Assembly: GCF_963678975.1 (NCBI RefSeq)
Contig: NC_089279.1
Coordinates: forward strand, 24,786,004-24,850,003
Direction of reading: 5' to 3'
Source: Dysidea avara
Taxonomy: Eukaryota > Porifera > Demospongiae > Dictyoceratida > Dysideidae
Length of the DNA stretch: 64,000 nucleotides
The position numbers were made by a program, and so were the translations under genes. Positions 1 through 64,000 of this stretch are shown one piece after another. Under the pieces are notes generated by a model. The model searched no databases and was not told where the DNA came from. It was given only the letters and a program-made list of their open reading frames with translations. Every line of letters begins with the position of its first letter. Position 1 is the first letter of the stretch.

Positions 1-3000
1 TGTTGATCATGACTTTGCTTCTGTTTAGTTTGTTCTAAACACACTTTCGACTCAAGATTTGGTCGCAACACATCTAACCGTGTTCGTAGTGCACGACCCA
101 TCAGTAGTTCACAAGGAGCAATGTTTGTTATACAATGTGGGGTTGTTCTATACATCAATAGAAAATTTACAATTCTTTGAGGAAAAGGAATGCCATCATT
201 GTTACTTCGGTGCATAGATTGTTTAAAAGTTTGTACCATATGTTCGGCTAGGCCGTTTGATGCTGGATGATAAGGTGCCACTCGAAAATGTTTGATGCCG
301 TTCACTTTACAAAACTCAGAAAATTCAGCAGAAATAAACTGTGGACCATTGTCACTTACAATTTTTTCAGGTAGTCCATGTCTTGAAAATATTTCTCTAA
401 GCACCTTGATTGTGTTAGTGGCGGTGGTGGAGGACGTGTCTATGATTTCTGGCCACTTAGAAAAAGCATCAACAGCTATCAGAAAAGTTTTATTCATGAA
501 AGACCCTGCAAAGTCTAAATGTATTCTGGTCCAAGGCTTAGATGGCCAAATCCATGGATGTAGTGGAGCTGCGACTGGGGCTCTTTGATCTTGCTGACAA
601 CTTTTACAACTCTTAATCAACTGTTCTATATCTTTATCAATACAGGGCCACCAGACATGACTCCGGGATACTTGCTTCACTCTGAATACACCCATGTGAC
701 CCTCATGGAGCATCTCTAAAACTCTAGACTGTAATTTCTTGGGAACAAGAACTCTAATACCCCATAGGATACATCCCTCTTCAATCGATAGTTCTGTTCT
801 GCGGGACCAAAATGGCTTAAGAGCATCTGGACATGTTTTAGGCCAACCTCTTTGCAGGTAGTAATACACTTTGCTTAACAAGGGATCAGATCGGGTTGCT
901 TTACACAAATCAACAACAGATACAGACACAGTATTAATCTGAGACACATTATACAAAGACACTTCAGACAAGCACTCACCATCAGTGTTAGCAGGTAATG
1001 GCAGTCTAGAAAGGCCATCTGCGTTGGCATGAGCCTTGGTAGGTCTGAATTCAATTGTATAATTGTAAGATGATAAATGAAGTGCCCAACGCTGTAATCT
1101 GCCTGCTGCTAATGCAGGAACTCCATTTTTGGGACCAAACAAAACAGTTAAAGGACTTGTGAATAGTTTTTTTCACTAGAAGACAAACTGCGAGAAGTAA
1201 AGGCAATAGGGTGCTCTTGGCCATCATGGTCAACATGAGATAACACAGCACCAATTCCGTAATTTGACGCATCACCGGCCAGTCTGACAGGCAGCTTTGG
1301 ATCATAATGAACCAAGACCGGGGCCTCACTAAGACACTTCTTGATCTGTGTGAAAACTTGTGAACATTCATCTGACCAGTTCCATTTCACTCCATTCTTA
1401 AGTAAGGCATGTAGTGGGTGACGTTTTGAAGCCACATTCTGAATAAACTTTCCATAGTAATTCACCATTCCTAAGAAGGAACGCAGTTCAGTAATGTTCT
1501 TAGGAGCTGGAGCTTTGACAATCGCTTCTACTTTACTGGTTGATGTGTGTACACCTTCTGCATCAATTCGGTGCCCCAAGTACTCAACACTGTCCTGCAT
1601 AAAACTACATTTCTCTCGCTTCAGTCTTAGACCATGTTTGGATAATCTGGCAAGCACTTCAGAGAGATTTCTAAGGTGTTCTTCCTCAGATGAGCCTGTC
1701 ACCAGTATGTCATCGAGGTAACAGATAGCATGGGAGAGCCCCTTAAGGATGGTGTCCATCGCTTTCTGAAAAACTGCGGGGGCTGAGGATACCCCAAAAG
1801 GTAGTCGCAGATATCTGTATAATCCTCGTTGTGTGTTGATGGTCACATAAGAGCAAGATTCTGGGTCCAATAGCATTTGTTGGTATGCTGCTGATAGGTC
1901 AAGTTTAGTAAATTTACATCCACCAGTTAGGCAAGTCATTAGATCCTCAGGACGTGGCAAAGGGTACTGATCAGTCTCTAAGTAAGGATTCAAAGTTTTC
2001 TTGTAGTCGCCACATAGTCTGACTCCACCATCTCTCTTTGGCACAGCTACTAAAGGTGTTGCCCACTCACTGTAAGGTACACTCTCTATGACTCCAGTAT
2101 CTTCTAAATGTTGCAATTGTCAATCAACTGCATCTCTCAGTGCATAGGGTACCTGTCTGGGTCTACAAAACTGAGGCTTTGTGTCTGGCTTCACAGTCAG
2201 TTTAGCCTTGAACTCCTTGAGAGTGCCCAACTCATTGGTAAATACATCACCATATTTGTCTATCACAGCTTTCAGAGGAGGTTGTTTACTGTGTACAGTA
2301 GCTACACCTAAATTATGCCAGTCCAGCCTAATTTTCATTAATCAATCACGCCCCAAAAGTGTTGGCCCCTGCCCATTCACATCATAGAGTGTATGTATTC
2401 CCACATAGGTACCATATCTCACCTTCACTTGTATGGTTCCCAACACTGCTAATGACTCTGTTGTGTAGGTCTGCAGTTGTGTTCTGGACTTCATCAATTT
2501 CACTTTGGGAAAAAACTGCTTTTGGGTGATCACTGACATTAGAGAGACCGCTGCTCCTGTATCCACTTCCATCAGGACTTGCTGTCCATTGAGCTCCATC
2601 TGAACTGTAATGAGCTTATTGTTGTGGTCATCAACTCTCAGAATGGCTGATTCTGGAAAAGTTTCTGTCTCCACAGTATCTGTGTCTGTTTCTGATACCC
2701 AATTATTTTTCTTTGGTCCATGAGTAGTACTCTTAGGAAAGTTTTTCCCATCAAAATTCTTAGTGGCAGATTTGCCTGTTGCTGTGTGAGATGTCCCTGC
2801 ACCTCTACTACAGCACATTTTGACTAGATGGCCAATCTTCTTACAATTTTGACATTCTGCTTCTTTAAAATGACAGTCCTTCGGTTTGTGACGATCGCTC
2901 CCACAACGATAACAAGGGTTGGTCACAGCTGAAACTTCACCGACTCAAAATGAGTTACTTTCGGCTCCTTTCAACTTCTGGGCATTACGGTCGGCTGCCT

Positions 3001-3530
3001 CTATGCCTTTAGCTATATCCAGCGTCTTGGTCAATGTCAGTTCAGCCTCAGCTAAAAGACGCTTCTGGATACTCACGTTGCGAAGGCCACAGACGATACA
3101 GTCGCGGATGGCTTCTTCAAGGTAATTTCCAAAAACACAATGAGTTGCTAAACGACGCAATTCTGCTTCGTACTCAGGTACTGACTCGTTAGCAGCCTGG
3201 CTTCTGCGATGAAATTGAAACCTCTCCACGATAATCACTGGCTTTGGTTCGTAGTGCTTCTTCAGAGTTTCTGACAGTACAGCAAACGATTTGGAGGCTG
3301 CCTTTCTGGTGCCAGGAGGTCACTCAGTAGCGAATAAGTCTTTCTTCCAATTATTGACAACAAAACTGCGACCCTTTTGTTCTCTGCTATCTCGTTAGCT
3401 TGAAAGAAAATTTCTGCTCTCTCTAGGTACGTGGAATTCCGATCACTTGTTGGGTCAAAATTCTTGCATTTCCCCAATCATAGTAGTCATCCTCGTTGCC
3501 AGTATGTCACGTTCGGGGGAGCTCATTTAA
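1..3530 (-). mobile_element. Ty3/Gypsy-type LTR retrotransposon, decayed, cut by window edge
   Basis: Fossil element read on the minus strand. Parts in element order, at rough positions: gag-like capsid region (about 3.5-2.95 kb), a CCHC zinc-knuckle segment and an aspartic protease with a D-T-G-A active site (about 2.9-2.35 kb), reverse transcriptase with the YLDD motif followed by RNase H (about 2.3-1.1 kb), then integrase-like sequence running to base 1 and out of the window. A primer-binding-site-like stretch lies near 3.49 kb and a likely LTR edge near 3505; the outer LTR boundary is not resolved and the second LTR is outside the window. Coding parts are spread over several frames, so the copy looks broken, with roughly five or more breaks. 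Protein similarity is still high, so the insertion seems fairly young. The family is assigned from RT and protease style; a finer clade (Mag-like or other) is a guess. Confidence 0.9.
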
Positions 3531-3956
3531 GTCACACAAGATAAATTAATAATCTTAATCACAACAAGGTAATCGCAGCAACTACAACTAACAGCAATTT
3601 ACACTCTACAACAATGCCATGGCAGCAGAACTTACAACACGTCAAAAAGCAATTACAATTGCATCATATAACATAATACAACAATACATCACAACTCACT
3701 TTCTCGCTGACTCACTCACTCACGCATGCATACATACAAATGTCTTCCCAAAAGAGTGGTACAGCATTGCTCTAATAAAACCACATTGAAAGAGCTGTTC
3801 TATTCATGTGGTTTTCTTATGATGTGGTTCAAAATGGTTGATAAAAATCATTTTAATTTGGCAACTTAATTGATCTATTAGAGAAACTCTGAACACATGC
3901 ACACATTACACACACAGTGCACACATTACAAACTACACTGTACTGTGCACAATAAC

Positions 3957-4560
3957 ATCAAGACTCACGGTAGTGAGTCGCGCGGCCAAGAAACTACAAA
4001 GCGCACGCCACAATTAAAACGCACGGCCACTACTGTGAGTTATTTACGTGTAGGGACGGTTTCACAATATTAGCCCTGAATTATGCAATCTTTCTCAATA
4101 GGTTTATACTGCACTTTGTGATTTTAAAAAAACTTGGTGTCATTGTTTTCTTGTCGCAACCTCTTAACAAGCGTATTTAGATATAATTCACTCAATTTCT
4201 CACCGTGTGTTTCAGCTATCGTAACATTATACCACTCAATACACTCGTGTTTCAACAATCCATCTGGCACTAACATTATGTAGTACTGGATCGCCTCTAT
4301 ACGTATTTTCTCCGTTCAAACCTCTAATCCCTACAATAACTTTTAAAGATACGATGTGGACACAAGCCCTAATGTCTGACAATAAGTTGTGAAAGCGTGC
4401 AGAGCTGTAAGTTACCTTAGGAAGGCGTTTTAAGCAGAAATCTTTTTGACTCCATTCAGTGCCACGCCTCATACGAGCGTTTATAATGGCCAGATGTCTT
4501 ATAAACAAGATGTGACTTGCTATATAATGTACGCATGTACAATATAATGAAAACAATCAA
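3957..4560. repeat. Hairpin-ended dispersed repeat, copy at 3.96 kb
   Basis: The left edge begins ATCAAGAC and carries a perfect hairpin (GACTCAC-GGTA-GTGAGTC, 3962-3979) followed by a GCGCGGCCAAGAAAC block. The body matches 23731-24250 closely in the same order and orientation. The copy directly abuts the outer flank of the LTR element. Both copies share a short open frame on the minus strand, but the DNA is alike throughout, so there is no sign of protein-level selection. Class unknown; a non-autonomous element is likely. Confidence 0.7.
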
Positions 4561-4799
4561 TCACTTGCATCATTCTTATGGACTTCTTTTTTAAGTGATT
4601 ACAATTTCTTATGCAGAGGCAATCCTGCCCACCTCAGCCCCTTTTCCCACACACCTACGTATACCCCCTTATAATGCTGTATCAGTTTTATGATAGTAGT
4701 CTGAAAAAAACTCTAAATAGCACTAAATTTTTGTGTAAAAAATATTCTAGTACAATATACAGCACATTTGTTTAAATGGATTTTCAGCAATGTTTGGTA

Positions 4800-5385
4800 A
4801 GGCACAGGCATAAGCAGCGAAAAGGTTGGGGGAGGAGGGCTTCATCCCCCCTTAGGGGTGGCTTAACCCCCTTGTGATGATATCTTGCTGAAATTATCCT
4901 TCTTGGAGTGGGGCTGAAAACTATGAGTAAGATTGATATACTCTAATAGAACACTCAAATGCCCTAACAGAGCAGTCAAAACACTGCATAAACCTAAAAG
5001 TTGACTACAGCAGGAATTGAACCACTGACCTCTTACTTGATAGTTGGTGTCCTAACTGCTGTACCAAGTGTTTCCAGGTGTCTAAATAAGCTGTCTTTGC
5101 ACTGCTTAAAAATGTTGTATGTTTTATGACCCTGTAGTCAACACTGCCAAACAAATTTATTAGCTGCAAATAGCCTGTTTAAAATATTTTTGACTAAACA
5201 AATGGTGTTTTAGTTGCAATGCTTCAAATTGTATCTATAAATTAATTCTGGTGAACTTTAAGACAATGCTAAAGCTAAAATGGCCACAGCTTCTGGAGGG
5301 TAGTGCCCCCTAGACCCCCTACTGCCACAGATCTATGGTCTCCCCCCTCACATCAACTACTTCCTCCACCACTGGGCACAGGTCC
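4800..5385. repeat. Dispersed repeat R4, copy 1
   Basis: Shares with 53190-53600 the left block (GGGGCTTCATCCCC-like, then AAATTATCCTTCTTGGAGTG and GGGGCTGAAAA) and the right edge (ATCAACTACTTCCTCCACCA CTG). Inside lie the paired CTCTATTAGAG-type motif (about 4940-4985, on the minus strand) and a tRNA-like segment. The edges resemble short terminal inverted repeats with GGCGG/CCACC cores. The remaining sequence from 4560 to 6480 holds no recognised exon. Confidence 0.55.
5005..5088 (-). repeat. tRNA-like segment (SINE head)
   Basis: Read on the minus strand it has an A-box-like TGGTACAGCAGTTAGGA and a B-box-like GTGGTTCAATTCCTGC at tRNA spacing. No clean acceptor stem is visible, so it is taken as a tRNA-derived SINE head rather than a working tRNA gene. 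In this orientation it lies just upstream of the paired CTCTATTAGAG motif at about 4940-4985. Confidence 0.5.
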
Positions 5386-5568
5386 ATCCCCAGATATGCC
5401 ACTGACTTGGAGAAATGCAACTTAAATAGCTGTTTATACTGTACTTGCATTACCATACCCTGGACCTTAGCTAATGTATGTATGCAACATCATATCAATA
5501 TTCAAGGTGCAATTTGCAACTTATTATGTTGGTCACTTAGCAGAAATACAAGGACTTTCTTCCACAGA

Positions 5569-5584
5569 TGTGTGCGCGTGCGCG

Positions 5585-5650
<66 letters not shown>
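5569..5650. repeat. (TG)n microsatellite
   Basis: About 80 bases of TG dinucleotides with a few CG interruptions at the left edge (TGTGCGCGTGCGCG). Open frames across it on both strands are products of the repeat. Confidence 0.97.
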
Positions 5651-6483
5651 GAGGCACATTTAGGAGGTGTCCTGGAGTTCCAGACACCCTTTACAAAATA
5701 ACTTATGCGATTGCAGCAGGAACACTGACCAGACTATTATTACAATTTGGCAGCACAAAATATAATCTTACAGAATAAATGACAATTGGGCATGGCAGTA
5801 TAGCTAGCTACAGTGTAACTAATGGGAAACTTATTTTATTTCTCAAATGTGAATTAAGAGAGAACAAGGTTAAACTTTGATCAAAATACTGTAATAGAGC
5901 AGTCAGATGAATAGAGTAGTCAAACTACTCTAGTAGAACATTCATAATGAAATATAATTTTAAAATGGGCATTAATAATAATATAAATAGAATATTATTG
6001 TAGTTAAATCTTGAGTTTCATTTCAATTGATCAGTGTTGGGTTACTGCAATGTATAACCAGTCATATAATTAAAATTTAAGACTGGAACCAAGCATAAAC
6101 ATGTATATTGATAATAATTTATACCATACCTAAAATATACACTAATAGACTTTGAAGAATTTCAATGTTCAAAATCTGTCAGTGACTAGGGACTGCACCC
6201 CTAGACCCTGCACTTGAACTCACAACCAAATCTGGAAACCATCTTTGAAAAATCCTGGATACACCCCTGGTGTGAGTATACAAGTAACATGTACTGTATA
6301 TGGCTAAGAGCTTAGATTATAAAACCAGTGGTACTCATTAATTACCCACTGTCATGTGTTTGTATATCTGTAGAACAATAGCTTTTACTATTTGACTCAC
6401 TACTACGAGTCTTGACACATTGTTAAATGGTGTACTGAGTAAATTATAGCAAGCTTAACAACGTTGTTGCACTCTACTTTCAG

Positions 6484-9400
6484 CTATTATTGTACAGTTT
6501 GAGCAATCAATATACAATTTTGATGAAGGCAATGGACCAGCAGTATTTGTACTAGTTCTCAGTAACCCATCATCAACCGATATTGTTGTACAAGTATTAT
6601 ATGATGACAATACTGGTAGTGGTGAGCATTCCACTCTTGTAAAGTTATTAAATTATATTATCTTGTTGTTACAGGAGTAAGCACTGACTACTTGTCTGAA
6701 GCTTACAATGTAACGTTTCCTGCTGGAGTAACCAGTGTGTCTTTTAGTTTTCCAATAATTAATGACAACATTTTGGAAGATGATGAGAACTTTATTCTTA
6801 CTATTGACCCATCGTCAGCACCTGATGATGTTAATGGTGGTCAAGCTACAGTGACTATAGTGGATGATGATCGTAAGTGGTTTGTGAAGAGTATAAATTA
6901 TATGCACTGCTTAAGTAATAGTGCAATGTCTAAAGCACAGCAAATATAACACTCACTGTTACCGTATTATTTTATCTGGTTTCAGCAATAAATGTACAGT
7001 TTGAAAAGCTATCATATATTATTGATAAGAGTATAAATTATATGCACTGCTTAAGTAATAGTGCAATGTCTAAAGCACAGCAAATATAACACTCACTGTT
7101 ACCGTATTATTTTATCTGGTTTCAGCAATAAATGTACAGTTTGAAAAGCTATCATATATTATTGATGAAAATGATGGACCAGCACAACCTGTACTAAGTC
7201 TCAGTAACCCATCATCAACTGATATTACTGTACTAGTTAGAGATATTGTAGGTACTGCTACTGGTGAGTCTAGTGCTATAACAAAACTTTCAATTTTAAC
7301 AGTATTGCTACAGGAGGAGGTATTGATTACTACTCTACACCATATAACATTACATTTCCTGCTGGAGTGACCAGAGTACCATTAAGTATTACAATCATTG
7401 ATGACAACATATTTGAAAGTGATGAGATATTTTATTTGAATATCACAACTGATTCACTACCCAATGGTGTTAGTGTTGGTTATCCTAACCAAACAACTGT
7501 GACCATAGAGGATGATGAATGTAAGAAGCCAGTTTGTACTGTCTGTTTATTATCAGCATGCATGTGACCAGATTTGCAAAAGGTGTCTTCTTCACATGAA
7601 TACCAAATGTATTTCATAACGCAAACAATTAATAGTTGTGCATTTTCCACTGTTATCTTTCTGCTGCTCTACTTGGCCTGCTTTCTGTTCCCATATTTTA
7701 AATCCATGGATAATGATCTGTGATCACTCTGGCTTTATTGAACAACTTGTACACACTCAGCAAGACAGCTGCATTTATCTGGACGATTTCTCCACAACTG
7801 TCCACATTTTGTGTGATACACAACTCTACCAATGTAACAGATGCCTATGAATAGCTTCATTCATGATGAAAAAGTGATAGTTACAACTTTAGACATTAAC
7901 AATAATTATAATCAGCTAAACACTTCATGCCACTATTGCACAATCAGGTCAGGCTAAGGGTAGGCACTATGAAATGCTGAGCGCTTGTGTGAATGCTAGG
8001 AGGATCTGGGGGCATGCTCCCCCAGGACAATTTTCAATATTGCATGCTCTGAGATTTAATATAAGAATATTTTCAGCTGTGAATTTCCTAGCAAAGCGTT
8101 GACTAACACTTGTGTTAAACTTACTGCATGTAGCCACATAATGTGTTCACATTAGTTTCTTACATTATACAGTTGTAGCACTTGTAAATTCAGTCTAACA
8201 TTTGAAACTGATAGCTATATAACTTATAACTAACTTAATGTGATGAAGTCACAACTCAGTGGATAGCTAGCTAGGCACTACACTATATGCTTACCCTATC
8301 ATGCTATGCTGCAGTGCTCAAATGTTCATCCAATTACTGTATGTATTCTTCCATGCAAAGCTATTTATATTTCATATTTGCTAGCTTCATAAAGTGTTTG
8401 ACTAATAAATCAGTAAGCATCTGAGTGCTCTATTAGGATGACTGTTCTATTAGAGTGTTTTGATTTGTCATTGTTATTGTTATTTTTTCCATGACTGACT
8501 GTCACAGGGAAGGATTTAACAGTATGTTGTAAATACTCTATTGGCATTATATCACAATGCTTGCATTATGCTTTAAGCAATTACCATTCCCAGAAACACA
8601 CCAGCATAATTGACCAGTGCCTATCAGCAACTTGGATATATATATTATTAAAATTAATTAGGTTAGGTAATCCTAAGGCTGCAGCACATGTTGCTGTCAG
8701 ACGTTTAGTGCTGGTCACTGTAAAGTGCTAATAATAAAAACAAAATAATAATAATGCTGAAAAAGTGGTCAGGCTATGGCCTGACAGGCCAGACTGCTTC
8801 CTCCACCCTGACAATGTGCAAAAAGATATATTTCACAAACTGGGTCTCATATTACAGAGATAGCAAAGATTACATGTACGTATGTTAGTAACCTTTAGAT
8901 CCTCTATAGCTAGTATATATTAGCCATCTTTTTCTTCATTCAGGCACCATGATGCAATACTGCTGTCTAGCTCATTTAGACTTCAATCATTGCATGCACA
9001 AAGAATCTTTTTGCTGTTTTAAACTTTGTTTTCTTATATGCAAATTCCTTAGCCAGCACCCATGGTTACAGCAAGTATAATTATGATGTGGTCAAGTCTA
9101 TTATACAAACTGAAACATTCCATTCATGCAAAGTAAATAACAAGAGTTTTTATTCTTACAACGCTTCTACAGAACATAAACAAGCCCTATTATTGATGGG
9201 TCACATCCTGACACCAACTTTTATGGGTACTTAATGTAGTCTATAGCTAAAGATTCTGTACATGCAGTAGTTGTGGCTTATACAATCTAATCCAAAACAG
9301 CCAAGCTGTAAAAAAAGTGTGCGGCCCTCAAAAAGGCTATGGTGAAAAAGATGTGAAATCCATGGTGGCGGCCAAGAAATGGCTGTGATGGTAGATTAAT

Positions 9401-12400
9401 GGTAAAAATTTTAATAACGACAATTCAGGTGGATTTTGGTGCCGCTTGGTCAATTGGCACAAAATTCACCTGAATTGTCGTTATTAAAATTTTTACCATT
9501 AACCTACCATCACAGCCATTTCTTGGCCGCCACCTTGGATTTCACATCTTTTTTCACCATAGCCTTTTTGAGGGCCACACACTTTTTTTACAGCTTGGCT
9601 GTTTTGGATTAGATTTCACTTCTTTTTGTATTTGTATACCCCAAAGCCGGCCTATGGCCTGCTTTGGGACTTTTTAACCTATCTTTTTTTCTTTACCACA
9701 GGAAGAAGAAAAGATGAAGCAGATGTACCTTAAATATTTCTGATTTAATCAGTAAATGTACAAATTATATATATATATAATACATATATTTATTACAGAA
9801 CTGTCCATGGTGGTTTCTGTGTAACTGAACACTCTTCAAGGCAACTTCTTCTAGCTGATCTCTCTACAGGGTGATTTGTTTGTAGCTGAACTATCAACAA
9901 GGTAACTTCTTCTAGCTGTTCTCTCTACAGGGTGATTTATTTGTAGCTGGATTCAGTACAGGTGATTTTTTTGCTGCTGAACTATCTAGATGATGGTTTC
10001 TTTGTAGCTGAACTCTCTACAAGGAAATTTCTTCTAGCTGAACTCTCTACATGGTGGTTTCTTTGTAGCTGAACTCTCTACAAGATAACTTCTTTTAACT
10101 GATCTTTCTACAGGGCAATTTGTTAGTGGCAGAATTTTCTACAGGGTGATTTCTTTGCAGCTGAACTCTCTACATGGTGGTTTCTTTTTACTGTAGCTGA
10201 ACTCTCTACAAGGTAATTTCTTCTAGCTGATCTCTCTACAGGGTGATTTGTTTGTAGCTGAATTCTATACAGGTGATTTGTTTGCAGCTGAGCTCTTTAC
10301 AAAATAGTTTCTTTGTAGCTGAACTCTTTACAAGGTAACTTCTTCTAACTAAACTCTCTACAGGGAGATTTGTTTGCAGCTGAACTCTCTTCATGATGGT
10401 TTCTTTGTAGCTGAACTCTCTACAAGGTAACTTCTTCTAGCTGAACTCCCTACATGGTGGTTTCTTTGTAGCTGAACTCTCTACAGGTGATTTGTTTGCA
10501 GCTGAACTCTCCACACGATGGTTTCTTTAAATTTGTAGCTGAACTCTCTACAAGGTAACTTCTTCTAGCTGATCTCTCTACAGGGTGATTTGTTTGTAGC
10601 TGAACTCTCTACAGGTGATTTGTTTGCAGCTGAACTCTCCACATGATGGTTTCTTTAAATTTGTAGCTGAACTCTCTACAAGGTAACTTCTTCTAGCTGA
10701 TCTCTCTACAGGGTGATTTGTTTGTAGCTGAATTCTGTACAGGTGATTTGTTTGCAGCTGAGCTCTTTACAAAATGGTTTCTTTGTAACTGAACTCTCTA
10801 CAAGGTAACTTCTTCTAACTAAACTCTCTACAGGGAGATTTGTTTGCAGCTGAACTCTCTTCATGATGGTTTCTTTGTAGCTGAACTCTCTACAAGGTAG
10901 CTTCTTCTAGCTGATGTCTGCACAAGGTCACTAGTTTGTAGCTGAACTTTCTACATGGTAGTTTCTTTGTAACTGAACTCTCTACTAGGTAACTTCTTCT
11001 AGCTGATCTCTCTACAGGGTGACTTGTTTGTAGCTGAATTTTCAACAAGGTAACTTCTTCTAGCTGATTTCTCTACAGGGTGATTTGTTTGTAGCTGAAT
11101 TCTGTACAGGTGATTTGTTTGCAGCTGAGCTCTTTACAGAATGGTTTCTATGTAACTGAACTCTTTACAAAGTAACTTCTTCTAGCTGATGTCTCTACAG
11201 GGTCACTAGTTTGTAAATGAATTCTCTACATGGTGGTTTCTTTGTAACTGAACTCTCTACGAGGTAACTTCTTCTAGCTGATCTTTCTATAGGGTGATTT
11301 GTTTGTAGTGGAATTCTGTAAAGGTGATTTTTTTGCAGCTGAGCTCTTTACAGAATGGTTTCTTTGTAGCTGAACTCTTTACAAAGTAATTCTTCTAGCT
11401 GATGTCTCTACAAGGTCACTAGTTTGTAAACGAATTCTCTACACGGTGGTTTCTTTGTAACTGAACTCTCTACCAGGAAACTTCTCCTAGCTGATCTCTC
11501 TACAGGGAGATTTGTTTGTAGCTGAACTCTTTACAAAGTAATTCTTCTAGCTGATGTCTCTACAAGGTCACTAGTTTGTAAACGAATTCTCTACACGGTG
11601 GTTTCTTTGTAACTGAACTCTCTACCAGGAAACTTCTCCTAGCTGATCTCTCTACAGGGAGATTTGTTTGTAGCTGAACTCTCTACAGGTGATTTGTTTG
11701 CAGCTGAACTCTCCACATGATGGTTTCTTTGTAGCTGAACTCTCTACAAGGTAACTTCTTCTAGCTGATCTCTCTACAGGGTGATTTGTTTGTAGCTGAA
11801 CTATCAACAAGGTAACTTCTTCTAGCTGATCTCTCTACAGGGTGATTTGTTTGTAGCTGAATTCTGTACAGGTGATTTGATTGCAGCTGAGCTCTTCACA
11901 GAATGGTTTCTATGTAGCTGAACTCTTTACAAGGTAACTCCTTCTAGCTGATGTCTCTACAGGGTCACTAGTTTGTAAATGAATTCTCTACATGGTGGTT
12001 TCTTTGTAACTGAACTCTCTACAAGGAAACTTCTCCTAGCTGATTTCTCTACAGGGAGATTTGTTTGTAGCTGAACTCTCTACAGGTGATTTATTTGCAG
12101 CTGAACTCTCTACATGATGGTTTCTTTGTAGCTGAACTCTCTACAAGGTAACTTCTTCTAGCTGATCTCTCTACAGGGCGATTTGTTTGTAGCTGAACTC
12201 TCTACATTGTGGTTTCTTTGTAGCTGAACTCTACAAGGTGATTTCTTCTAGCTGAATGATCTCTTTCTATAGTTGCATGAATTCCCTACAAGGTAATTTC
12301 TTCTAGCTGATCTCTCTACAGGGTGAATTGTTTATGGCTGATGTCTCTACAGGGTGACTTGTTTGTAGCTGATCTCTATACAGGTTACTTGTTTCTAACT

Positions 12401-15400
12401 GATCTCTTGAATTCTCTTTGGGTGACTGCTCTATTAGGATGACTGCTCTATTAGAGTATCTCGATCTCGCACTTGCTACACCAAGTTGGATTTCGTGTTA
12501 TAACTCCGTGGCTTTAAGTCTGATTCTTCTACACCATTGAAGAGCCTTTCTAAGATGATAACTCCATCTGTACAGCAATTTTCATAGCATTACCCCAAGC
12601 GGTTTACCTGGTAGGCGTGGCAAGCAGTCGTTTTTTATTAGCTAATCTCGATTGCGTAATTGTTACACACTGTTGGTTTTTTCGTTGTATCTTCCTGGTT
12701 TTTAGCTCGATTTCTTTCAAACCACAAAAGGTTTGAGGTTCAATAGTAAACCTATTCACCCACCGATTTTCAGCTTCTTCCCATACGCGGTTTACCCTGT
12801 AGGCGTGACAACATATTGGTGTTATTTTTCGTGATTAATCGCTCATAACTCTTTGCCTGTTTATCGTATTCCAGCCAAAGTTGATACAGAGATGCGCCTT
12901 TATACCCCCCTTCTGTGTGCCAAATTTCAAGGCGATCGGATATGGAGTTCGTGTTTTATAGCAGTTTTTGTAAGTGTGCGAAAAGAGGAAGAAAAAAAAG
13001 AAAAAAATAACGAAGAAACTAAGCCAATTTTTGAAGTCGCATATCTCGGGAACGCTTGAAGCGATTTCGCTCACATTTGGAATGTGGAGTACTGAAGTGG
13101 GAGGGAATGTACACAGCAAAATTCGTATTGTTTCACCAAGGCAGCACAGAGCTACGGAGGTGCGAAAATTGCGTTTTCTTTCTTCCTGTCAATATACTCA
13201 CGGGGTTGCGCGCCGCCTTCTTGGGCCGCACGACACACTACCGTGTGTCTTGATATTTTGTGACAATCCCACTAAAGAGTGTAGGGGAGCCTGGGAAGGC
13301 AACTGAGTATTGAAGCTTACAGAGTCATCATGCAACAACCAATGTGCATACCAGGGTTATGGAACATGCCTCAAAAATTTTTAGACCTGTGAGGCTCTGA
13401 TCGTGATATATTGAAAGTTTTTACTGTACTGTTTTAATCATTAAAAGGTGCAAATATGATTGTTACAGTATGTTAGAGCTATTGATTACTCTATTAGAGT
13501 GCTGTATAGAGGCAGTGGGAGAAACTTTAGCAAATTTGTCAAATCACTACAAATTTGCCAACATTTAGCCTACCAATTAACTCATAGTACCTGAGACTAT
13601 CATTTGTGTTGAACATAACTTAGTTTATTTCACCAGATAATATTTAATTTACTTCTGGTGATGTTTCCCTCTATATGGTACAGTGCTATGAGTTAATGAT
13701 ATACGTAGTAGTAACACTTGACAGTATCTAGATCTATATATAGTTAACATCACTATCTTAAAAAGTGGCTATCTATTTACACTGTTTATGGTTTACAAAC
13801 TGTAAAACGATAGAATGCAGCATTGGATACTCAAGTTAGACAGTTTATTAATGTTTCAATGTCCATTTATTGCCAGCATCATGCATTACACAATTGGTAT
13901 ATGTATACACTATCAGTTTTAAAATACCTGGTATGTAGTTAGCTATGAACTTAATCGTTTAATTTATGCATGTATATTTCTTTAGTCATTACTGTGATGT
14001 TTAACCAGTCAGCATACAGTGTTAATGAAGATGATGAAATGTTGCAAATTGTATTAGTCCTGAGCAACTCATCAGTAACCAATGTTACTATTAAATTAAT
14101 TGATAATACTACTACAGCTACTGGTAAACATGAGGTAATTGTGGAAATTGATGTGCTTACATATTTATACATTTAGGAGGTGCTGATTACAAGTCTGGGC
14201 CATACAGTGTCACATTTATTGCAGGACAAACCTTTGCTATACTAAATATTTCAATAACTAGTGATAACATACTAGAACGTGATGAGAGCTTTATTCTGGC
14301 TATTCATTCCCCTTCACTACCTAATGGTGTAAGCAGTGATCTTGGTCAAGTTACAGTAACAATAGTGGATAAGGATGGTGAGTGTGTTAGCAAGTAATGG
14401 TTTGGGGGTATATTAATTTTCAAGTATGTAGGGTGATCTGTAATGCAATTGTTTAATATAAAATCTTGTAGAAATTTTACTGCTTTGTCATTTATTTGGG
14501 TGGGCTTGAGAGAGCCTCACACTATGTCAATGTTACTTGTTTGCAGATAAAACCTAAAAATTCTGTACAAAGCTGGTATGTACATGTGTTCATTGAAAAA
14601 CAAACAGCATGGTTTAATTGATATCCATATAAGGCTGGTACAAATTTATCGGACAAAGCCTAGTTGTTGTAGTTTACTGATACACCTGAAACATCTAGTA
14701 TCTAAATTTGTATGAATGCTTCAAAAAAAGAGTGTTACATGCATTTATCACAACAGGAAGTGCAAACATGGTGTAGGTAGCAGTAGAAATTCAAGCAAAG
14801 GTCGTGATGAGGTTATGCTTATTGTGTATCTGCTCTAAAAGCCAATTCAATATGGAGTGTACTGTTAAAAAAATCTGCTGTAACCTGGGAAATGATTGTA
14901 ACACAGCTACAGTAAGAATCATCTCTATAGGCCACACAATTTAGCCACTAATTAGTTCGAGGTTATAAAAATAATCACACAGCAAGAAATATCACAGTAC
15001 AAATTATGAGTATGAATTTGAATATACAAACTTGTTTGTGCTTTCAATTGGTAATATCTGTCCTGACAGTGCTGGAATCATGGAAATATTATTGTCTGGC
15101 TATTTCATCCTGTATGTGCTCATTCTTGCAAAACTGCAACCAATGTATTATATTAGTTAACCACCCAATAGGCTTCTCTTTTTGTCATACAAATGGGTGT
15201 CTTTGATCTACTCATGCTCTATACCATACAATACTCACCCATTCATTTTGTACCTGATGTATAAACACTCCACCATTGGGCCTGCAACTCCTGGGTGAAG
15301 AACCTCATGGGTATGTTAAAACTACTGTGTTCTTTATATAGATTTATTATCCAGTACCGAGTTAACAATGAAAACTGCAAGCAAATCAATTACCATACAA

Positions 15401-18400
15401 CCAACTCTAGGTACAAACTTACAATACAAATGAATATTACTTGTGTGGCTGTATATGTAAAGCTCTAGGTAGCTACACATTGTATTGTGTTTATCTTGGT
15501 GCAGATTCACACTATTACTATCAACATACATGTAATTGGTGGTACTGTTATGAGTGAAAAAGATATATGTACATATACTTACAGATATATATCACATCAA
15601 GAAATATAACAGATTAATTTGATTCCATGAATAACAATAGTACAGAAGTCCAGTTCTATTATCAAAGAAAGAATAACGGCTGGCTGTGGGGTATATAATT
15701 ATCAGTACATAATTACAGTATATATAGCTCATCACATCTTGGGCATCATAAAGTTCAGTAACATGGTGGCACTCTAGACTCTACTATATATATATACAAT
15801 ATGTTTATAATGTCAAATATTCTAACATGGGATGCTTGGAACATGAACTATAACATTTTAGTTCTTAATTGCTTGTGTGTATTGAATCCACTAGTTATTT
15901 CAGTACTTTTCACTGTTGTAATTTGTACTGGCACTCATAAGAGTTCTTATTTATCTCATGCTTGCATTTGCAGAACCTAATTCTAGCACTGGCACCAACA
16001 GCCAAGTTGCTACTGAGACTGTAGCTGCTCCTATTGGTGGGGTCATTGCTCTACTGGTACTGATTTTTATAGTGGCACTGATACTATATAGGTGATGAAT
16101 GTTTGTGGTATAATAATAATACAATATGTGATACAGTTGCGCCATGCATATACTATCATGATTACTGTTTGTCATAGCTTCCTGCTATGTAACTACCACA
16201 CAAAAACAGCCAAGCTGTGCAAAAATGGTGTGGGCCTTAAAAAGCCTAGGGTGAAAAAAGTTGTGAAATCAAAGGTGGCGGCCAAGAAATGGCTGCAATG
16301 ATGTTAATGCTAATAAATTTTAACAATTCACACAGCCATTATTAAAATTTTTTACCATTAACATCATTGCAGCCATTTTTTGGCTGCCACCTTTGATTTC
16401 ACAACTTTTTTCACGCTGGGTTTTTAAGGCTGCGCCATTTTTTTACAGCTTGGCTGTTTTTGTGTAGATTTCACTTCATTTTGTACTTTATAAGGCCCCA
16501 AAACCAGCCTATGGCTGACTTTGAGATTTGTTTTTACTCACATTTCTTCTTTTCTATGTAGATACAATGATGATTATTGAAGATAGACTTATAAATGTAT
16601 TTCATTGCATGATTTAATTCAATATTTGATAATATTATTGTAATACTTCAATAGAGTGCACATTTTTTGAGGACTTCTAATAGAACATACACAGAATGTT
16701 CTAGAACAATCCAGTACTTCTATTGGTAGATCTATGAAATTACAAATGTTTGATTATAAGCAGATTTCAAATAGAAATTTCATTTATAAAGCAGAAATTA
16801 AGTGAGGTGATCAGCCAAGGTAGCAGTGATTCAGTGGTTAAGGATGCAGGTGTTAGGTATGGAGGTCCCAGGTTCAAACTCGGGTAAGTTGTTTTTTTTT
16901 CGGCATTTTTACACACCTTTTTTACCCCGTGGTGACTGCTCTATTAGATTATCTCAATCCCGCGATTTTACACTTGCTTAGTTTTTGCTTTATAACTTTG
17001 TCGCTGTAATTCTATTGCTATTCAAACTATCAAAAGGCACTGCTACGATGATCAGCCTATCTACACACCAATTTTCAAGCTATTTCTATACTTGATTTAC
17101 CCTGTAGCCATGACAGAAGTTTGATCTTTTTTTACGTGAATAAATGCTCATAACTCCTTGAATATTACTCAGATTCACAACAAACTTGGTACATGAATCC
17201 ACCGTTACATGCTCTTTATTTGTGCCAAAGATCGGGGTAGTTGAGTTACACGTTTGCATTTTATAGCAATTTTTGCAAAGTATGTGAAAAGAAATTGAAG
17301 TCCCTGTAGCTCCATTTTTGCATTATAGCTGTCCCCCAAGTAGCCCTATGGCATAAGAAGAAATAAACGAAGAAATTAAAACAAAAGTTTGAACTCCCAT
17401 ATCTCACGAATGGCTGTAGCGAATTTAATAAAATTTGCTGTGTGGCGTACCCTACTTGGGGGACAGCTATAATGCAAAAATGGTGTGCTTTGGAGAAGGG
17501 GCCATGGAGCTGTGCATGCATGAAAAAGCAATTTTCTTTCTTCCTGTAAATATACTCACAGTGTGGTCGCCGGATTTCTTGGCCACACAACACACTACCG
17601 TGTGTCTTGATATAGGCATTAGACACTAATTTTGTTTTGTGAACAAAGCAGGTTATTAATTATTATTGCCCTCACTATAACTGTAGCCAAGGTGAAAACT
17701 ACTGGAATATTACATAGGTCATATCCTATATTATGCTATATTTTATAGGCATTTCCACCTACATCATTCAGGTTACCATGAACGACAGTTACTATTCATG
17801 TGCTATTGTGAAATTTGTCTATTGCAAGGGCTATACCATAATTTTTAGTATTTGATTTCCTTAATTGTAAAATGGTCTTAAAGTGCAGGCATCAGTGCTA
17901 GTGATCATTCTGAAATGTTTATGAGTGTAAAAGTTCTGACCCAAATTATATGCAAACATGGATATTATTTATTTATTAAAAAACTTTCAACTAGAGTAGA
18001 GACCATAGCACATTGATAAAAAGTACTGAAGCAAGCTAAAGTAGTGCACGATATAATAAAAACTTGTTTGTTAACTTTTTTGTAAATAATTATTATGACT
18101 GGTGAACCCACGCATACCACATCTGAAATGGCACTGCGTGCCCCAATTATCATCTGAAAAGTAAAGTATCCATTAAATTTCATTGTCAGCTATGTTTAAC
18201 ACGTTACACAGCATTTCAAATCAAGAACTGTTTGAAAAGCACCTCTGCAATCCGTGCATACCAAAAGAAAGAATGGTCCTGTGCACCCCAATTATATCAA
18301 TTATTGTCTGAAAAGTGAAGTATCCATTATGCTTCTTTGTTGGCTATGTTCAATCCATTACACAACAGTACGAATCAAGGACTGTTTGAAAAGCACCTCT

Positions 18401-21400
18401 GCTATCAAAATAGTGACTATGAAAAACACGGATGATTTCCATTACAAAGGGAAGCCATCACGTGCTACCACCAAATCAACACTTCTAGCTGTCAGCAAAG
18501 ATGAATGGGACACAAAGGAGGACACTGGTAAGTCCATGTAGAATGCACTGTATGTACTGCGGTATGCCAAAAGGGACCTGTTGGGCTGTAGCAATGTTGA
18601 ACAGTGAAAAAATCAAGCCGTAGCCTTAGCCGTTATCGAGTTACGCTTGTCTGAATGCATCAGTCAGTTACTCAGTTAATACTCAGTCAGTTAGTAGAAA
18701 ATTCCATTAACCCATTCACGGCAGCAACCACTATATGGCGGATCACTCTAATAAAGCACTCGCTGAATACAATTTTGACATGCTTACACTGGTATTGTGC
18801 GTTTTTTAGCATGATGCACCTATGCTGAAACGCACACGCCCAAGAGGTCCCGTTTCTGGGATAACCGGATCCTTCACACACTATTGAGGGTTTGTTACAT
18901 AACCCGGTGAAACTTTTCTTGTGAACAGAGTCGAGTTAAGTGTTTCTTCAAGTTGATAGTAGTGTTATCGAATACTCTGAATCATTTCTGATGTGCTACA
19001 ATAGCTGAAGAAGACAGTCGATGGTTTTTCAAGAAGGTGGCGTGATGTGCACACATGCGTATACACATGCGCAATGAGGCTGTTGAGCTAAATCTCGATA
19101 AAACCGGCCAGGGAGACCATCGCTCAGTAAGCAGATGATGTAGAACTGTTTAATAGACTGTTATAGTGATTTGTAGATCCTTTGTTCGTACCCGACTGTT
19201 TGAATGTGCTGTTTATATTGTTTTTTCATCTTTGTTGTGTTGTAATTACTTTGCGGTTTGTGTTGTGTAAACATAAACAATATAACCAAGTTCGTAAGTC
19301 TATAGCAAATATTTAGAGGGGTGGTTACTAAGTAGTTTAGTGTACAGGTAGTGTTATACTGGACAATTCGGCGAGACCTATATAGTCCGCCGGAAAATTC
19401 AGCAGTGAATGAGTTTAAATACTTTTTTTTAATTTGTAGCAACTTGTTGAATGCATTTTGGGTCGATCTGAAAACTTGTTTGGGCTTAGTTTTGCTTAAC
19501 CAATACTGCCTCATCATCGTCAGGGAAAATTGAGGCTGGTGATGTTATCCCATGGGCCACGCCTACTCCTTTGTGGTCGCTACTGTACAGTATACTATCA
19601 CAACTCCTTCTGAATTTTATAGTTATAAGTGTGCCAAGTTTGACAGCACAAATGTAAAAGGTATACTATAATAAGGTAATAATAACAAGAAAAAAATTTA
19701 TGAGTTTTTAGGGGTTAGATCTAGATTGGAAATATGCCCACAGTTACCAGGGCAGTAAATGTTTATACAGATAGATGTACATATACTGTAATAGACAGGG
19801 CCAGAGGAAGCAATTCTAAAGTGGTCAGGCCAAGGGGTAGGCACTGTGAAATACTGAACACTTTGTTGTGTGGGTGGTGGGGTGCTCTGGGGGCATGCTC
19901 CCAGGGGCAGATTTAGGGAGGGGGCTAGGGGGGCTGTAGCCCCCCTCTTCCTTTCCTTTCTAAGTTAGTACTTGGCCAATAAAACCCTAAATCTTCTATG
20001 TGTATCAAAAGCAGGCTTATTTCAAGAACTATGCATCACTACCAACACAAATAACGTCTATGTCACTATACCTATTGTTCAACATGATTCAAAAAGTGTT
20101 AGTTGGTTTAATTAATTGTTTAGAATTATCAGCTTCAGTATAATATATAGTTACCAACTCAGCCATTTAGCAAACTGTAGTCTTTTATAAGTTTATAAGG
20201 CAGCTATAGCACTTTTGTCTATGAATGTAAAATCTGTATCAGTTACCTTCTGATATGACCCCATGCTGTGGGTTATGTTATGGTGCTGGTATTTGTCAGT
20301 CTTCATAACCCAGCAGATCTAGAAATAAGTTGACCATCACAACAGTAAATTCAGAAACCTCATAAATGCAAATATAGTTGCACTTTGCTAAGGATTTCCA
20401 GTGGACTAGCTAACAGCTACTAGTACCCTTCACTGTATTCTGCTTTTCAGTACAATGTATTGGTGTTAAGACTAACAAAGTGTCACTAGGTTAAGGAGCA
20501 TGCATACTAATGATTGTGACGTTCAACACCACTACTACTTAGCTATACATGTTTCTGCCTCTGTTTAGCTATACATGTTTCTTCCACACATTATCTCACA
20601 AAGGCTTCCCCTATTGTCTGACTTTGTTTGATCATGGGAGTATTTAGAAACAGCATTCTTCGTGCAGACTGCAAAATCATCACAGTCAAACTTGTGTAGT
20701 TTGTGGTCAGTCACCCAATGTTGATGAATCCCAGATGGTCTTTAGAAGACGATAGTCAAGTGTTCCATAAAGAGAGTTTGCCTTGAATCTGTTGATGTTG
20801 AGGCTGGAGTAAGCATTTTCCACAATTCTTCCAACTTCATGGTGTGTGAAATAATCTACTCCAACCTTCCAGTGGGATCCAACAACATTATTTTTATCAG
20901 TAAGATAGACAGTTGAGGCTGTTGAAGAGGAGCTGATGTATTATGATATATAGCTAGCTATATCTAAATGCTTGGTAGCTACAAATGAAAAGATTATCAT
21001 GATAGCTACTCATGCATATTGCAATCAGTCTTGATTTAATGTAAAAGTAAAAGTGTTTTGATAAACTGAAATTCAATTATTTTCCACTAAAAAACTGCTA
21101 AAAACACTCAGATTCATCTTTAGAGGGCCTAATTTTCAAACATTTCCGGAAGGGCATACCCCCAGACCCCCGGCCTAGGCTAGCATGCAAACCACACTAA
21201 TGTAGTCATTATTCCAAATAACTAATTTTGACCATGGATACTACATGAATCTTACCATTAGGGCCTTGTGAGAAGGCTTGGTATCTACTAATGTCTGGCT
21301 AGTTACCTATGTCCCTGTCCAGCTTAGCCTCCCCTTTCAAAAAATCCTAGATCTGCCCCTGGCTCCCCCAGGAAAATTTTTCAAAATTGCATGCTCTGAG

Positions 21401-23589
21401 ATTAATCTGAGACTATTTTCAGCTGTAAATTCCCTAGCAAATTATTGACTAACACTTGTCACTGCATGTGGCTGCATCTTGTGTTCACATAAATTTCATA
21501 CATTATACAGTTGTAACACATGTAAATGCTATATTATTTCCTTTGTTGTAGCTACTATATGCATACAGTATGAGTCTAGCATTTGAAACTGATAGCTATA
21601 TAATTTATAGAACAAGCCGGTGATGAAGTCTCAACTCAGTGAATAGCTAGCTAGGCACTAAGCTATTTCCTTAATCTTACCCTATCATGCTATGCTGCAG
21701 TGCTCCAATACTCATCCAATTATGTACACTTCCTTGCAAAACTATTTATTATTTCGTATTTGCCAGCTTCATAAAGCATTTGACTAATAAATCAGTAAAT
21801 ACCTGAGTGTTCTATTAGTGCGACTGTTCTATTAGAGTATTTCGATCTTTTCCGTGACTGATTGTCACGGGGAAGGATTTAATAAGTATTCTACTGGCAT
21901 TATGCACAATGCTTGCATGATGCTTTAAGCACCTATCATTCATAAAAACACGCCAGCATAATCAACCAGTGTTTATCAACGACTCAGATATATATATATT
22001 TTTATAATCAATGCTGAAAAAGTGGTTAGGCTATGGCCTGACTGGCTGGACCGCTTCCTCCGGCCTTGATAGACCAGACCAGCTTTACTCTGACAGAACT
22101 GTCAGAAAATGATCGTCCATTCCTTTAGAAAAGTGTAACTCAACCTGGAATTTGTATTCATAAAGTAATGTAGAAAGAGTCATAATTCTGTTCATATCTA
22201 AAGTTACCCGTTTTCATTTGGGAAGGATCCTCAACACCATAGGCATTTATCATGCAAGTTTTCTTTATTGTAGAGTTTCATTTTGCATAACTGGAACACC
22301 CTTCCAGCTGATATAGTAAATACTTTGGACACAACTTTTAAGACATTACTACAAACTATAGACATTTATTGGAGAGACAGTAGATTTATAATTATGTAAT
22401 TAATTATATAAGACTTTGGTCTTTTTCAGAACCATTAATAATAAATAAATAAATAAATATGACCGTAGGATGTCATATTTATTATTATCAATGTTTCTGA
22501 AAAAGACCATAATCTTATATATATAACCATACACATTAATTACATAACTATAGATCTACTGTCTCTCCAATTAATATCTAGTAATGTCTTAAAAGAAGTT
22601 GTGTCCAAAGCATTTACTATATCAGCTGGAAGGGTGTTCCAGTTATGCAAAATGAGACTCTACAATAAAAAAACTTGCATGATAAATGCCTATGGTGTTG
22701 AGGATCCTTCCCAAATGAAAACGGAAAACTTTAGATATAAACAGAATTATGACTCTTTCTACATTACTTTATGAATACAAATTCCAGGTTGTGTTCTGCT
22801 CTTTATAAAGGAATGGATGATCATTTTCTGACAGTTCTGCCAGAGTACAGTTGGTCTGGTCTACTATAGTATTTGTACATCAATCAGTATAAACTTTTAC
22901 TGCCCTGGTGGCTGTTGTGGGCATATTTCCAATCTATATAGATCTAACCCCTAAAAACTCACTAAAATTTTTTTCTTGTAATTATAACCTTATTATAGTA
23001 TACCTTTTGCGTTTGTGCTGTCAAAATTGGCACACTTATGACAAGAAAATTCAGAGAGAGTTTCCAGAACCTTGGAAACCAACCACCTTCCTACTCTGAA
23101 TGATAAGTGCTGTATAATGTTCATATTATTGTTAACAGAGTAATTAAGAAAATGAAACATTCCAAAGTGATGAATTTTGATGAAGAGCTGTTAGAACTAA
23201 ACAATGGTGGTGATATCATGAGAAGCACATCTAATTATCCTGGTAAGTGCATACTTCATTATTTAGCATTAAGCTAACAATGTCAATTTTCCATGTAGAA
23301 CACTTTCATGCACAGGTGGGCCAAATGTTTGTAAAAGGAGACATGAATGAAGACAAGGTACAGTTTCTTAGAGAGATAAAGTTTAGGCTCTGATTTGCAT
23401 TGTATATCTTAGCGTCTTGGTGACAAATCTCAAACATTGCCTTCAGATCTCCATGCTAACAATAAATACGCTGTCAAAGATGAACGTAAGTGCAATTCTA
23501 ACAAAATAGTTACCTCTTAAATATACTGTTATACAGACAACCTATGGGGAGTCAAATTTCAGGATGAGACTGATGGTACTCTAGTATAA
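6484..23589 (+). CDS. Calx-beta domain receptor-like membrane protein (3' part of gene)
   Basis: Exons: 6484-6621, 6675-6872, 7126-7263, 7314-7520, 13986-14123, 14177-14377, 15974-16091, 23139-23242, 23299-23357, 23413-23485, 23537-23589. All have AG/GT borders and agreeing phases. Each of three Calx-beta domains is split over two exons; the second half carries the family signature (for example VSFSFPIINDNILEDDENF), acidic residues that bind calcium in known members. The exon at 15974 has a Ser/Thr stretch, then a membrane helix (GGVIALLVLIFIVALILY). The tail starts with basic RVIKKMKHSK and ends VKFQDETDGTLV then TAA. The product would be a type I surface protein with extracellular calcium-binding folds and a tail of about 90 residues without a recognised domain. 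The first exon seen needs an upstream partner (phase 1), so the gene starts further left, possibly beyond the window. The two largest introns are repeat-filled. Confidence 0.87.
6887..7166 (+). repeat. Perfect 140-bp tandem duplication with a duplicated splice acceptor
   Basis: Bases 6887-7026 are repeated at 7027-7166 with no difference seen by eye. Each copy holds intron sequence, the TTTCAG acceptor and the first 41 bases of the next Calx-beta exon. Only the second copy runs into the rest of the exon (7126-7263); use of the first acceptor (exon start 6986) leads to an in-frame TAA within about 110 bases. Confidence 0.93.
7930..8830 (+). repeat. Dispersed repeat R3, copy 1 (uninterrupted)
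   Basis: Matches 19800-22075 from the left block (GGTCAGGC.A.GGGTAGGCAC) to the right block (AGTGGTCAGGCTATGGCCTGAC). This copy keeps the empty site CATGCTCCCCCAGG where the other copy holds a 1.46-kb insertion. It contains the paired CTCTATTA motif at about 8428-8462. Its ends are loosely inverted (GGCC.GAGGAAGC / GCTTCCTCC). It lies in the first large intron of the Calx-beta gene. Confidence 0.75.
9285..9614. repeat. Long foldback element R6, copy 1
   Basis: Two arms of about 160 bases are near-perfect reverse complements around a centre near 9448, starting ATCTAATCCAAAACAGCC and returning as GGCTGTTTTGGATTAGAT. A tail to about 9720 (AAAGCCGGCCTATGGCCTGC) is shared with copies near 16.2-16.55 kb and 30.96-31.2 kb. 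A fragment of one arm lies at 49395-49450. The RNA or single strand would form a very stable hairpin. Confidence 0.93.
9800..12415 (+). repeat. 30-31-bp minisatellite array (about 85 units)
   Basis: Degenerate tandem units of the type TAGCTGAACTCTCTACAAGG followed by TAACTTCTTC or TGATTTGTTTG. Several higher-order blocks of 60-200 bases recur, for example near 10.5 and 10.65 kb and near 11.4 and 11.55 kb, showing local block duplication. The array lies in the large intron between exons 7314-7520 and 13986-14123 of the Calx-beta gene. Shorter diverged arrays of the same unit are at 31.6-32.05 kb and 43.56-44.0 kb. Confidence 0.95.
12420..13255 (+). repeat. Dispersed repeat R1, copy 1, with terminal hairpin
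   Basis: Starts with the paired motif (TGACTGCTCTATTAGGA, then TGACTGCTCTATTAGAGT and ATCTCGATC), has a body with repeated ATAACTCC.TG blocks, and ends with a perfect hairpin (GACACAC-TACC-GTGTGTC, 13232-13249) followed by TTGATAT. Related copies lie at 16815-17610, 41618-42465 (reversed) and 43140-43520 (reversed, partial). Short open frames here are incidental. Confidence 0.8.
14378..15973 (+). other. Intron of the Calx-beta gene, no recognised content
   Basis: AT-rich sequence between the last Calx-beta exon and the membrane-segment exon. I see no exon, repeat copy or structured element that I can support here. Confidence 0.6.
16196..16555. repeat. Foldback element R6, copy 2
   Basis: Arms around a centre near 16325 (AAAACAGCCAAGCTGT ... 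ACAGCTTGGCTGTTTT), shorter loop than copy 1, with the same tail (CCAGCCTATGGCTGACTTTG). It begins about 105 bases after the membrane-segment exon of the Calx-beta gene, inside its 7-kb intron. Confidence 0.88.
16815..17610 (+). repeat. Composite repeat: tRNA-like head, R1 body, terminal hairpin
   Basis: 16822-16885 is tRNA-like (A-box-like AGTGATTCAGTGGTTAAGGA, B box GGTTCAAACTC). A T-rich linker follows, then the CTCTATTAGATTATCTCAATC motif, the R1 body and the hairpin at 17589-17606 (one mismatch) with TTGATAT. The reversed copy at 41.6-42.46 kb has the same order with a foreign block between head and body, so head, linker, body and hairpin look like one unit of about 800 bases, unusually long for a tRNA-headed SINE. 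Confidence 0.7.
17960..19600 (+). repeat. Dispersed repeat R2, copy 1 (split by a TTAA element)
   Basis: Left part: CAACTAGAGTAGAGACCATA, then TGGTGAACCCACGCATAC, AAGAACTGTTTGAAAAGCAC and AAATCAAGCCGTAGCC. After the insertion at 18711-19414 it continues with TTGGGTCGATCTG and TGGGCTTAGTTTTG. Copies or parts: 57180-58110 (fullest), 42580-43110, 40400-40740, 28900-29200. Family unknown; no transposase or RT is visible in it. Confidence 0.75.
18711..19414. mobile_element. piggyBac-like non-autonomous DNA element inserted in R2
   Basis: Flanked by TTAA on both sides (18707-18710 and 19415-19418). Terminal inverted repeats start CCCATTCACGGCAGC on the left and ACTCATTCACTGCTG on the right (reverse strand). 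The unoccupied site is visible in the R2 copy near 57.91 kb (TTCCGTTTAATATAC). About 704 bases, no transposase frame. TTAA targeting and a CCC start fit piggyBac-type elements; Kolobok-type also uses TTAA. Confidence 0.75.
19800..22075 (+). repeat. Dispersed repeat R3, copy 2, interrupted
   Basis: Homologous to 7930-8830 in two pieces, 19800-19903 and 21361-22075, separated by the element at 19904-21360. The right piece repeats the paired CTCTATTA motif at about 21808-21840. Ends are loosely inverted (GGCCAGAGGAAGC / GCTTCCTCCGGCC). Confidence 0.75.
19904..21360. mobile_element. TIR DNA transposon (hAT-like ends) inserted in R3
   Basis: Terminal inverted repeats CAGGGGCAGATTTAGG / CCTAGATCTGCCCCTG. 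The flanking repeat is only about 5-6 bases (GCTCC or GCTCCC), judged against the empty site in R3 copy 1, so hAT (8 bases expected) is not certain. On the minus strand 20934-20707 is an open stretch with coding character that ends in TGA, perhaps a remnant of a transposase or a captured exon. Similar ends appear at 37043-37344 and 39404-39847. Confidence 0.75.
22090..22862. mobile_element. Tail-to-tail pair of LINE 3' ends (palindrome)
   Basis: Two near-identical reverse-complement halves of about 370 bases meet at an AATAAATAAATA tail near 22440-22470. The left half read forward encodes HNWNTLPADIVNTLDTTFK, the C-terminal WN.LP segment typical of non-LTR reverse transcriptases, then a stop and the tail. 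In-frame stops show both halves are dead. The right half is the same on the minus strand. Confidence 0.85.
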
Positions 23590-24920
23590 ATGTGTGTTGA
23601 TTCAAAAATAGTTTCTGAAATTCTATTCATTATGTGTAGAAATATAAATTATGTTTCCATAAAGTTTTTGTAGTATTAACTCATGAATTTTACATAATGT
23701 GCTGTACACAATGATTGAATTGAAACATTGATCAAGACTCACGGTAGTGAGGCACGCGGCCAAGAAACTACGAAGCGCACGCCAAATTAAAAGATGCGGC
23801 CACTACTGTGAGGTATTTACGTGTAGGGTCGGTTTTGCAATATTAGCCCTGGATTATGCAACATCTCTCAATGGATTTGTACTTTAGTCGTCGTCGTTTT
23901 CTTGCAACCTTACTAAAATAAAAATACAGCCGTATTTAGACATATTTCACTTTATTTCTCTACCCTGTGTTACACGTATCGTCACATTATACCAGTCATC
24001 ATACCCGTGTTTGTACCGGCCATCTAGGCCTGACATTATCTAATTCTGGTTGGCCCTACGCATGTTTTCTCCATTCAAACCTGTAATTCCTACAATAACT
24101 TTTAAAGACACGATGTGGACACAAGCCCTAATGTCTGACAAACAAGTTGTGAAAGCATGCAGACCTGTAAGTTCCCTAGGGAAGGCGTTTGAGCAGAAAT
24201 CTTTTAGAGTCCATTTAGTGCCACGCCCCATGCGAACGTTTATAATTGGTAGAGTTTGCCTCTCTGCCCACTGTTTAAGTGTTTATTTATATTATCATGC
24301 AGCTTATAAATCAAGTAGCTAGTAAAAAAAATAATAAGTACGCCCGTTCGTGCTAATGACTTTAAAAAATAAATAAATAAAAATAAAAAACTGGCAGATG
24401 TCTTATAAACAAGGTGTGAAAAGCATGAAGAATATACAGACACTATAAATCATTAGTCAATACTCCATTTAGTGCCATGCACCACTTATGATACAAGAAA
24501 TATTTTGTACATTGTGTGGAATGACCACTGAAAACTCATGTACAGTCACAAACCACATTCCAGACAATACTTTGTTGCCCTACATTAGTTTACGTACATA
24601 ATGAAAGTCACTACACTCCACCTTAAACTGATGGTGTTTTGTGGAAGTGTGAACTGCCATGACAGAACAAATAAGGCAATTCTAATTGTAGATACGATGG
24701 CTGCAAAATTCATGAAAATTTCTTGCAGTAGAGTAAACACATAACAATGCTATTACAACACATAACAAAAATTTAATAAACATCAGTTTTAACACCAAGT
24801 GATTATTTCTTGGATATCTGTATGATGACAGAACATTAAGTGAGCCCTGTAAAAGAACAAGCAGGCACTGGATTAAACATTTTAAAAAAAATTATATTTA
24901 AGACTATAAGTGAATCTGGT
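23590..24920. repeat. Region downstream of the Calx-beta gene with hairpin-ended repeat copy 2 (23731-24250)
   Basis: 23731 starts ATCAAGACTCACGGTAGTG (hairpin 23736-23753, one mismatch) and the block to about 24250 matches 3957-4500. The rest, to 24920, is AT-rich with no feature I can support. The first 100 bases after TAA 23589 would be the 3' UTR of the Calx-beta gene. Confidence 0.65.
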
Positions 24921-25180
24921 GTACCAGTGGCAGATACAGGGGGTTGCAATGGTTTCAGCTGAAACTCCCTCTGGAAATAACACACCCAAAATTTATCGAC
25001 GAGTCATCGTATGGATGTAAGATGAAAAACTTCATACTTTAGCCTTTGAAATCACAATTACGATGTTCTACAGCAGGTTGTGATCTTTTTTTTTTTTGGT
25101 CGTTGACTTATAGCTAGGCTGAAGTTGAGTGGAATCTGAAACCCCATCTGAAATTTCTAGATCCGCCACTGTGTACCAGA
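24921..25180. mobile_element. Short TIR element, hAT-like MITE
   Basis: Left end CAGTGGCAGATACAGG, right end TAGATCCGCCACTG, with GTGTACCAG present at both borders as the target duplication (overlapping the terminal CAG). Internal AAACTCCCTCTGGAA and AAACCCCATCTGAAA blocks are inverted relatives. Sub-terminal GGCGGATC cores match the elements at 37.0 and 39.4 kb. Confidence 0.7.
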
Positions 25181-26823
25181 GGTAACATAAATGTGTTTTG
25201 GTGCCTAAGTACGTAAACATGAACACAAGGAGACTTGTCAAACAACAAGTGGCTACCAAACAGAATATACAACATGGTAAATATATTCCTTAGCTATACA
25301 ACAGGAAATTCAGGATTGCAATTGTACCAATTTCCACTTTTAAGCTAAGTGAATACCTGACAATATTGTTTAACCCATTTTACAACCAATACCTGATCTT
25401 AAATAACATTAAGTTACACTAGTGCATAAAAGTACAACTTATAAAGCAATTGCTATGAGCTTGTGCACACACCTGAAGTCAAAGCTGCTAATCAGACAAC
25501 TGGCCAATTATCACTAGGCCTAGCGCTGGGTTTGTGGTCACCACAAAACACAACTTGCTTGGTAATCTGACAACACAAGAGACCAATCGTATGAAATTCA
25601 CAATACTAATAAAGGTCCTACCTGGTCCAGAGTTAAGTATCACAACCACATCCACTGTTAGTGGGTGAATCACTATGAATAGATTGCCTGTAAAAACAGA
25701 TAGGTGAGCATTTAATGCAATACACTTAATTTATCACTTAAATTTATCACTTGATAAACATTTGGGGATTTTATTCATTTAAACAGTTGACATTATTACA
25801 CAGAGACCTGAATAGACAGGTATATCAAGAAGTTTGCAGACATTTGCTATACTTTTGTTCATGACAAAAATGCCAGCTGGAACAGCATGTCCAATACATT
25901 TCAATTGAAAAATCATTAAAAATTAAATTAATTATCATGTACCACCTACCTCAAGTCTGTTTAGTAACTTTCTGAATTTGATACATGTAGAGCAACTCTG
26001 CGAGTACAATGATGCCTCCAATTCATGGAAATTTTGGCTTGTCAAAATGGCCTAAACTGACCGGATGTAGCAAATTCCCCCATACATTTTGTATTGAGTG
26101 TTTTGGGGTCATGCAATAAAAGGCATAATAACCCACGACACATGATAGATACCTCAGATTCCAAACCAGATTTGGAAATAGCAGTGAATAGTGATTAAGA
26201 TGAGCTATAGCAGAAGGAAATCAGGAAATTTAAGCTTGTCATTTTAAGGTTGAAAATCACTTACTTTTTTTTCTATGGCAAATTGAATGCCAGATATTTG
26301 GAAAGGAATGCTCTGATCTATTTTGATGTCTTGACAGCCATTATTAACCTTCACTACATTAGTGTTACAATTGAACAAAAGCGCTGTGAATTAGTTCTGC
26401 AGGTTAGTTTGTGAAAATGACAGTGTTTCGTGATTAAACAAAATAATGTCCATCCCATGCAGCAAACTTCTTCATATGTTTCACTGTACATAACTTCAGT
26501 AATTTAGACCAGAACATGTGAATGGGTATACTTTTTCATACAAACATCAATATCTGACACAGATTCACTTACTGACTTTTCATCTGCAGCCAAAGTTCCA
26601 AGACTTCTGATGATGATGTAAGTGGCAAATGATAAGATAGCTACGGTTTTTTGGTAATTGGTTTGTACACCTTGTCACTACAATCTCGCCATGAGATAAT
26701 ACGAACTAGCTAGTGGAGCTACTAGGAGTTTTCACCAGGCAGGACTCTAAAATACTGCAAATGCGGTTAATCGGTGTGTACCAGTTAGTTTTCTATTATG
26801 CTTGTCAAAGAATGACACCTTAC

Positions 26824-27685
26824 CACCAATTAACTGTGAATGTGGTTTTGAAGATGTTTCTGTTGGCTGCAGCTCTGGTTTGAGTTTAACTTGTGGAGAC
26901 AATGTGTCGGCAGGAATTGAATTATGTCTGTTCTTGGTACTCCCTATCTGAGGTTGCATCTCTTTACCAGAATGTTTGCTGTGCGGTGGAAGACTTCTAG
27001 TTTTTGTAGCAACCAGCTTACCACTGTCTGTGATGTCACAATTAGTTACTTTTTTCTGTTGTGGTTTGGAGACCTTCGGTTCAATGTTCACTTATTTAGC
27101 TTGTCCATTGTTACAAATGCAGCATTACCAGGAGGACACTTGAAATATTCCATCCCACCAATAGTACTACTACTGCCCTCTTTCTTCTTTTTCTATATAC
27201 AGCAAAAGATGCATGTGAACACATCAACTACATGTAATATGCACAGCATACCGTTAACTTTAATCCAAATCTTGTACCAATTTTACCATTTACATCTCCA
27301 ATGTACTGGACAGTAGCTTTTTGGGGACTATTAGTAGATGGAAGAGAAACATAAACTACTGACCCAATTTCAAGAGACTCCACCCAACCCAACTTGGAGA
27401 CTGCCTCAAGCCGATCAGGTAAACCTTGTATTCCACATATCAAGTCTTTCTGAACTATTGTCAACTGATGTACCTGGCCATGATTCCCATATAGTGTAAC
27501 AGAAGGGTCTGTTAAGATCTTGTAGTTATGAGGAGGGTCAGTAAACTCCATCAGTTCATCATGAGTCACTATAATGCTTTCAGTAAAGATCCTTTAGGAA
27601 TTAACACTTCAATGTATACACCAGGGGCATCTTTTTTATATCCCATGACATCCTCTATCAGTATACCAAAAAGGGAAAGCTCCAT
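26824..27685 (-). CDS. CAP-Gly domain protein (CYLD-like at best), with two apparent one-base losses
   Basis: Minus strand: ATG at 27685 (MELSLFGILIEDVMGYKKDA), exon to 27252, a 59-base intron with GTATGC/TATAG, then exon from 27192. The CAP-Gly fold spans the intron: IGDVNGKIGTRFGLKL before it and GGMEYFKCPPGNAAFV after it, the usual G..YF.C...G.FV ending. CAP-Gly domains bind C-terminal EEY/F motifs or ubiquitin-pathway partners. The frame shifts twice: near 27595, between IPKG and IFTESIIVTHDELMEF, and near 27090, between MDKLNK and VNIEPKVSKPQQKK. Each would be explained by one missing G in a short G run. The region after the second shift is a Ser/Pro/Lys-rich linker ending at a GTAAGG donor (26823). 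A possible further exon, 25687-25622, fits in phase (NLFIVIHPLTVDVVVILNSG). The CYLD link rests on CAP-Gly style only. Confidence 0.68.
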
Positions 27686-30127
27686 GGTGTAAGTGAGCTA
27701 TAGTGGTTGTACGTAAGTATTATTATTAAACACATCATGTGTGTTTTTAGCAGTGTAACAAGGTGATGTGGTGATGTGTACATTGAGTATAATATTATAG
27801 GATGTAGAGTACTGAGATTTTTATTGTAAAAATTATGGTTGTCCAGCGATACAAATATACAGTATTAAAAATTTTAGCACTTCATTTGAAAATAAATTAT
27901 ATAAAAGTTTTAAAAGGTTTGAATTGTTAGATGTCATTGCCATATTAAAAGCTTCTTGAATAACTGATAACAATTAAATCTCAAATAACAACACATCAAC
28001 ACAGGGATTTTTACTTTCTTACTTCTAAAAAATAATTGTAGAAACTCAAACACAAGGTGTTTTCACTCCAATTGTGTTTTAAGCACAAGTTGGATTTCAG
28101 ATGAAGACCTTGAGAATATAGCAGATGTTTGGAGTAGAAAGCCGAGAATTTGTGTTTAATGCCTTTTGTTTTTATTGTAGCTAACTAGCCATTGACTGTA
28201 AATTTTATGGTTTCAAATCACTTTATCATTGTTTCATCATTGGGCTGGTTGAGGCAGGGTTTGGGGGGGGGGGGGGGGGGGGGCAAAATTCCTCCTTTGC
28301 TGGCCCCTAGAAAAATCTCTGTCAATATGATGCAGAGCATTCTGACAATTGAACTGAGGTGATTGTTTATCACACAAAGAACATAAGAGGGAGTACTATG
28401 GAATTAGCAACCTCAAGCCATGACAAATAACTTGTGGTAAACATCCTACTGTCTGTAACAGCTGTTCTAGTTAACTAAACTCTCTATTTAACACCATATA
28501 AGTACATGAGGTATTTTAAGGATGACAAGCTTCACAAATTTTTGTGTCTGCTATATGCAGTCTGTGGCAGATGTAATAAGAATGACTCCAGGATCCTTGT
28601 ACATTGCACATTTTAATTAAAAGTTTTAAAAGGTACCTTGTAAGATAATTACTTAGCTGTTCAGCCTATAAACACAAGGAAAACCTAGGAATTTTAAGTT
28701 TTATTATTAAGGATCATTAAGCAAGGGGGTCGCCTATACATGCAGGACAATGAATTCCTACTTCAGTCTATAGCCACTATGGCTGAATTAGGGATTAAAT
28801 CTACACTAACATACCTGTAGATGTCAATGACCTCCCTTGTTTCGCTACTTTTTTCCTATGATATCCAATTGAACTTAAAGTTCCTAATTAATCTTGCAAC
28901 TTGTGAATACTACATCAAAAGACAGAGTATTAATTTTGTGTCTGAATGCACATCCCAACCATCAATTACTGAAAGTGAAGTGTTCATTACTCTTCGTTTT
29001 CAGGTATTTTCAGCCTATTACCTTTATAAATGAAGAACAGTATGAGAAGCTCCTCTGCAAGCAACCATTCAATCCAGTCACAATAGAAAATATGGACTTT
29101 ATTAGAGAAACCATTTTGCACTATAACAAATCGACACCTTGGGCTGCCAGAAGAAATAGGGCATAAAGGAGCACAAAGGTAAGCCCATGATGCATGCATT
29201 TACTATACTGTCTCTCGCTACACTCCAGCTGCCTGGTACATTTCCCATCGATATATGGAACATCTCTCAGGATTTGGGGAGTATAGCAGTATCACAAGGT
29301 GCATGGGTAGGCACCAGCCAGGCTTTAAAATGGATGAAGATGATGACTGAAGACTATAGAGACAAGCATTGATGTATGTACGTAGATAAATTAATGTATA
29401 TAGCAAATAAACAAAGAAAACATTGATTTCGGCCAGTCACTATTATAATGCCATCCACCTATGTACCACTGGCCATCCACTGATTTCCACCAAGGTAGAT
29501 CCCAACCGAGAAATTGCCATTTAAATTTGTCACACCACCCAGAAAAGTTGGCCTGTTGAGTCAACTCAATAGTGTGGTAGTGCATTGCATGTTTATCAGG
29601 TTTTACTGGCGTGGTTAGTCAGTGGAGACACTTATAATATACACAACAGCTGTGTGTGGCTCAAGGTAAATGAGCCAAAGATATTTCAAAATTTCTAAAT
29701 TTTATCACAGAATGGGTAAAATCCCAGACCGATTACATAATTAAGGCCGGTGCATGGGGAGCTACTTACATAGCTAGAATTTATTCTATTTTCCTTGTTG
29801 TAGCTACGTGCCATGCCTGAACTGTGCATTTTGCACATCAGTATAGTCACATGTGTCCGAGATATATGTAATTGTATGTTTGTGTGTGTTATTTTAACAT
29901 CTTACTGACGATTTATTCTTCTCTTGCATGTATGCAGAACTAGATAAGAAGCGGAATGGCAACCTGAATGACTGTAATTGTGCCACTGACCTTGGTAGCT
30001 GAGCTAATCCATTATTGCATGACCAACATACCTGTATATACTCCCATGCATTTTAAATCTACAAGACGCTGGCTTAATTATCAGCAACGCAAAAGAGCCT
30101 AATCTGAAAGGTCAAAGTGAGCAGCCA
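27686..30127. other. Intergenic region, R2-like fragment and G run
   Basis: Holds a run of 21 G (28263-28283), an R2-like fragment at about 28900-29200 (AGAACAGTATGAGAAGC shared with 42.62 kb), and a block at 29750-29940 that recurs at 42180-42385 (GTCCGAGATA.ATSTAATTGTA). Short open frames at 28.8-29.4 kb overlap these repeats. I see no supported gene. Confidence 0.55.
28263..28283. repeat. Homopolymer run of 21 G
   Basis: Uninterrupted G run after GAGGCAGGGTTT. Similar C runs are at 38303-38322 and 47109-47129. The length is at the limit of reliable assembly. Confidence 0.9.
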
Positions 30128-30395
30128 CGTTTATTTATTTATTTTATTTATTATTGATACTGTGCAGACCTCCATTAGGGAGTATAAAGCACATATACAC
30201 ACAAGAAAACATGTATATGCAAAGCATACAACATTTTAGTCTATATATATAGCTGGGTTAATACAAAAATAGTCTACAATCCTTTTCATCCGTGTATTAC
30301 TTGCTTCAATTGTAGTAGCTGGGAGGCTGTTCCATATTTTAATAGTGGTAAGAAAAGATGAGTGAGAATAAACGTTTAAGTGAGCTAACATTACT
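30128..30395 (-). mobile_element. LINE 3'-end remnant
   Basis: On the minus strand the sequence encodes SFLTTIKIWNSLPATTIEAS, the WNSLP segment of a non-LTR reverse transcriptase C-terminus, and ends in a TTTATTTATTTATT (plus strand) tail at its 3' side. Only the last part of the element is present, as is usual after 5'-truncated insertion. Confidence 0.75.
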
Positions 30396-30963
30396 TGTCA
30401 TACTAGTCCCGCGGCACCCAGGCCCATCATGCAAGGGCTAATGCACAGCCCTTATGATCTGCCATAGATAGCATAGTCATACCTGACTATACACTATCTA
30501 TGATCATGGATCTGCAATACGCATTATAACTAGCTACACTAGACTCACCAGCCTTTAGTCCAGAGAAGAGTGTGATCGAGAAGTGAGATATTCGGGACTT
30601 CGAGGGCTACTGTACCTCCCACGGCCATACCCGGATACCGAGTTATTTGTGCCGATGTGACGTCAATCAGCACAATACTGACCACAATCGAAATACAGTT
30701 TATAGCTAATCTAGGGGGCAAGAAAGATAAACATTTTGCGTCTTCTTGGAAGTAGCACAATGCTTCAAATTTATGGTAAGATTGATATCTCAGTCCTAGA
30801 ATTCGCTAGCAACTGATCATCACCATTCAATTTTCTCTCACTTCTGCTTATAGCTAGCTGATTCAATGAGTATAGTACCTCAAAGTGGTTCAAATAAGTT
30901 CCTACTTATTGGGATGCTTCATTACACACATATTATGAGCTTATATGTGGTATAAGTAACTAA

Positions 30964-31215
30964 TACACCAAAACAGCCATGCTGTAAAGGAAGATGCGGC
31001 CCCCATAAAATCCAAGTTGTGAAATCAAGGGTTTCAGCCAAGAAATGGCTGTGATGCTGGAAATTTTAATAGTGACAATACAGGTGAAAACACACCTTTT
31101 TTACAGCTTGACTGTTTTGATATATACATAGATATCACTTCCTTTTGTAATTGCAACCCCAAAGCTGGCAACAGTTATTTCATTTGCCTTTTCTTTAGCT
31201 ACTAGGTACAGGAAT
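30964..31215. repeat. Foldback element R6, copy 3 (deleted)
   Basis: Starts CCAAAACAGCCATGCTGTAA and ends with the common tail GCAACCCCAAAGCTGGCAAC. The second arm is largely missing (only TTTTACAGCTTGACTGTTTT remains), so it no longer folds over its full length. Confidence 0.75.
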
Positions 31216-31243
31216 GAAGATCAAAGATTGAAGACTTTACATA

Positions 31244-31460
31244 ATATGTGATCAGATTTGCAAAAAGGGGTCTTCCACACACATCCAATTCTATATGTGT
31301 TCAAAAGGTATAACACCACAAAATTTTTCTCCATCTACAAGGTATGTTGGTGCTCACTATATTGGCCCAATTCTATATCAATAGTCTTTAAGTTATGAAT
31401 CATCAAAGTTAGCATATTGGATGTGCGTGCAAGACCATTTTCGCAGATCCAGTCACATAT
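31244..31460. mobile_element. MITE with ATATGTGA ends
   Basis: Terminal inverted repeats of about 40 bases: ATATGTGATCAGATTTGCAA on the left and, on the other strand, ATATGTGACTGGATCTGCGA on the right. About 217 bases. A one-sided fragment occurs at 7558-7600 (ATGTGACCAGATTTGCAAAA). Confidence 0.8.
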
Positions 31461-31614
31461 ACTGACACATATATATAGCTATTGCAATTTGTAGAATTTC
31501 AACTTAACAATCACAGAACTGATCATTGTAAACTAATAGTTACTGATGTAGCTGAATGCATGGACTGAGTTGCATGTTAGGCTGAACCTTCTATATAATT
31601 ATACAGGATGGCAT

Positions 31615-32060
31615 GCTTAGCTTGTAGCTGAACTCTCTGACTTGTTTGCGGTGTGTGTGTGTAGCTGATCTCTCTGCAGGGTGAATTTCTTGTAGTTGAA
31701 CTCTCTACAGAGTGACATGCGTGTAGCTGAACTACTGCAAGATGACTTGTTTGTATAGCTGACCTCTGTGACTTGTGTGTTACTGTATATAGCTGAACTT
31801 TCTACAAAGCAACTTGTTTGTAGATGAATACTCTACAGGGTGAGCTACCATGTAAATGAACTCTCTACCAGGTGGCTTGTTATGTATGTATTATGTAGCT
31901 GAGCTTTCTAGCTCCCTACACTCAGAAAGAATTGTAGTATAGCAGAACTCTCTAAAGGGTGACTTGTTACACAGCTAAATGGTCTACAGGGCGACTTGTA
32001 ATGTAGTTAAACTCTCTATTGGATGATTTGTGATGTAGTTGAATGCTCCTCAGGGTACTA
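31615..32060 (+). repeat. Diverged minisatellite array of the 30-bp family
   Basis: Irregular units of GTAGCTGAACTCTCTACA with GGTGACTTGTTTG spacers, related to the 9.8-12.4 kb array. It runs up to the kinase pseudogene fragment at 32.09 kb, and another unit follows that fragment at 32385-32420. Confidence 0.85.
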
Positions 32061-32091
32061 GTTTGTAAATGTCTTCCTGATATTGTTGCTT

Positions 32092-32384
32092 CCTCAGAAT
32101 TTTACAAGTTATTTGAACAGGAGATGGAAATTGCACCTCAGTGTCACCATCAAAGCATTGTCTCTTAGAAGCTTGATAGGATGTTAACTCAAAAACATAT
32201 ACAAAATGACGTATACTTTATCACTAGATAAATGGCATTCTTCATAATGTTCATTTCTTATACAATAATCCATTGTGATGTGAGTAGTGCCAATGTGTTA
32301 CTAAAGGTACTCTATACAATGGTGAGTGGCTGGCCAAACTGGAAGACTTGGGTACTGCTAAGATACAACAAACAGCCACCCAGT
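32092..32384 (+). pseudogene. Broken fragment of the local kinase family
   Basis: The first part reads SEFYKLFEQEMEIAPQCHHQ, like SEFKTLFQQEMEIALQCHHQ of the kinase at 48-49 kb, then stops. About 100 bases on, IHCDVSSANVLLKVLY appears, then, after a 2-base insertion that shifts frame, NGEWLAKLEDLGTAKIQQTA would follow. The middle of the domain is deleted. The catalytic loop reads H-C-D: Arg is already lost, Asp is kept. This places it nearer to the 48-kb gene (H-C-V) than to the 55-kb gene (H-R-D). Not a working gene; it lies between minisatellite units. Confidence 0.85.
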
Positions 32385-32419
32385 AGAGAGTTCATCTATG
32401 GACAAGTCACCCTGTAGAC

Positions 32420-34930
32420 AGTGATATTGCTCTGTAAAATGGCTGGTGGTGGTGGTATAGTGCTTTGATTGAGTTAAGCTGGCAAGCGCAACAACATCAA
32501 ACTGATTGTTCCTCACTCCCACACCTATACCTCACACTACCAAACATGGAAACCACCTTGGAAAGATACACCCCTGAACATAGTCAAAAAAAAGGAGGGC
32601 ACAGCTCCAGTTGTTGAAATTTAAAATATTTCAACGTAATTTTACTAGATTCATTATTTCATGGATATAAAACTCAGCACATAAATGTCAATGGCTGGTC
32701 AGGAATTGTTAGTGACCCATATGCAAATTTTCCAATTAAAATAAAACTCATAATTTAGCTGCTAAATTGGTCTTAAAATTTCAAGTTATTCTTAGTTTAT
32801 ATTTATATTATTCTTTACTACCCATTGTGAAGGTAGTTTGACTGCTCTATTAGAATGTATTTGACTACTCTATAAAGGCATACCCTTGTACTCTCTTAAG
32901 AAACTTTTGAAAAATCAGTGTTTACACTATAGCTATACTGCCCTATTCTGTTCCCAACTATTCTGCATATTTATGATGCCAAACTAAGATACTCTGAATG
33001 GTGTTCCTGCTGAAAAACCCACAAGATAAAATTTCAGAGGGGTTCAGGTTTCGGAACCCCAGGAAACCAGCCCCAGCCCCTGATGTTTAAAGCCCAAAAA
33101 CAAAGTCTGACTGTTGTGTTTAGCAGGTGAGAGTGTATTTATTGAGTGCTTTAGAAGCCGTAGTGTGGCACTGGGAATGATGCAGTGAAGGTGCTGGACT
33201 AAAGGTTACTGCTCCACCTGGCTTTAAAACATGCACAGGTGTCATCTTATAATGTCCAGCTGCATTATGTTTCTTTTTGTGGCTATGGATGTCACTACAC
33301 TCTGTTGAATGGCTTCGTAACATTGGTGAAAGGAATGCGATAACGTGTTTGGCTTTAATCAACTTGTTTACTATTTGCATTGGGATCAAAGGTAAAATAT
33401 AGTACAGTATGGCAAATACAACACTGTTGAAAAACAAATACAGCACATGTGCAGTTTTTAGTGTGCAGCCAGGTGTGCAATCAGGTCAGTTTGCATGATT
33501 ATAGTACATACTTACTACCAGATAATTTCACTGTGTATGTAGTAAGTTGGCCAATAAGTGTGATTTGAGGTTTGAGGTTTCTTTGCTGTGGCAGTGTATG
33601 AGGTCTTGTTGTAGTGTTGATGAACATCACCTGCTAGAAAAGGTGGCTGTTACATTAATTCATCCTCTATTGGCAGTGGTCTGATCACTCTGCTGCCTCT
33701 ATTTTAGTTTGTGTACTGCTTGATGTGTGATATATCAATATACCATGTGACGTAAACTTTTGTACCTTATGCTTGTGACAGAGGTCTAGTACACTGTTAC
33801 AATTAAGACCATGGAGAAGTAATGAGATTCTCTTATTAGAGAGGTGCCCTGATTTCTGGGGTCTAAGTGTGCATACTATATTTCCAGGAGCTCGTGGGAG
33901 CAACAATATAATAGGGCTGTGTAATAGATGTTTCAGACTTGAACAAATGGGCCTGTTCGTCAATATTAGTCTAAGAGAGGTTGTCCTGATTTCAGTGGTA
34001 CACCAGTACAGATGGACCATGGTCCATCACTGTCAAGGTATGTGCAATTTATAATTAGAGTGTTCATAATGGTTTGGATAGAGGTTTAAAATCTGTTATA
34101 TTATAGCAAAGCTTGAGATTGGATATGAAGAATTACATATCTTCACTTTATCACAAGTGTGTATCTAAAAACTTGTACAGATTGTACCTTTAGAGTAGGC
34201 TGTCTTTAATTTGTAGCTTAATTGACATGAAAAACAGTACAGTTGATAGCGAATCTCCTACCATGTAATCTAGGCATGAATATATCTGTTGAATTTACAA
34301 TATTTGGCTGCATAGATGTATTTCGTAGTTCTTACTGTCTGGTGATAATAAAACTGTGACCTGACAGATATATTGGAATATGAAGACAATACAGTGGAGC
34401 CCCTCTATCCCATACATAATACATGTAAATGTCATAATTACGGAGGCATCCTGAGATTGGGGGTATACATGTATATGTGTATAAGTGTACTATACATAAG
34501 TATCAAAGTGGGTTGCACTGTAGCTATATATTCGCACCCTTAGCAGTTGTGTTATATGTTATTCTCTGTCTGTAGCTACAGGGCAATGACAAGCCAACAA
34601 TGACATTAAGGTGAATGTCTGAAATCATGGATGATTATAATTGCCGTACCACTCTCTGGATATTGTGTACTCTACAGAATGAACACCTACTTGTTTTTCG
34701 TATAACCATACAAGTGTCCTTAGTCAACCTAGGTGCCTAGGTATATGGGACCACAGGCAAGTGTCATGAGAATCAAGGTGTCTACCAATCGATGATTTGT
34801 AATTGTGTTGTATATATAGCTACAACATGAGCATTATTATAGTGTGTATGTCATATATAGCATGATGTTTAAAGTGTCAAGATAGCCTACACATAGGTGG
34901 ATATCATGGGAGTTGACACATAGATTATTC
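32420..34930. other. Intergenic stretch, nothing firmly recognised
   Basis: AT-rich with scattered CTCTATTAGA motifs near 32840-32875. Open frames at 33.12-33.45 kb (-) and 33.7-34.05 kb (both strands) show no family I know. One stretch at 33887-34038 has a possible AG acceptor and GTATGT donor, but nothing connects to it in phase. Confidence 0.45.
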
Positions 34931-34933
34931 ACA

Positions 34934-35062
34934 CACCATAAATTTGAATTTCATACCAAAGGGATGAGTCTTGTGGCAACTGAGTATGACCCTCATGATC
35001 ATACTCAAGTTGCCACAGGAGTCATCCCTTCAGTATACAATTCATACTTTCGAATTTACAGT
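34934..35062. repeat. Small foldback element
   Basis: Arms AAGGGATGAGTCTTGTGGCA and TGCCACAGGAGTCATCCCTT pair around a short loop near 34998, and the pairing continues weakly into flanking AAATT-rich sequence. No coding content. Confidence 0.85.
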
Positions 35063-35909
35063 GGTATAGCTAGATATTAGAGCCTACACAAATATACTAT
35101 GCTCTGACTTTAATCTTCCTGACTTCAGTTAAAAGAACTGAAGGTAACTGTTGACCAAATTCTTGTAGTCTATATGAGATTCAGTGCGATTTGAAGTGTT
35201 ATTATGACACTGTGACAGCACACACTTACCAAGCAATGCTTTCTATTTTATTGTCCTTGGACATCAGTATTGCCTTTGTCCTGCACCAAGACTCCTGCAC
35301 CCCATGATTATAATATAGCTCATTGGTAATTGTTTAATTTCAGTTGTATGCATAGATAGGTAATTAAGATAGGTGGTTAATTTTGTACATAATCAAGCTA
35401 CCCGCGCAAATTACTGGTAGGCCCTCAAAATCACCCCCACCCAACACTTTTATTGTTCTATTGTACATGATTTTGAGAAGTGTAAAATCAAGCCTTAATT
35501 GGTAAAAATATTGCAAATTTACCTAGGAACCAGGGTAGCTATATAATACTGATTCAGTCTGACTGGAGTGCCATCATGCACTACAACAGGTGTGCACATA
35601 CAGTTTAGCTACAAATCAGCCAGTTATACTCAGTCATAGCCCGTGCTAGTCTGGCACCGCCCGCCCCTTCGCAAAAAGTAAGGGTCTGGTGAAAATACAC
35701 AATACAGATCCCATATCATTTCAAAGGAATTCAATTAGACAACGTACGTAAGGTTACGTCAGATGATTGCTCGCAGCTAGCTGCGTAGCTAGGGCTACCT
35801 ACCGTACGTAAAATACCCGAAAATACCTAGTTTGTCAAACGCAAACCAACTAGACTAGCCCTTACTCTCTTGAATAAATCAAATTTAATACGATCCGTTT
35901 ACAAACTTG

Positions 35910-38900
35910 ATGGCTAATAGGGTTGGCAGTGGCCTTACTCTTCATGATGTGAACCCTACAGGAAAAGAAATTGGTCGCGGTGCTTATGGAAGAGTGTTTG
36001 AAGTTGACTATCAAGGAATACTGTGCGCCGCCAAGGAGGTACACTCAATCTTATTGGAATGGTCTCAAGGCGAAGGGCGTCGTAAGATTGCAACCGACTT
36101 TCTTAACGAGTGTCAAATTTGGAGTACCATTCGCCACCCGTGCATCGTTCAGTTTCTAGGTATGACATTATATCTTCGTGTCACGTGACCCGACCCGTTC
36201 ACTACAGGAGTCTACTATCCCACACGTGATCAGTACAGATTACCTGTTATGGTAATGGAGAAGATGCAACTTAACCTTAGGGGCCTGGTAGAGAACTACA
36301 CCGATATACCGTTGAATGTCAAACTATCCATATTGGATGAAGTGTGCATCGGTCTAAGGTACCTGCATAGTAAGAATCCTCCAATTGTACACCGTGACCT
36401 CACCCCAAATAACATATTACTGGGATGCCGTCTTGAAGCCAAGATCACTGACCTGGGTGTTGCTAAAGTGGTACAGACTGGCAGTAAAAAGACAATGACT
36501 AAAATACCGGGGACTCCAGATTTTATGCCACCTGAGGCACTCACCAAAAGGCCAGTCTATGGTCCTCCATTGGATGTCTTCTCTTATGGGGGAGTGGCTC
36601 TTAATGTTATTACCCAACAGTGGCCTGAACCTTCTGAAAAGTTACAACTTAGTAATACCGATCAATGGGAAGTGCTGTCAGAGGTGATGAGACGCCAGAA
36701 GTACCTCAACATGTTTACTGGAGGGGCTGCTGACTTGATACCATTAGTGACATCATGTTTAGATGACATCCCTAAGAGACGTCCTTCAGTGATGGAGGTC
36801 TCCATGGAAATCAAGAGGGTAAAAGATGTGTGTAGTCATCAGACTGGCCATAATGGGATTAGTCCTATTGTATGGTGGACTGAGGTATCTGGTCAGTCAT
36901 CATCTCAACTACAACAGGTTTGTAAAGGTTGTTACTGACAATTAAAATGGAAGAGACCTGTATGTGTATTGTACCAGGAACCCATGAGGCATGCAAATGA
37001 GCATGAAACCAGGCCTGTAGCAAGAGGTTTTGTAGCAGGCTGCAGGGGCGGATCCAGAGTTTGGAAAGGGAGGGTGCACTTTGCTAAAAAAATTGAAGCC
37101 CAAAAAAACAAAGGTCACAGCAACAATGGCTGCCCTTTACCAAATGTATTTACTATATATAAAGATCTTTATTGAGATCCTTATTCATAGCTTCATAGTT
37201 AAGCTACACTGCTTCATGAACACTGTGACTGCTTTATTAGAGTGACTGCTCTATTAGAGTATCTCGATCTTGTATGCAATTTTTATTGAAAGGGATGGAG
37301 GGGGGGACATGCCCCCTGTGCCCCCCCCCCCCAATCCGCCACTGGGCAGGCATATAATAATTCACACTGATTGGCAGAAAAGAGGTGTGCTACAGGGAAC
37401 TAGCTGAAGGCCACCCTTAGTTGGCTAACTTTAGTGGAGCCAAGCCCCACTCCTGCCAAAATATAGGTGGAGCAGGAAAACCATTAAAAGATACTATGAT
37501 AGGACATTCACACAAATACTCTAATAGAAAAACTATAAAAGATCATGAAATTGCTAGTTTATAACTTCTGGTAAATTATAACTATGCTCTGCTTAGATGT
37601 AAAAAGCCATATACTTCAGAGATCATTTGTCTATAGGACTTCCAATCTTTAGCCATAGAGATATCCACTACAGTACTTAATTCATATATTTTCATGACCA
37701 GGGGCAGTGGAGAAGGAGGGCTGTAACCCCAGTCAAAGAAATTATGAAGCGGCTTACCCTTTAAAATTATCTCTAGCTGTCATTTAGCATATGTGCTGAT
37801 TGCATTACGCAAAAGAGCTAACTATAAAAATGTCTAGCTACCTGAAATTCTAGTGAATCAGCTGCATGGATTCTACTATAAATGTGTCAATACTGATATA
37901 CCCTAATAGAGCAGTCACCCTAATACAAAAGTCAACAAATTATCTACATATTTGTACTGTATTTTCCCTATGACTCATACAGTGCAGTTATGCAGCTTAT
38001 AGGAAAATAAAGTACTTTGATCCCTTCATGTAAAAAAGTACAATGTATAGTTTAGAAGGTGTGTTTTAGGGCGTATGGTGGCTGACAGTATGCTTTCATG
38101 TAGAGATACCCCAATAGACCAGTCCCCCTAATACAACAGTCAAGCTATTAATAGTATTCTGACAAACTGTAAAAATCACTCTAAGAATCAATCTCAGAGG
38201 GTATAATTTTCTACATGGCATTCCCCCCAGAAACCCCTAGATTGGCATGCTTCACAAAGCACACTAAGGCATGTCATCATGTCATCTCCTAGATAAGCTC
38301 AGCCCCCCCCCCCCCCCCCCCCACAAAAAAGGAACAAAATAAAGGTGACACCTCTGCTCCTCATCATAAAACCAATGATGTCCAGCTATTAAAGCATACA
38401 GTAGAAACATCAGTATTCAGAGTCCTCTTCCACTGATGTACCTGCCAGACTTACTTAGTTGAAGCATTACCAAAGATATCATCACAACCATGACTTTTAC
38501 TATTATCAGTTCAGCCACAATCACCAAATCATAGCCAAGTAACTTGTAGTAATATATTTCCAACTTACTGGGCATGCCAATGAAGTGTGCCAAAAAGCAA
38601 TAATAGCATTTCATTGAGCATATAGGAAAAGAACATAGGAAAGGTAATTCAGGAATTCCCCTTTAAAAATTAGAGTTCTGAATTTGCAGCAGGAGCCCAG
38701 CACAGCATTTAGTTTGTCAGCACAAGATTGAGTGAGAAATAGCTAAGTATTCAGTACAGTTGTTTATAGGGTAATTTTCTCTCAGGGAAGGATTTACAGA
38801 AGGGACATAAGCTCTTTTGAAAGCTCATTGTACTCTAATAGGCAGCTAAATATACTCTAATAGAAAATTCATGTAAATACCCATTTATTCTAATTAATTT

Positions 38901-41900
38901 CATTGTTGGAAATGATGTATTGTAGCATTATAGATGATGCAAAACTGAGGGTGACATTATACTGCTACAATCTGTGATGTTATGGAGGTAGATCTCCTGT
39001 ATTTATATCACTTGGCCGTACAAAATAAATCCATGGCACACATATTTGCAGTTATAAATCAATATATAATGTTTTGATTGTTCTTCTATTTTTTTGCATC
39101 AGTGGTTGTATCAGTAAGTGCTATATCGTACTTCTTGCATGGTAATCTTGCTCAGAACATTCATCTTGGATCCCCAAAAACCAATCCCATCTGAAACTTG
39201 CAGTATAGCTACAATAGCTATACCAGTATATAGCATACTTACATTTAATGACAGTAGAATCAGAAAAAAAAAACACCATCCCAAGAACTCCTTTCATGTT
39301 TATAGCTCTACTGCTGTAACAAAAAAGAAAAACAATAATATAGCGATGAAATACTGTGGCTACATCATATTCTATGCACATAATTGACATACTCAGGTTC
39401 ACAATGGTGGATCCAGGATGGGGCATTTGGGGCAAATCCCCCTCACCTTGTGGAGGAGCCAGGCCAAGATCAGCTTATAAAACTCACGAAAATATGCACA
39501 TTTAACTAGCGTTTATTACCAATTCACCTGAAACTAAAGCAAACCAAAGTCAACTAGCTATGAAATTGTCACCCAGCACCTTCGTGCGTACTAAGCGCCT
39601 CTAAAAATAATTATCGTGTTGCTGTTGTTTAAGACATTCAGAGCCTTTTAAACAGCTTTTAAGATTCCACAACTATCTGCAAAGGCCAAAATAGTAAAAA
39701 TCAACAGTGAGATGCTACTAAGAGTATTTGCTGCTTCAAAAATGCAACAACTAACAACAGGATCTGGCTCTCCCTCGGGCTCTCCTAACCACCTACGACT
39801 TGCCTGTTTGTGCCCCTCCTCTTGCCAGGTCCTGGATCCGCCCCTGGTTCATCCCCTGATCAGGCTTGAGCCAATCTTTAGTGTAATAAAATCTTGCTCA
39901 ACATTGTGACTGGGTCTGGGAAAAACAGGTCAATGACAGCAGATTAGATTTTTCACAAAGAACACAAAACTGCATGAATGAACTACATATCAAATTTCAC
40001 AATTTAGACTTGAGTGGTCTACTTTTACTGGCTGCTCTCAATGGTGATCTGTATGAGCGGTCTTGGGCCCTATTGGAGCTCTGGCCAGCCTGGGGGATGG
40101 CTGCATGTGGCTGTACAGCTCCATGGTATTGAATAAAGACCTGCATGCACTATAAATTTCATTTTAGCTAGTTTTGAGACCTGAATGGCCCATAACTTGG
40201 CCTAATTCATCCCTACGTCTTCCTCTTTAATTTTGTGCACAGCCTCTTGCCTACCTTCCAGCCACCACCACCCACCCCGTTTGGAGCTCACCTGATACAA
40301 TCAACATCCAGTTAAAAACTATCTAAACTTTCAGTTTAAAACTATCTAAACTTAGCTGTTGGCTACTTGTACAGTGGATGATTTGGAAGTCAATTGATAT
40401 AAGTGCATGAAGAATACATTGTATGTATTGCGGTATGCAAAAAGTGAAAAAATCAAGCCTGTAGCCTTAGCCATTATTGAGTTATGCTTGTCTGAAGGAA
40501 GCATGTAGGCAGGCAGTTAGTCAGTCATTAGAAAATTCCATTGAATACAATTTAAAATTGTAGCTACTTATTGGAAGCATTTAGGAAGGCACTTTTGGGC
40601 TTGGTTATACCTAACCAATACTGCCAAGGCACCAGGATGGTATTGTGAAGCTGTTTTTTATTGGCCAGAAAAGCTCCAAACCTCCATGATCCCTAATATA
40701 TGGTACTACTGTACTGTATGATACTGTCTAAAGTCACTCCAGTGTCCTCCCAGATAGCAAAAATATGGGCCATGATATGCTCCATCTCCAGAAAGTATAC
40801 CTGACAAAGTTAGTGTAAAACTTTTCCAGATAGTGTAGCAATCTTATGTTCATGTTATTTGTATGCAGTATGTCACCAAAACATAGGTTTTCTGAAATCA
40901 GATCACATACTCAATATAGGCAATGGCATTTGGAATATGCTTTGATATTTGCAAAGTATGCAGGGCTTTTATTCTGGTAAGAGACCAGTACACAGGTATA
41001 TAACCAGGTAAGGTATCTATCACAAACTTTGACAAACAAATCACATAGCTACTTTGTTAGTTAACAAAATTCCAGTCACAAAACCCATTGTCTGAATAAC
41101 TAAGACATGTATTGCTAGAATTCTTCAGCAGATAAACACCCCTCAGAAATGATGTAATAGTCACCTTGGCTCTGCCTTAGTGATTGCTACATCATTCCTT
41201 TAGGCAATGAAAAACTATGATCCTAGCACCACTTGTGTACTAGGCTCAACAAAATTGCTTACAAAACTTTTCTTGTATAATGTATAGCTACTATTATCAT
41301 TTGTACATTATTACTATACAGGTAACTTTACTGACCACCCAACTGGAGGATATGACAATAAGTAATGAGGAGTTGACAATAAGTAATGAAGAACTGAGAG
41401 GAGAGGTTGATGTTCTCAAGACTGAAAATGATGGCCTCAAGGTAGAGAATAATGGCCTCAAGGTGCAGGCTGATGGCCTCAGAACAGATAACAATGGTCT
41501 TAAGGCAGAGAATTATAGTCTCAAGGTGGAAAATGCACAGCTAAGGGCTGAGAATCGATGTTTGAAGGTCAGTATTGACACAGGGTTAAGTACAGCACAT
41601 AAAACCATCACATAGAGTTATATATCAAGACACACAGTAGTGTGTCATGTGACCAAGACAGCCAGCACGCCACACTGACAGGAAGAAAGAAAACAGCATT
41701 TTCACACATGTATAGCTCCATGACTCCATTTCCAAAGCACACCATTTTTGCAATATAGCTGTCTGCCAGGTAGAGTAGTCCATACAGATTATATTCATAC
41801 CAACCAATCGCGAGATATGAACATCCATCTTTTTCCTTTTTTAGCTGTAGGGACTTCAATTTCTTTTCATACACTTTGCAAAAATTGTAAAATGCTCCAT

Positions 41901-44900
41901 GTGTAACCCGATTGCCACAAATTTTGGCATAAATGAAGAGTATAACTGTGAACATGAATTTACATTCTAAATATCCATGGAGTTATGAATGTTTTGCATA
42001 AAAAATATCAAACTTTGCTCAAGGCCACAGGATATTACAACCAAGCATCAAAATAACTTGAAAATTGGTGTGTACATAGGCTGATCATCATAGCAGTGCC
42101 TTTTGATGGTTTTGAAAAACAATGGAGTTACTGCTAACAGGGTTATAACACAAAATTTTATAAATCATGGAAACGAGGTACCATAATAAAGCCTTGTTTT
42201 GTGTGTTATACTGTACGGTAGCTTTATTTACTTTTTTATAGCTCCCTTGCCATCCCTGTACTGTGCTTTTTGTATGTCAGTGCAATTGCATGAGTCCGAG
42301 ATACATCTAATTGTATGTTGTGTTTTTAAATAAACATCTTATTGATAATTTGTTGTCTCAATACTGCAGGGTAAAAAAGATGCACAAAAATGTTGAAATA
42401 ATTTTCCAGGGTTCAAACCATGGACCTCCATACCTAACATCACATCCTTAACCACTGAAAAAGAAGAATGGCGCAAGACATGCTACAAAATTAATTTCAC
42501 ATCTGAACGGCTTTGGTAACCAATTTGGTCTAGCTGGATTAGATATACCAGGATTGATCTTTCTGTGACAGGCCATTACACTTCATTTTCAGCTATGTTC
42601 CACCTGTTACACAGTATTACAGATGAAGAACAGTATGAGAAGTGTCTCTGCAATCAATCCACTTGTTACAGAAAATACAGACATTTAGCATGATAGCTAT
42701 AGTAGTCAACACAGTCTCAGTGAAGCCGTATCGTACTATAGCAAATCAATACCTTGCATTATTAACAAAAAGAACTGGGGCACGAAGGAGGACAAAGTGA
42801 TGTATGCACTATAGCTGCTGCGGTTGGTGAAAATGCACTTCTCGGAATGAAGCAACATCAAGCAGTGAAGAAATCAAGCCTGTAGCTTTATCCATTGTTG
42901 AGTTGTGCTTGGCTGGAGGCATCAGGCAGTCAGTTAGTAGAAAATTTAGCTAAATTTCATAAACCTTGTTGGAAGGATTTAGGGTCGCTTAAAGACATTT
43001 TTGGCCTTGATTATACCTAAACAATGCTGTAAGCTATTGTGAAAGAAAAATGAGGCTGGCTTAAGGGATCATATATTTTAGGCTAAAAAAGCCCAAACCT
43101 TCATGATCCCTAGTATACAGTACTACTGTACTATATGATTATTCACATAAAATAAGATCAAACTTATGTTATGCCTACATGGTAAACCGCTTTGAGAAAT
43201 CAGTGGAAAATCAGTCTTTAGTTAGAGTAAGCATCATAGGAGTGCCTTTTGGTGGTTTGAAAGAAATTAAGAGTAAGACCCAGAAGATACAACACAGAAA
43301 CCAACAGTGTGTAACAACCATGCAACCGCAAGTTTTGTTAATAAAAACATTTAGTTGCCATGCCTATTAGGCAAACTGCTTAAAATCAGTGTATAGGTCA
43401 TCGTAGAATAACCCTTCAGTGGTTTAGAAGAATTAACAGAGTTATACTGTAGAAACCACCTACATGTAACAAATGCTTGTTCGAGATACACTCTAATAGC
43501 ACAGTCACCTAGGCCACCACTATTAGAATATTCAGTGTATCACAAGTCATCTTATAGCGAGTTCAGTACTTGTTTGAAGCTGAACTCTCTACAGGGTGAC
43601 TTGTTTGCAACTGAACTCTTTACACGATTACTTGATTGTAGCTGAACTCTCTGCATGATTATTGATTGCTTAATTGTAGCTGAACTCTCTACATGGTTGC
43701 TTGTTAGCACGCCCTGTAAAGAGTTCGGCTACACAAATGTCAACCTAGAGAGCTCAGCTAACAACAAGTCACCCTGTATAGAGTTCAGCCACAACAAGTC
43801 ACAATGTAGAGAGTTCGGCTACAACAAACAAGTCATCTTGTAGAGAGTTCAGCTAGAAACGAGTAACCCTGTGGAGAGTTCAGCTATAAACAAGCCACCC
43901 TGTAGAGAGATTAGCTAGAAACATTAGAGAATTCAGCTACAAACAAGTTACCCTATACAGAACTCAGTTCACCCTGTAGAGAGATCAGATAGAAACAAGT
44001 CACCCTGCAAAACTGGTGCTTCTCATGTTTTTCTTTTTTATTTACAATGTTGTATAATGGATGGAAAATAACTGAAACAAAGCCTCTTCACTTATATTAA
44101 TTGGGGCGTGTGTTTAAACTTTATGGTGACTATATAGACTGATCGTTTCTTATAATGTTCTTCATTTGCAATGTAGTATAACAAGTGGACCATAGCTGAA
44201 AACGAAGTGGAATGGCCACATTTTTTTCAGTAATGGAGTATGTGTTCAGTCACTCAATTGTTTGGCTGATGACATCCTTTTCTTTTTATAATTGTTTGCT
44301 AGTAACGAATTATGTTACAAAAAAAAGTGTACAAATAAGTGTAAGGAAAATTAGAAATTTTACAGGGATCATAGAAATAAAAAAGGAGGGTAATCTACAC
44401 CTGCAGCTATGCCAGTGGACATTAATTTTAATCCATATTGTTTGTTATACAAACAACATGTTAACATTGCTATTTGTTTAGGAACAACTGATCCTGTCCC
44501 CTACACCAGACCTGTTCAGTGGACCAGTGAACATCAAGTGGCAAGATGGAGCCCCTGTACCAGTTGGTGGTGTATGCCATACTGCTGTGTTATGTGATGG
44601 GAAGGTCTATATTGGAGGAGGCAATGATGCTGGAGGAGTATCATACAAGATTGATGTGTACACTCTTGCTAACAACTCATGGAGTCTTTCTCCTATCTAC
44701 TCTCCTTATTACCACTTTGCCATGACCATCCTCAACAACCAGTTAATCACTGCTGGAGGGAGGGATGGAAGTTTTAAAGTGACCAATAAGATATTTTCAT
44801 TAGATGGTGATCACCTAAAGGAGTACACCCGGATGATTACACCAAGATGTTGGGCCACAGCTGCTGGTCATCAGGTAACACTGATAACAACTGGCGGTAA

Positions 44901-45402
44901 AGATAACCAATTAAGAAAATTAGCCACTACTGAACTGTTTGACAGTACCACTGGACAGTGGTACACTACTAGTGACTTACCACTACCACACTCTGGGCTG
45001 CAGCCAGGAATAGTAAACAACACCCTCTATCTGTTAGGAGGGCTCAGTCAAGATGGCATGACCCCAGCAGTATTTACTGCTGCACTGGACACTCTGTCCA
45101 GTCACCAGTTGAAGTGGAGTTCACAACAAGATAATCCAAGGTGCTGTTCAGCTGCTGTCAGCATACAAGGTAGATATCTACTAGCAGTAGGTGGAGTGAA
45201 GGAAGGTGTGTGCACTAGTGACATTCACATGTTCAACAAGATCAGCCACAGCTGGGAAGTCATCGGACAAATCCCATCTGCAAGAGAAGCACCAGCTGCA
45301 GTAAGTGTAGCTGATAATAAAATAGTTGTAATAGGAGGATATGATGGACAGTGTGCTAATACTGCTAATACAGTATGGATTGGATCAATTGAGCCACAGT
45401 AA
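35910..45402 (+). CDS. Protein kinase / heptad coiled coil / kelch fusion protein
   Basis: Exons 35910-36159, 36208-36917, 41322-41567 and 44482-45402, all phase-consistent; a 13-codon exon at 36979-37017 is optional. About 708 residues. Kinase domain at about 18-290: Gly loop IGRGAYGRVF, Lys42 in AAKEV, HRD 145-147 in VHRDLTPNNILL, DLG 165-167 in place of DFG, PPE 191-193. It looks active and of TKL type. Residues 321-402 are eight or more near-perfect heptads (LKTENDGLKVENNGLK...), a likely dimer coiled coil. The C-terminal 300 residues form six kelch blades, each with a GG core (VYIGGG, ITAGG, ITTGG, YLLGG, LAVGG, VVIGG), a protein-binding propeller. The ATG at 35910 follows an AT-rich leader and gives the kinase a 17-residue lead. 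Cytosolic; no signal or membrane segment. The kelch partner and kinase substrate are unknown. Two long introns carry repeats. Confidence 0.85.
37043..37344. mobile_element. hAT-like MITE in kinase-kelch intron
   Basis: Ends CAGGGGCGGATCCAGAG and CAATCCGCCACTG are inverted. Inside are the doubled CTCTATTAGAGT motif with ATCTCGATC (37228-37268) and a C run. The flanks GCAGGCTG and GGCAGGCA may be a worn 8-base target duplication. Confidence 0.7.
37345..39403 (+). other. Kinase-kelch intron, low-complexity and motif copies
   Basis: Contains paired CTCTATTA-type motifs near 37511, 37899-37925, 38105-38135 and 38825-38865 and a run of 20 C at 38303-38322. No exon candidate matches the needed phase. 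Confidence 0.55.
39404..39847. mobile_element. hAT-like MITE
   Basis: Inverted ends ATGGTGGATCCAGGATGGGG and AGGTCCTGGATCCGCCCCTG. About 440 bases, no transposase. It shares the GGATCC/GGCGG core with the elements at 19.9, 24.9 and 37.0 kb. Confidence 0.7.
39890..40285 (-). repeat. Partial reversed copy of the TGTGACCCAGTCTG TIR family
   Basis: Begins TTGTGACTGGGTCTGGGAAA and carries, on the other strand, blocks found in 62707-63337 such as GGGATGAATTAGGCCA and GGTCTCAAAACT. Only one terminus is clear. Confidence 0.6.
40400..40740 (+). repeat. R2 fragment
   Basis: Shares AAATCAAGCCTGTAGCCTTA, GAAAATTCCATT and the GGGCTTGGTTATACCTAACC block with the fuller R2 copies at 57.2-58.1 and 42.6-43.1 kb. 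The left third is missing. Confidence 0.7.
41618..42465 (-). repeat. R1 composite, reversed: hairpin, body, inserted block, tRNA-like head
   Basis: Plus-strand order: hairpin GACACAC-AGTA-GTGTGTC (41629-41646), R1 body to about 42180, a block at 42180-42385 that also occurs at 29750-29940, then the linker and tRNA-like head (GGTTCAAACC at 42415 on the plus strand, complement of the B box). Compared with 16815-17610, the middle block looks like a later insertion. It begins 51 bases after the coiled-coil exon of the kinase-kelch gene. Confidence 0.7.
42580..43110 (+). repeat. R2 copy
   Basis: Contains AGATGAAGAACAGTATGAGA, AAATCAAGCCTGTAGC, GGCATCAGGCAGTCAGTTAG and GGATTTAGGGTCGC, in the same order as 57.5-58.0 kb. 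The left end is missing. Confidence 0.7.
43140..43520 (-). repeat. R1 fragment, reversed
   Basis: Holds two rounds of the R1 sub-block (GGTAAACCGCTT and GGCAAACTGCTT, each followed by ATCATAGGAGTGCC-like or ATCGTAGAATAACC-like sequence) and ends in the CGAGATACACTCTAATAG motif at 43483-43500. The hairpin end is absent. Confidence 0.65.
43565..44010. repeat. Inverted pair of minisatellite arrays
   Basis: Units of the 30-bp family run forward (GTAGCTGAACTCTCTACA) to about 43710, then switch to the reverse complement (TAGAGAGTTCAGCTACAA) to about 44010. The switch makes a large imperfect palindrome inside the last intron of the kinase-kelch gene. Confidence 0.88.
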
Positions 45403-47644
45403 TTGTATATACATTGTATTGTACCATCTTATTGAAACAAACTGTTAGTATATAAACAATTGACTGTGCTAACTGGTGATATATAAATGCTGTGCATTTG
45501 TTGTACAGACTCAGGTCAATTCCACATTTGACACCCACAACCAGATTGTTACCATACATGTTAATGCACGATGTGTGTGAAATACCCTCACCTCTCAAAT
45601 ATATCAAATAGTAAGGTGTTACTTCTTTCACCACCCCCTACCAATTGCAACTCATCCCTTTTTCCTCACTATCTCTTGTATTCCTGATACAAAGATATAC
45701 AACGTGTGGAGCTATCAATACTATGTCACTCACTCTATCTCTTGATTTGATGATTAAAATAGTTAATTTAACACACATGCACTGTATTGCTACCTGCTCC
45801 AGTAGCATCTGCTCCACCTGACATAGGAGTAACCGTTCCTAATTTCTCTATGTGATTCTACCTCAATGGCCACATGTACACACAGTGACATTCATATGTA
45901 AACTACTAATATTTATACATTCTATGCAACATGGTAAACACGTGTATTACATTAATTCTCACTTGTATAATTATAGCTACTACAAATTGTAGCTACAGCT
46001 ACGCATGCAAAATCTAGGATAAAGAGCTTTTCCAGACAGCACATCCTGGATACTGCTATTGTCAGACTGTGACCTATCCAGCAACAGTTAAATTTATATA
46101 GTTATGCATTTTTAAAAACTTATCCTTTAGGCTTGGTGGTTTCATTGTGGCTCCATATAATCATTGAAACTTCTATGGCTTTCTTTCTTTCAAATCAATG
46201 TTTGTGTTTTTATGCATTAAGTTTGTTGGTGTTTGTCTATCTCAGGATCATAGTGTGCTTGTGTGTGCACGTGCTTGCATAACTTAAACTGCTGTGCTGC
46301 ATACTATATAATTATTATATAAAAGATTCATTGCATTTCATCATTATAAAAATGTGTTTTGCTGAATATTTGAAGTTTATAATGACAACACAGAATAAAA
46401 TAGCTAAGTTTGTCAGTTATTATTGCATCACAGATTTCATTTTCATAATACCTTGCTTACGTCTTATGGTAGCTTGTATTACTTTACAAACAGATCACTA
46501 GCTTTGATACAGTATCATCATTGTCTATAAAATAAACAACTGCATAACCCAACTAACCAGATGACAGCTGCAGAAGTGCAGCACATCTGATAAAAAATAA
46601 TGTTATCTACAAAATAATTACTGTATGCTCCTACAGTCGTCCTAGCTCCTACATCTACATACCTACATAATTTCAGCAGCATTTTTGTGATCTTCCACTT
46701 ATGCTTGTGTACATGAAGAGGACTGAATGATTTAAGTCAACTATGTAACATGATGTTCACACCGCAAGGGTTTGTACTCAGAAGGTTGAAATCTACCCTG
46801 AGTGATTACCCATATCCATAAGTTAAGGAATCTGTGTGTGATGCTTGCTAATTAAAGAATTATGAAGTCATGAAGATATTAGTGCTATCATTAATTATTT
46901 TATACTGCATGTTAGCTACCAAATACTTCTTGTTGCCAATTGTTAAGAATAAAGATACTTAGTGCATGTAATTATAGGTTCTCAAAAGTTAGAGCTGTAC
47001 CAGGTGGATTTTGCTTAGGGAGACACAGTGGTAGAAGTGACTGCATAATGCGGTATACATGTGCAATGCACACTCTGTGAAATTTAAAGCATGAGATTTT
47101 TTAGGGCACCCCCCCCCCCCCCCCCCCCCAATTTTGACTAAGGTTTGTAAATGTTTATGAAAATGCTATACTGAGCTGGAACAATTAATAGTATAATGTC
47201 TAGGCTATAATAGCTCTCCAAAAGAAATTTTGAAAAATTAACCTTTTGAGATTGAATTTGGCAGCAATTTTGGCTGAAATTAAGGTAAAAATTTTTATTG
47301 AACGTTCAATACCTACTGAACTAAAAATAAAATTAACATAAGGTCGGAAGCATATGCAAGCATTGCAAAATTTTAAAACCTGTTGCACATGTATGGCGTG
47401 CAGGTGTATGATTTTTAATCTACTAGCCACATGCATTAACTATAGAATCAGTAACTCAATATAGAACAGGTATTTTAGTTGTTGAAACTGATAAACAGTG
47501 TCTACTAATTATGCTATTCTTGATTGTTCTATTAGAGTATTTCGATCTGTAAATGTCAAGGGGATCTACCATCTAACCCACCTAGTTTCCAATGTTCCCC
47601 TTGCACTATGCCTATATATGAGTAGCAATTTGCAATTGCTAGTA
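45403..47644. other. Intergenic region between kinase-kelch and talin-kinase genes
   Basis: AT-rich. The start would be the 3' UTR of the kelch gene. A run of 21 C lies at 47109-47129, and a CTCTATTAGAGTATTTCGATC motif at 47528-47548. No gene is supported. Confidence 0.55.
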
Positions 47645-47904
47645 TATATGTGACCGAATTTTGGAAAAGCACCCATATGGGCACATTTGACACCAAAAAT
47701 ATTTAATGATCAAATCGCAAACTTTATAGTGCAAATCTACTTGTTAATGGTTGTAAGCCATTGTCAATGCCTTAAATTACAAGAAACTTCTTGAAATCTT
47801 TTTAAAACTGTGCCATGCTTTTATTAGCAACCCATTAAACATGAAAATTCTAATTATTTCACACGTGCCCATATGGGTGGTTTTCCAAAATTCAGTCACA
47901 TATA
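47645..47904. mobile_element. MITE with TATATGTGAC ends and long TIRs
   Basis: Left TATATGTGACCGAATTTTGG and, on the other strand, right TATATGTGACTGAATTTTGG, continuing through AAAASCACCCATATGGGCAC for about 40 paired bases. About 260 bases; short ORFs inside are incidental. Shares the ATATGTGAC start with the elements at 31.2 and 62.7 kb. Confidence 0.88.
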
Positions 47905-48166
47905 CACAGTCATAACTGTACCAAAAATGTTGAATTGTCAATGTATTACACACTGACAATTTTCTGAAGGGGGCACTGACCCCTGCTAAATCTGCCCCCA
48001 CTAACCTGGGTTAAATTGAAATGATGCAATAAGTTTAGTAAACCTTTTACACCAAAATATTTTCAGTAATTTATAATCAGTACTCATAATTCAACAAATG
48101 AATGGGTTTAAAACTCACACTGAAAATGTATGTTTAGGTACAACAAACACGATAAGAGAAAAACAA

Positions 48167-51100
48167 TTACATAACTGCAGCACCGATCTTATCCAGTTTT
48201 ACAAGAACATCATACATTGTAGGTCTGTCACTTGACTGTTGTTTGGTACAACTGGTGACCAGTTGATAATACTGTGGATAATGCTTGCGGACTTGTATTT
48301 TAGGGATGTCCACCATTTCAAATGGATGAGCCTGAGTGAGAGTTTCAATAATCAGGGTACCAAAACTGTACACATCTATCTTTGGGGAAAATTTTGTGCA
48401 ATCACCAGCATCAGGAGCTATTTTTCCAAAACTTGGTGTGGTTGTTTGTTGTTGTATCTTAGCAGTACCCAAGTCTCCCAGTTTGGCCAGCCACTCACCA
48501 TTGTACAGTACCTTTAGTAACACATTGGCACTACTCACAACACAATGGATTACTGGATCTGGTCTGGTGTGTAAGAAATGAAGTGCTTTAGCAACATCGT
48601 GAAAAATACCATGTATCTGGTGATCAAGGATACGTCCTTGTTCACATGCTTTTTTCAAGCTAACATCCATTAATTCCCTCAAGATTACTGGAGGACCCTC
48701 TATTGTAGCTCCAAAAAAGGTAACAATATTTTGATGATGACACTGAAGTGCAATTTCCATTTCCTGTTGAAATAACGTTTTAAATTCTGAGGTAGTGACA
48801 AGACCGGGAAGACACTTAGCAGCAACAGTGGCTCCTTGGAATGTAGCCTCATGGACAGTAGCCCAAGTTCCTCTACCAATTTCTCTTTCAATAATGAACT
48901 GATCATGTGAGATAACCCATAACCTAGCAGAGGTAACCATGGTTAACATACCTAGCAAATGTTGTTGAGTACAGGAAAGTTGAAGGATCAATTGTTGCAG
49001 TTGTTGAGTATAGGTTTGTTGCAACTCATCACAGCATTGCTTTCCATAATATATCAATTCATGAATATTCTTATCTGCTGCTAGTGCCACATTTTGTAAC
49101 AGTTTATCAAATCTTTTCTCCACACCCATTGCATCTTCAGCCAGTTTGTTGACAGATGCATTAATACCTGCTATCTGCTCACTATTGTTAGATTTTATCT
49201 GTTGTGTATTCTTGAGATGTTCAAGATGCTGATAGAAAGATGATGCTATTTCGCTTTGTTTAGATGATGCAGATGATATAGAAGCTCTGCTATCAGGTGA
49301 TGACTCTGGAAAACACAAGAACAAGTTAAACATGATGAAAAGAAAGCACAAGCCCGCTGCTATTTATTTTTCTAAAAGAGAAGACTTATAATCCACACCA
49401 AAACAGCCAAGCTGTGAAAAATGTGTGGCCTTAAAAAGCCTGGGTGAAATAATTCCTTTAGAACTTTAAGCTCACATTTAAGTGAGTGGTGTCTAAGCAA
49501 ATATCAGATTTGAGTTATAGTACAGAAATTTTTGAATAGTGTACAAATCAGTGCAAATATATCAGCGTAAAAATGGTGTGTGTCAGTATCCCCTAATTAA
49601 TGTGCAGCAATATGTAATGATGAATAGCATTACCATAGTGATTGAAATACCTGTAGCACATCTGTGGAAAGCAGAGAAGAGAAGACAGAAACTGCAGGAC
49701 AAATTTTTCTAAGCCAAAAGTGAAAAGTTAATTTTTTAATAAAGGGCACCTATGCTGAGATGATCTCGCCAAAAGGAATTCTTTTTTAAAGGGCAAAAGA
49801 AGCCACCTAACTATGCACAGTAAAACTATGCTGTAGCTATAGATTTTTCAAGGGAGAAATTTTCATGGATTAGTTGTAATCTACGAAAATTTCTCCCTTG
49901 AAATTTGCAGTTTCATCAAAATGGCAGTGCATATGCAAAAGATTTCCCCCTCGAAATTTTACATGGTGGCAATATTTAAAAAAACTCCCCTAAAAAGGTA
50001 TGTGCTCCTCCATGTGAATGAGTATAAAATTAATAAAACAAGGGAAGTCTCTTATACCTGCACTTTTATAGCGGACCTACTTTTAATTAATGATGGCTAT
50101 AAGAGTTAAGTAGGGATTACATGTCCACGTGCACTACTATAGAGCAGGCAATTTCTCCTGTTTCATTATACTATATTTATTTCTATGACCCCTATTTGAA
50201 ATTAAAATTATTGTGTTCTATTAAACTTTATTAATCAAAAGTTTTAACATTATCTCAAGAATATAATTTCAGTTAGATTTCATTTTGAAAAGCTATCACC
50301 TTAGCCAACTGAGGGATGGACCCCAATCTTCCTTCCACATCCTTTTTGTTGATCATGTGTTAAAGCTTTTCCATTAATTGGTCAAGTGCTCTAGGGCTAA
50401 GATACAATATTGTTTGCTTTAAACAACTCACTTCTTTCTATGTAAAGCACATTTTTCTTTTGAATTCTATACATGTCCATTTCACTCTTCCGTGATTGCT
50501 GATCAGGTTTGTTTGATAGCACAGGATCTGTCTATAAAACGTAAGGTAAACTAGACATATACAAATGAAAATTAAAGAAAACATAGTACGGTGATCTTTA
50601 CAAAAAAAGTGCTTAAACAAGAGGGCACCTGCAGTGCAGATTTAGTCAGTACTTTAGCTATCACAGGGTACAGTAGTACTGTACAGTAGAGATGATGATG
50701 GCTTAGGTTTCAATGCCCTAAAATAAAACCAACCTCACTTTTCCTTCATAAAAACTTGGCAATGTTAGTTAGGAATTTAAAATTCCTTCAAAGCATTTAA
50801 AAAGTTTTATGAAATTTCTATTACCTGAATTTTACTAACTGACAGATGCCTTGAGACAGTATTAGCAAAGCAAAAATGCATGTGCCTATACTAATTACTT
50901 AGTTTTCTGGCCACGCAACTTACTACCATGAGTCTTGTCTACCAATTTCATGCTAGTGAGCATTCTGAAAGTTAATGCGATGTTTAGGTATCAGCTAACA
51001 TACTATAAGACTATACTCATGTGTATGTACCAAAAATTCAAAAAAATCATGAAAATTGAACAAGACTAATGACCAGTAAAGATCTTTATGTCGCTAGTAG

Positions 51101-52527
51101 ATTACATTGTACGCATAACAAGGCTTGTGGGAGACCCATGTCATAACTATACTATTAGGGAAACACACAACTGCACATAACAAATACCACACATAACTCT
51201 GAATATTATTCATTACCTGACCAGTGCAGGCATCAGACAATTTGTCTTCTGTTTCTTTATTCACACCTTGCTTTGTTAACTCCTGATCATTACAATATTT
51301 CATTACGGTAAAATTAATGTAACTGTTAATCATGTCAGAAATGCACTTCCCTTCAGTAGTTTTAACTGAGTATTTATGATCTGAATATTTGCCAAAATCA
51401 AATGTGAGCATATCAAGTAAACATCTCCACTGATAAAGCTGGCTTAATTTCCACTTCCATTTAATACTTTTACTGCCTGCATCAGCACCAAGTATTGAAT
51501 CTTTACTAATACCAAGCAGAATTGGTACTGGTTTGTTGTGCCCTTTCACTTCTTCTTGTACCTGAAAGAACATAACACCATAGGTAGGTAATGACTGGCA
51601 TAGCTTGATGTATTGCAGCTTAGCATTGGCCTCTGACATCCCATGTAGCTTGCGGTGTTCGGCTATTATCAGATCATCAGTAATTCGCTTAGTTTTTGTG
51701 TACACATGAGGCAAGAACCTAGGCAGGTTTAAGGCTTTGTGTTTGGTATGCTCATAATCACCAAGGTCTACCTGGCATTGTAGGGCAGCAAGTTGTATGG
51801 CTTCTTGTTTAGTGCACCAGAGAACATCATCTACTACATCTTTCTGTAACTGGTGGAATTGAAGATGTACCTCAATGGAATTGTGATGAAGCTTCAAAAA
51901 GAAAATTTTCCTCTTGAAAATAAGCACTTCTGTTTCACCAATCCCCTGTGTGCGCAGTGATTCATAGTGATCAAGCCAATCAGTTGTAGCGCCAACTGCA
52001 GAACAACCCTGTGACTTTTCACATTTAAGAGTGCCAGGTCTTGAGTCTTTCAACTGCTCCGCTTCCGAGGCCTGATCAAGTATTAAAGAGTACTCCTCTG
52101 GGGTAGTTATTCCAATATGGCCACTGAATTGTCTCACCAACTTGTCCACATTGTGACTCAAATCAACTATTAATGACTCCTGGGTGCCATCCATCAATTT
52201 TACCCGCAGCAACCCAACCTTCTTAAGATACTCTAAGACATCATCATTACTCAATCCGTAAACTCGGAGAGGCTTCTCTGCTGCTAACCAGCGTCCTTTA
52301 TCAATTTTGTTAACGATGTAGGGTTGAAACAATCCATAGTCATCCGCGCAGGGGTTGGCAGCTTCACCTACAAGTAGGATCGATTCTAGTCTTGATTCTA
52401 GCATTCGCTGGTGAATAATACCGATGCAGTCACGTACCATAGCGTTTTCGTCAAACTGGATCACTTTAGCTATGACTGTACTTCGCTTCGTGTTTATAAG
52501 TTTGATGGTAAGTGACAGAATAGACAT
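48167..52527 (-). CDS. Talin-type FERM head fused to coiled coil and a TKL pseudokinase
   Basis: Minus-strand exons 52527-51217, 50531-50432 and 49305-48167 join in phases 0 and 1 to about 849 residues. Residues 1-430 match the talin head: F0 start SILSLTIKLI, F1 LLRVKLMDGTQESLIVD and GITTPEEYSL, WLDHYESLRTQGI, F2 AALQCQVDLGDYEHTKHKA and SLPTYGVMFFQVQEEVKG, F3 VPILLGISKDS and LTFDFGKY. The Trp matching talin's integrin-contact Trp (RW in talin; QW here) is kept. A Lys/Gln linker and a coiled coil follow (about 440-600), then a kinase domain (about 608-848): REIGRGTWATVHEA, Lys634 in VAAK, but H-C-V for HRD (about 724-726), DLG for DFG, and APD for APE. It is probably a pseudokinase. A role at integrin-type adhesions is inferred. 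The ATG at 52527 is preferred over 52578 because talins start at this point. No rod domain is present. An alternative is two genes, but no terminal or initial exon is seen between the parts. Confidence 0.82.
49395..49450 (+). repeat. Foldback R6 arm fragment
   Basis: ACCAAAACAGCCAAGCTGTG and TGTGGCCTTAAAAAGCC match the left arm of R6 copies at 9.3 and 16.2 kb. It lies in the second intron of the talin-kinase gene. Confidence 0.75.
49845..49905. repeat. Hairpin of about 20-base arms
   Basis: TTTTCAAGGGAGAAATTTTC and its complement GAAAATTTCTCCCTTGAAA flank a 20-base loop. A degraded third arm-like copy follows at 49940. Intronic in the talin-kinase gene; probably a small foldback element. Confidence 0.8.
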
Positions 52528-52708
52528 CGTACACTGTCGTACTGTAACGGAGCAGTGAGCGACGAGAGAATTGCGCATGCGCTATGCATTGAGAAGATTG
52601 CACACATATTTATTTATAATCTAATTTATTCTGTTCTGCGAATTCTGTCTAGGGAACTGTGAGAATTTCTCTCAAAAAGACAGCCTGTACAAGCATAGAT
52701 AATATATC

Positions 52709-53118
52709 TATAGAGGACTTGCACGCGTGAAGCAACTGTTGCTAGGCAGACATGTTTCGGGACAACTTTCTATGGCGCATATTGGGTCAGAATGAAGGTA
52801 ACGAGATTTATTCACTAAGCGCTGGGTATAGTGGCACTGGCCGCGGGGCTGGTTTCGAAATAGAAGATCTTATCATTGGCTTCGTGAAATAGGTGGCTAA
52901 TTAAATTTCGGTACATTACTCACCAATTCTAACTTCGTCGCCTTTTTTAACGAGCTGTGTGGTATTTACAACACAACTCAACACTGATTCGCTTCATTAC
53001 AGCCTGTACCAAATCCTGAGAAAGCGCTTTTCAGCCAAAACACTGTCCCGAAACATGGCCGACAGCTACGGTTGCTTAACAATTACGATGATTTACGTCA
53101 CGCTGCAAGTCCTCTATG
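52709..53118. repeat. Inverted pair of start-codon-bearing segments upstream of the talin-kinase gene
   Basis: 52709-52766 and the complement of 53118-53045 are alike: TATAGAGGACTTGCA at the outer edges, AGCAAC in the middle, then an ATG with TTTCGGGACA. The ATGs (52752 on plus, 53056 on minus) face each other. The plus one opens MFRDNFLWRILGQNEG before a GTAACG donor, the minus one MFRDSVLAEKRFLRIW before GTACAG. No continuing exons were found. The left arm begins 182 bases upstream of the talin-kinase ATG, so it may hold its promoter. Confidence 0.6.
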
Positions 53119-53189
53119 GTACAAGGGTGCTTCCCCAAGGTACATACAGTACTACATAAAAAAAAACACATGACTACCCGAGTGACTAC

Positions 53190-53600
53190 CATAGGCGGCG
53201 GAAAGGGGGCTAAAGCCCCCCTCTCGGTCTGCTGAGGGGGGCTTCGCCCCTCCTCAGAATGATATCGCACCGAAATTATCCTTCTTGGAGTGGGGCTGAA
53301 AACCGTGATCGGTAAAGATCGAGATACTCTAATAGAGTAGTCACTCTAATAAAGCAGTCACAGTATTAGAACAGTGTGTAGTGAGCTATATATAAGGATT
53401 TTTAAGTAGTTTATCAGTAAATTAGTAGCTGGTGAGGTGGGCAGCTATTGTCAGTTGGCTGTGACCTTTTTTTTCCGTCTCACCTTACCAAACCAGAGAC
53501 AATGTATGCCTCAGTTCATTAGTTCATTTTGACCCCCTTTCCATAAGTCTGGATACGACCCTGCCCCCCATATCAACTACTTCCTCCACCACTGATGACT
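53190..53600. repeat. Dispersed repeat R4, copy 2
   Basis: Left edge ATAGGCGGCGGAAAGGGGGC, GC-rich stems, AAATTATCCTTCTTGGAGTG, then GATCGAGATACTCTAATAG with the doubled motif (53319-53365) and right edge ATCAACTACTTCCTCCACCA CTG as in copy 1. Confidence 0.65.
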
Positions 53601-53649
53601 ACATATAGTCTACATTATACAGATAACTACTAACAAGCACATAAACAAC

Positions 53650-53960
53650 GTTTCAGTTACATATTTCTGAATCCCTGTATTCACAGGCTTTAGCCTTCTC
53701 ACAGGTCCCTAGTGGGATAGAATTTAATAAAGAAACAAGAAATACACATATATAATGAAAATAGTAAGAAGAAAATATCCTGACCGCCTGGCAGACTCCT
53801 GTAAGCGTTCGAGCGTTAATTGGATGGCTATGGGTTCGAGGCTGCCCAGGTCCAGTCATGGATTTTTTCTTCTTTCTCTAACTTTTCAAACATACTTAGT
53901 GCAGGCACTATAAACATCTTAGGCCTTTATAAGGCCTTCTGGTATACAGGCTCTGCCTTT
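53650..53960 (+). repeat. tRNA-derived SINE and an adjacent LINE-like tail
   Basis: 53780-53860 has a B box GGGTTCGAGGCTGCCC and an A-box-like start (CCGCCTGGCAGACTCCTGTA), giving a tRNA-like head. To its left, ATCCCTGTATTCACAGGC and CTCACAGGTCCCTAGTGGGA recur reversed at 63370-63440. To its right, AGGCCTTTATAAGGCCTT forms a small palindrome. The head recurs reversed at 59455-59550. Confidence 0.7.
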
Positions 53961-54230
53961 ACCAGGTACTTTAATCATAATAACTAAAAAGATACTCAGT
54001 AGCTTTCTGGGGCTCCACCTTATAATATGCAGTGTGGCATAGAAATCCATAAATGGACTGGAACACTAGTATTGATAAAAAAATGAGTACTGACATGTAC
54101 AAATGCCAAATGAACAACATATATACTTGTACGAATGGAAGCACAAATGAGCTGACTACTAAGTAAACCTAACTAGCAAGCTTTATGCACATATAATTAT
54201 GGATAATTAAATAGCCAAATGGCGGGCTCC

Positions 54231-54332
54231 TCCCATAGAAGGTTTTCGTATTTTTTGCAGTCAGCATGCTTTCACAAGTGACTCTTGTGAAAGCACATTG
54301 ACTGCAAAACTCCAAAACCTTTCATAGGTCCA
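54231..54332. repeat. Foldback element of about 100 bases
   Basis: CAGTCAGCATGCTTTCACAAG-type left arm pairs with CTTGTGAAAGCACATTGACTG around a 5-base loop, and AGAAGGTTTTCG / CAAAACCTTTC extend the stem. No coding content; the rest of 53960-55336 shows nothing else I can support. Confidence 0.85.
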
Positions 54333-55336
54333 GTGGTCCTAAAATTTTGCAGTTTAGTAATTGTCACCCAGTTACCTCTGGCTCAGTCATACGACATATA
54401 GCTACTCATGAAACTTGTGTCACTATAGCTACTGAGCTCACCATGCACGGTTTCGGCAAACATCCAGGCTGTTATAAGCTCTAAAATTTTGTACTACTTA
54501 TCTAGCTAAATGTTATAAGCCTAGTATATAGTTATACACAGAGACTAATGTATTGAATAGCCACAAAAACTTGGTTTTAAATAAGATAGACTATGTCAAT
54601 CAATGTTAAAATAACTTGAATATTATACAGTTAGAGCTGGTCAGACATCATGAAAAAGTTATGGATTTTAGAAGCTGCAGCTGCACCCCCAGATCCTTGG
54701 AATCCATATATACTTCAGTAAAGCCCAATACTTCAATGGCTTGTTCAATTGTAACTGGATCTACAAAAAAAGGTCTTATAATAGCCTCTGAGATTGACTG
54801 TAACTACTCTTGTGTTTAACCTATTACCCTACAATTACACAATCAGTACAATAATTATAGGCTAGGGGTATACTGTAACCAAATTTCAAGCTGTTCCCAG
54901 GCTTATTCACAAGTGAAGTTATGAAGTACATGACATCTTTTCACACATTCGGTTACTATACATCAATTAACAATGAAAACACAAGTCAATCCTACAGCAA
55001 TCAAGTCCATCTTCCTTCATGATGCCTTCTACTGCTGTCTCAAACACGCATACATATACTATACAATAGTACAGAGCAGCAGTGTAAATGGCAAGCAACA
55101 TCTTAACCAGCCACTAACAAACGGTATCATTATTTCAAAATATATGTCATTGAGTAATTTCTCCAGCCTAGAGGTAGAATCTTGTAAAGTAGGGCTGAGA
55201 TACTATAACTGCACACTGGCTTCATGTATTTCTTCTATTGTTACCACTTTAAATTTCATTTTTTATTTTTGTGGCAATTGCAAATGCTATAAAAATACAC
55301 TGATGTATGCGCACGTACAAATATATATGTGTGAAG

Positions 55337-57104
55337 TCAGTCGCTCACTCCAATCTCATCCAACTGTACAAGAACATCATACATTGTAGGTCTGTCACTT
55401 GACTGTTTTCTGGTACAACTGGTGACCAGTTGATCATACTGTGGATACTGTTGTTGAGCTTGTGCTTTAAGGGTTTCCACCATTTCAAACTGAAGTGTTT
55501 TTGTAAGAATTTCAATGATAAGGACTCCAAAACTGTACACATCCATCTTAGGAGAGTGCTTAGAGAAATTGCTAGCTTCAGGAGCTCCATATACTATAGC
55601 ACCAGGATTTGCAGTGGCTGTTAGCTGTTGTATTTTAGCAGTACCCAAGTCTCCCAGTTTGGCCAGCCACTCACCATTGTACAGTACCTTCAGTAACACA
55701 TTGGCACTACTCACATCACGATGGATTACTGGATCTGGTCTGGTATGTAAGAAATGAAGTGCTTTAGCAACGTCATGAAGAATACTATGTATCTGGTGAT
55801 CCTTAACTTTTTCTTGTTCATATGCCTTTCTCAAGTTAATATCCATCAATTCCATCAAAATTACTGGATCACCTTCCATCGTAGCTCCCAGGAAAGTGAC
55901 AATGTTTTGATGCTGACACACAAGTGCCATTTCCATCTCTCGTTGGAACAATTTTCTCGTTGTAGAAGTTATAGCACCATGAGGACACTTAGCAGCAACA
56001 GTTGCTCCTCGGAATGTAGCCTTATGGATAGTAGCCCAAGCTCCTCTACCAATTTCTTCTCCAATTGTAAACTGACCATGTGAGATGGATAATAATCGAC
56101 TAGAAATAATTACAGACCGTAAACCTATCAACTGTTGTTGCATGAGAGAAAGCTGGTTGTGTGTAGAAGCTAGCTGCTCTTCAAAATAACTACGACTAGA
56201 TACTAGGCTGCTTTCTATATTCAGCTTCTCCTTTTGTATTCTGTCTGCTGTTTCTTGCATCATTGCATGACTCTTATCATGAAATCTCTTCTCCATTGAA
56301 CTCACATCTTGATGAAGTTTGTCAATAATATTTTTGATAATGCTTTTCTGATCTTTTTTATCATTTTGTAATTGCTCTACCTGATCTTGAACAATTTTAA
56401 GGTTAAGACGAAGTTGTGTGGTGATCTCATTATCTATAGAAGAAAAAATTAAATGTTATCCTGTAATTTGAAACCAATGGCTCCCATTAGCAGTAACACA
56501 TGTGCATATTGTACTTACTGGCTAAATCTTGTTGGTTCCAAGGATGCTCATTGAGTGTAACACTGCAATCTTCAGAACTTGGCGTTTGCAAAGAAACATT
56601 CTGTGTTTGTGAATGAGAACTGGTAGTTTCATCTGTGTGATGATCACAACACATTTGAACTGCTTCATGGCCATTGTCATCAACAGTGCCAGCATTGATG
56701 ACATGGAGTGAAGATACATCATCACAAACAACTTTATTTTTCTGCTTCAGTTGGCTAGCTTCATTTAGCAGCTTTTCTTGTAGCTTACTGTCTAGCATGG
56801 ACTCATCTATAGTGGACCAGTCATCAAGTGCTATCTCCTCTTTGGACTTCTGGATTCTCTTCTTCTTATCAGAGTTAACAAGAACATGTTCATAGAATGC
56901 AAGGGCTTTCTTCTGTTTAGCAATGGTTCCAGAGTCATCACTGTAGTTTGATGCACTACTCATCTGTTTAACCATGGTGGAGTTTGAGGTTAGCATGCTA
57001 GCTGGAAAGAAAAGTTTGGTATGACTTGCATTAGCCAGCTTGAAGCATTCTTTCTTCACAGCTTGTATATGCTGTGGAATATCTTCACAAGAAACATCAT
57101 CGTC
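55337..57104 (-). CDS. Coiled-coil TKL-type protein kinase, intact paralogue of the 48-kb kinase
   Basis: Minus-strand exons 57104-56519 and 56433-55337 join in phase 1 (85-base intron). The first encodes about 195 residues, acidic then Lys/Ser-rich (QKKALAFYEHVLVNSDKKKR), of no family I recognise. The second has a long coiled coil (ITTQLRLNLKIVQDQVEQLQ onward), then a kinase: EEIGRGAWATIHKA, VAAK Lys, VIHRDVSSANVLL with HRD intact, GDLGTAKI for DFG, GAPEAS with APE intact, ending at TAA or TGA near 55337. It should be catalytically competent, Ser/Thr or dual specificity. The kinase half is about as long as that of the 48-kb gene and nearly identical in DNA over its catalytic core. The 5' end is open: exon 57104 starts with an acceptor in phase 0, so a start exon lies upstream (see 58181-58234). 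Confidence 0.85.
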
Positions 57105-57179
57105 CTATTGAAACAGTGCTTTAGTTAAAAACATCACTACCAGTAAATGTGCACTGTTTATGTGCACACATACAATTGA

Positions 57180-58110
57180 AAGATATACAGGACAAAGAAG
57201 TACGCAAAAAGTTGGAATTTTCAACTAGAGTAGGGACCATAGCACATTGATAAAAAGTACTGAATCAAGCTGGAGTAGTGCATGATATTAAATCACAGTA
57301 AAACAATGATATTAAATTACAGTAAAACAATAAGAAGTGTACTACTACAGCTAGTTTCAACACTTTTTATCAATGTGCTATGATCCCTACTCTAGTTGAA
57401 AATTCCAATTTTTTGTATGCTTGCTTGTTAACTTTTTTTGTAAAATAAAATTATTATGACTGCATGGTGAACCCACGCATACTGCATCAAAAGAAAGAAA
57501 TGGTGCTGCACATCCCAGCTATCAACTATCATCTGAAAAGTGAAGTATCCATTACGCTTCATTGTCAGCTGCGTATGTTCAACCTGTCACACAGCATTAT
57601 AATCAAGAACTGTTTGAAAAGCACCTCCACAATCAAAGTAGCCACGATGAAATACACTGACAGTTTCCATTACGAAGGGAAGCCATCTCACGCTGCCACC
57701 AAATCGACACCTTTTGCTGTCAGCAAAGATGAATAGGGCACAAAGGAGGACACTGGTAAGTCCATGAAGAATGCATTGTATACACTGTGGTATGCCAAAA
57801 GGCATATGTCTGGCTGAAGTAACATCAAACCAAGCCCATAGCCTTAGGAGTTATCAAGCTATGCTTATCTGAAGGCATCAGTTACTCAGTTCAGTCAGTC
57901 TAGAAAATTCCGTTTAATATACTTTTAAAATTCCATAGCAACTTGTTGAAAGTGTTTCAGGTTGATCTGTTTGGGCTTAGTCTTGTCTAACCAATAGTGG
58001 CTGCCTCATCGTCGTCTGGGAAAAGTGAGGCTGGATTTTGGGTGATGGTTTACCATGGGTTATGCCCAAAGTTTTGTGGTCTCTACTATACAGTATTGTC
58101 GCACTATATG
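57180..58110 (+). repeat. Dispersed repeat R2, fullest copy, carrying a foldback
   Basis: Runs from GGAATTTTCAACTAGAGTAG to the block TTTACCATGGGTTATGCCC. The first 195 bases (57210-57405) are an inverted repeat: TTTTCAACTAGAGTAGGGAC returns as GATCCCTACTCTAGTTGAAA. The 17.96-kb copy has one arm only. The R2 body then follows as in the other copies. It fills most of the gap between exon 57104 and the candidate first exon 58181-58234. Confidence 0.75.
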
Positions 58111-58180
58111 ATAGAGAAAAGCAAATAGTACACTTTGCAAGCATGTCTTTATAATCATTGGTAACGTTTGTTCCATTTAC

Positions 58181-58234
58181 ACATACGTACCTATATTCCA
58201 GAGAATCAAACTGCCTTGATTGGATATTACTCAT
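58181..58234 (-). CDS. Candidate first exon of the 55-57-kb kinase gene
   Basis: ATG at 58234 opens MSNIQSRQFDSLEYRYVC, followed by GTAAAT as donor, which keeps phase 0 with exon 57104. A stronger-looking donor 12 bases earlier (TATAG/GTACGT) would give phase 2 and break the frame. The only support is phase and the lack of another start. Confidence 0.3.
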
Positions 58235-60690
58235 AATCAGTATTAATGGGATGGTAGGAAAAGTGCATTCTTGTCATGTTCCTTAGTAGCTAGATTTGCT
58301 TTTAACTATCATTAAGTTGATACATAGTTCCAAGTAACCAAAACAGTATGAGTTTCATGCACAAATGCTAACCATCATGATTCTTCATAATGATTCACAC
58401 ACTGTAAAGTGCTAATAATAAATATTTATTGGAATTCCTACCATAGGAACCTACGAGAGGGCCAAAGCCTGTAAATGTAGGGAATAAGAATCTTGGCATT
58501 AAACTGTGTAGAATGCAGATAATGTATAGTGGTGACTCAATCCTCTTGCAAACATGTAGTCTATAGACACCATCTTATCCCACTGTGCTTGAGCACATGG
58601 TGGTTTATCACTATTGTCCTCAACTCATCTTGCACTAAGACGATAAGAAAGATATTGCTCTAATACTAAAAATTTATGTACAAATCTGAAAAGCCATCTG
58701 TCTGCATTCCCTTGCAATCACCAACTTTTTCACTGTCTCCACACATACCAAAGCAGTTCTTGTGCAAAACAAGGTACTAAGAATAAATGACACTTCTTAA
58801 AGCCACCATTCATTATCTACAGCTCATTAAACGCAAGGGTGGTGCACCTGTTCAAATCCTTGCATGGTGAACCACAAGTAAACTGATACATTCAATTTAT
58901 GCATGCCTTTACAAGCAGGTTTTAGTAACCACAAAACTGTTCATAAGAGATTAACATATTGGTTAAAAGAATGAAAGTACCTTCTACTTGTGAAGTAGTG
59001 CATTTACTAGATTCAAGTCCCCTGATGGTTTTGCAAGCTTTTAAGTTGCAACTTGTTTTCATTTTATGGTTACAACTTTTACTTTCTGTTTTCTTTTTTT
59101 TGTCATTGCTTATATTTTACGGTTGTTAGGGAATTGAATCTCAGACTTCCTCCTTTCCCCCCATCCAAAACGGTGAGTCAAAACTACGTTAAACTGCACA
59201 CACACTCTTGAAAATACTCACAGATCAGTTTCAGGCAGTCTACTTTTCAAAACTCTCCTAGGGTACATATACGACTATCAAAATTCCCACATAGTGATAG
59301 CTATTCACACCTTTTTTAGATTGCTAGGGTCTCATGGTATTATACAATTACGATCAAATTATGATGTCTTTTTCACTTATTTATTTTTTAAAGGCTATAC
59401 AGCACGAATACTGAAGGTCTATAGGAACTAAATGTGTTTCAAAAGGTGAGAGAAAATCCATGACTGGACCTGGGCAGCCTCGACTCTGCAGCCATCCGAT
59501 TTGCGTTTGAATACTTACAGGAGTCTGCCAGGCAGTCAGGATGTTTTCCCCTTGTCTTGCACAAATGGACAATTGGAAACAGCAGAAATAAAAATGGAAA
59601 AAGGTCAAATTGTCATATGCATGTATGCTAAAATAGTTGCTTATTAGCCACTTCTTAAAGACCACCTTGTTACAAAGACCACTTCTGTACAAAGATTGCA
59701 TTGTAAGATTCTTATATTGACTACATTATAAGATAACTTCATTATAATGGCTACCTATATACAAGGACTATCTATTTCAATGTAAGTTCCAAACACTATA
59801 TTTCATGACTTTATTGTCAAGGTCAGCTAAACAAAGCTAGGCACTTAAAGTCATCTCCAAATGGGACTGCATTTTTCTTTGATACAGTTGCACTACACTT
59901 CACCTACAAGGCCGTTAAAGGTCCCTGTAACCACTATTTTGTATGTGACAGAACTATATATAACTGATTATGGTAAGGATGGTAGTCTGATAACTTGAAT
60001 GAAGTGTGTACCAATATAATGGGAGATGAAATTGACATCATAAAGTAGACCATAAATTTTCTGGAGCTTACAAACTTGACATAAGTTACTATAAGTGTTT
60101 TTTGCTAAGAAGGTCATAAAGAATACACCTGGGCCTACTTGACATGGTCACTACAATGGGCTGACCTTATTAATGAAGTCCTAAAGTATGTATCTGAGGT
60201 CTAACTACGTATACTTGACAGACTAATAATACATGTGGCAAGGTGGTCTTAGTAACAAGGTGGCTATTAAGCGAGGTTATAACATACACATGTATATGAA
60301 GGTTTGAACATTTCCATTTTCCAGTCCATTACCTGTTTCCAATTGCATGCAATAGATCTGACCTCCACATGGTTGGCCTGGATTATAATGCCAATATTGC
60401 AACAGTCATCATGCATCAAGCTCTACTAAGTATCAGGCTTTAGCCAATCACAAAAAATGAATACTGGCTTATGACACACTGAGCCTTGACTAACCAGTGA
60501 ACTATTTAAACCGTTTTTAAGTATACATGATGGTTCTGCATGTATATAGGGAATATACCGGTCATGATTTATCACGTTACATGAATCGATAACATATATA
60601 CTCACAGTGCACTGCAGGGTAGCTATCACTATGGTAATATATAATTTAATCTATTTGTCTGACACACTGCTTACTTTCTGGTGCATCGAC
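58235..60690. other. Gene-poor region with a reversed SINE at 59455-59550
   Basis: The SINE copy has the complement of the tRNA-like head (GGACCTGGGCAGCCTCGA, CAGGAGTCTGCCAGGCAG) seen at 53.78-53.86 kb. The rest is AT-rich without a supported gene. Confidence 0.55.
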
Positions 60691-61500
60691 ATGTATCATG
60701 AAAACAGCAACCTTTTACCCAAAACAGTAACTTTTCTGAAATACAATAGCGTTATCCCCAAAAACAGCAGCCTTGTCCTCGTATTTTGTCCCCTTAAAAA
60801 CACCATAATACACAAAACAGCAATACTTGTCCCCAGAAATAACAATATTCTTCATAATACACACGTCTTATGTATGATAACTCAAAACAGCTATACTTAT
60901 CTTCATACTACACACATCTTATGTATGTTAACTCAAAACAGCAACCTTGTACCCAAAAACAGTAACCTTCCCCAAATACAACAGCCTTGTACCCAAAAAC
61001 AGTAACCTTCCCCAAATACAACAGCCTTGTACCCAAAAACAGTAACCTTCCCCAAATACAACAGCCTTGTACCCAAAAACAATAACCTTTGCCAAATACA
61101 GCAGGCTTGACCCCAATAAGGCAGCCGTTGTCTAAAAAACAACAGTACTGTTCATAATACAGCACCTTGTCCCCAATACAGCACCTTGTCCCAATAATAA
61201 CTCTAATTTACAACAGCCTTACCCTCAGTACAACAGCCAAAATCAACACCTTGTTCCAACAAAACAGCAGCCTTGTCCTCAAACATAGCAGCCTTTTCCT
61301 CAATATCAGCCTTGACAGCAACCTTGTCCTAACACCTTGTCCCAATAAAAACAGCAGCCTTTTCCCCAATATAGTGCCTTGTCCCAATAAAAACTGCTCA
61401 GTCTTGTCCTCAATACAACACTCAAAAACAGTAGCCTTGTCCCCAATACAGCAGCCTTGTTCCCTTAAACAGCAGCCTTGTCTTCAACAGCTAGACTTCA
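60690..61500 (+). repeat. Satellite of about 20/40-bp units (ACAGCAGCCTTGTCCCC type)
   Basis: Degenerate CAGCAGCCTTGTCCCCAA units. Between 60941 and 61100 four near-perfect 40-bp units (AACAGCCTTGTACCCAAAAA plus CAGTAACCTTCCCCAAATAC) show recent expansion of a two-monomer block. Frames across it on either strand read repeats but drift, since 40 is not a multiple of three. Confidence 0.93.
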
Positions 61501-61504
61501 AGAA

Positions 61505-61870
61505 CTAGATTTGCACTCGCTTTTTTGTATACACAAAGAGGAGACCTAATTGAAGTGTTTAAGATACTAAACTCCTACTATCAAATTGACCCAAAAGATA
61601 TCTTTACATTACAACAAGACAGTGTTACCAGGGGCCATCAAATGAAACTTTTTAAACAAAGAATTAGCAGAAGCATTGGTCAACACTTTTTCAACTTTAG
61701 AATAATCCAACAATGGAATGACTTACCTGACGAAGTAATTCTGGCAAAAACAATATCTTCTTTCAAACACTCACTAGACCAATATTGGAGAGAAACTGGA
61801 CATGGACATTGTCAAAGGCCTTTGGCCTATTAATCAATTTTGTATTTTAATTGTCCATTAAATAATAATA
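61505..61870 (+). mobile_element. LINE 3'-end remnant inside the satellite
   Basis: Open frame at 61525-61833 reads RGDLIEVFKILNSYYQIDP ... FNFRIIQQWNDLPDEVILAK, the C-terminus of a non-LTR reverse transcriptase with the WN.LP segment, then a stop and an AATAATAATAACAATAAC tail. It splits the satellite, which resumes at 61875. The intact frame of about 100 residues suggests a fairly recent insertion. Confidence 0.82.
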
Positions 61871-61874
61871 ATAA

Positions 61875-62370
61875 CAATAACAGCCAAAAACAGCAGCCTT
61901 GTCCCCAGTACAGCAGCCAATACAGCAGCCTGTCTCCACAAGCAGCAGCCAATACAGCAGCCTGTCTCCAAAAGCAGCACCCTAGCCTTGTCCCCAAATA
62001 CAGCACCCCTATCCCAAAAAACAGCACCCTTATCCCCAAGCCTTGCCCCCAATACAGCAGCCTTCTACCCAAAAGCAGCAGCCTTGTCCCCAAAACATCA
62101 TCCTTGTCCTCATTGAACATTTCACAATCAAATTCTCCCCAGAATTTCCGGGTAGAATTGATACAACTTTCCTCCAACAGTAAATTTTCTTAATCCGACA
62201 TGAAGTAGGATTACTTAGCCAGTCAATCACTACTAGACTGTACTAAACAGCACCTCTCAGCAGGAGTACCATCTCCATGCCAAACAGGACCAGCAGCAGC
62301 GTGCCCAGCCAATTCAAGGTTTCCCCACAGACAATAACCTTTCCCCAAACAAGAGCTTTTCCCCACAGTT
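61875..62370 (+). repeat. Satellite, continuation after the LINE remnant
   Basis: More ACAGCAGCCTTGTCCCC-type units to about 62110, then a unit-poor gap and a few CCCCACAGACAATAACC-like units to 62370. Confidence 0.85.
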
Positions 62371-62706
62371 CATGCAGCCGTACCAGAAACATGCCTGAAA
62401 AATGTTGGTATCATCAACAAAAAAAAAACATGTTGTCAACAACTCCTGTCCTACTCTTCCCCTATGTAAGCAAACTGCACCCTGTGACATGTTAATTTGG
62501 GACAACCTGGTAATCATAACGTTTCACCTACAGTAACTCTTGTTTGCATTGATCAATCTACACCAGTTTTGGTAGGACACATGTATATGTAAGTCCCTAC
62601 CAGTTTAACACACCTGGAGAGTGACACCACTGTTTATTTTTATGGTGTGACCATAAATTTCTCATTGGGAAATGAGTCAAAAGCCTTCAACATTGCTACC
62701 AAACAT

Positions 62707-63337
62707 AATATGTGACCCAGTCTGGGAAAACCGGGCTTATCGCCTATTAAAAGTATCGAGAAACGCCAGTTTTAAGTATTTAGTGTGTTGTAGCTCACCA
62801 ATGGTTGAAGCTATGTGTACCAAATTTTCACACGTTTTACACCAATTCCTAACCTTCCAGAGTATCCACTGTGCAAGTAGCCAACAACTAAGTTTCCCGC
62901 CATTTTAGATAGTTTTTAAACCGAGGTTGACTGTATCAGGCGAGCTGCAAGTTGGGTGGGAGGAGGGTAAGATGGTGTTCAAAAATTGAAAAGGAAGGCC
63001 AAGGGATGAATTAGGCCACATTGTGGGCCATTGAGGTCTCAAAACTGGCTAAAATGAAAGGAACTTCACAGCAGAGGTACTTATTCAACACCACAGAGCT
63101 GTACAGCTACATACAGTCACCCCCCAGACTGACCAGAGCTCCATTAAGGCGTCACACCGCACATACGGATCGCCACTGGGCTTGGGAAAAGCAGCCAGCA
63201 AAACCAGACCACTCAAGTCTAGCTGATTTTGATTGTGGAATTAGATAGTTTATTCGTGTAGCTTTGTGTCCTGGGTGAAAAATCGAATCTGCTGAGATGG
63301 GTGATAAGACCGGTTTTCTCAGACTGGGTCACATATT
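62707..63337. mobile_element. TIR element with ATATGTGACCCAGTCTG ends
   Basis: Left AATATGTGACCCAGTCTGGG, right on the other strand AATATGTGACCCAGTCTGAG, both followed by AAAACCGG. About 630 bases, no transposase frame. A partial reversed relative lies at 39890-40285. Confidence 0.88.
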
Positions 63338-63364
63338 ATTTTGGTGACCTTTTATCATAATGCT

Positions 63365-63440
63365 GTCCCACTAGGGACCTGTGAGAAGACTAAATAAAGC
63401 CTGTGCATACAGGGAGTCAGATACATGTAACTGAATCAAT
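63365..63440 (-). repeat. SINE/LINE tail fragment
   Basis: TCCCACTAGGGACCTGTGAG and GCCTGTGCATACAGGGA match, on the other strand, the block at 53660-53715 beside the 53.8-kb SINE. Confidence 0.6.
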
Positions 63441-63472
63441 GAAGAATGCAGAAGAAATTCCAGACCCAGTGG

Positions 63473-63811
63473 TGCAGTGGAGTAACTAAACCCGGGCCTA
63501 GCCGGGCCTGGGCCCAGGTGTCAGCAATCAAGTCACACCCATAGAATTAGCAATAGAGTAGTAGAAAAAGACTATTTCACCGAATAATCGATCGAGACCT
63601 TGACAACAGCACACTTTTTTGGCTGCAAAACAGCTATATTACCTTTGGTTATTGTCAAATCACTTCAAACTGCCAGCTTATTGGTATAAGCACCTCTAGA
63701 AATAATTATCGTTTCGATAATTCGACTACTTTAATAGCTTTGCTTGTGTATACGACTTCAACTTATTGCACTGGGCCCTGGTGTTGGTACAAGTCTAGTT
63801 ATGCCACTGCA
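63473..63811. mobile_element. MITE with TGCAGTGG ends
   Basis: Left TGCAGTGGAGTAACTAAAC, right on the other strand TGCAGTGGCATAACTAGAC. About 340 bases with GGGCC-rich sub-termini (CCTGGGCCCAGG / CTGGGCCCTGG). The last 190 bases of the window show nothing further. Confidence 0.78.
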
Positions 63812-64000
63812 GTGGTGACTTGATCCCCCGCAACATGCAATCTAGGCATGTGCCAGAGGAGCCACACAGCTGGGATCTGTGATCTTCTCTGCATTCAACT
63901 TCTACTTAATCATTGACTTCTCGCCAACAAGGGAGTTTTTGCTAGAAAAATTGATCAGAAGTCCAACGATTTCCTCCCAAAAATTTGCTATTGGAAATCT

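Follow-up and report, generated by a model that had tools for sequence, protein, structure and literature searches.

The best explanation of the minus-strand locus at 52527-48167, in the 64,000-nucleotide stretch of DNA analysed here (the window), is a three-exon gene for an 849-residue rodless talin-head protein that would act as a scaffold with a TKL-like pseudokinase, a reading to which we assign a probability of about 0.65. The head, helix and kinase parts are clearly present at the locus, which is a probable animal gene. When the three exons are joined, their phases agree and no internal stop is encountered across the 849 codons, and the exon borders, the phases and the 100-base linking exon with both its splice sites were all found as the first-pass annotation had described them. 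The same annotation had placed neither a stop nor a start exon between head and kinase; the absence of a stop held, but exon 2 contains in-frame ATG codons at 50480 and 50474. The locus is laid out as follows:

51217..52527, minus strand: exon 1 (1311 nt, 437 codons), talin-type F0-F1-F2-F3 head, ending in phase 0
CAG/GTAATG, minus strand: exon 1 donor, in the top 2.1% of minus-strand GTs in the window
50532..51216, minus strand: intron 1 (685 nt), with a stop at 51094 if read unspliced
50432..50531, minus strand: exon 2, a 100-nt linker running from phase 0 to phase 1
49306..50431, minus strand: intron 2 (1126 nt), containing a small palindrome and a dispersed repeat
48167..49305, minus strand: exon 3 (1139 nt), long helix and TKL-like kinase, with the stop codon at its low end
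47820..47825, minus strand: candidate poly(A) signal AATAAA of the gene

The short dispersed repeat of intron 2 occupies 49390-49452 and has copies near 9.3, 9.6, 16.2 and 16.4 kb.

Comparison of the head with PDB sequences by phmmer returned 89 distinct sequences at E <= 0.001, and among the best 60 of these 89 talin-2 was the top match (E 1.3e-64, residues 15-406), with talin-1 also leading. Within the same 60, the talins reached 222 bits compared with 64 for the best kindlin (E 1.8e-16) and 47 for merlin (E 2.1e-11), a margin wide enough for the head of exon 1 to be classed with the talins rather than as a FERM of generic type. Pfam profiles identified F0 (FERM_f0, E 2.5e-12), F2 (FERM_M, E 1.7e-24) and F3 (IRS-type PTB, E 2.4e-13) in that order, with F1 represented only by an RA-like match below the cut-off. 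Pfam and PDB matches consequently agree on the full talin-style head that had been proposed for exon 52527-51217. F0 to F3 align over their length with talin-1, 145 of 388 aligned residues being identical, and the identities by domain, with borders that are our own, are 31/73 (F0), 38/113 (F1), 33/94 (F2) and 42/100 (F3). Residue 15 of the head aligns with residue 13 of talin-2, so that the protein begins near the talin start; the F0-F3 head spans about residues 1-410 of the 849 and is contained as a whole in the single exon. Structure prediction for the head from a single sequence gave a model with a mean pLDDT of 32, too poor for comparison with talin.

An excerpt of PMC2977851 names six talin-1 residues for membrane association, namely K256, K272, K274, R277, K322 and K324. 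By a single pairwise alignment to talin-1, on which all residue mapping is based, four of these six are kept (K256, K272, K274 and K324), while R277 is replaced by Asp and K322 by His. The F3 positions that contact integrin (L325, R358, W359, A360, Y377 and I396, of which we take A360 and Y377 to be contact positions) are retained less completely by the same alignment, with only W359 and I396 kept (2/6) and the remainder changed (L325 to Pro, R358 to Gln, A360 to Arg and Y377 to Lys). In the excerpted text of PMC2958305, the W359A and L325R substitutions cripple talin-1 in cells and R358A is far milder, and the surface facing the integrin tail is formed by W359 and I396. Since these last two residues are kept, some integrin contact may remain. 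From these residues, membrane docking appears likelier than talin-like integrin activation, and the protein is likelier to be a rodless membrane-docking scaffold than a talin-like integrin activator. The adhesion-linked role previously suggested for it is no more than plausible.

The kinase of exon 3 (hereafter k1) matched Pkinase in Pfam (E 4.4e-25) and no other family type, and its nearest solved structures, among the best 60 of 759 PDB sequences, were CTR1, WNK1 and IRAK4; with reserve, it is regarded as TKL-like. The domain retains its glycine loop, together with the beta-3 Lys and the DLG Asp, but HRD reads HCV, APE reads APD and three residues are missing directly before APD, so that k1 lacks the complete signature of an active TKL-type kinase (beta-3 Lys, HRD Asp, DFG Asp and APE). 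The earlier proposal of a pseudokinase is founded on the loss of the catalytic Asp by one base, the changed APE and the three-residue gap, and k1 is probably inactive. A two-sequence structure model of exon 3 had a mean pLDDT of 43, for which reason only its long helix was used; this is predicted at residues 41-127, with pLDDT values of 73-82 only within residues 51-100, and is taken as a putative coiled coil. The exon had been described as coiled-coil/kinase, a description with which the predicted helix, read in this manner, and the Pkinase match are in keeping.

A paralogous kinase in tandem, k2, lies approximately 7 kb upstream of exon 3 on the same strand, and a third copy was detected elsewhere in the window:

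55337..56433, minus strand: paralogue k2, helix-kinase exon with intact HRD and APE and a phase-1 acceptor
56519..57104, minus strand: exon X (586 nt), the middle exon of the paralogue, running from phase 0 to phase 1 provided that 57104 is its acceptor
32058-32380, plus strand: third kinase copy, a broken fragment found by tblastn that reads HCD at the HRD site

The k2 exon and exon 3 share 57% protein identity and 80.7% DNA identity over 741 aligned columns. The acceptor of X at 57104 is mediocre (top 17.9%), and X matched no Pfam or NCBIfam domain, its best PDB match having an E value of 0.76. The first 36 codons of X, which precede its first Met, had coding-like scores (top 0.1% when the training set included X; top 0 to 4.3% in four training sets from which X was held out), and this coding signal upstream of the Met implies an earlier exon. 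X displays no meaningful similarity to exon 2, and neither tblastn nor Pfam located a talin head between X and the window end. A layout consisting of a phase-0 exon, a middle exon leading to phase 1 and a helix-kinase exon is, as judged from the sequence, probably common to both loci.

The two kinases are 92% identical over 48426-48625 and 55602-55801 (minus strand), compared with 79% in the two neighbouring blocks, and the 92% block may reflect gene conversion around the catalytic loop. The fragment at 32058-32380 may be closer to k1, because both have the Cys codon; if so, the Arg was lost first and the Asp was then lost in the k1 line by one base. This fragment sits among copies of a minisatellite-like repeat, which abounds at 9.8-12.4 kb and occurs again near 43.6-44.0 kb. 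Upstream of X, an inverted-repeat element of MITE-like shape (57192-57428) has related copies at 17982-18708. The plus strand carries a further kinase (35943-36938), a coiled-coil-like open reading frame (41244-41615) and a kelch-repeat open reading frame (44482-45402), which perhaps, as a guess, constitute one gene. At 3-3319 (minus strand), cut by the window edge, retroelement pieces match reverse transcriptase, RNase H and integrase, with weaker protease and zinc-knuckle matches, in a domain order that we take to be that of Ty3/gypsy elements.

To locate the end of coding in exon 1, codon statistics were derived from exons within the window; the training set of the main cumulative model contained FERM codons 1-397. 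Read in the FERM frame, this model reached its highest cumulative score at codon 437, directly ahead of the donor, and six further training/background sets, evaluated from codon 380 on, peaked at codons 437, 437, 444, 438, 438 and 394; the coding end accordingly falls within one codon of the donor at 437 in five of the seven models (four of the six further ones). Ranked against open non-coding stretches, the 40 codons before the donor fall in the top 1.4% in one model and in the top 1.9-10.6% in six others. Codons 438-477, which would be read through, are matched or exceeded by 85% of null stretches (67 to 93% in six models). As the coding signal stops at the donor, onward splicing of exon 1 is likelier than termination at the 51094 stop codon. 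Close to the end of this exon, positions 51266 and 51221 also make good donors, both in phase 1 and both in frame straight to exon 3; since such alternative donors also give an open frame, phase agreement alone is weak evidence and was rejected as proof of joining. Direct splicing from either of them to exon 3 is itself less favoured, the coding signal reaching codon 437.

Exon 2, which encodes TDPVLSNKPDQQSRKSEMDMYRIQKKNVLYIER plus one extra base, has an acceptor in the top 3.7% of AGs and a donor in the top 1.2% of GTs, and the exon 3 acceptor is the strongest of the gene (top 0.6% of AGs). Under strict thresholds, defined as its own splice scores, and under looser ones alike, exon 2 is the only open phase-0-to-phase-1 exon in the 1.9-kb gap. 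The number of such exons expected per 1.9 kb is 0.06 at its own strength (four in both window strands, exon 2 included) and 0.48 at the looser thresholds (from 32 in the window), values obtained with generic animal splice matrices that may not fit this organism. Splice support for joining is consequently moderate, and weaker at the looser settings. The coding score of exon 2 lies in the top 1.5%, 2.5% or 1.9 to 4.2% (six models) of open non-coding stretches, and the 20 codons upstream of the exon 3 acceptor have a non-coding score. Within exon 2, the 17 codons before the first Met rank in the top 0.4 to 1.3% (six models), and the score per codon is 0.305 before the ATG versus -0.023 after it. 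Because the codons preceding the Met are the most coding-like, exon 2 has the appearance of an internal exon and not of a start exon.

These data bear directly on the rival that survives best, although we consider it unlikely, in which two same-strand neighbours are present: one gene for a talin head lacking a rod, which would terminate either at 51094 or in an exon that escaped notice, and another for the kinase, with exon 2 as its first coding exon and the ATG at 50480 as its start. That ATG is in frame, in the context GAAATGG and with a fitting phase, yet exon 2 is most coding-like ahead of it and the codons past the exon 1 donor look non-coding. The variant poly(A) hexamers CATAAA, AGTAAA, AATAGA and ACTAAA occur between 51216 and 50432 and would serve a separate head gene; AATAAA and ATTAAA are absent from this minus-strand stretch, which weighs little against such a gene as the stretch is so short. 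Additionally, k2 offers the example of a kinase that has no talin head of its own in the window. A single gene is nevertheless favoured, because codon bias ends at the donor, exon 2 is coding-like and the phases of the k2 locus match, and the same three observations (coding end at the donor, coding-like exon 2, paralogue phases) make the one-gene arrangement inferred in the first-pass annotation the best model. We accordingly hold it likely that head and kinase form one gene, with most of this likelihood falling to the functional scaffold and a small part to a joined gene devoid of function.

The latter reading, that a young retrocopy beside the kinase has been joined to it and yields a protein without function, is improbable. 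Its single-exon head, the lost active site of k1 and the plainly broken fragment at 32058-32380 are what it would lead one to expect, but 437 codons in exon 1 and 378 codons in exon 3 stay open without a stop, and the extent of identity to talin-1 across F0-F3 (145/388) points to long divergence without decay. Furthermore, dN/dS between the kinase domains of k1 and k2 is 0.39 (53.9 synonymous and 90.1 non-synonymous differences), or 0.48 for the whole exon and 0.17 to 0.77 in blocks, in each case averaged over both lineages; given the value of 0.39, the k1 kinase is not simply decaying.

To return to the joined, functional gene, the three minus-strand frames of 49305-51217 and 38200-48166, and hence the strand downstream of exon 3 as far as 38200, contain no Pfam family at all, a talin rod included, and the masked-frame scan was positive in its control, recovering both FERM and kinase. 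Neither a helical-bundle rod nor an I/LWEQ actin-binding end was found in the scanned stretches, exon 3 matching kinase models only, and the statement that the head carries no rod thus holds for 49305-51217 and 38200-48166 on the minus strand. The weakest rival, in which exon 1 opens an ordinary talin gene with its rod exons at some other place and the kinase gene is nested in a talin intron, would fit a donor placed directly after F3, where the rod linker would come, but is most improbable given this control-backed absence of Pfam families from the two scanned stretches and a head that is diverged, intronless and changed at its integrin residues, unlike the expected main talin.

A six-frame tblastn search of the window for other talin heads returned, besides the head itself, only a pair of matches at the level of chance (E 0.14 and E 3.8), and no Pfam domain was detected in three frames of the minus strand at 57105-64000 and 52528-55336. 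Relatives were sought in viral, bacterial and archaeal collections, which are silent on other sponges: the head gave four pattern matches in viral contigs and 10 in prokaryote genome contigs, and the kinase exon gave 21 in viral contigs, none of which was confirmed. Among the matches listed in the open-licence literature searched, no description of a talin-head kinase order was found.

The occurrence of F0-F3 without introns in a single exon suggests, by the logic applied to TLNRD1, that the head is a talin cDNA copy. According to the excerpt of PMC8287531, TLNRD1 has a single exon versus 11 for talin R7R8, and its authors suggest that talin mRNA returned to the genome; in the excerpt of PMC6820919, the freshwater sponge E. 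muelleri is reported to have two talin homologues. In the mechanism that we propose, a reverse-transcribed piece of talin mRNA would have landed upstream of the duplicated kinase gene, where the retrocopy would have taken the position of first exon, with exon 2 in the place that X occupies in the paralogue. The resulting chain would consist, in order, of the F0-F3 head, a short linker, the long helix and the TKL-like pseudokinase. Through its head the protein would dock on acidic membrane, where there may also be a weak or altered contact with integrin tails; the helix would dimerise it, and the pseudokinase would serve as a scaffold or decoy for partners of the sister kinase k2; unlike the talin rod, the protein would not link integrins to actin. 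That the rod was swapped by way of a talin retrocopy for a dimerising helix and pseudokinase, giving a membrane-docked signalling scaffold uncoupled from classical integrin activation that may antagonise talin or k2, is put forward tentatively, with somewhat less than even odds.

FERM-kinase proteins have central roles in adhesion and in cytokine signalling. The predicted protein resembles FAK and JAK in carrying a FERM and, after it, a kinase on the same polypeptide, and differs from them in its talin-type head with F0 and its TKL-like pseudokinase; to our knowledge, the known FERM-kinase proteins (FAK and JAK) have other FERM types and tyrosine kinases. The FAK order (FERM, tyrosine kinase, FAT) is absent here, the head being talin-type, the kinase near CTR1/WNK1/IRAK4 and the downstream stretch as far as 38200 devoid of Pfam families. 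JAK also carries a pseudokinase, but its order (FERM-SH2-pseudokinase-tyrosine kinase) is likewise absent, as no SH2 and a single kinase domain were found. ILK is a TKL-group pseudokinase scaffold at integrin adhesions with ankyrin repeats and no FERM; it was not among the best 60 of 759 PDB sequences for the kinase exon, and no Pfam match to ankyrin repeats was obtained before the kinase, so that the ILK order is not present either. With talin-1 and talin-2 the protein shares the F0-F3 head over its length and a start close to theirs, and it departs from them in the helix and kinase that take the place of the rod, within the stretches scanned, and in the changed F3 positions. If the proposed gene is real, the talin head would be an independent, reusable module, and its function in isolation from the force-bearing rod could be addressed directly. 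As in TLNRD1, a talin piece resides in one large exon, but TLNRD1 represents a rod part (R7R8; excerpt of PMC8287531), whereas the present piece is the head and is joined to a kinase, and this would then be the second proposed new gene derived from talin mRNA after TLNRD1.
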